Both the position numbers and the translations under genes were made by a program. Of a stretch of 33,634 nt of DNA, positions 1 to 33,634 are shown piece after piece. This DNA comes from an uncultured Lachnospiraceae bacterium (GTDB lineage: Bacteria; Bacillota; Clostridia; Lachnospirales; Lachnospiraceae): assembly GCA_946538525.1 (NCBI GenBank), contig CAMNGU010000014.1, forward strand, positions 1 through 33,634, written 5' to 3'. Each line of letters starts with the position of its first letter. Position 1 is the stretch's first letter. Below the pieces are notes generated by a model, which saw only the letters and a program-made list of their open reading frames with translations, was not told where the DNA came from and ran no database searches.

Positions 1-10
1 GAGCAATCCG

Positions 11-45
11 TATGTCATATGGTGTCAAAAGGTACTTTTGACACC
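11..45 (+). promoter_or_regulatory. Putative extended -10 followed by a perfect hairpin, upstream of the first gene
   Basis: TATGTCATAT at 11-20 resembles the extended -10 sequences seen before other genes here (TATGTTATAA at 1058, TATGTCATAA at 14366). It is followed directly by a perfect 11-bp inverted repeat, GGTGTCAAAAG at 21-31 and CTTTTGACACC at 35-45, separated by GTA. If the promoter is real, the hairpin lies at or just after the transcription start and could be an operator or a 5' stabilising stem. The -35 region would be cut off by the window edge. It has no clear T-tract, so it is probably not a terminator. Confidence 0.4.
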
Positions 46-86
46 CACATCATGAAATATAAATATATATAAAAGCGAGGGTAAAT

Positions 87-887
87 ATGGCTTTACAAAT
101 GAAACATGACGGCGATGATGATGATGAAGTAGTTGATGGGATTCCTAAGGTTGATGGAGCGGTACGAATAGAAGAGCTTGATGACTATAATGAGGAGTAT
201 AATAAAGGCGAAGGTTCAAAGTACCATGGTGGGATTGGTAGAGGAACAGTTGATCCGGATAGAATAAAGGATCTTCCTCCGTATACAGCGCCTCCAGTTG
301 TAGATGTTAAGGTGGGTACTAATTCCAGTTCAAAGACTATATCTATTATATTCAAGGTATTAGTTGTTCTGGTTATTTTAGCTGTTTTATTTGCGCTTTA
401 TAAGGGGATTGGCTATGTTACAGGGTCAAGTGGAGACGATATTACAGCTATGCTGACACATTCTGAAGAAGAGCTGGCCCAGGAAATGAAAACAACCTTT
501 GAGGATAATGAAAAAATAGTAAAAATGATTCCTCGTTATACAAATGGCACGGTTACTGCAAAAACTGGAAATGAGCTTGATATAGTTTATGTAAATGGCA
601 AGCAGGTTGGAGTTCATACAAATGGAAGAAAGTATAGATTCTTTGGGGTAGGTGTCAATGATCCGGCATATACAGCGGAGAATAACATGACTTATCAGTA
701 TGATAGTTCGTTTGAGGTTCTGACTGATTATATGAATGAGAATTCAGAAGCGCATTTCTATTATAATGAAAAAAATAATGATTGCTTGGTGCTAACAGTA
801 AGTAAAAATACAAATCGAGTGGTGAGTATGGTTTACTATACGAACTACCAGAAAATGACAGAGAATTTGTCACCGTTGGAAGAATGA
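87..887 (+). CDS. Type II single-pass membrane protein of unknown function
   Basis: I do not recognise this 266-residue protein. It has a very acidic, Asp/Glu-rich cytoplasmic N-terminus of about 84 residues with a run of five Asp near residue 10. One strong membrane segment follows at about 85-107 (IIFKVLVVLVILAVLFALY). The remaining 160 residues would lie outside the cell and form a small alpha/beta-looking domain with many Tyr, Asn and Thr and no cysteine pair or catalytic motif I can name. The start at 87 is supported by a GCGAGGG ribosome binding site seven bases upstream. A terminator follows at 948-981, so it is probably monocistronic. The lack of positive charge before the membrane segment is unusual for an N-in protein, although Lys90 lies close by. 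Confidence 0.75.
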   Translation: MALQMKHDGDDDDEVVDGIPKVDGAVRIEELDDYNEEYNKGEGSKYHGGIGRGTVDPDRIKDLPPYTAPPVVDVKVGTNSSSKTISIIFKVLVVLVILAVLFALYKGIGYVTGSSGDDITAMLTHSEEELAQEMKTTFEDNEKIVKMIPRYTNGTVTAKTGNELDIVYVNGKQVGVHTNGRKYRFFGVGVNDPAYTAENNMTYQYDSSFEVLTDYMNENSEAHFYYNEKNNDCLVLTVSKNTNRVVSMVYYTNYQKMTENLSPLEE

Positions 888-947
888 TGGGCTATGATGT
901 TTTATCGCACTAAAGCGTTGACGCATAAAAGAATATGGGGTATTATA

Positions 948-981
948 AGGGAAGTGGTTTTCGGACCACTTTCCTTTTTTA
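948..981 (+). terminator. Rho-independent terminator after the first gene
   Basis: A 12-bp stem (AAGGGAAGTGGT paired with ACCACTTTCCTT, one G-T wobble) closes on a TTTCGG loop and runs into six T residues. It ends the unit of the unknown membrane protein. Confidence 0.85.
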
Positions 982-1057
982 ATGCGGTTTTTGAGTGTTT
1001 CTAGGATTGTGAAAGTTTCGTAAGATGTGAAAGCATTATAAGAAATTAAGCAATCCT

Positions 1058-1068
1058 TATGTTATAAA
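1058..1068 (+). promoter_or_regulatory. Extended -10 promoter for the acyl-CoA ligase
   Basis: TATGTTATAAA contains a TGT extension before TATAAA (1063-1068). No convincing -35 hexamer is visible, as expected for an extended -10 promoter. Transcription would begin near 1075, leaving a very short leader that carries only the ribosome binding site. Confidence 0.5.
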
Positions 1069-1092
1069 ATATTTTTTTTGGAGGGGTACAAA

Positions 1093-2736
1093 ATGCCTAT
1101 TACAGAATTCTTAGAGAGAAATGCGAAAGAGTACACAAACGATGTTGCTTTGGTCGAGGTAAATCCGGCAATTACCGAGGTTAGAAGGGTTACTTGGAGA
1201 GAGTATGAGCTGATGGAACCAAATCCAAAGGCTCCTTATAGAAGAGAAATTACCTGGGGCGTATTTGATGAGAAGGCAAATAGATTTGCGAATCTTCTTA
1301 TCAGCCGTGGTATCAAGAAGGATGATAAGGTTGGAATACTTATGATGAACTGTCTTGAGTGGCTTCCAATCTATTTCGGAATTTTGAAGACGGGAGCTTT
1401 GGCTGTTCCTCTTAATTTCCGTTATGATGCAGATGAGATTGAGTATTGCGTGGATTTAGCGGATGTGGATATCCTTGTGTTCGGACCAGAATTCATTGGC
1501 CGTGTTGAGGAGATTGCAGATAAGATTTCTAAGAATAGACTTCTTTTCTATGTTGGAGAGAATTGTCCATCATTTGCTGAGGATTATAATGAAATGGTTG
1601 CAAATTCCAGCTCAGTGAATCCTGGAATCAAGATTACTGATGAAGATTATGGTGCAATATATTTTTCATCAGGAACTACAGGATTTCCTAAGGCTATTCT
1701 GCATAAGCATCAGTCACTTATGCATAGTGCAAGGGTTGAACAGGCACATCATGGACAGCAGAAAGATGATGTATTTCTATGTATCCCACCACTTTATCAT
1801 ACAGGTGCGAAAATGCATTGGTTTGGTTCTCTTATATCAGGAAGTAAGGCTGTACTTCTTAAGGGTACAAAGCCAGAATATATTTTAGATACAGTTAGCC
1901 GTGAAAAATGTACCATCGTGTGGTTATTGGTTCCATGGGCGCAGGATCTTCTGATCGCTCTTGAGAGTGGTAAGCTGAACAAGGATGATTATGAACTGGA
2001 TCAATGGAGACTTATGCATATTGGTGCACAGCCAGTTCCAGCAAGCCTTATTACAAGATGGAAGGCGCTCTTCCCTAAGCATGAATATGATACAAATTAT
2101 GGTCTATCAGAGTCTATTGGACCAGGATGTGTTCATCTTGGCGTTGAGAATATTGACCATGTTGGAGCAATCGGTGTTCCTGGATTCGGTTGGGAATGCA
2201 AGATTATTAATGATGAAGGAAAGATTGTTGATAAGTCAGACAGCGATTCAGTTGGAGAGCTTTGTGTAAAAGGTCCTGGAGTTATGACTTGTTACTATAA
2301 GAATGAAGAGGCTACTAAAGAGTGTCTCAAGGATGGATGGCTTTATACAGGTGATATGGCTAAGTACGATGAAGAAGGGTTTATCTGGCTGGTTGATCGT
2401 AAGAAGGATGTTATCATCAGTGGAGGTGAAAATATTTATCCTGTTCAGATTGAGAGCTTTATCATGAAGAATCCGAAGGTTCAGGATGTGGCTGTTATCG
2501 GACTTGGTGATGAGAGACTTGGAGAGATTTCATGTGCTATCATCCAACTTAAGGATGGTGAAGAGGCAACAGAAGAGGAAATCGATAACTTCTGTCTTGA
2601 GCTTCCTCGTTACAAGAGACCTCGTAAGATAATCTTCGCAAAGGTTCCTCGTAATGCTACAGGTAAGATTGAGAAACCACTTCTTCGTGAAATGTATGGA
2701 GCAACCAATCTGGTTGATAAGGAAAATCGTAAATAG
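1093..2736 (+). CDS. AMP-forming acyl-CoA synthetase (ANL superfamily)
   Basis: This adenylate-forming enzyme activates a carboxylic acid with ATP and transfers the acyl group to CoA in the cytoplasm. Motifs appear in family order: the phosphate loop SSGTTGFPKA near residue 192, YGLSES near 336, TGDMAKYDEEGFIWLVDRKKDVI near 420 with the hinge region, and the C-terminal catalytic lysine in NATGKIEKP near 524. At 547 residues it has the usual length for long- or medium-chain fatty acid ligases. The N-terminal region has an extra segment (residues about 35-55) between the first strand and the usual start of the AMP-binding fold. I chose ATG 1093 because GGAGGGG at 1080-1086 is an ideal ribosome binding site for it, while the upstream TTG at 1078 overlaps that site. 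Substrate cannot be decided; fatty acid is most likely. Confidence 0.92.
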   Translation: MPITEFLERNAKEYTNDVALVEVNPAITEVRRVTWREYELMEPNPKAPYRREITWGVFDEKANRFANLLISRGIKKDDKVGILMMNCLEWLPIYFGILKTGALAVPLNFRYDADEIEYCVDLADVDILVFGPEFIGRVEEIADKISKNRLLFYVGENCPSFAEDYNEMVANSSSVNPGIKITDEDYGAIYFSSGTTGFPKAILHKHQSLMHSARVEQAHHGQQKDDVFLCIPPLYHTGAKMHWFGSLISGSKAVLLKGTKPEYILDTVSREKCTIVWLLVPWAQDLLIALESGKLNKDDYELDQWRLMHIGAQPVPASLITRWKALFPKHEYDTNYGLSESIGPGCVHLGVENIDHVGAIGVPGFGWECKIINDEGKIVDKSDSDSVGELCVKGPGVMTCYYKNEEATKECLKDGWLYTGDMAKYDEEGFIWLVDRKKDVIISGGENIYPVQIESFIMKNPKVQDVAVIGLGDERLGEISCAIIQLKDGEEATEEEIDNFCLELPRYKRPRKIIFAKVPRNATGKIEKPLLREMYGATNLVDKENRK

Positions 2737-2850
2737 CAAACAGCATATAGTGTGTCGCGGATTCTGAGTAAAGAGAGTAAGAATCTCGAAAAAGTGTTAT
2801 TTTATAAATAAATCGAAAAGTAAAATATACTTTGTGCAACATTAAATGAT

Positions 2851-2885
2851 AAGCCCTGCAAAGCAAGTGTTTTGCGGGGCTTTTA
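2851..2885 (+). terminator. Terminator after the acyl-CoA ligase
   Basis: AAGCCCTGCAAA pairs with TTTGCGGGGCTT through one T-G wobble around a short loop, followed by a T run. It is a strong factor-independent terminator. Confidence 0.88.
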
Positions 2886-2957
2886 ATATAAATTTTGTGA
2901 AAATGTAACAAAATTAGTATATATTGCACAAAAAGGGTTTCTCTTTTTGTCGAAATG

Positions 2958-3097
2958 TGCTATATTATTATCAAGAAAACCCGATAAATGTCAGTCTAGC
3001 TGACAAAAATAGAAGGTATTGTGGGTGTATCCAAATAATCGGCTTGAGAGGGCTTGTTAGAACGCTTGTGGGGTAGTGTTCTAACAAGCTCTTTCTT
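2958..3097 (+). ncRNA. Candidate small structured RNA with its own promoter and terminator
   Basis: An extended -10 element TGC-TATATT lies at 2958-2966, giving a predicted start near 2973. The transcript would contain a long-range stem CCGAT (2981-2985) with ATCGG (3038-3042). It encloses a perfect hairpin GTCAG-TCTAG-CTGAC (2990-3004) and a G-rich segment near 3014-3032. It then ends in a perfect 12-bp terminator stem, GCTTGTTAGAAC (3052-3063) with GTTCTAACAAGC (3078-3089), and a T-rich tail. I could not match it to a riboswitch class, 6S RNA, tmRNA or signal-recognition RNA. It could instead be an attenuated leader of the ABC operon, but that operon appears to have its own promoter after the terminator. 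Confidence 0.4.
3048..3097 (+). terminator. Terminator of the candidate small RNA
   Basis: A perfect 12-bp inverted repeat with a 14-base loop is followed by TCTTTCTT. It is separate from the terminator at 2851-2885, which already ends the upstream gene. Confidence 0.7.
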
Positions 3098-3159
3098 ATG
3101 TGTCTCGGGGCGAGAAGAAATATATTAATTTATTATATATAGTGTCTAGGGTAAAAATT

Positions 3160-3168
3160 TGATATAAT
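3160..3168 (+). promoter_or_regulatory. Extended -10 promoter for the ABC/CPBP operon
   Basis: TGATATAAT combines a TGN extension with a consensus TATAAT (3163-3168). The -35 region is weak. The predicted leader is about 27 bases and ends in the GAGGTG ribosome binding site of the ABC ATPase. Confidence 0.55.
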
Positions 3169-3202
3169 TATATGGTTGTGATTAAGATATCTTGAGGTGA
3201 TT

Positions 3203-3997
3203 ATGCTAGTAGCGGATAATCTTGTAAAGAGTTTTTATAGAAATAAGGATAAGGGTAAGAAGGAAGAGTTTAATGCTGTTGATGGCATTTCTCTTACGGC
3301 GCGTCCTGGTGAGATTGTCGGTATCTTAGGACCAAATGGTGCTGGTAAGACGACTCTTCTTCGCATGCTTTCCAGTCTTCTTAAACCAACTTCTGGTGAA
3401 GTATACATCAGTAGGGTGGTTCAAGGGGAAGAGGAGAATAGAGGGGTAGAGAAAATCTACGATGCCCTGAGTATCAAAAAATATATTGGCTATCTATCAG
3501 GAAATACCAAGCTTTATGGCAGACTGACAGTTCGTGAATTGATGGAAATGTTTGCCGGGATTTATGGGATTCCGCAAAATGAGATTCCGGATAGAATAAA
3601 TACAGTCATTGATTTGCTGGATTTAAGTGAGTTTATTGATAATAGAATTGAGAAACTGTCTACAGGGCAGACTCAGAGAGCATCCATATCTCGTTGTATA
3701 GTACATGATCCGGATATATATATTTTTGATGAGCCAACCCTTGGTCTGGATATTCTCAGCAGTACTTCGATCATTGAATTCATGAAGAAGGAAAAGGGGC
3801 GTGGAAAGACAGTTATCTATTCCACTCACTATATGGAAGAGGCAGAATATCTTTGCGACAGGATCATTATGTTGAACAAGGGAAAGGCTATTACCAATGA
3901 CAGTCCTGAGCAGTTGAAGGCTCGAACAGGAGCTTCTGATATGAGAGGTGCTTTCTATGAAATAATTAAGGCGGAGGGCATAGCTTATGAGGAATAG
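3203..3997 (+). CDS. ABC-2 type transporter ATPase, NatA-like
   Basis: This is the nucleotide-binding subunit that powers the permease encoded next to it. The 264-residue cytoplasmic protein has Walker A (GPNGAGKTT, about residues 43-51), the signature LSTGQ, Walker B with catalytic Glu (DIYIFDEPTLGLD) and the switch His in STHYMEEAE. The signature reads LSTGQ instead of LSGGQ, a variant also found in NatA-type and daunorubicin-type ATPases. ATG 3203 is preferred over GTG 3197 because the GTG sits inside the ribosome binding site GAGGTG. The gene overlaps the permease start by 11 bases, so the two are probably translationally coupled. Substrate is unknown; sodium or a drug are the usual guesses for this family. 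Confidence 0.9.
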   Translation: MLVADNLVKSFYRNKDKGKKEEFNAVDGISLTARPGEIVGILGPNGAGKTTLLRMLSSLLKPTSGEVYISRVVQGEEENRGVEKIYDALSIKKYIGYLSGNTKLYGRLTVRELMEMFAGIYGIPQNEIPDRINTVIDLLDLSEFIDNRIEKLSTGQTQRASISRCIVHDPDIYIFDEPTLGLDILSSTSIIEFMKKEKGRGKTVIYSTHYMEEAEYLCDRIIMLNKGKAITNDSPEQLKARTGASDMRGAFYEIIKAEGIAYEE

Positions 3998-6164
3998 AGT
4001 TATCAAGCTTCTGCTGAAGAAAGAACTTTTGGATGTTTTTCGCGACCGTAAAGCAATCATAATGCTGGTGTTGGTGCCACTTCTTATATATCCACTGATA
4101 TTTTTCGGATCATTTGCAGTTATGACAATGATTCAGTCCAATATGGAGCAAGGAGAGTATAAAGCACTTCTTTCTGTGGATGATGATGGTGCGTTGGAAC
4201 GCCAGATTGCGGAATATAATATTAGCAAGTCCTCGGATAAATCAGAAGATAAGAAGGGTGCGGATAAAGCTTCTGCTGGGGATCAGACGGAAGAGAAAAG
4301 TCAGATCATCATCGTTTCAATAAATGACTACATAAGAAATGGTGAGTATAAACTGGAAAATGATACGCCAGAAGGAAGGGCTGCTCTTGCAGATAAAATC
4401 CTGCAGGATGAAAAGGCAGATGTGTATGTGGATACACAACTTTCTTCAGACGGAAGAGTGACTTATAGAACTAAATATGTATCTTCTATCACAGATTCTA
4501 ATTATGCAGAAACTGTGGTAAAGGATATATTGGATGAGCTTTCTGATGTGGAAACCAGAAAAGCTATAGAGGAAGCTGGACTTGATGCTGAAAAAGTAAC
4601 GCATCCATTTGGAATTAAGAGAGAAAATATTGCCAGTACTGAGCAGTCAGCCGGAAGTATATTAGGCATGATACTTCCATTTATGCTGGTGGTAAGTCTG
4701 CTTATGGGAACTATGTATCCGGCGATTGACACTACAGCCGGTGAGAAGGAGAGGGGAACATTGGAAACCCTTCTTACGCTTCCAATCAGGAATCATGAGA
4801 TGATACTGGCTAAGTTTATAACAGTTGCTTTGATGGGTATCCTTTCTGCAATATTAAATGTTATATCCATGGGCTTCATGATCTTCTACCTGATTAAACT
4901 GGTTCAGTCGGAGGCTGCCAGCGATCTGGGACTGGATCTGAAGAACTTTAATCTCGGTACATTTGTTCCGGCTATGCTGGTTACAGTATTAGCCATAATG
5001 GCATTTTCACTGTTCATTTCTGCAGTTACAATGTGTATTGCAGCGTTAGCTAAATCCTATAAAGAGGCGAATAACTATATTACGCCACTTACTTTGGTGG
5101 TAATGTTGACAGGATATATTGGTTTCATTCCTAATATCCAGCTGGACAATAAGATGGCCATGATTCCTGTGGCAAATATCTGTTTATTGGTGAAGGAGAT
5201 GCTTCTTTTCAAGGCATCTATGGGACCAACAGCCATAGTGCTGCTTTCAAATGTGCTTTATGCAGGTTTGGCAATCATGGTGCTGAGTCGTATGTATGAC
5301 AGTGAAGGCATTCTTTTCGATGAGGGAAGAAGTGGACTTCAACTGTTCCAAAAGCGCTCCAATATAATTAGAGGCGGACTACCAACATCTGGAGATGCCT
5401 GGTTCATAGTATTCTTTGTCATGATCCTATATCTCTATTTTGGTTCCATACTTCAGGTTAATCATGGCAGTAAGGGTGTGTTCTACAGTCAGTTGATAGT
5501 TGTGGGAATACCATTTGCTATGGCTATATATACCAAGAGAAGTATTCGGGAGACATATCATTTTAAAAAGTTCAAGATAGTAGGATTTCTGGGTTCAATA
5601 CTGCTTTTCATAGGGGCATTTCTGATAGAAAATATTTTTTCTACATTCCTATATCAGTTCTTCCCAGAGAGTTTTGAGCAGATGAACAGTGGACTGGCGG
5701 AAACTCTTATGGGAGACAATATGCTCATCAGTTTTCTTATAGTAGCGGTAACGCCTGCAATCTGTGAAGAGATGATGTTCCGTGGATTTGTTTATTCTGG
5801 CTTCAGGAGTAAGTATAAAAAATGGACCGCCATTGTTTTAGTTTCATTTATATTTGGTGTGTATCATACAAGTCTCATAAGACTGGTACCTACCATGATG
5901 CTGGGTGTATGCTTCGCGATGATAGTTTATTACACTGATAGCGTTTTTCCGGCTATGGTAATGCACTGTATCAATAACAGTTTGGGCGTTATAGAAATGT
6001 ATAAACCGGGACTTCTGGATGAAATGTTCCCGCTGATATTTGGTCAGGATTCTTCAATTCTTTCTGATCTGGTTGTGGGAATCATAAGTGTTGTTATGGT
6101 TTATGCCGGTGTAAAGATTCTTAAAATCTGTGAGAAAAGCAGGAAGGCAGCTGTGGAAAAATAA
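3987..6164 (+). CDS. ABC-2 permease fused to a CPBP-family intramembrane protease
   Basis: This 725-residue membrane protein joins two modules. The first, about residues 1-430, is a NatB/ABC-2 permease: a membrane segment near 25-46, a long extracellular loop (about 47-222) with a charged Lys/Asp/Glu stretch, then five more membrane segments and the conserved cytoplasmic EKERGTLETLL motif. The second, about 470-720, is a CPBP (CAAX protease and bacteriocin-processing) domain with all expected metal ligands: EEMMFR (Glu594, Glu595, Arg599), His627 in FGVYHTS, and His660 and Asn664 in MHCINN. It is therefore probably catalytically competent. The fusion recurs in Firmicutes annotations as ABC permease/CPBP protease. 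It starts inside the ATPase gene, which gives it no separate ribosome binding site spacing. Export coupled to processing, or self-protection from a peptide, is plausible but inferred. Confidence 0.88.
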   Translation: MRNRVIKLLLKKELLDVFRDRKAIIMLVLVPLLIYPLIFFGSFAVMTMIQSNMEQGEYKALLSVDDDGALERQIAEYNISKSSDKSEDKKGADKASAGDQTEEKSQIIIVSINDYIRNGEYKLENDTPEGRAALADKILQDEKADVYVDTQLSSDGRVTYRTKYVSSITDSNYAETVVKDILDELSDVETRKAIEEAGLDAEKVTHPFGIKRENIASTEQSAGSILGMILPFMLVVSLLMGTMYPAIDTTAGEKERGTLETLLTLPIRNHEMILAKFITVALMGILSAILNVISMGFMIFYLIKLVQSEAASDLGLDLKNFNLGTFVPAMLVTVLAIMAFSLFISAVTMCIAALAKSYKEANNYITPLTLVVMLTGYIGFIPNIQLDNKMAMIPVANICLLVKEMLLFKASMGPTAIVLLSNVLYAGLAIMVLSRMYDSEGILFDEGRSGLQLFQKRSNIIRGGLPTSGDAWFIVFFVMILYLYFGSILQVNHGSKGVFYSQLIVVGIPFAMAIYTKRSIRETYHFKKFKIVGFLGSILLFIGAFLIENIFSTFLYQFFPESFEQMNSGLAETLMGDNMLISFLIVAVTPAICEEMMFRGFVYSGFRSKYKKWTAIVLVSFIFGVYHTSLIRLVPTMMLGVCFAMIVYYTDSVFPAMVMHCINNSLGVIEMYKPGLLDEMFPLIFGQDSSILSDLVVGIISVVMVYAGVKILKICEKSRKAAVEK

Positions 6165-6212
6165 TTTTATGGCAGTTGTTTTCTATAAAAAATTAGGGAG
6201 TTAATTAAGTAA

Positions 6213-7319
6213 TTGAGTAATAAGTTAGACGATAAATTTGATGTAGATAGCGTGTTTGATGAAGAGGAAAATATAGTTCCTGACAGAAATATAAAGAAGA
6301 ATAATTCCAGTAATGCGATGCAGCGGAAGATGGCCAAATACAGAAAACAGCTGATTGCGCATAGGGTGCTATTGGGGCTGATCGTCCTTGTAGTAGTACT
6401 TATAGTGATAATTAAGTTATTTGACAGTAGAGTTAAGGGTACGCCACTGAATACTGCAGTTATGGTGGATGAGCAGATGAATTTCTATGTGGATAAAAGT
6501 ACCTCTGGACTTCCGGAAGAGTTTCCTACCATGAAGGCTCTTGTTGAGGATAACTATCTAAGATATCTTAATAGTGCATATGTTCTTATAGGACCTTATC
6601 CGGATTGCGAATATTACAAGATCAGTGCAAATGTAACTCGAAATGAGTTTAACTGGTCAGAGGATTTCTATGTTAATAATGGTGGCCTTTACTACAGCTA
6701 TTTCAAAGATGGTGAGGATAAGGGCAGAGTTGGTATAGATGTATCTGAGTTCCAAAAGGAGATTGAATGGGACAAGGTTAAGGGAGCCGGAATCAAAGTA
6801 GCCATGATCCGTGTGGGATATCGTGGTTATGGTTCTGGAGAGATTCATGCTGATGCACGGGCTGAAACAAATATGTCTGGAGCTATAGATGCCGGGCTTG
6901 ATGTGGGAGTTTATTTCTTCTCCTCAGCTATAAATAGGGATGAGGGAATTGAGGAAGCAAACTATACTCTTGAAAAGATAAAGGGGTATGACATAAAACA
7001 GCCGGTTGTAATTGATACAGAATATGTATTTGAGGATGAAGCTGCCCGGGCAAATAATCTGTCGGTAGAAGATAGAACTGCTGCAGTGGTAGGCTTCTGT
7101 GAAACTATAGAAGCGGCAGGGTATACACCAATGATCTATGCCAGCCGTGATCAGTTTATAAAATATCTGGATATAGATGCCATCGGAAAATGGGATTTCT
7201 GGCTTGCGGCTTATGATACACCAGTTTTTCCATATCATACCGAAGGCTATCAATATTCTCCATACGGATATGTTGACGGTATACCAACTCAGGTTGACCT
7301 GAATGTATGGATGAGATAA
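6213..7319 (+). CDS. Membrane-anchored GH25 lysozyme-like muramidase
   Basis: This enzyme is predicted to cleave the MurNAc-GlcNAc bond of peptidoglycan outside the cell. It has a charged cytoplasmic N-terminus, one membrane segment at about 51-69, a linker domain of roughly 100 residues, and a GH25 domain from about 172 to the end. Visible family residues are Asp176 in GIDVSEFQ, the catalytic pair Asp268 and Glu270 in PVVIDTE, and the terminal VDLNVW strand. The start is TTG 6213, because a stop codon lies directly upstream in frame and the next ATG is at residue 36, just before the membrane segment. The AGGGAG ribosome binding site is 12 bases away, a little far. The absence of a signal peptidase site suggests it stays tethered, as in cell-wall remodelling rather than attack on other cells. 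It lies 48 bases after the ABC/CPBP gene. Confidence 0.9.
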   Translation: MSNKLDDKFDVDSVFDEEENIVPDRNIKKNNSSNAMQRKMAKYRKQLIAHRVLLGLIVLVVVLIVIIKLFDSRVKGTPLNTAVMVDEQMNFYVDKSTSGLPEEFPTMKALVEDNYLRYLNSAYVLIGPYPDCEYYKISANVTRNEFNWSEDFYVNNGGLYYSYFKDGEDKGRVGIDVSEFQKEIEWDKVKGAGIKVAMIRVGYRGYGSGEIHADARAETNMSGAIDAGLDVGVYFFSSAINRDEGIEEANYTLEKIKGYDIKQPVVIDTEYVFEDEAARANNLSVEDRTAAVVGFCETIEAAGYTPMIYASRDQFIKYLDIDAIGKWDFWLAAYDTPVFPYHTEGYQYSPYGYVDGIPTQVDLNVWMR

Positions 7320-7320
7320 T

Positions 7321-7352
7321 GGCAATATGGGGCGTGTAGTTCCGGTGTTGCC
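7321..7352 (+). other. Hairpin between the muramidase and amylase genes
   Basis: GGCAATATGG and the facing CCGGTGTTGCC can form a stem of eight pairs including wobbles, then a mismatch and two further pairs. There is no T-tract, so it is unlikely to stop transcription. It could be an RNA processing or stability stem that sets different expression of the two genes. It ends seven bases before the AGGAGG ribosome binding site. Confidence 0.3.
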
Positions 7353-7373
7353 AACAATAAGGAGGGACAAAAT

Positions 7374-8684
7374 ATGTGGTACGAGGAGTCGGTGTTTTAC
7401 CAGATTTATCCGTTAGGATTCTGCGGAGCACCATATGAAAATGATGGGGATCTTCAGTCAAGAATACTTAAGGTTATAGATTGGATACCACACATAAAGA
7501 AACTGGGGGCAAATGCAATCTATTTCTCACCGGTTTTTGAATCTGATACTCATGGATATAACACAAGGGACTATGGTCTTATTGATAAGAGACTTGGAAC
7601 AAATGAAGATTTCAAGAAGGTTGTTGATGAACTTCATGCTGCCGGAATAAAGGTGGTGCTGGATGGAGTATTTAACCATGTTGGTCGTGGGTTCTGGGCG
7701 TTCCAGGATGTTATGGAAAAGAAATGGGATTCCCCATATAAGGATTGGTTCCATCTGTCATTTGATGGGAATTCAGCATATAATGACGGCTTTTGGTATG
7801 AGGGTTGGGAAGGCAACTATGATCTGGTAAAGTTGAATCTTCATAATCCTGCTGTAGTGGATCATATTTTCGATAAAGTAAAATACTGGGTTGATTATTT
7901 TGATATAGATGGTCTTAGACTGGATGTGGCTTATTGTCTAGATAAGGGATTTATACATAATCTGAAAGAATATACAAATGGGCTTAAACCAGAATTCCTT
8001 CTTTTAGGAGAACTCCTTCATGGAGACTATGCTCAGTTTGTTGGGCCGGGGATGCTGGACAGCTGCACTAACTATGCATGTTATAAGGGACTCTTCTCTA
8101 GCTTTAACAGTATGAATATGTTTGAAATCATACATTCACTTATGCAGCAGTTTGGTTCGGAAGATTGGTGCAGATATAAGAACATGCATCTTATGAGTTT
8201 TGTGGATAACCATGATGTTACTCGTATAGCAAGTAACCTTACCAATAAGGCTCATTTACCTCTTATATATGCCCTGGCTTTTGGAATGCCTGGATTCCCT
8301 TGCATCTATTATGGAAGTGAGTGGGGCACAGAGGCACGAAAAGAAGAGGGCGATCCGGCATTAAGAGTAAGCTTTGATAAACCTGAGTGGAATGAGCTTA
8401 CAGATTTTATCTCCAGGCTTGCTGAAATAAAGAAGAACAGTGAGGCACTGAACTATGGTTCGTTCCGTAGCGTGGTTCTTACAAATCACCAGTGTATCTT
8501 TGAAAGAAAGACAGATAATGAGAGGATTATGGTGGCGATAAATGCTTCAGATCAGCCTTATACAGCTCATTTTGATGCGGGATGTGGACAGGCTGATGAG
8601 CTGATAACAGGAACACTTCATGATTTCGGTGGGGGTTCTGAGCTTAAACCATATTCAGCAGAAATCTGGAAGATGGAGCGCTAA
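7374..8684 (+). CDS. Alpha-amylase family glycoside hydrolase (GH13), cytoplasmic
   Basis: The product cleaves alpha-glucan or maltodextrin bonds by the retaining GH13 mechanism. All four family regions are visible: DGVFNH (97-102), GLRLD with nucleophile Asp184, the acid/base Glu213 in LLGELL, and FVDNHD with the transition-state stabiliser Asp278. The barrel spans about residues 1-345 and a small beta-sandwich domain follows. At 436 residues it is short and lacks the N-terminal domain of neopullulanases and cyclomaltodextrinases. There is no signal peptide, so it probably works on imported oligosaccharides or stored glycogen. A strong AAGGAGG ribosome binding site precedes ATG 7374. Its operon neighbours act on the envelope, so the metabolic link is unclear. 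Transcription ends in the large hairpin at 8714-8772. Confidence 0.92.
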   Translation: MWYEESVFYQIYPLGFCGAPYENDGDLQSRILKVIDWIPHIKKLGANAIYFSPVFESDTHGYNTRDYGLIDKRLGTNEDFKKVVDELHAAGIKVVLDGVFNHVGRGFWAFQDVMEKKWDSPYKDWFHLSFDGNSAYNDGFWYEGWEGNYDLVKLNLHNPAVVDHIFDKVKYWVDYFDIDGLRLDVAYCLDKGFIHNLKEYTNGLKPEFLLLGELLHGDYAQFVGPGMLDSCTNYACYKGLFSSFNSMNMFEIIHSLMQQFGSEDWCRYKNMHLMSFVDNHDVTRIASNLTNKAHLPLIYALAFGMPGFPCIYYGSEWGTEARKEEGDPALRVSFDKPEWNELTDFISRLAEIKKNSEALNYGSFRSVVLTNHQCIFERKTDNERIMVAINASDQPYTAHFDAGCGQADELITGTLHDFGGGSELKPYSAEIWKMER

Positions 8685-8689
8685 ACTAA

Positions 8690-8798
8690 GCCAAACTTAT
8701 GACACGAAGTGTCTGTCAATAAAAAAGAATCACCTGAATGCTTGCGTTCAAGGTGATTCTTTTTTATTGACAATAATACGGCAGTATATAAGTTTGGC
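8690..8798. repeat. Four-way-junction (cloverleaf) inverted repeat
   Basis: The outer arms GCCAAACTTAT (8690-8700) and ATAAGTTTGGC (8788-8798) are perfect complements. Between them are three hairpins in series: GACAC-GAA-GTGTC (8701-8713), a perfect 22-bp stem (8714-8735 with 8751-8772) that gains three more pairs after one bulged A, and ATAC-GGCA-GTAT (8776-8787). Nearly every base is paired, which suggests selection for a folded DNA or RNA element and not just a terminator. It resembles a palindromic dispersed repeat unit. Confidence 0.75.
8714..8772. terminator. Long bidirectional terminator hairpin after the amylase gene
   Basis: The central stem of the cloverleaf is 22 bp without mismatch, and an A6/T6 run forms part of both arms, so it can act as a factor-independent terminator on either strand. 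The stem is unusually long for a simple terminator. Confidence 0.8.
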
Positions 8799-8887
8799 GC
8801 AACGCGCGAACATTGAATCGAAGCAAAGCGGAGATGAAATGGAGTGCAATTTTGTGCAAAAAAAATTTTTGAGGCCGGTTTATCATT

Positions 8888-8944
8888 ACAATGTGTTCAG
8901 ATAAATATATCAAAAGGCCTTTAGAACACATTGTTAAATAATAT
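8888..8944. promoter_or_regulatory. Inverted repeat enclosing a palindrome, upstream of a cell-wall-binding protein gene
   Basis: ACAATGTGTTC (8888-8898) and GAACACATTGT (8934-8944) are perfect 11-bp complements. The loop contains the perfect palindrome AAAGGCCTTT. No T-tract follows, so a regulator binding site or a structured leader is more likely than a terminator. It lies 80-137 bases upstream of the gene. Confidence 0.45.
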
Positions 8945-8980
8945 ATTATCTTATTGCTAATTTGGCATGGAGAGATTAAA

Positions 8981-9028
8981 ATGATTTTTGCTAGATTTTA
9001 TAAAGTGGAGGAAAAGTTTACAAAATGA
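8981..9028 (+). CDS. Possible 15-codon upstream reading frame coupled to the next gene
   Basis: The frame encodes MIFARFYKVEEKFTK. It has a good ribosome binding site, GGAGAG at 8969-8974, six bases before ATG 8981. Its TGA stop overlaps the ATG of the following gene as ATGA at 9025-9028, the classic arrangement for translational coupling. The ribosome binding site of the main gene (GGAGG, 9007-9011) lies inside it. Without comparative data it could be chance, but ribosome site, start and overlap agree. Confidence 0.35.
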   Translation: MIFARFYKVEEKFTK

Positions 9029-10473
9029 AAATTAAAACAAAAAAAGTAATGTCTTTGATTTTAACAGCACTTATAGCATTTGCATGTATAAGTATTCCAA
9101 AAGTTGATGCATCTGCTGCCAGTGGAACTTGGAAGAGTGACAGCACTGGATGGTGGTATAGCTATAGTGATGGAAGCTATGAAAAGAGCGGTTGGAAAGA
9201 AATCGATGGATGTTGGTATTATTTCCAGTCAAATGGATATATTGATACTTATTGTTACCGTGATGGAAGCTGGCTTAATGCCGATGGTGCTTGGAACCCT
9301 GCTTACTCAGGCGGATATTGGGCAAGTGATAGTACAGGATGGTGGTATACAGATTCATCAGGCTGGTATCCAGTAAGTACATGGCTTAAAATTGATGGAA
9401 GCTACTACTATTTCAAGGCTAATGGATATATGGCTATGAATGAGTGGGTTGATGGAAGCTATGTAGGTGCTACAGGTGCCTGGATTCCTAATAAGGTTAC
9501 TGTAAGATCAGATCTTTGTGATGGCTCTAGCAATGTTAAGTATGAATTTTCAACTACAAAGGCGGATGGATGGCAGTCAGGTTACTACAACCAGGTTAAG
9601 TCATCAAAGTCAAAGGGTGGCGGAAGTTCAAAGCTTCCAGCTCTTGGCTACTTCTTATGTGATATAGATGGTAACTCTATTCCAGAGCTTTTCATAAAGT
9701 TTGGAACATGCGAAGCAGATTACTCAATAGAAATTTATACATATGAGAGTGGTGCTACAAAGCTTCTTAAAACTACTGGAGCAGGACATACAGAGTACTA
9801 TTCTATTCCGGGTGGTGGATACATCGCATGGTGGGCACATCAGGGAAGTTCTAGTATTGGTAAGGTAACATATTCTGGTGGAGAATTTAAGACAGAAGAA
9901 ATCTATTCTGAGACAATTTCAAATGGTGCGGACTATAAGAATCCTAAGGATTTTATTAGCGGAGCACAGAATCTTACACTGATCAATATGAAGAATCCTA
10001 TTGGCATTGTTGCTTATGGAGTTGATAATATACCAACTGGTTCTGCTAGCAAGAATTCAGAAGCAAAGGCTAAGATTCAGGATGTTATGAAGAATAATGG
10101 CAAGGTATATCTTGCATATACAAGCTACTATGAGACTAGATCTAATAAAGGCATTGTTACATTTAACAGTCTTAAGAATAGAGGAGTGCTTCATCAGTAT
10201 ACAAGTCTTAAATTTGATCATGAGTCCTGGGGCGATCTGAACGGAGACGGTCAGGAAGAATGCCTGGTGGTATTTAAGGCTACTAGCAAGACATACAGTG
10301 GAGCATCAGCTGTACTTAGTTACCAGAATGGACAGGTATATGCTTACTATATCTTTGATTCATCATCAGATATGTATATTGAAAATGGTAAGATTGTAGT
10401 TAATAAGTCATATGGTTCATTTAAAAATGGAATAAAGTTCTACAAGGATCTTGCTTATGAAACTTATGAATAA
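9025..10473 (+). CDS. Secreted protein with N-terminal cell-wall-binding repeats and an EF-hand-like C-terminal domain
   Basis: The protein has a Sec signal peptide (KIKTKK followed by a hydrophobic run, likely cleaved near residue 32). Two long cell-wall-binding repeat units follow at about 34-93 and 97-155, each with SDSTGWWY, GW-x-x-IDG and YYF-x-x-NGY elements. These resemble the choline-binding-type repeats common in Lachnospiraceae surface proteins. The rest, about 160-482, is a Gly/Ser/Tyr-rich region with two acidic loops, DIDGN (213-217) and DLNGDG (404-409), that look like calcium-binding turns of EF-hand or VCBS type. I cannot name an enzyme function. The ribosome binding site is GGAGG at 9007-9011, 13 bases away. 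The cysteine at 21 is not in a convincing lipobox. Likely role: wall-attached adhesin or sensor. Confidence 0.85.
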   Translation: MKIKTKKVMSLILTALIAFACISIPKVDASAASGTWKSDSTGWWYSYSDGSYEKSGWKEIDGCWYYFQSNGYIDTYCYRDGSWLNADGAWNPAYSGGYWASDSTGWWYTDSSGWYPVSTWLKIDGSYYYFKANGYMAMNEWVDGSYVGATGAWIPNKVTVRSDLCDGSSNVKYEFSTTKADGWQSGYYNQVKSSKSKGGGSSKLPALGYFLCDIDGNSIPELFIKFGTCEADYSIEIYTYESGATKLLKTTGAGHTEYYSIPGGGYIAWWAHQGSSSIGKVTYSGGEFKTEEIYSETISNGADYKNPKDFISGAQNLTLINMKNPIGIVAYGVDNIPTGSASKNSEAKAKIQDVMKNNGKVYLAYTSYYETRSNKGIVTFNSLKNRGVLHQYTSLKFDHESWGDLNGDGQEECLVVFKATSKTYSGASAVLSYQNGQVYAYYIFDSSSDMYIENGKIVVNKSYGSFKNGIKFYKDLAYETYE

Positions 10474-10510
10474 AAAAAACATAAACTTGAAATGAATTAA
10501 GGCAAAAAAT

Positions 10511-10560
10511 AGCCCTGAGTGGAATGTGACTGATTGTCGCAAACTCCTCAGGGCTTTTAT
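10511..10560. terminator. Convergent terminator shared by the surface protein and XRE genes
   Basis: AGCCCTGAG (10511-10519) pairs with CTCAGGGCT (10547-10555) across a long loop, followed by TTTTAT. The position between two convergent stops, and A-rich sequence on the other side, suit use from both directions. Confidence 0.7.
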
Positions 10561-10564
10561 TATA

Positions 10565-10783
10565 TTATTTATATCGCTGTTTGGTTGTAGTCTCTCCCAC
10601 TAGATAATCGATGCTGACATTATAATATCGTGCCAATTCAATCAAAATGTCTATAGGTATATCTCTTGTACCATTTTCATAATGAGAATATCCACGCTGA
10701 GATATATGAAGAAGACTGGCGATATACGCCTGGGAAAAGTCATTATCTTCGCGTAAATTTCTTATATTAGCGAATACTTTCAT
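10565..10783 (-). CDS. Small XRE-family (Cro/CI-type) transcriptional regulator
   Basis: This 72-residue protein is almost only a helix-turn-helix domain: IRNLREDNDFSQAYIASLL, then a recognition helix with SQRGYSHYENGTRDIP, and the typical last part ILIELARYYNVSIDYLVGE. It should bind DNA as a dimer and recruits no obvious effector domain. It is the only gene on the minus strand. Its ribosome binding site (AGAGG) lies ten bases before the start. Three AGAAC/GTTCT half-sites at 10850-10879 overlap a possible minus-strand promoter, so it may regulate itself, and perhaps the divergent surface protein gene at 11046. Confidence 0.9.
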   Translation of the reverse strand: MKVFANIRNLREDNDFSQAYIASLLHISQRGYSHYENGTRDIPIDILIELARYYNVSIDYLVGETTTKQRYK

Positions 10784-10849
10784 GAAACTAAAACCTCTAA
10801 AAATACAACCATAAGAGATGTTTTGACTACTATTATGATATTGTAAAAC

Positions 10850-10881
10850 AGAACATAGCGTTCTATTAGGTTTTAGAACAA
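10850..10881 (-). promoter_or_regulatory. Candidate operator and promoter of the XRE gene
   Basis: Half-sites AGAAC (10850-10854), GTTCT (10860-10864) and AGAAC (10875-10879) form two overlapping interrupted palindromes. On the minus strand TTGTTC (10881-10876) and TATGTT (10857-10852), 18 bases apart, could be the -35 and -10 boxes. Binding would then block the promoter. This is read from pattern only. Confidence 0.4.
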
Positions 10882-10951
10882 ATTGGACTAGAAGGAGTAT
10901 GATATAGAAAAAATAATATTAGATACCTATCTAGTAAGGCGCAGAAATGAA

Positions 10952-10960
10952 TGATATAAT
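10952..10960 (+). promoter_or_regulatory. Extended -10 promoter for the 11046 surface protein
   Basis: TGATATAAT has a TGN extension and consensus TATAAT (10955-10960). The leader to the ATG at 11046 would be about 79 bases. Confidence 0.5.
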
Positions 10961-11045
10961 GGTTAGTGCAATAAGATGTAATATAGTATTTTGTGGTATA
11001 AGGAGCAGAAAAATATTAAACATGTTATGAGTGAAAGGGGGACAT

Positions 11046-12629
11046 ATGAAGAAAAGGTTATTTATAAGTATTATTTTGGTCATAGCAATAGTTTTTGCAA
11101 CGCTTTCGCCTAAACTCCCGGTTTATGCAGATGGGAATAGTTATGGTATATGGTTAGGAAGTACATTGGTTACAAAATCTAATTATAATGATATTTTAGG
11201 TGACGGAACAGCTAAATATGAACCGAGTACAAATACTTTGACACTGAATTATCCTAATATAGAAGGTACTCATAAAGAGGCTCAGCTTTGTGTTATGCAG
11301 ACTACTTCGACACCACTTACGATAAAGGGGTTTGCTGATTTTCTTGATAAAAGTGCGGATTATGGAATTCTTGGAATTGAAAGTGATATCATACTAAGGG
11401 GAGTTTTTGATATTTACGGCAAAAAAAGCGGAATACTGGGGTGGACCTGCCAGTTTGTAGGATGTAATGTTCATATTGTTGGTGAGCAGGAATATGGTAT
11501 TTATTCTGATGAAGAAGTACTTTTTACCATGGGCTCTGGAGTTACTGAAGTTGAAGGAGGAATAGCGGCAGTTTATGCTGAAGAATATTTAGGTTATGGG
11601 GCGACCCATGATGTTCTTATTCCCGAAGGTGGATATAAGGATCCTTGTGAAACGGGAGGGTATTATATCTATGATAAGGAGAGAAATATAGTTAAACATG
11701 CGAAGATTGGTCCTGCTTGTCTACCTGTTTTGGAAGCGTATTATATCGAAAAAGTAAATGGTACAGACAGTGTTACGGTAGATATTACTATGCCTAAAGA
11801 GGGGGACACTTTTGATGATTCTCATGTTTTGGCAGAAAGATTTAATGAGATAGAATTATGGGAAGGAAAGACGCTTACAGCTCGAAGTTCCTGGTATAAC
11901 GCTCAAACTGGAAAAATCCTAAAGAAAGGGGATGTTATCGAAGCGGGCATAGAATATAAATTGCAAGTCTATCTGTCAGGGAATATAACAGAAAAAGGGA
12001 TTACAAGTATTAATGAGTTTAGAACAGGAACTAAAATCAGTGAAAATTGTTATAATATAAGCTTTGCTAAAGTTGAAGAGGAAGATGAGGATAATGTTGT
12101 TCTAACAGCTTACTTTAAGATTCCAATTCCTGAACCTGAACCAGTGAATAATGATAAAAATAACGATAAAAATAATGACAAAAATAATAACGATCAGAAA
12201 GATAATAAAATAGATAAACAAGATGATGTAAAACAAAATGCTAAGAAGTACTCGAAAGAATGGGTGGATGGAAAATGGTACAATGCTGATGGTGTCTGTG
12301 ACTATGCAGGAATACTTACTTGGAAATGTAACTCCACAGGATGGTGGGTTGAGGATAGTGAAGGTTGGTACCCTGTGAGCCAGTGGCAGAAGATAGATGG
12401 TAAGTGGTATTACTTTACTGAAACAGGCTATATGGATTATAGCGAATACCGTGATGGTTGTTGGCTGGGTTCAGACGGCGCCTGGGTTGAAGAATATTAC
12501 GGAGGTCATTGGTGCAGTGATAGTACAGGCTGGTGGTATGAGGATTCTGCAGGCTGGTATCCGCATGATCAGTATCTCTGGATTGACGGGGGTCAGTATT
12601 GGTTCAATTCAGCTGGATATTGGGCATAA
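11046..12629 (+). CDS. Secreted protein with beta-rich N-terminal part and C-terminal cell-wall-binding repeats
   Basis: The 527-residue product has a Sec signal peptide (MKKRLF plus a hydrophobic run, likely cleaved after VYA at about residue 28). A region of about 330 residues follows, beginning YGIWLGSTLVTKSNYNDILG, with many short beta-strand and Gly turns. It looks like a beta-helix or stacked-strand fold and occurs in other Clostridia surface proteins. A hydrophilic Asn/Asp/Lys linker (about 361-400) joins it to two cell-wall-binding repeats (about 404-527) with STGWW, GWYP and IDG elements like those of the protein at 9025. The two proteins carry their anchors at opposite ends. ATG 11046 is chosen over GTG 11031 because AAAGGGGG sits just before it. 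Function is probably structural or adhesive; no catalytic motif seen. Confidence 0.85.
   Translation: MKKRLFISIILVIAIVFATLSPKLPVYADGNSYGIWLGSTLVTKSNYNDILGDGTAKYEPSTNTLTLNYPNIEGTHKEAQLCVMQTTSTPLTIKGFADFLDKSADYGILGIESDIILRGVFDIYGKKSGILGWTCQFVGCNVHIVGEQEYGIYSDEEVLFTMGSGVTEVEGGIAAVYAEEYLGYGATHDVLIPEGGYKDPCETGGYYIYDKERNIVKHAKIGPACLPVLEAYYIEKVNGTDSVTVDITMPKEGDTFDDSHVLAERFNEIELWEGKTLTARSSWYNAQTGKILKKGDVIEAGIEYKLQVYLSGNITEKGITSINEFRTGTKISENCYNISFAKVEEEDEDNVVLTAYFKIPIPEPEPVNNDKNNDKNNDKNNNDQKDNKIDKQDDVKQNAKKYSKEWVDGKWYNADGVCDYAGILTWKCNSTGWWVEDSEGWYPVSQWQKIDGKWYYFTETGYMDYSEYRDGCWLGSDGAWVEEYYGGHWCSDSTGWWYEDSAGWYPHDQYLWIDGGQYWFNSAGYWA
12147..12194 (+). repeat. 12-bp tandem repeat coding the Asn/Asp/Lys linker
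   Basis: Units AATAATGATAAA, AATAACGATAAA, AATAATGACAAA and AATAATAACGAT are in frame and encode repeated NNDK blocks. Unit number can change without a frameshift, altering linker length. Confidence 0.8.
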
Positions 12630-12653
12630 GAAAAATTAAAAAAATGAGATGAA

Positions 12654-12703
12654 TCCCTGAGTAAAATGATTATAAAAGCATTTTACTCAGGGACATTTTT
12701 TTA
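12654..12703 (+). terminator. Strong terminator after the 11046 gene
   Basis: A perfect 15-bp stem, TCCCTGAGTAAAATG with CATTTTACTCAGGGA (12654-12668 and 12679-12693), is followed by seven T residues. It shares the CCCTGAGT word with the terminator at 10511. Confidence 0.92.
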
Positions 12704-12732
12704 TTGTAATAGAAAAGTGAAAATGGTAAAAT
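12704..12732 (+). promoter_or_regulatory. Sigma-A-type promoter for pgi
   Basis: TTGTAA (12704-12709) and TAAAAT (12727-12732) are separated by exactly 17 bases, with a TGG extension before the -10. It starts right after the upstream terminator. The leader would be about 90 bases. Confidence 0.65.
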
Positions 12733-12827
12733 AGCCATATCTGTGGGCTGGTTAAGAGATTTTTGGGGAGATAGAAATTTATCCAAATTTATATCTAAAT
12801 TTTAAATATTTAAAGGAGCATTTAAAA

Positions 12828-14180
12828 ATGGCACAGAAAATTAGTTTTAATTTCGACAATACTAAGTTCATGGCAAGTGATGCAGATGTGCAGGCAATCA
12901 AGTCTAGAATCGAAGCAGCTAAGAAGACACTTGTTGAAAAGACAGGTGAAGGAAATGATTTCCTTGGATGGATCGATCTTCCAGTCGCTTATGATAAGGT
13001 AGAGTTTGCTCGTATTAAGGAAGCAGCAGCAAAAATCCAGAGTGATTCAGATGTACTTCTCGTAATCGGTATCGGTGGTTCTTATCTTGGAGCAAGAGCT
13101 GCAATCGAAGCACTTCGTCACAGCTTCTATAATTCAGTTTCAAAGGAAATTCGTAAGACTCCAGAGATTTACTACTGTGGAAATAATCTTAGCTCAACAT
13201 ATATTGCTGAACTTGTTGAAGTAATCGGAGATAGAGATTTCTCTGTAAATGTTATCTCAAAGTCTGGTACTACAACAGAGTGTTCAGTTGCATTCCGTCT
13301 CTTCAAGGGCATGCTTGAGAAGAAGTATGGTAAGGAAGAGGCTTCAAAGAGAATTTATGCTACAACAGATAAGGCTCGTGGAGCTCTCAAGACTCTTGCT
13401 GATGCTGAGGGTTATGAGACATATGTTGTACCTGATGATGTAGGTGGAAGATTCTCAGTTCTTACAGCAGTTGGACTTCTTCCAATCGCTGCAAGTGGTG
13501 CGGATATTGATAAGCTTATGGAAGGTGCTGCAAATGCACGCGAGTACTGCCTTGCTGCTGATTTCGATACAGATGTTATGCAGTATGCAGCAGTAAGAAA
13601 TGTACTTCATGAAAAAGGACTTGGCATGGAGATTCTTGGAAACTTCGAGCCAGCACTCCACTTCGTAACAGAGTGGTGGAAACAGCTCTATGGAGAGAGC
13701 GAAGGTAAAGACGGAAAGGGTATCTTCCCTGCAGGTGTTGATTTCACAACAGATCTTCACTCCCTTGGACAGTTCATTCAGGAAGGAACAAAGAATCATT
13801 TTGAGACATTTATAAATGTTAAGAATCCAAAGAAGTCAGTTACTATGATTGAGGAAGCTGAGGACCTTGATGGACTTAACTATCTTGCTGGTAAGGAAGT
13901 TGACTTCATCAACAAGTGTGCTATGGAAGGAACAATCCTTGCTCATGTTGATGGTGGTGTTCCAAACATCCGTATAGATATGGAAGAGATTGATGAACTT
14001 GCGCTTGGAGAGCTTTTCTACAAGTTTGAGTTTGCATGTGGCGTAAGTGGTTATACTCTTGGTGTTAATCCATTTAACCAGCCAGGTGTTGAAGCTTACA
14101 AGAAGAACATGTTTGCACTTCTTGGCAAGCCGGGCTTCGAAGAGATGACAAAGGAACTTCGTGCTCGTCTCGGAAAGTAA
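12828..14180 (+). CDS. pgi: Glucose-6-phosphate isomerase
   Basis: This cytoplasmic enzyme interconverts glucose 6-phosphate and fructose 6-phosphate in glycolysis and gluconeogenesis. The 450-residue length matches the short bacterial form found in Bacillus and Clostridia. Visible family motifs include [10 protein letters not shown], the phosphate-binding [22 protein letters not shown], the [20 protein letters not shown] block and SLGQFIQEG. Codon use is cleaner and more biased than in the flanking surface-protein genes, as expected for a highly expressed gene. An AAAGGAG ribosome binding site lies nine bases before ATG 12828. It has its own promoter and terminator, so it is monocistronic. 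Confidence 0.97.
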
Positions 14181-14255
14181 TCGCTTCTGAATAAGTTTTT
14201 AATGAAATTATAAATTTTAGTGTAGAAAATCAAATATAGAAAAATTAAATATAGC

Positions 14256-14325
14256 AAAAGCCTCATCATTGATGAACAGTAGTCTATGAAAGACGAGTTC
14301 AGTAAATGAATGGGGCTTTTTTTTG
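14256..14325 (+). terminator. Branched terminator after pgi
   Basis: AAAAGCC(T)CAT pairs imperfectly with ATG(G)GGCTTTT, and an inner stem TGAAC (14273-14277) with GTTCA (14297-14301) fills the loop. A run of eight T residues follows. The stem is longer and more branched than a standard terminator. Confidence 0.65.
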
Positions 14326-14333
14326 TAACAAAA

Positions 14334-14376
14334 GTTTCAAATTTGAAACAAGTCTGAAACATACATATGTCATAAT
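14334..14376 (+). promoter_or_regulatory. Palindromic operator and extended -10 promoter of the nine-gene efflux operon
   Basis: GTTTCAAATTTGAAAC (14334-14349) is a perfect 16-bp palindrome. A further TGAAAC half-site follows at 14355-14360. TGTCATAAT at 14368-14376 is an extended -10. The palindrome covers the -35 region and just upstream, the usual place for an activator such as the OmpR-type regulator encoded in the operon. Assignment to that regulator is inference. Confidence 0.5.
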
Positions 14377-14400
14377 CTGTTCCAGAATGGAGAATAACGC

Positions 14401-15522
14401 ATGAAAAAAATGTTTTTAAAAACTAAAAAGCATGTGATAAAGAAAGTTCAGATCATGGCTCTTGCGGCAGCATTAGTATGTTCAACTGCGGGCTGTGGTA
14501 GAAGTGAAAGAGCTTTGGTTAGAATATCCCGTGAGACTTCGGAGGAAAAGGCCTATACCATGACCTATGTTATTAAAGGCGATGTGACCTATCAGTTGGA
14601 GGAAGAACTGAAGCTGGATAACTATGTGGAGATTAAGTACGGCCTTTCCTCCAAGCTGATGGATGCCATGCTTCTGGAGGATATTAAGTTCGAAAAGCTC
14701 TATGTAAGTGTGGGGGATATGGTGAAGGAAGGGGATGTGCTTTTGACCATGAGTTCTGACACACTGGACAGCCAGATTGATCAGTACATAGAACAGAAGG
14801 AGATGGCTGAACTAGAGAAGAGGCATTACAACAACCGGACAGCCATAGATAGTGATGAAGATAATGACATGGCAATAGCCAGCTGTGATGAAAAGATAAA
14901 TGTTGCTGCAGGTTATATAAGTGAGCTGGAACAGAAGAGAGAAAATCTGACAATTAAAGCTGATACTGATGGAAAAATCATCGAAATATCAGATCAGGCA
15001 ATAAGCGGAGCTATCAGTAATACAGATGGATTGCTTACTTTGGCAAGCGGAGATGATACATATTATCTTGAAACAGAAGAGATTACAACGCTGGCTGTTG
15101 GAGATATAGTGACAGCCTCCAATAAAATCTCATCTTACGATGCCGTTGTAATAAACATGGAGAAGAGTTCGGCTGGTACAAAGATATATTTTAAGTTGAT
15201 GGGGCCAACGGGGGCTGTGGAGAATAAAGAAGCGCTTGCAGCGGATCTTGTGAAAAATGCTTCACCAAGCGATGCGGAAACTTCTGAGAAAAATCTGATC
15301 ATCATAAATGGATTGATGGTTCCGGTTGCAGAAGAAACCAGAGAAAATGTTCTCTATGTCGCCACTGAAGCAGTTACCGAAAAGGACGGACATTACTATG
15401 TATTTATGCTGGACGAAAACGGAGCAAGAGTGGCCAGAGAGATAAAGGTGGAAAGCGTACTTGGGGAATATATCATTATCACTGATGGAGTAGTTGAAGG
15501 TGATGAGGTAATTCTCGAATAA
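14401..15522 (+). CDS. Membrane-fusion (HlyD/MacA-like) adaptor lipoprotein
   Basis: This is the first gene of the efflux operon. The 373-residue product has a signal peptide with lipobox TAGC (Cys32), so it should be lipid-anchored outside the membrane. A biotinyl-lipoyl half-motif (LYVSVGDMVKEGDVLLTM, 100-117) leads into a helical hairpin of about 60 residues (120-183), and the second lipoyl half follows (LTIKADTDGKII, 183-194). This is the MacA/HlyD order. A beta-barrel region and a C-terminal membrane-proximal domain (VAREIKVESVLGEYIIITDGVVEGDEVIL) complete the fold. The family forms rings that sit on a MacB-type permease. The ribosome binding site GGAG lies eight bases before ATG 14401. 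The hairpin is shorter than in Gram-negative MacA, as expected without an outer membrane channel. Confidence 0.85.
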   Translation: MKKMFLKTKKHVIKKVQIMALAAALVCSTAGCGRSERALVRISRETSEEKAYTMTYVIKGDVTYQLEEELKLDNYVEIKYGLSSKLMDAMLLEDIKFEKLYVSVGDMVKEGDVLLTMSSDTLDSQIDQYIEQKEMAELEKRHYNNRTAIDSDEDNDMAIASCDEKINVAAGYISELEQKRENLTIKADTDGKIIEISDQAISGAISNTDGLLTLASGDDTYYLETEEITTLAVGDIVTASNKISSYDAVVINMEKSSAGTKIYFKLMGPTGAVENKEALAADLVKNASPSDAETSEKNLIIINGLMVPVAEETRENVLYVATEAVTEKDGHYYVFMLDENGARVAREIKVESVLGEYIIITDGVVEGDEVILE

Positions 15523-15561
15523 GTTAGAACTTAGTGAAGCCAGTAATATAGGGAAAGCATT

Positions 15562-17862
15562 ATGAAGAAAAATATACTAAAAATCAGAATAGCTGGAAAG
15601 CCTAAGAAAATCCTGGCTGGAGTCTTGGTGCTTCTAATAACACTATCCTCATTTACAGGTTGTGGTAAAAAGATCTATGAAGAGCCGGAACTTATGGAAT
15701 CTATGGTTGTGGCTAAGATATTCAGACATCCAGAGGTTCGTGATCTGAAAGAGGTGAACAGCTATGAGGGAGTTGTTGTACCAAAGGATTATCCTGTGTT
15801 TTATAAAAACATAACCAGGCTCAGCAGTATAGAAGTGAAGGTTGGAGACTATGTCGAAAGAGGCGATGTTATAGCCTACGGAGTGGTTGAAAATTATGGA
15901 AATACTTCAGAAGATTGGGCAAATATGATTTCAAATGAAACTACTGTCCAAGGTCTTCAGAACAATATAACTAATGATCAGATTGAGTTGGAAAATATAA
16001 ATAGAAAGTCTTCTTCGGAAAGTGGTAACAGTGAGGGGGTTGCAGAAGCAGATAAGCAGATCTCTCTCTTTGGGGAGGATAAAAGATATAATAATGAGCT
16101 GTCGGACTACAAGGTGGGAAGATATACAAAGGCCAAGGCTGTACAGACTGCTAAAGAGGAAGAAGCAGTTCTGGTGGCAGACCATTCGGGATATGTGACA
16201 TTTATCAAGGACATCAGTACTGACGATATGGCGAAGGCATATGAAAATGTGGCAGTTATATCTGATATGAAGGAACTGTATATCCAAGCTGAAGGAATAA
16301 GTGATGATGAGTATACCTGTGAGGACTGTGAAGAGAAATACACTTACATGGATGGAAAGAAGGTTCCAATAAAGGAACTGGACTATGCTGATGACATGAA
16401 GAGTCTTGCAGAGGTTACTAAGAATAAACTTCCTATGAGATTTACAGCATCAGCTGATTTAAAGGCTGGTGACAATATGCTACTGGTATTTAAGAAGACA
16501 AAGGCAGAAAAGGTTTTGGCTGTGGGAAGTGGAGCGGTTATATCTGAAGGACTTAGCCGTTATGTTTATGTCAGAAAAGATGGAGAGGATATTGAGAAAA
16601 GGACTGTTGAGGTAGGTTACAGCAATGGTAATTATACAGAAATAATATATGGACTGACTGAAGAGGATGAGGTTTACTATCCACTGAATCAGTTTTATCC
16701 AGTGAATTATAAAGAGATGGAAATTACTACTGGAGATGTGTCGGTTAGTGCCATGAGTAAGTTCATTCTTGGAAAGAATTCTAATATTAGAGGTTACTAT
16801 ACAGATTATCCGGGACAACTTCAGGAGATATGTGTATCCCAGGATGATGAGGTTAAGAAGGGGGATCTGCTCTTCACCTATACCACTGAAAATACTTCAG
16901 CGAAGATAAAGGAAGTAACTGAGAGCATTAAGGTTCTGAAAGAAAACCATGTCAGCACCTTAGAGATGTATGATGGAATGAAGGAAGCCTACGAGCAAAA
17001 TGATACTGGTGTGAGCACTATGGGAACAGTTGAAGGTGCAACAGTTGGAGACGCATTTTCCAAGGAAAAGCATGATCTGAATTTTGAGATAATCGATTAC
17101 CGTATACAGATTGAAAATGTGAATTATGAATATAGTCTGAAAACTCTGACAGCCAGATATAATGAGCTGACAAAGGATAACGATGGTTCTGGACTTATTA
17201 GTGTATATGCTGAGAAGGATGGAATAATAAAAAATGTGGATGATGAAGCTGTTGCTGGCAAGGTGTTTAAAGATAGACAGTACATCGTATCCATTGCTGA
17301 GCCTGGGGTAAATGAAACTCTGGTGCAGATGAGAGAGATGAAGACTTCGGCTTATGGGGGAACAGAACCGGAACCAACTGGGGACTTTAAGGCTGCTCCT
17401 GTGGGAAAATCACTTAATGTGAAGATTGGCAACCGAGAAATGACTGGAAGAGCCATAGGCGTTAATGGAAATAAAACAGTGTATGACACATATTCAGATG
17501 GGAAGCCAGTATTTACAACCTGTACACCGGGATCAGAATATAGAGATCAGTTCTATGCTGAAGTAGATGGTGAGATTGATTATGAAGCTGCCCTTAGAGA
17601 TAAGAACAGCGTAGAGATAACATTTTTAACAAAAGATTATAAAGGCATTCCCCTGTTAGATAAGGGAGTCATCTATACCACTTACATAGGAGATAAACCT
17701 AGGTATTATGTATGGAAGGAAGAGGGTGGCGAATTGGTAATGCAGTATATAACTATCGTGAGTCTGGGAGATGATAATACAGGTGAAGTGGCAGTTATAG
17801 ATGGAGTGAATGTGGGAGATAAGATAATTCGTGAAGTGACACCCGTTGTTGAGGAGGAATAA
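15562..17862 (+). CDS. Tandem (double) membrane-fusion adaptor lipoprotein
   Basis: This 766-residue lipoprotein (lipobox FTGC, Cys34) seems to hold two adaptor units in one chain. Unit 1 has lipoyl halves at about 88-105 (SIEVKVGDYVERGDVIAY) and 203-215 (LVADHSGYVTFI). Unit 2 has them at about 420-438 (LQEICVSQDDEVKKGDLLF) and 546-559 (ISVYAEKDGIIKNV), and each pair encloses a helical stretch. Each unit ends in a beta-rich part with a typical YGLTEEDEVYY or DGVNVGDKII closing motif. A CEDC pair (Cys253, Cys256) is inserted in unit 1. The gene follows the single adaptor by 39 bases and overlaps the permease by one base (TAATG), so adaptor and permease are translationally coupled. Ordinary adaptors are about half this length. 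Confidence 0.8.
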   Translation: MKKNILKIRIAGKPKKILAGVLVLLITLSSFTGCGKKIYEEPELMESMVVAKIFRHPEVRDLKEVNSYEGVVVPKDYPVFYKNITRLSSIEVKVGDYVERGDVIAYGVVENYGNTSEDWANMISNETTVQGLQNNITNDQIELENINRKSSSESGNSEGVAEADKQISLFGEDKRYNNELSDYKVGRYTKAKAVQTAKEEEAVLVADHSGYVTFIKDISTDDMAKAYENVAVISDMKELYIQAEGISDDEYTCEDCEEKYTYMDGKKVPIKELDYADDMKSLAEVTKNKLPMRFTASADLKAGDNMLLVFKKTKAEKVLAVGSGAVISEGLSRYVYVRKDGEDIEKRTVEVGYSNGNYTEIIYGLTEEDEVYYPLNQFYPVNYKEMEITTGDVSVSAMSKFILGKNSNIRGYYTDYPGQLQEICVSQDDEVKKGDLLFTYTTENTSAKIKEVTESIKVLKENHVSTLEMYDGMKEAYEQNDTGVSTMGTVEGATVGDAFSKEKHDLNFEIIDYRIQIENVNYEYSLKTLTARYNELTKDNDGSGLISVYAEKDGIIKNVDDEAVAGKVFKDRQYIVSIAEPGVNETLVQMREMKTSAYGGTEPEPTGDFKAAPVGKSLNVKIGNREMTGRAIGVNGNKTVYDTYSDGKPVFTTCTPGSEYRDQFYAEVDGEIDYEAALRDKNSVEITFLTKDYKGIPLLDKGVIYTTYIGDKPRYYVWKEEGGELVMQYITIVSLGDDNTGEVAVIDGVNVGDKIIREVTPVVEEE

Positions 17863-20669
17863 TGCTTCAGTTTATAACGAAAAAAATAAGAAGTCAGAGG
17901 CTGCTGAACGGCTGTCTCTTCCTCGGAATAATGATACTGGTAGCAGTTCTTTCTTTGATACCCATGTTTGAGAAGGGCGCTCTGGATGATGTAATCCTTT
18001 ATAACTTTGAGGATAAGGCGTTGGAGACGAATCAGTATCCGGCAGTTATCTCTCGAAGCGATAAGCTGGAGTCAGAAGAAGTGGCCAGTCTTTCAGATGT
18101 GGATGTAGTAATCAAGGGCTATACAGATAGATGGAATAAATATATTGAGCTTCCTGTTCTAAGTCGTCAGGTTATATACACATTATCTGCAGGAAGAATG
18201 TCAGCGAACCTTGTGGGTAAGGAAAAGTCCATTAATATTGTGGCAGTGGATGATGACAGCGAACATCTTAAACTGATAGATTCAGAAAATGGACTTTCAA
18301 AGGATGCTTCTGCCATTAAAGGCTATGTAAAGAAATCCACCATGGATGACATGTCACTAACAGTTGGTGAGACTCTAGAGTTTGAGTATCTAAAGGATGC
18401 AAAGGGAAATAGTCTCAGTCTGGTTATCTCAGGAGTGGCAGAAGCTGAGGACACAGGAGATTATTTCTGGTTCGATGGTACCCAAGGAATAGGAAGCGTC
18501 ATAGTTGTTTCAAAAGAGAATCTGGAAAATATAGTTCAGAACTATGAAGTTGACGGCATAGAATATAAGGTGAGTGAGGTTCTGGATTATAGAGGAATCA
18601 CATCCAATAACATCCGTGCCATCTATGACTATATAAAGCAGTTTGAAAAGAATGAAAAAAAGTTTAAATCAAGTTTTACAGAATTATTGGAGGATTATTT
18701 CGAAACTCAGAAGATGGTAAAGGTGGTTATTATTTCAATACTTACTCCACTTCTAGTGTTGCTGCTGATATTTATCTACATGGTATCAGACAGACTCCGC
18801 ACATATGAGGAGCCGGAGATAAATGTTTTAAGAAGCCGTGGTATATCCAGAAAGACCATCATAAGACAGTATCTCACACAGTTCTTCCTAATCATAACCG
18901 CGACTCTTCCTATTGGAGTGTTGCTAGGATTTCTGATGTGCAAGCTGGGAGCTTCCTCAGTGGATTTCCTTACCTTTAGTATCAGAAATACAGATGTTTA
19001 TACATTTAGATTTGAAGTGCTGGGATATATGCTTATTGCTTATCCTGTGGCAGGGCTTCTCATGATACTTCCAATTATAAGTGCTTCAAAAAATACGGTA
19101 CTTGCAAATAAGGGAAAGAAACATATTTCCAAGAAGAACTTTGTGGAAAGATATTTCCTAGACATAATCATTTTAGCAATTGCAGTCTATCTTCTGTATA
19201 ACTACACAAAGCAGAGAGATGTGATGGTAACAGATATAATGTCTGGTAAATCTGTGGATCCTATGATTCTGATAGATGCGGAACTTTTTACATTTGGAGC
19301 AGCATTTTTACTTATCCGTCTTACTAGGCTCGCCATAACAGCAATTTACAAGGTGGGTAAGAAGAAGTGGAAGCCAGAAACTCTGGCAGCTTTCCTTGAG
19401 GTTATGAAGACCAGAAGAAAGTCCTGGGTGATATCGGTTTTTCTGATAATAACCATTGCTATGGGAATCTACAGCGCCAATCTGGCGAAGACAGTAAACG
19501 CTAATAAGCGGGAGAGGCTTGTTAACGACATTGGTACTGACTGCGTTATGACTCCTCTCAGCCGAGTGGTAGCATCTGGAAATGAGAGAGAGGCCTGGAC
19601 GGTATCGACTCCTGAATACAGTTCCCTACTTAAGTTGAAAGAAGAGGGACTGGCCACAGAGATGACTCGGGTGTATAGAACTAATAAGCTTAATATTCAA
19701 ACAAAAAAAGGAAAAGTAAAGGATGCTGAACTTCTGGGTGTAGACACCAAGGGGATAGGAAAGAGCTCCACCTTCGATATTATGAATAATGATCATCACT
19801 GGTTTGATGATCTGAATGCGCTGGCTTCTGTAAGTAATGGAGCAGTCATTTCCAAAAATATGGCAGATGATTATGGTGTGAAAGTTGGTGATACTCTAGA
19901 GTTGAAGCTTGAATCTGCTTATTCAGATGATGATAAGACAATATACGCCATGAATGTTCAGGTTGTAGGTGTGTTAGATACATTTCCATCCTTTAATCAA
20001 TACTTTTATACAGATAATGTGACTGGAACTAAGGATGAAAATGAGAGATGTCTGGTGGTTATAAATGAAGCTGAGATGAAATTGGGGTATGGTGAACTTC
20101 CTCCTGAAGTCTGGATGAAACTGGCAGATGGAGTGACAGTTTCTGACATTCAGGACTGTATGGATAAAGAAGGGGTTCTGGTTCAAAGTATTGTAGGACT
20201 GGATGAAGAGATTGATAAAACCTTTGGTTCAGCAATGCTCCTAATCACCAACGGACTCTTCAATATAAGCTTTATCATTTCCATGATCGTATGTGTTATA
20301 GGCTTCCTGATATACTGGCTCACATCCATATATTCGAGACAACTCTATTTCGGAGTGTATCGTGCCATGGGAATGGGTATGAAGCGTATCAATAAAATGC
20401 TTGTGAAGGAGCACATCCTTAGCACTATGACTTCCCTTGTTTCGTCAGTGCTGGTAGGTATACTTACCTCAGTACTTTTCACAAGAATCATAAGCTGTAT
20501 ATATCTTCCTGAGAAGCATAGTATTCCGCTGAAGGTTTTTATATCATATCAAGGGTTTATCCGTATTGCTGTGGTTATGATAATTGCAATAGCAGTATGT
20601 ATGATCATAATTAGAAGATTTATAAAAACTCTCAACATAACCGAAGCTATTAAGTTAGGGGAGGATTAG
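17862..20669 (+). CDS. FtsX/MacB-type ABC permease, ten membrane segments
   Basis: The 935-residue permease has membrane segments near 14-36, 287-308, 340-363, 386-408, 430-449, 475-496, 522-543, 795-822, 857-881 and 897-919. Two large extracellular domains lie at about 37-286 and 544-794, so each half has one ectodomain and one FtsX core. The cytoplasmic coupling motifs EEPEINVLRSRGISRKTI and YFGVYRAMGMGMKRI are visible in the first and second FtsX cores. Two FtsX cores in one chain mean a single copy could make a full transporter with two ATPases. Permeases of this type move lipoproteins, peptides or drugs by mechanotransmission and do not form a classical channel. No ATP-binding domain is present; the likely partners are the ATPases at 27670 and 28410. 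Confidence 0.88.
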   Translation: MLQFITKKIRSQRLLNGCLFLGIMILVAVLSLIPMFEKGALDDVILYNFEDKALETNQYPAVISRSDKLESEEVASLSDVDVVIKGYTDRWNKYIELPVLSRQVIYTLSAGRMSANLVGKEKSINIVAVDDDSEHLKLIDSENGLSKDASAIKGYVKKSTMDDMSLTVGETLEFEYLKDAKGNSLSLVISGVAEAEDTGDYFWFDGTQGIGSVIVVSKENLENIVQNYEVDGIEYKVSEVLDYRGITSNNIRAIYDYIKQFEKNEKKFKSSFTELLEDYFETQKMVKVVIISILTPLLVLLLIFIYMVSDRLRTYEEPEINVLRSRGISRKTIIRQYLTQFFLIITATLPIGVLLGFLMCKLGASSVDFLTFSIRNTDVYTFRFEVLGYMLIAYPVAGLLMILPIISASKNTVLANKGKKHISKKNFVERYFLDIIILAIAVYLLYNYTKQRDVMVTDIMSGKSVDPMILIDAELFTFGAAFLLIRLTRLAITAIYKVGKKKWKPETLAAFLEVMKTRRKSWVISVFLIITIAMGIYSANLAKTVNANKRERLVNDIGTDCVMTPLSRVVASGNEREAWTVSTPEYSSLLKLKEEGLATEMTRVYRTNKLNIQTKKGKVKDAELLGVDTKGIGKSSTFDIMNNDHHWFDDLNALASVSNGAVISKNMADDYGVKVGDTLELKLESAYSDDDKTIYAMNVQVVGVLDTFPSFNQYFYTDNVTGTKDENERCLVVINEAEMKLGYGELPPEVWMKLADGVTVSDIQDCMDKEGVLVQSIVGLDEEIDKTFGSAMLLITNGLFNISFIISMIVCVIGFLIYWLTSIYSRQLYFGVYRAMGMGMKRINKMLVKEHILSTMTSLVSSVLVGILTSVLFTRIISCIYLPEKHSIPLKVFISYQGFIRIAVVMIIAIAVCMIIIRRFIKTLNITEAIKLGED

Positions 20670-20698
20670 AATTTATATAAAAATATTTAAAGCTGAAT

Positions 20699-20733
20699 GG
20701 TAAAAGTTAAAGGTTAAGGTAAAAGGTTAAGGG
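20699..20733 (+). repeat. GGTAAAAGGTTAA-type repeats before the first lipoprotein gene
   Basis: Imperfect copies of GGTAAAAGGTTAA run through this leader. The complete 13-mer at 20718-20730 occurs again at 22501-22513, before the paralogous gene. This probably records the gene duplication. Confidence 0.65.
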
Positions 20734-20738
20734 ATAAT

Positions 20739-20808
20739 ATGATAAGAAAAAATATGATAAAAAATATAATAAGAAAAAATATAATAAGAAAATATACGAT
20801 AAAAAACA
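20739..20808 (+). repeat. AT-rich tandem repeat of about 15 bp at the lipoprotein A start
   Basis: Repeats close to AATATAATAAGAAAA encode IRKN/IIRK-like blocks. The period is a multiple of three, so changes in number lengthen or shorten the N-terminus without shifting the frame. Confidence 0.65.
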
Positions 20809-22493
20809 TGAAGATAAGAAGTGGGAAAATAATGACCTCACTGCTAATTGGAATCATGCTTCTATCAACTGTGGGATGCCAGAAGAAAGCAGAAAAGATA
20901 GAAGGGTTTGATGAGTCTGCCTCAGATAATGAGTCGAAGGCTGAAATATCTTCTGAATCCGGTGGCTCAAAGGTTGTGGAGTATGAAAACTGGAGTGATT
21001 CTCTAAGTGGAACTGGCTTTGAATCTGTGGAAGTGGAGACGGCCATGAGAACAGATTATGATCTAGATAATCTTTCGACTCTTACAGTAAGGTTTCAGGA
21101 GTTCAATAAAGACTATACCAGGGAGATGATCGAAACAGTTTTTGATTCTGATGATGTGGAGGTGTACGACTTCAACAAACCCACCAAAAGAGTTTACGAT
21201 GATCTTTTGACGGTATATAACGAAGTGGCTTCAATGTATGATCTGATGGAGAAAAAGAATCCTAATTCCCTGAAATATGCACCAGACGAATATATGACAA
21301 ATACAGGGTATTGGGCATTGACTGAGGTGACTGAACCGAATTTGGTTAAAAGAGAGGATATAGAAGAAGAGATTAATAAACTGGAAAGTGAAAAGGAGAG
21401 TGCACCTGAAAGTATAGAAAATGATTATTCCTACCAGGGCTATATTGGTCAGATAGGTGGTGAAGATTATTATATGTATTTTGGAAATAGAGAATATGAT
21501 GAGTATATGAATTCTCCAGAAACTACTCAGTTTAATGGGAGGGTTATAACCATTATGAGGAAATCTCTTGAAGAGGCGTTTAATGGGAATGATGATCATA
21601 TTTTTCTAGAAGAAAATGCATATTCGGAGTCAGGTGTTGATGAGGCTTTTGATTCAGGAGTTGTTTCCAAAATGGATGCAATTGTGGAAATGGAAACATC
21701 TTTGATTAAAGATGTGGATAATCCTGATGAAATGAATAATTATCGTGAAGAAGCAGAAAACTTTCTTTCTAAGTTGGGGTATTCGGAATATAAACTTACT
21801 GGGGAATCCAATGTTAACTGGGGGAATCAGGTTTCCAACGGATTTCTATATAAAAGGAATATTCCAATGTCAGTGTATTCCATTATGCAGTCAGATGGTG
21901 TGAGACTTAGATATTCTCTGGAGATTGATGGTACAGATAAACTTTTATATAACGATGTACAGCTTCCGTCCTATGCAGAGAGTGATACGCTGGATATCAA
22001 ATCCTATGTGGATGTAATAGTGAATGACAAGGGAATTCTTTGTTGTCAGATATTTAATCCGGCAAAGGTTATTAAGGAGGACTCGGTTGAAAGAGTGCTG
22101 GATAATAGTTCCGTTATAGACATTGTAAAGGATAGTGTTAATGACAAGTCAGTCTGGAATATTCCTGCAGGTCGTGAGGTGAAAAATACCAAGATAACAA
22201 ATGAAAAACTAGTGAGCTTTCCAGTTAGATCTAAAGAGGATGCCAGTGAATATACATTTGTTCCATGTTACATGTTCTATTCACAACTGGATGAGGATTC
22301 CTGGTATGGAGGTTCCATAATCCCGGCTGCTTCCTATACTGATTATCCATTTATTCTGATAAATGCCATCGATGGAAGTTTTGTAAAGGTGGAAGATGAA
22401 TTAACCGACTATCCATCAGGCTGGGACAATGGAAATGTGGGATATACCAGTTACAAACTGGGAACCTGGACAAGATTTATTAAAGAAGATTAA
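20739..22493 (+). CDS. Lipoprotein of unknown function, paralogue A
   Basis: The 584-residue product has a lipobox STVGC (Cys47), so it is probably anchored outside the membrane. I do not recognise a known fold. An acidic, Ser-rich spacer follows the cysteine. A block starting YENWSDSLSG and containing PESIENDYSYQGYIGQIGG, YYMYFGN and PFILINAIDGSFVKVEDEL is shared with the next gene, which identifies tandem paralogues. The start at 20739 has a good AAGGG ribosome binding site five bases away, but the first 23 residues are Lys/Asn/Ile repeats from an AT-rich 15-bp DNA repeat. ATG 20808, which would give a normal signal peptide, lacks such a site. The many acidic and aromatic residues suit extracellular ligand binding. 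It may be a substrate-binding or sensor-ligand subunit of the efflux system; that is inference. Confidence 0.8.
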   Translation: MIRKNMIKNIIRKNIIRKYTIKNMKIRSGKIMTSLLIGIMLLSTVGCQKKAEKIEGFDESASDNESKAEISSESGGSKVVEYENWSDSLSGTGFESVEVETAMRTDYDLDNLSTLTVRFQEFNKDYTREMIETVFDSDDVEVYDFNKPTKRVYDDLLTVYNEVASMYDLMEKKNPNSLKYAPDEYMTNTGYWALTEVTEPNLVKREDIEEEINKLESEKESAPESIENDYSYQGYIGQIGGEDYYMYFGNREYDEYMNSPETTQFNGRVITIMRKSLEEAFNGNDDHIFLEENAYSESGVDEAFDSGVVSKMDAIVEMETSLIKDVDNPDEMNNYREEAENFLSKLGYSEYKLTGESNVNWGNQVSNGFLYKRNIPMSVYSIMQSDGVRLRYSLEIDGTDKLLYNDVQLPSYAESDTLDIKSYVDVIVNDKGILCCQIFNPAKVIKEDSVERVLDNSSVIDIVKDSVNDKSVWNIPAGREVKNTKITNEKLVSFPVRSKEDASEYTFVPCYMFYSQLDEDSWYGGSIIPAASYTDYPFILINAIDGSFVKVEDELTDYPSGWDNGNVGYTSYKLGTWTRFIKED

Positions 22494-22500
22494 ATAAATT

Positions 22501-22513
22501 GGTAAAAGGTTAA
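22501..22513 (+). repeat. Second copy of the 13-mer GGTAAAAGGTTAA
   Basis: This is identical to 20718-20730 and lies before lipoprotein paralogue B, in the same relative place. Confidence 0.7.
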
Positions 22514-22589
22514 AATGGATAACCAATGGGTAAAGGTTGAAACATAAAGAAAAAGATTAAAGATAAAAAAAATAAAAGAGGTTAGGAGA

Positions 22590-24245
22590 ATGATAAATAA
22601 GAATTTAAATATTAAAAAATGGGTCAGTAGAATTCTCTCTGTAGGACTTATGACTGGACTTTTATTTGTAGGTACTGGCTGTGAAAAGAAGGCGGAGGCG
22701 ATTGAGGAATTTGGATCAGCTCAGGAATCGGTTCAGGGGGCAGATGATGAAGCGAATAACAGTTCTTCAAATTCAGGTGAAACTCAGAGTTCAGGCGCTG
22801 ACTTCACAGGAAATAATAAGCCCAGAAAACTAGAAGATAAATGGGTCGATACAGTAGAATCGGAGGATGGCCCATTTTCCAAGGTAGAAATCAAAGCGGA
22901 TGTGTATGAGTATACAGGACCTAATAAGGTGGTGACAGCAGACGCTCAGGAATATAACAAAGACTTCGTAAAGGAAATGTGTGACAGGGTTTATGGTGGA
23001 ACTCCAGAGGTATATGATTACAATGCCAAGACTAAGAAACTTTATGATTCAGAAATAGATATGTATAAGGATCTTAAGGCCATGTATGAAGAGACGGATA
23101 TGAAGAAAATGTCATTTATGGATTTAAGTGGTGAGAATGTATCACTTGAAACTTCTATGGAGGATACAAAGAATGCGGTGGATGCAAAGATAGCAGAACT
23201 TGAAAAGGAAAAAGAAGAGGCTCCGGAAACCATAGAGAATGACTATTCATATGGAGGTTATGTTGGTGATATATTGGGTGATGAGTATTATATGTATTTT
23301 GGTAACTGTAACTATGATGAGTATACTCAGGCACCAATAACAGAGTATGTTGATGGTCGTGTCTGTTCAATATTTAGAACAGATATGAAGTCAATGTTCA
23401 ATGGGAAAAGAGGTTTTATATCTCATTTTGGTCAGGCAGGAACATATGAAAAACTAAGTAATCCACCTGAAGATATAAAGTCTATGGCAGATGAGTTTGT
23501 TAAGACAATCGGTTATGGGGATTATGAGTTTTCAGATGCAGGTGGATTCTATTATAAGGAGGGGTTTGATCAGCATCTGTTTTTCGATAAGGATTATCTG
23601 TCAGCAACATATCTTACTGATTCAGGAGAAACTGGGTACATTATGGTGTATACTATGGGTGGTACTTCTTACGGTGCTGTTGATGCCTGGCTTTTCAGTT
23701 TCGATAATTATGTAGATGATAAGGAGGCAATTAATCCCGACTCATGTATCTATGTTTTTGCAAATGATAAAGGTATAGTTGGTTGCCAGTTGGTTAATCC
23801 TCTTACAGTAAAAAGCGTGGAGGATGCTGAGGTTATCAGTATTGATGATGCCAAGGATATAGTGCTCAACAACATTGGAAATAAAGAAGCGTGGAATATT
23901 GCTTCAGATTCAAGGGTTCAGGCTCCTGAAATTGATACTATGCAACTTATAAAATTTCCAATTAGATCGAATGATAACAAGAATGAATATACATTTGTTC
24001 CGGCATATGTGGTTTATGATTCTATAGTTAACAATGGAGTAGTTGATACCACAGAAGTTTCAGAACAGCTTCAGTATGCACCATTTATGCTGATAAATGC
24101 TCTTGATGGAAGTTTTATAAATGTAAATGATAACCTGTCCAACTATCCAAAAGGATTTTCTCGTGGAAATGAGGGATACCAGAATCGTATTAATTGTACC
24201 TGGGAGAGATACGAGAATATCGTAGGTGAGGAGCAATATTATTAA
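22590..24245 (+). CDS. Lipoprotein of unknown function, paralogue B
   Basis: The 551-residue product has a standard lipoprotein signal (lipobox GTGC, Cys31) followed by a Ser/Asn/Gly-rich spacer to about residue 75. It matches paralogue A over nearly the whole mature part. Shared motifs include YNKDFVKEM, EVYDYNAKTKKLYD, APETIENDYSYGGYVG, EYYMYFGN and PFMLINALDGSFINVNDNLSNYPKGF. The closing Trp-containing segment (GNEGYQNRINCTWERYE) also aligns. An AGGAG ribosome binding site precedes ATG 22590. No enzyme motif is visible. The duplicated pair between the permease and the two-component genes suggests binding or relay roles, perhaps one subunit for transport and one for signalling. Confidence 0.8.
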   Translation: MINKNLNIKKWVSRILSVGLMTGLLFVGTGCEKKAEAIEEFGSAQESVQGADDEANNSSSNSGETQSSGADFTGNNKPRKLEDKWVDTVESEDGPFSKVEIKADVYEYTGPNKVVTADAQEYNKDFVKEMCDRVYGGTPEVYDYNAKTKKLYDSEIDMYKDLKAMYEETDMKKMSFMDLSGENVSLETSMEDTKNAVDAKIAELEKEKEEAPETIENDYSYGGYVGDILGDEYYMYFGNCNYDEYTQAPITEYVDGRVCSIFRTDMKSMFNGKRGFISHFGQAGTYEKLSNPPEDIKSMADEFVKTIGYGDYEFSDAGGFYYKEGFDQHLFFDKDYLSATYLTDSGETGYIMVYTMGGTSYGAVDAWLFSFDNYVDDKEAINPDSCIYVFANDKGIVGCQLVNPLTVKSVEDAEVISIDDAKDIVLNNIGNKEAWNIASDSRVQAPEIDTMQLIKFPIRSNDNKNEYTFVPAYVVYDSIVNNGVVDTTEVSEQLQYAPFMLINALDGSFINVNDNLSNYPKGFSRGNEGYQNRINCTWERYENIVGEEQYY

Positions 24246-24246
24246 T

Positions 24247-24322
24247 GAAATATAGTAGAAATATAAAGAAATATAAAAGAAATATAAAAGAAATATAAAA
24301 GGAATATAAAAGGAATATTTTC
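24247..24322 (+). repeat. A-rich tandem repeat with 11-bp period before the response regulator gene
   Basis: Three exact GAAATATAAAA units (24268-24300) are followed by GGAATATAAAA and GGAATATTTTC, all at exactly 11 bases, with degenerate copies before them. A period close to one DNA helical turn favours intrinsic bending. The last units also provide the AAGGA ribosome binding site, so unit loss or gain could alter expression of the regulator. Confidence 0.75.
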
Positions 24323-24326
24323 TAAA

Positions 24327-24986
24327 ATGGTAAAGATACTTATTGTGGAAGATGAAAAACCCATATCAGATCTTATAAAATTGAATCTAAGAAAGGAAGG
24401 GTACGACTGTACAGCAGTGTACGATGGACTTGATGCCATAGATTTAGTTGATAAGGAACACTTTGATCTGGTACTTCTGGATATAATGCTTCCAGGCGCG
24501 GATGGCTTTCAGGTCATGGATTATATTAGACCGCTGGAAATTCCAGTGATTTTCATTACTGCAAAGTCTGCGCTGGATGACAGGTTGCAGGGCCTTACAT
24601 CAGGCGCAGAGGATTATATGATTAAGCCATTTGAACCATCGGAACTTATTGCCAGAGTAAATATCGTTCTGCGACGATTTGATAAGACAGAGAAGATTCT
24701 TACTCTGGGCGACCTTACTGTTAATACTGAAAGCATGGATGTGACCAGGGGAAATGAACCAATTAAGCTCACCCCAAAAGAGTTCGAGCTCCTGGTCCTC
24801 CTTATGCGAAATAAGAATATTACCCTGTACCGGGATAAGATATATGAAGAGGTGTGGGGCGGCGAGGCTGAACTGGAAACCAGAACTGTGGACATACATA
24901 TTCAGCGTCTAAGAAAAAAAGCGGGACTTAAAGGCTCTCTGGTTACAGTTTATAACATGGGCTATAAGTTGGTTTCGGATAAGTAG
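24327..24986 (+). CDS. OmpR/PhoB-family response regulator
   Basis: This DNA-binding regulator has a receiver domain (1-115) with acidic pocket Glu8-Asp9-Glu10, phosphoacceptor Asp52 (LVLLDIMLPG), Thr78 and Lys100, so it should be phosphorylated by the kinase encoded next. The C-terminal winged helix (about 125-219) shows LTPKEFELLVLLMRNKN and TRTVDIHIQRLRKKAG, typical of OmpR/PhoB proteins. At 219 residues it has normal length. It lies 81 bases after paralogue B, behind an 11-bp A-rich repeat. A likely target is the palindrome at 14334-14349, before its own operon. Confidence 0.95.
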   Translation: MVKILIVEDEKPISDLIKLNLRKEGYDCTAVYDGLDAIDLVDKEHFDLVLLDIMLPGADGFQVMDYIRPLEIPVIFITAKSALDDRLQGLTSGAEDYMIKPFEPSELIARVNIVLRRFDKTEKILTLGDLTVNTESMDVTRGNEPIKLTPKEFELLVLLMRNKNITLYRDKIYEEVWGGEAELETRTVDIHIQRLRKKAGLKGSLVTVYNMGYKLVSDK

Positions 24987-25060
24987 ATGATTTAGCGAAA
25001 TATTAGTTTGAGATATAGAAAGCTTATTGGCTAGATAAAAGATAATTACAGGATAGTTAA

Positions 25061-26677
25061 ATGAAATTCAGATATAAGGTTTTATTCGTAAACTTAATAA
25101 TTCTGTCTATCGTGCTGGGATTTACCGGTTATCTTTTAGTGTATAGAAACTACAGGCAGGCGCTCACCATGGAACTTCGAAATGCTACCACCGAGAATAA
25201 CATGGTTAAGGCATCGGTGGAGTATGAACTCCTGGATTTACTGAATTCATCCGATAATTCCATGAATAAGAAGGTAAATACATCGGAAATGGGGAGAGTC
25301 ATCAAGCGAGTGGATTCAAGTATGCTTCTGTCAGGAAGTATTCTCTATGTAAAATATGGTGATGATTATGTTTTTTCCGGAGATGATCTGGAACAGTCCA
25401 TTCCTGCTGCATTATTGGAAGGTGGTGGTAAAGATGCCGGTTCTAATGATATCAGTTCAACAGGAAAAAAATATATTTATCATGATGATGATACAGGACA
25501 TTTCTTATATATAAGTTCACCTGGTTATATGCAGAATGCCAGCATTACCATTATTACTAAAAAAGACATTTCAAATGTGTATGATCAGCTTAGTGCAAAT
25601 CTTAGATTTCTCAAAATCATTTCCATTGTGGTTCTTTTTATATCGGCAATTACAATCTATCTTATCAGCCGATTTATGACCAGACCGTTGGAGAAACTGA
25701 ATAGTATTACCACTCGAATATCTGGAGGAGATTATTCTGTTCGTGCTGATATTAATTCTAATGATGAGGTGGGAACTCTGGCAGAGAATTTTAATCAGAT
25801 GGCAGGCTCTGTAGAGGAAAATGTGGAAGAGCTGAAAAATATGATTCATAGAAGGGAACAGTTTGTTGCCGACTTCACTCATGAGATGAAGACTCCAATG
25901 ACCACCATCATAGGTTATGCTGATTCCGTAAGACATCTGGATATGACGGAAGAGGAGCGGAATATGTCCCTTGAATATATTTATACCGAAGGTAAGCGGC
26001 TAGAGACAATGTCACAGAAACTGTTCGATCTTCTGTATCTTAAGGACAGTACCGTATTTATGGAAGAACAGGATACAGCAGAGCTGGGGGCTGAGACTAT
26101 TCTCCATATGAGACCTATTATGGAAAGAGATAGCATAAGCATTGTTTCTGATTTTGAAGATGGAGAAATCTATGGTGATGGAGAGCTGATAAAAACGGTT
26201 TTCATTAACCTTCTGGATAATGCCCGAAAGGCAACTAAGGCGAAGCTTCAGATGGATTCAAAAGAAACCCGTGAAATATATTTCGGTGGATATATGGTGG
26301 ATTCGGAAACTGATCTAGCTAAAGACCAGGCTGAAAATAAAAAGAGTTTAGATAAGAGTTTAGATAAGAGCTCAGATAAGAGCTCAAATAAGAGCTCAAA
26401 TAAGAGTTCAGGTCCAAATTCTTGCAAGAGATATGAATATGTAGTCAGAGATAATGGTATTGGAATCTCTGAGGAGGACCAGAAGAAAATCTTTGATGAG
26501 TTCTTCATGGTTGATAAATCAAGAACCAGAAAAGAAGGTGGCGCCGGTTTGGGAATGTCCTTGGTGGCTATAATTCTGGAAAAGCATGGGGCGGAGGTTC
26601 GTATAGAAAGTGAATTGGGCAAGGGAACAGCTATCTATACCACCTGGCCTCTTTACGAAGACGATGAAGATATTTAG
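25061..26677 (+). CDS. Membrane sensor histidine kinase with a tandem-repeat insert in its ATPase domain
   Basis: The 538-residue kinase has membrane segments at about 7-29 and 183-205 enclosing an extracellular sensor of about 150 residues, then a HAMP domain (about 206-258). The dimerisation helix follows with phosphoacceptor His274 (FTHEMKTP), then the ATP-binding domain with N-box Asn383/Asn387 (INLLDNARKA), G1 DNGIGI near 464 and G2 GGAGLGMS near 492. Between N-box and G1 lies an extra segment of about 60 residues, including Asp/Lys/Ser repeats (about 427-450). The catalytic motifs on both sides are intact, so the enzyme is probably active. The insert lies where other kinases have only a short strand-loop. 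It partners with the response regulator at 24327. Confidence 0.93.
   Translation: MKFRYKVLFVNLIILSIVLGFTGYLLVYRNYRQALTMELRNATTENNMVKASVEYELLDLLNSSDNSMNKKVNTSEMGRVIKRVDSSMLLSGSILYVKYGDDYVFSGDDLEQSIPAALLEGGGKDAGSNDISSTGKKYIYHDDDTGHFLYISSPGYMQNASITIITKKDISNVYDQLSANLRFLKIISIVVLFISAITIYLISRFMTRPLEKLNSITTRISGGDYSVRADINSNDEVGTLAENFNQMAGSVEENVEELKNMIHRREQFVADFTHEMKTPMTTIIGYADSVRHLDMTEEERNMSLEYIYTEGKRLETMSQKLFDLLYLKDSTVFMEEQDTAELGAETILHMRPIMERDSISIVSDFEDGEIYGDGELIKTVFINLLDNARKATKAKLQMDSKETREIYFGGYMVDSETDLAKDQAENKKSLDKSLDKSSDKSSNKSSNKSSGPNSCKRYEYVVRDNGIGISEEDQKKIFDEFFMVDKSRTRKEGGAGLGMSLVAIILEKHGAEVRIESELGKGTAIYTTWPLYEDDEDI
26339..26410 (+). repeat. 12-bp tandem repeat inside the histidine kinase gene
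   Basis: Six units resembling GATAAGAGCTCA run from 26339 to 26410. The units at 26363 and 26375 are identical, and the others differ by a few bases. They encode DKSS, NKSS and LDKS blocks in frame. Replication slippage would add or remove four residues at a time. Confidence 0.88.
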
Positions 26678-26690
26678 GAAGTGTCTATAG

Positions 26691-27641
26691 ATGAAAGGGA
26701 TTAAAACAAGTAAGAAGCATATGTTTTTAGCAGGTGTGGCGCTGATAACGGCGGTACTATCTATTTGTTTACCCGAAAAACTAATATTTCATACCAAGAA
26801 TAACATAACAGATGTGTGCATGGATGTACCTGAAGAGTATTATCCAACCTCTTCATACTATGAGGTTACGAAAGAGTTTTCAGAAAAATTGAGTGAATAC
26901 CAGAAGAGGCAGCTCATTTCAGGAGCCTGGGTTAGTGAGATTACTCCAGTAGATAAGGAGTTCTATAGCGATTCAGGATATCATATTCAGGAGATGGCGA
27001 AGGATAAGATTAATATGCTTTCTGAGGATGGTTTCTATCCTGGAAACATCCAGTCCTCATATAAGCAGTGGTATAACTGGAAATGTACCTATCTGCAGGC
27101 ACTGGATATGAACTTTAGAACCTATGCAGGATTCTTCTGGAAGATATCATTTACTCATTTTGAAAGTGGGGAGAAGATGACGGTTTTCCTGACAGCAGAT
27201 GGAAGGGTTCTGAAGATGATCTATTCATCAGGAGAAGAAGAGAAAGCTGAAAATGTGGAACTTACTATTGATAGCAGTAAGAAGATATTAAGGACCATGC
27301 TGGGTACAGACTTCGAAATAACTTCTGTTAAGGATTCAACAGAGCAGGATGTTCTGGCGGTAAATACATATCTTCAAAGTGACAGGCTTACTACAGATCT
27401 GGCAGAGGGAGAATCTGATGATACAAATGAGAATTCACAAGAAAGCTCAGAAGAGAATACAGAAAAAAATATAGAAGAAAATACAGCACAGAATGGTGAC
27501 ATGGATTATAAGCTGGAGGTAAAGAGGATCACAGTGCTGGATCTTTCAGTCGATTCCTCAGATACCACAGGAAATGATTATTATCTTTATATCTATCAGT
27601 CAGATTCTGATTATGCAATTGGATTGATCCCAGTGGAATAA
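26691..27641 (+). CDS. Membrane-anchored extracellular protein of unknown function
   Basis: This 316-residue protein begins with a Lys-rich start and one hydrophobic segment (about 10-27, MFLAGVALITAVLSICL) that lacks a clear lipobox or cleavage site, so it is probably a signal anchor. The extracellular part is rich in Tyr, Trp and Ser and ends with a long acidic low-complexity stretch (about 240-268, Asn/Glu/Ser) before a last beta-rich segment. I see no known domain. It lies 13 bases after the kinase and before the two ATPases, so it probably belongs to the same system, perhaps as an accessory to the sensor or permease. Confidence 0.75.
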   Translation: MKGIKTSKKHMFLAGVALITAVLSICLPEKLIFHTKNNITDVCMDVPEEYYPTSSYYEVTKEFSEKLSEYQKRQLISGAWVSEITPVDKEFYSDSGYHIQEMAKDKINMLSEDGFYPGNIQSSYKQWYNWKCTYLQALDMNFRTYAGFFWKISFTHFESGEKMTVFLTADGRVLKMIYSSGEEEKAENVELTIDSSKKILRTMLGTDFEITSVKDSTEQDVLAVNTYLQSDRLTTDLAEGESDDTNENSQESSEENTEKNIEENTAQNGDMDYKLEVKRITVLDLSVDSSDTTGNDYYLYIYQSDSDYAIGLIPVE

Positions 27642-27669
27642 GTGAAAAAAAATACTGGATAAAAACGAA

Positions 27670-28347
27670 ATGAAAAAAGACATCATACTTAGAACGGAAC
27701 ATATCATAAAAGAATATAAATCAGGAAAGACAGGAGTCTTCAGGGCGCTGAAGGATGTAAGCGTGGACATTGAAAGGGCAAAGCTTACTATCATTAAAGG
27801 GCGAAGTGGATCAGGAAAAACCACTCTTCTTAATATGTTTAGTTATCTGGATAAACCAACTGATGGTCTTGTCGCCATGGGAGATACTGAACTGGGAAAA
27901 CTCAGTGATGAAGAACTGGAGGATTTTAGAAGAATCCATATGGGATTTGTATTTCAGTCGGTTGCACTATTCCCTATAATGAGTGCCTATGAAAATGTGG
28001 ATTTTGCTCTTCGCCTGGCAGAGTATGAAGGCGATAGAGATGAACGTATAAAAGAGGTTATGACTCTAGTGGGAATAGAAGAAAGAATGATGCATACTCC
28101 GGATGAAATGTCTGGTGGAGAACAGCAGAGAGTTGCCATAGCAAGAGCCATAGCTCCAAGACCGGATGTGCTGTTTGCAGACGAGCCAACAGGGGCGCTG
28201 GATACAGCAACGGGAATTAAGGTGGTGAATCTTTTTAAAAAACTGATTGAAGCAGAAGGATTATCCATTGTAATGACCACCCATGACTCGGGGCTTATGC
28301 AGATGGGTGATGTGGTATATGAAATGTCAGATGGACAGATACAGTAA
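27670..28347 (+). CDS. MacB/LolD-type ABC ATPase, first of two
   Basis: The 225-residue ATPase belongs to the class that partners FtsX-type permeases. Motifs: Walker A GRSGSGKTT (44-52), Q-loop Gln96 (FVFQS), signature MSGGEQQR (147-154), Walker B with Glu172 (VLFADEPTGALD) and switch His205. It is complete and compact, with no extra domain. The ribosome binding site is weak. It differs clearly from the second ATPase at 28410, so both are more likely to form a heterodimer on the duplicated permease than to be redundant copies. Confidence 0.93.
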   Translation: MKKDIILRTEHIIKEYKSGKTGVFRALKDVSVDIERAKLTIIKGRSGSGKTTLLNMFSYLDKPTDGLVAMGDTELGKLSDEELEDFRRIHMGFVFQSVALFPIMSAYENVDFALRLAEYEGDRDERIKEVMTLVGIEERMMHTPDEMSGGEQQRVAIARAIAPRPDVLFADEPTGALDTATGIKVVNLFKKLIEAEGLSIVMTTHDSGLMQMGDVVYEMSDGQIQ

Positions 28348-28409
28348 TAAGTACACATAAAGATTATATACATGACACTAATAGATAACAAAAGGTTTAG
28401 AAAAAATTT

Positions 28410-29357
28410 ATGAGTGAACTAATACAGGAAAATGTGAATACTGCTCAGCAGGAAACTGAAAGAAAGTTAGTGGTGGAATGCGATGGTCTGGTAAAGCTAT
28501 ATAAAACCAGTGAGGTTGAGGTTATGGCTCTTCAGGGATTGGAATTGGAGATTGAGCAGGGAGAACTGATTGCTATTATCGGAAAGTCAGGAAGTGGAAA
28601 GACTACCCTCCTTAATATCATCGGAGCTTTGGAACAGCCATCAGCCGGGAAGATATATATAGATGGTCAGGACCTTTCTACATTAACTCCAAAACAGCTG
28701 GAAGAAATCCGTAAAAAGAAGATTGGATTTGTGTGGCAGAAGGCGTCGCAGAATCTATTTCCATATATGACTGCTGTGGAGAATATAGAGTCGCAGCTTT
28801 ACTATGAGAAAATGTCTAAGAAGGAAAGACGTCAGAAGGCACTGGCTCTTCTGGAGGAAGTTGGACTTTTGGATAAAGCAGACTCATTTCCCAAAGAACT
28901 TTCAGGAGGAGAGCAACAGAGGGTTGCCATAGCTGTTGCTCTTATTCGTGATCCGGAGATACTGCTGGCGGACGAGCCTACGGGGGCGGTGGATTCTAAA
29001 ACCTCGGATATGATTCAAAATCTTTTTAGAAAACTGAACCGTGAAAGGGGCTTAACCGTAATCATCGTTACCCATGATATAAGTCTTGCCAATAAGGTGG
29101 ACCGTGTAGTAATGATTTCTGATGGACGAGTTACAACTGAGAGAATTATGAAGGAGAAATATAAGGAAAATATTTCTGCTCTCAGTAATGAAAACTTTGA
29201 TATGTCAGTGGTGCATGAAGAGTTTTCTGTGCTGGATAAAGCAGGTCGTCTGAAACTATCTGATGAGATTAGAGAGCAGACAGGGCTCACTTCTGCAAGA
29301 GTTAAGGTGGAAGTTATTGATGGAAAGGTTGTAATTAGTGGAACAGATAGTGAATAA
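28410..29357 (+). CDS. MacB/LolD-type ABC ATPase with an AbrB-like C-terminal tail
   Basis: The 315-residue second ATPase has Walker A GKSGSGKTT (58-66), Q-loop Gln110, signature LSGGEQQR (164-171), Walker B ILLADEPTGAVD (184-195, Glu189) and switch His222. An extra N-terminal segment of about 20 residues precedes the first strand. A C-terminal extension of about 75 residues ends in FSVLDKAGRLKLSDEIREQ followed by a VKVEVIDGKVVI strand, which resembles the swapped-hairpin AbrB/SpoVT pattern (V-D-x-x-G-R-x-x-L-P-x-E-x-R). The usual Pro is Ser here. This could be a dimerisation or regulatory part; DNA binding is not shown. It is the last gene of the efflux operon. Confidence 0.9.
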   Translation: MSELIQENVNTAQQETERKLVVECDGLVKLYKTSEVEVMALQGLELEIEQGELIAIIGKSGSGKTTLLNIIGALEQPSAGKIYIDGQDLSTLTPKQLEEIRKKKIGFVWQKASQNLFPYMTAVENIESQLYYEKMSKKERRQKALALLEEVGLLDKADSFPKELSGGEQQRVAIAVALIRDPEILLADEPTGAVDSKTSDMIQNLFRKLNRERGLTVIIVTHDISLANKVDRVVMISDGRVTTERIMKEKYKENISALSNENFDMSVVHEEFSVLDKAGRLKLSDEIREQTGLTSARVKVEVIDGKVVISGTDSE

Positions 29358-29369
29358 ATAGAGCTTTTG

Positions 29370-29378
29370 TGGTATTAT
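29370..29378 (+). promoter_or_regulatory. Possible extended -10 promoter of the methyltransferase unit
   Basis: TGGTATTAT fits a TGN-extended -10, 40 bases before ATG 29419. There is no clear terminator between the operon and this gene, so read-through is also possible. Confidence 0.35.
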
Positions 29379-29418
29379 AGAAGGGCGTGAGAAATATGAG
29401 ATATAGGAAATGTAATAA

Positions 29419-30567
29419 ATGGAAGAAAGATTCGAACTCATCGCCCCTTGCCACTTTGGCCTTGAGGCAGTATTAAAAAAAGAAATTCAGAACCTTGGTT
29501 ATGATATTGTTGAAGTAGAAGACGGCAGAGTAACATTTGCAGGACCAGCTTCAGCTATTGCCAGGGCTAATATAAATATCAGAACAAGTGAGAGAATACT
29601 TCTCAAATGCGCCCAGTTTAGGGCGGAGACTTTTGATGATCTGTATGAGGGAATCAAGAAGGTGCCTTGGGCAAGGATAATTCCTAGAGATGGAAGATTC
29701 TGGGTTACTAAGGCAACTACGAATAAGTCTAAGCTTTTCAGTGAGACTTCTATTCAGTCCATAGCTAAGAAAGCTATGGTTGAAAGCATGTCTAATACAT
29801 ATCATATCAATCGTTTCACCGAGGATGGTGAAGATTATCCGGTTCGTATTTTTATAAAGAAGGATGTGGTGACAGTGGGACTGGATACCACAGGTACTTC
29901 GCTTCATAAGAGAGGATATAGACAGTTGGTGGGCAAGGCTCCTATTTCGGAAACCTTGGCAGCAGCTCTTATTATGCTTACTCCTTGGAGAGCAGATAGA
30001 CTGCTTATAGATCCATTTTGCGGAAGTGGTACATTTCCTATTGAAGCTGCCATGATTGGTGCCAATATTGCGCCTGGAGTTAATAGAGAATTTACAGCCT
30101 GTACCTGGGGAAAATTACTTGATAAGAAAATCTGGTATGAGGCTTATGATGAGGCTCGTTCTCTGGAAAAGACTGATGTAGATATGCATATTCAGGGCTA
30201 CGATCTGGACAGCGATATTGTAAAATGTGCCATGAAGAATGCAGAGGATGCTGGAGTTGCGGATTATATTCATTTTCAGGCGAGACCTGTTAGGGAATTG
30301 AGTAGCCCGAAGTCGTATGGTTTTATCATAACCAATCCTCCATATGGAGAGAGACTGGAGGAAAAAGAGGCACTTCCTGCTCTCTACACAACCATTGGAG
30401 AGAGATATAAGGCGCTGGACAACTGGTCCATGTTCCTTATCACTTCCTATGAGGAGGCGGAGAAATATATTGGACGAAAAGCGGATAAGAACCGCAAGAT
30501 ATATAATGGAATGATAAAGTCATATTATTATCAATTTATGGGTGCAAGACCACCTAAAAAGAAATAG
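29419..30567 (+). CDS. THUMP-domain class I SAM-dependent RNA methyltransferase (RlmL/YpsC-like)
   Basis: This cytoplasmic enzyme is predicted to methylate a guanine N2 in 23S rRNA, as RlmL-type proteins do. The N-terminal part (about 1-160) is a ferredoxin-like plus THUMP RNA-binding region. The Rossmann catalytic part has the SAM-binding DPFCGSGTFPIEA (197-209) and the catalytic NPPYGERL (306-313). It has 382 residues, the length of the stand-alone Firmicutes form (B. subtilis YpsC) and not the long two-domain E. coli RlmKL. It probably starts a new, housekeeping transcription unit. Exact target base not provable from sequence alone. Confidence 0.92.
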   Translation: MEERFELIAPCHFGLEAVLKKEIQNLGYDIVEVEDGRVTFAGPASAIARANINIRTSERILLKCAQFRAETFDDLYEGIKKVPWARIIPRDGRFWVTKATTNKSKLFSETSIQSIAKKAMVESMSNTYHINRFTEDGEDYPVRIFIKKDVVTVGLDTTGTSLHKRGYRQLVGKAPISETLAAALIMLTPWRADRLLIDPFCGSGTFPIEAAMIGANIAPGVNREFTACTWGKLLDKKIWYEAYDEARSLEKTDVDMHIQGYDLDSDIVKCAMKNAEDAGVADYIHFQARPVRELSSPKSYGFIITNPPYGERLEEKEALPALYTTIGERYKALDNWSMFLITSYEEAEKYIGRKADKNRKIYNGMIKSYYYQFMGARPPKKK

Positions 30568-30595
30568 GAGAAGAGTTTTTAAATAGAGGGGTTGG

Positions 30596-32239
30596 ATGAA
30601 AAAACTAATTATCGTGCTTCTCGTTCTGGGACTTGGGGTACTGGTATTTCTTCGTTGGCCGAAGGAACTTCCTACTGAAATGAAGGAAAGCCCGCAGAAG
30701 AGTGAAGCGCTGGAGAAAATGGTGCAGACCAGAATCAACAATCTGCAAGATCAGGGAATTGAGGTCCTGATAGAGGGAAAGAGCATCAGAAAATTTAATT
30801 ATGAAGTTAAAATGGATGATGAAGCCAAGCTTATGGTTCAGGATAGTTTCCTGGAGGATATTATGGGGTGCTCAGTTCTTGTCTATGGAAATGGTAAGAC
30901 TGTTGTTGATAGAGCAGAGACTGAGATATCATTTTCACCTTCTGAACTTAACGGTGAGTCATCCCTGATACCTATATCAGATCACCTTAGCCAATTGGGC
31001 TATTCGGTAACCTACAATATGGTGAAGGGAACTGTGAATTTTACAAATACAGACGGTGGGAAGAACCTTCCTGCCAAGTATGATTTGAGAGAACATGACA
31101 GGGTTTCTCCAGTGAGGGATCAAGGAACCTTTGGAACATGTTGGGCGTTTGCGTCTCTTGCGGCATTGGAAACTGTTTCTATGCCAGCAGAAGAAAATAT
31201 CTATTCAGTGGATCACATGTCACTGAATAATGGTTTTACACTGGATCTAAGTGAAGGTGGAGAGCATACCATGAGTATGGCATATCTTGCATCTTGGAAT
31301 GGACCGGTGTTGGAAGAAGATGATGTTTATGGTGATGGCGAGACTAATTCAAACCTTCCGGCGGTGAAGCATTTGAAGGAAGCTATCATAATAGATGGAA
31401 AAGATGACAACCGTATAAAGAATGCCATCTTCAAGTATGGAGGGGTGGAAACTTCAATTCATATGGAGATGACCTATGGTGCATATAAATCGGAATATTA
31501 TAATTCGGACACCAGCAGTTATTATTATTCAGGTTCTGAAGCGCCGAACCATGATCTGGTAATCGTGGGATGGGATGATAATTTCTCTAAGGATAATTTC
31601 AGTACTCCACCTTCGAAGGATGGAGCGTATATCTGTAAGAATAGTTGGGGAACTTCCTTTGGCGACGAAGGATATTTCTATGTTTCTTACGAGGATACAA
31701 ATATTTGTGAGAAATCTATTGTCTATACGAAACTGGATGATACTGATGATTATGATAACATTTATCAGACGGACATTCTGGGTTGGGTAGGCCAGATGGG
31801 ATTCAGCGATGAGAAGGCGTACTTTGCAAATGTATATACGGCTCAAGGGGATGAAACTCTTAAAGCGGTTTCCTTCTATTCTACTGGAAGTAATACTAAG
31901 TTCAGTGTATTTCTTGTTACCAACTATGAGGATGAAAAATCTCTGAATGGTGGTCGTAAGGAGATTGGACAAGGGGAGACAAGATACGCAGGGTATTATA
32001 CAGTTGATCTGACTCAGGAAATAAATTTAGAAAAGGGCCAGAAATATGCTATTATAGTGAGTGTTGAAACTCCAGGTAGTCAGCGCCCTATTGCTATAGA
32101 GTGTGATGGAGGTGAGCGTACCCAGAACCTTGACCTGACAGATGGTGAAGGTTATATCAGCCTATATGGTGAAGTGTGGTACAGCGCTGAGGAGTCAAAT
32201 GCAAATGTGTGCCTAAAAGCATTTACAGATGATAGATAA
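30596..32239 (+). CDS. Secreted papain-family (C1) cysteine protease with lectin-like C-terminal domain
   Basis: The 547-residue protein starts with a signal or anchor segment (IIVLLVLGLGVLVFL, about 4-18). A pro-region of about 140 residues comes next. The C1A catalytic domain then starts at PAKYDLREH with the oxyanion Gln176 and nucleophile Cys182 (DQGTFGTCWAF), His319 (PNHDLVIVGWDD) and Asn349 (KNSWGTSFGDEGYF), so all catalytic residues are present. The region after about 375 is beta-rich with alternating hydrophobic strands, like the lectin-like domain found behind C1 peptidases in gut Clostridia and archaea. AGAGGGG precedes ATG 30596, only 28 bases after the methyltransferase. Likely role: processing or degradation of extracellular proteins. 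Its place among housekeeping genes is unexplained. Confidence 0.92.
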   Translation: MKKLIIVLLVLGLGVLVFLRWPKELPTEMKESPQKSEALEKMVQTRINNLQDQGIEVLIEGKSIRKFNYEVKMDDEAKLMVQDSFLEDIMGCSVLVYGNGKTVVDRAETEISFSPSELNGESSLIPISDHLSQLGYSVTYNMVKGTVNFTNTDGGKNLPAKYDLREHDRVSPVRDQGTFGTCWAFASLAALETVSMPAEENIYSVDHMSLNNGFTLDLSEGGEHTMSMAYLASWNGPVLEEDDVYGDGETNSNLPAVKHLKEAIIIDGKDDNRIKNAIFKYGGVETSIHMEMTYGAYKSEYYNSDTSSYYYSGSEAPNHDLVIVGWDDNFSKDNFSTPPSKDGAYICKNSWGTSFGDEGYFYVSYEDTNICEKSIVYTKLDDTDDYDNIYQTDILGWVGQMGFSDEKAYFANVYTAQGDETLKAVSFYSTGSNTKFSVFLVTNYEDEKSLNGGRKEIGQGETRYAGYYTVDLTQEINLEKGQKYAIIVSVETPGSQRPIAIECDGGERTQNLDLTDGEGYISLYGEVWYSAEESNANVCLKAFTDDR

Positions 32240-32287
32240 ATAATAAGTTAAAAACTGAGAAATAAAATATAAAACGGAGATATTAAA

Positions 32288-32899
32288 ATGAGTGATAAGA
32301 AGAAGCTTATTTTCGCTACAGGAAATCCTGGAAAGCTTAAGGAGATAAAGGCTGTTCTTGGCGACCTTGGTTATGAGATCGTTACTATGAAGGAAGCTGG
32401 AATAGATATAGATATAGTAGAGGATGGAAAAACATTTGAAGAGAATGCTCTTATCAAGGCTAAGGCTGTATGTGAGGCCAGTGGATGTCTTGCAATGGCT
32501 GATGATTCCGGCCTTGAGGTTGATGCAATGAATAAGGAACCGGGAATCTATTCTGCCAGATGGATGGGATATGATACTTCTTACGATATTAAAAACCAGG
32601 CTATTATAGATAAGCTGCAGGGTGTTCCTGATGAGGAGAGAACAGCAAGGTTCGTTTGTGCCTGCGCTGCCGTATTTCCAAATGGAGAGGAACTGGTGGT
32701 AAAGTGCAATATGGAAGGACGAATCGGTTACGAGATAGCTGGTGCAAATGGTTTTGGATACGATCCAATATTCTACCTTCCTGAGTATGGCAAGACTTCA
32801 GCGGAGATTACTCCGGAAGAAAAGAATGCCATTAGTCATAGAGGCAAGGCTTTGAGAAAGATGGCTGAGCTTTTAAAGAAGATGGAAGCATCTGAATAA
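32288..32899 (+). CDS. rdgB: XTP/dITP diphosphatase (non-canonical purine NTP pyrophosphatase)
   Basis: This 203-residue enzyme hydrolyses ITP, dITP and XTP to monophosphates and keeps deaminated purines out of nucleic acids. It shows the family start FATGNPGKLKEI, the acidic DDSGLEVDAMNKEPGIYSAR block with metal ligands, and the closing GFGYDPIFYLPEYGKTSAE and SHRGKAL motifs. Length is normal. CGGAGA lies ahead of ATG 32288. It is 26 bases from the phosphoesterase gene, an order also seen in Bacillus (ysnA-ysnB). Confidence 0.96.
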   Translation: MSDKKKLIFATGNPGKLKEIKAVLGDLGYEIVTMKEAGIDIDIVEDGKTFEENALIKAKAVCEASGCLAMADDSGLEVDAMNKEPGIYSARWMGYDTSYDIKNQAIIDKLQGVPDEERTARFVCACAAVFPNGEELVVKCNMEGRIGYEIAGANGFGYDPIFYLPEYGKTSAEITPEEKNAISHRGKALRKMAELLKKMEASE

Positions 32900-32925
32900 A
32901 GAATATATATAAATGAGATGTATAT

Positions 32926-33495
32926 ATGATAAGAAGAGTTCTAATTGTAAGTGATTCTCATGGAAAGAGTCAGAATATAAAAACGGCTATAGAAAGAGAA
33001 CGCCCGGATATGTTGATTCATCTTGGGGATATTGAAGATGAAACAGAAAAGGTTCGGAGATGGCTGGATGAGAATGCGGAGAAACATAATAAGAAAGTGC
33101 CGGATGAAGATAGAATATCGCTTCCGGTACCGGCGGTGTTTATCCAGGGAAATTGTGACAGATATGGAGACCAAAAGGGTTTGAAAAAAAGCTCTGTATT
33201 CAGTCTAAATGGTCATAAATTCTTCTGCAGTCATGGTCACATTCAGGGAGTGAATATGAGTCTTATGAATCTCATGTACACGGCACTTGAAAATGGATGC
33301 GATATAGCAATGTATGGTCATACCCATGTTCCTTTTGATGAAACCTTTAATGAGGGAGAAAGTGATAAAGTTCGTATACTTAATCCTGGAAGTATTTCTC
33401 TTCCTCGTGGGGGAAAAGAAAAAAGCTATATGCTGATGACATTTTCCGGAGATGATTCAGGGGCTGCTTACGAAGTTGAATTAAAAAGACTATAA
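32926..33495 (+). CDS. YfcE/MJ0936-family metallophosphoesterase
   Basis: This 189-residue phosphodiesterase has the dimetal motifs in order: SDSHGK, HLGDIED, QGNCD, SHGH and MYGHTH, and ends with the typical NPGSISLPRGG. It is complete. Members hydrolyse phosphodiesters in vitro and the cellular substrate is unclear. It follows rdgB by 26 bases, probably in one unit. Only a weak GAGATG ribosome binding site is seen, so translation may depend partly on the upstream gene. Confidence 0.93.
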   Translation: MIRRVLIVSDSHGKSQNIKTAIERERPDMLIHLGDIEDETEKVRRWLDENAEKHNKKVPDEDRISLPVPAVFIQGNCDRYGDQKGLKKSSVFSLNGHKFFCSHGHIQGVNMSLMNLMYTALENGCDIAMYGHTHVPFDETFNEGESDKVRILNPGSISLPRGGKEKSYMLMTFSGDDSGAAYEVELKRL

Positions 33496-33530
33496 GCGAG
33501 ATTGATTTATATTTTTATAAGCAGAATATA

Positions 33531-33597
33531 ATGACATAAGTGTCAAAAGTCAAAATGCGTTCCTGCTTGCAGGAAAAGTATGTTGACCTTATGACAC
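33531..33597. repeat. Branched palindromic element at the window end
   Basis: Three nested pairings are present: GTGTCA (33540-33545) with TGACAC (33592-33597), GTCAA (33549-33553) with TTGAC (33583-33587), and TTCCTGC (33560-33566) with GCAGGAA (33569-33575). It shares CTTATGACACG with the cloverleaf at 8690-8798 and GTGTCAAAAG with the window start. The rest of the sequence to 33634 holds no gene I can see. It may also end the rdgB unit, although it lacks a clear T-tract. Confidence 0.6.
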
Positions 33598-33634
33598 GCT
33601 GAAACATGGAATTTGCTAAAAACAGTTCGGTGAA

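Follow-up and report, generated by a model that had tools for sequence, protein, structure and literature searches.

Gene content of the cluster

The window, by which we mean the whole stretch of 33,634 nucleotides that was analysed, is one entire contig of a 2.63 Mb genome (187 contigs, 80% complete) that falls into one genus grouping together with the genomes G004 and G001; its host family, the Lachnospiraceae, is common in the rumen and gut. The named genes were confirmed between positions 14401 and 29357. An earlier sequence-only reading had described nine genes on one strand with short gaps or overlaps; the arrangement holds, all genes lying on the + strand with spacings of -1 to 96 bp across the cluster, but its own list comprises ten, namely MFP1, MFP2, permease, LPa, LPb, regulator, kinase, M316, ATP1 and ATP2. 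The features are as follows.

14401-15522, + strand: MFP1, membrane-fusion (adaptor) lipoprotein of one unit; matches to Biotin_lipoyl_2, HlyD_D23 and RND_mfp, none of which reaches its cut-off; lipobox Cys32
15562-16689, + strand: N-terminal adaptor unit of MFP2, estimated to span about residues 1-376; RND_mfp at 200-371; lipobox Cys34
16690-17862, + strand: C-terminal adaptor unit of MFP2, estimated to span about residues 377-766; above-cut-off match to Biotin_lipoyl_2 at 417-440
17862-20669, + strand: permease, 10 TM, two FtsX cores, two extracytoplasmic domains; FtsX twice, MacB_PCD, TM scan, alignment of 22
20739-22493, + strand: LPa, DUF6034-like lipoprotein, likely start near 20808; lipobox Cys47, profile match from 20808
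22590-24245, + strand: LPb, paralogue of LPa; lipobox atypical, missed by the pattern
24247-24318, + strand: 11-bp A+T-rich tandem repeat, 6.6 copies, ending just upstream of the regulator gene
24327-24986, + strand: OmpR/PhoB-type response regulator; Pfam/NCBIfam
25061-26677, + strand: histidine kinase with HAMP and an extracytoplasmic stretch of about 158 residues; Pfam, TM scan
26691-27641, + strand: M316, single-pass membrane protein (316 aa); no Pfam match above cut-off
27670-28347, + strand: ATP1, ABC ATPase without extension; NCBIfam, tree, motifs
28410-29357, + strand: ATP2, ABC ATPase with C-terminal extension; NCBIfam, tree, motifs, tail profile
29196-29345, + strand: AbrB/MazE-like C-terminal domain of ATP2; profile comparisons

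Pfam and NCBIfam returned FtsX (two stretches), MacB_PCD, an OmpR/PhoB-type regulator, a HAMP/HisKA kinase and two LolD/MacB-like ATPases, in agreement with the regulator, kinase and ATPase types read earlier. Promoter and terminator scans of the window found 55 and 9 candidates against 53.4 and 7.6 expected from shuffles, and given this closeness a single transcript is neither supported nor excluded by the scans. Searches of the window against Rfam and for tRNA genes gave no match.

Hydropathy of the permease (935 residues) gave 11 windows, two of them overlapping and thus 10 TM segments; its large loops span about 37-287 and 542-800. Both FtsX (4.4e-15) and MacB_PCD (1.5e-8) scored above cut-off, and the TM scan and Pfam therefore confirm the ten-TM permease with two FtsX cores proposed earlier. 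Read by eye in an alignment of 22, the two coupling regions are unlike in sequence.

The adaptor matches are weak, only the Biotin_lipoyl_2 match of MFP2 exceeding its Pfam/NCBIfam cut-off. Three adaptor units had been proposed and three were recovered, two of them within MFP2: separate MFP genes of relatives match the profile up to about position 375, where the N-terminal unit ends, and a third separate MFP gene in six relatives is the counterpart of the C-terminal unit. Among the 95 loci with an adaptor match, a single plus a fused gene occurs in 82 and three single genes in 6; the remainder comprise one locus with four ORFs (one unit seems broken in two), one with two (an unmatched 477-aa ORF lies between the adaptors and the permease) and five with one ORF only, three of which begin less than 50 bases from the edge of the stretch.

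LPa and LPb are paralogous and 31% identical. Tandem repeats at 20736-20820 span the first codons of the LPa ORF, and because its first 23 codons sit in this repeat, the true start is probably near 20808 and not at 20739. DUF6034 was matched by 16 of 25 members of the lipoprotein family at E up to 0.1 (best 4e-19), LPa itself giving no match, and on this profile evidence the lipoproteins are assigned to a wider DUF6034-like family. Compared with solved structures, the lipoprotein profile had no relative of note (best E 0.033) and the M316 profile had none.

The 11-bp repeat before the regulator gene could possibly tune expression by slippage. In the kinase, TM segments at 7-25 and 184-202 (hydropathy scan) enclose a large extracytoplasmic stretch, whereas BceS-type kinases are not known to have a large extracellular sensor domain. 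At 538 aa, the window kinase is longer than those of four orthologous loci (475-488 aa), and its gene contains an in-frame tandem repeat with a 12-bp unit at 26342-26411.

The five-gene core in relatives

Permease matches at 1e-20 were found in 46 of the 61 genomes of the genus. Orthologues (49-78% identity) occur in seven of these genomes, other matches having about 30-45% identity, and the window genome holds one permease of each kind. Of the seven orthologous loci, L034, L036, L038 and L040 repeat the ten-gene order, two of these four having three lipoprotein genes; in L039 the regulator, kinase and M316 genes are missing, and L035 and L037 are truncated by a contig edge. In the paralogous locus of the window genome (L004), the order MFP1-MFP2-permease-ATP1-ATP2 is accompanied by one lipoprotein gene, and genes for the regulator, the kinase and M316 come later in the locus.

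Scanning named genomes brought up 83 relatives, and 80 of them were retained; 61 of these loci were adequately flanked (3.7 kb or more on the upstream side, 2.2 kb or more on the downstream side), and 19 were excluded for short flanks. All five core genes were present in 57 of the 61, some of which also supplied sequences for the profiles used, and both adaptor genes in all 61. The four exceptions lack one or both ATPases beside the permease: in L094 ATP1 is truncated next to what looks by eye like a recombinase gene, L113 and L117 have no ATPase of either kind, and L120 (12880-15860) has ATP1 and no ATP2, the next gene encoding another, 756-aa protein that by eye is FtsX-like. At the family level, the permease was matched at 1e-40 in 33 of 250 genomes; 20 of the 36 places were examined, and every one has adaptors, permease, ATP1 and ATP2 in order, two of them (L151 and L152) being contigs already counted as L061 and L099. 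The conserved machine is therefore a five-gene core of single adaptor, fused adaptor, permease, ATP1 and ATP2. The genes are thus kept together in relatives as the sequence-only reading had expected, although the conserved unit is the core, present in nearly all flanked loci, with the full ten-gene order in four of the seven orthologous ones.

A two-component system and M316 often accompany this core, the regulator and the kinase each lying near the permease in at least 29 and M316 in at least 27 of the 61 adequately flanked loci. M316 has 48 matches across the 61 genus genomes, 33 of them within 15 kb of a permease piece; 38 genomes have both M316 and the permease, 2 only M316, 8 only the permease and 13 neither (Fisher p = 2e-6, with genomes treated as independent and kinship ignored). 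The lipoprotein profile matches near the permease in at least 12 of the 61 flanked loci and 12 times in the window genome, where some matches are pieces of one protein. We had considered that the lipoproteins are dedicated to the pump and dropped this, since the family occurs in 57 of the 61 genus genomes, against 46 for the permease, and also in genomes without the permease; this weakens their proposed role as ligand binders dedicated to the pump.

Beyond the family, nine loci have the order ATP1-adaptor-permease-ATP2 with one adaptor (L143, L145, L146, L147, L169, L172, L173, L174 and L175), and L144 and L148 are cut by contig ends. An SBP_bac_1 solute-binding protein follows ATP2 in both L147 (3822-5270) and L169 (9805-11364). 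In genome G643, adaptor and permease occur without ATPases (L171), and ATP1 and ATP2 lie adjacent on another contig, each place well inside its contig. No other single observation hints as strongly that ATP1 and ATP2 are partners as this pair, unlinked from the permease yet adjacent. There (L187, 7255-15519) the pair is followed by genes for a large solute-binding protein and importer-type permeases. Four further loci (L176, L177, L178 and L179) have two adjacent ATPases and one permease of about 890 aa, with no adaptor, and perhaps represent a wider class of two-ATPase systems, their ATPases lying outside the tree sample described below. Regulator and kinase genes are found near three of these four and, among the distant relatives, beside L172, L176, L177 and L178.

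Nine genomes were tested for an outer membrane. Omp85 and TolC-family genes are both present in six (G100, G142, G124, G076, G648 and G698) and both missing from G000, G643 and G126. In L143, which belongs to the Omp85-bearing genome G100, ATP1 is immediately preceded by two TolC-family genes, which favours export; for the other five, the TolC-family matches listed sit on different contigs or at a great distance, and one locus is cut at the permease. At 247-3753 of L143, a third ABC ATPase accompanies the two TolC-family genes ahead of ATP1 on the same strand. The window genome, at 80% completeness, gave no Omp85 or TolC-family (OEP) match, so there is probably no outer membrane to cross. The module's earlier description as trans-envelope is to be used with caution, and since a single-membrane family keeps a constant set of three adaptor units, one may ask what function adaptors have without an outer membrane.

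The two ATPases and the ATP2 tail

Descriptions of type VII machines such as MacB, LolCDE, YbbAP and BceAB give each a single kind of ATPase, present twice. To place the two ATPases found here, we used a tree of 96 rows from 43 hand-picked loci, the window and nine outside ATPases, several of which are long-branched. ATP1 and ATP2 are separated by a branch into two clades with supports of 96/79 and 100/98, each clade comprising Lachnospiraceae, other Bacillota, Paenibacillus cellulosilyticus (L169) and the actinomycete Nonomuraea (L170). The composition of the module is asymmetric, as had been proposed. The best NCBIfam matches of both are LolD, FtsE, DevA and MacB, all below the equivalog cut-offs. 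Within 130 paired loci, near-copies included (84 at <90% permease identity), the Q-loop, the DE of Walker B and the H-loop are present in all 117-130 rows readable per site in both ATPases; since the motifs are intact wherever readable, both enzymes look catalytically complete and neither ATP site looks degenerate. PADLOC also matched the ATPases to defence models, which was set aside as general ATPase similarity.

ATP2 differs from ATP1 in its last 50 residues, which are conserved and AbrB/MazE-like. Where loci were not cut near the ATPases, a profile of this tail, built from 16 of the same sequences, matched 95 of 97 distinct ATP2 and none of 98 ATP1; the two tail-less cases are a broken frame (L078) and a contig end (L104). 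A strict tail pattern (98 of 141 ATP2, 0 of 140 ATP1) had proved too strict, many loci being cut, and the profile was used instead. The kinship of the tail to AbrB/MazE is modest by profile comparison: it fits the profile of these swapped-hairpin domains weakly, over most of its length, and AbrB structures match at about 6e-4, with two partial SRP matches ranking higher. MazE matches the tail of two relatives at 0.0015 and 0.0075, both below cut-off; the window ATP2 tail has no MazE match, its best being BON at 0.00097, also below cut-off. The tail profile also picks an 80-aa MazE-like ORF of the same genome at 7e-4. AbrB and MazE bind DNA or a toxin and their domains normally function as self-dimers, whereas the AbrB-like domain here is fused to an ABC ATPase. 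We infer that the tail makes the motor asymmetric and that it probably has a part in dimerisation or docking.

Tail and permease go together in number. In the window genome (80% complete), only two ATPases carry the tail, and each of the two permease copies has one of them as a neighbour; the alternative that each ATPase has a separate permease elsewhere is thereby not what was found. Comparison of tail matches at 1e-8 with the permease across the 61 genus genomes gave equal copy numbers in 57, and in 31 of the 31 good genomes (completeness of 90% or more, contamination of 5% or less), 26 of which have both and 5 neither. The mismatches, G019, G043, G044 and G045, are all <80% complete.

Known systems, proposed mechanism and alternatives

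The cluster is a type VII ABC system whose permease is nearest in shape to YbbP and whose partners are nearest to those of MacAB. It has the marks of type VII (the MacB superfamily), with an FtsX-like permease core, a MacB-type extracytoplasmic domain and LolD/FtsE/MacB-type ATPases with complete motifs, but a tested defining feature of each of MacAB, YbbAP, BceAB and LolCDE fails. The earlier view that the composition is not that of MacAB, LolCDE or BceAB is thus upheld.

YbbP is described as a 10-TM single chain with two extracytoplasmic domains that derives from duplication and is served by two YbbA (PMC12646458). The permease shares this plan with YbbAP-TesA of E. coli (PMC12646458), its 10 TM segments and the extracytoplasmic domains after TM1 and TM7 being drawn from hydropathy only. 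As described there, however, YbbAP-TesA uses two copies of one ATPase and the esterase TesA (PMC12646458), whereas the present cluster has two distinct ATPase genes of two clades, adaptors, and no TesA-like gene.

MacAB-TolC and the Gram-positive YknXYZ and SpMacAB share with our cluster the adaptor, encoded with the transporter, the MacB-type permease and the LolD/MacB-type ATPase, and single-membrane versions exist (PMC5985334). They differ, in the account given there, by a half-size permease acting as a dimer, one ATPase type and one adaptor type forming a homohexamer, one MacB dimer carrying a MacA hexamer (PMC5985334). The fusion of ATPase to a 4-TM half permease that marks MacAB-TolC is absent here, as is its outer-membrane partner, with TolC genes beside the core only in L143 and no OEP match in the window genome.

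BceAB-BceRS likewise places a single-chain 10-TM permease beside a two-component system, but BceB has one extracellular domain, one ATPase type and, as far as the cited accounts go, no adaptor, against two large loops here (PMC5985334, PMC11466899). With LolCDE the cluster shares two unlike permease halves and a best ATPase match to LolD, below cut-off; LolC and LolE are, however, separate chains that use LolD twice and serve outer-membrane lipoproteins (PMC10094684), and two separate 4-TM permeases with one ATPase type are absent here. The type VII table of a B. subtilis survey gives the same protein for both ATPases in the rows shown (PMC11466899). Searches of the open-access PMC literature brought up neither a type VII system whose two ATPases differ nor an AbrB/MazE-like tail on an ABC ATPase.

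FtsX-type permeases act by mechanotransmission. The reading that we favour, and hold to be moderately probable from the sequence comparisons above, is a type VII exporter with a YbbP-like single-chain permease, MacAB-like partners and a dedicated ATP1:ATP2 heterodimer. ATP1 and ATP2 would bind the cytoplasmic side of the two permease halves, and closing and opening of the pair would, as in the known family, move the two extracytoplasmic domains. These would drive the substrate, which may be amphiphilic or peptide-like and come from the outer leaflet or a periplasm-like zone, through a funnel of adaptors, presumably a mixed ring of two copies of each of the three units by analogy with six MacA per MacB dimer. 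In double-membraned relatives the funnel may dock on a TolC-family duct, and in the window host it may end in the cell wall. The kinase, regulator and M316 might sense the substrate or the state of the envelope and control the operon. A covariation test of the coupling regions of the permease against ATP1 and against ATP2 (84 sequences, with an effective number of 54) singled out neither ATPase for either half, and its top pairs are nearly invariant columns.

Instead of pumping, the complex could sense or transduce force, detecting envelope stress or activating extracellular enzymes in the manner of FtsEX or BceAB sensing, and signal via the kinase. Type VII systems need not move a substrate (PMC11466899), and the signalling genes recur in the flanked loci (regulator and kinase in 29, M316 in 27 of 61), with regulator and kinase also beside the distant relatives L172, L176, L177 and L178. 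We nevertheless regard this as unlikely, given the adaptor genes in every adequately flanked locus, the TolC-family genes that precede the core in L143, and the 32 of 61 loci with no regulator-kinase pair in the stretch covered.

In MalK-like ATPases, regulatory domains pair inside a homodimer. By such pairing of the ATP2 tails, the permease might take two ATP1 or two ATP2 according to conditions; the usual self-dimerisation of AbrB/MazE domains and the complete motifs of both ATPases speak for exchangeable homodimers of this kind. The adjacency of ATP1 and ATP2 in 57 of 61 loci, the match in number of permease and tail, the G643 pair linked away from the permease, and coupling regions whose unlikeness (by eye) suits unlike partners all speak against them, and we consider them rather improbable.

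That two systems simply lie side by side, one ATPase serving the permease and the other something else, is very improbable: L120, with its ATP1 followed by the 756-aa FtsX-like protein (by eye) and no ATP2, and the solute-binding and importer-type genes after the G643 pair would fit, but both ATPases are present in 57 of 61 and 20 of 20 loci and both clades recur in the same lineages.

Should the heterodimeric exporter be correct, a lineage that conserves two different ATPases, each dedicated and catalytically complete, would show that type VII machinery can be asymmetric on purpose; two such ATPases would let each ATP site and each permease half be tested apart, and the ATP2 tail would be an AbrB/MazE-type fold used in a membrane motor. 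It can be speculated, with little confidence, that the tails of two ATP2 interlock and tie two transporters together, so that all five core products occur in duplicate and the six adaptor units make up a single ring of three different adaptors, each in its fixed place; the export pump would then be asymmetric in adaptor ring, motor and membrane part.

Elsewhere in the window, as judged by eye, an ABC ATPase gene is followed at 3197-6164 by a permease whose C-terminal part resembles a CPBP-type membrane protease, and two secreted proteins encoded at 9025-12629 carry Trp-rich repeats that resemble cell-wall-binding repeats.
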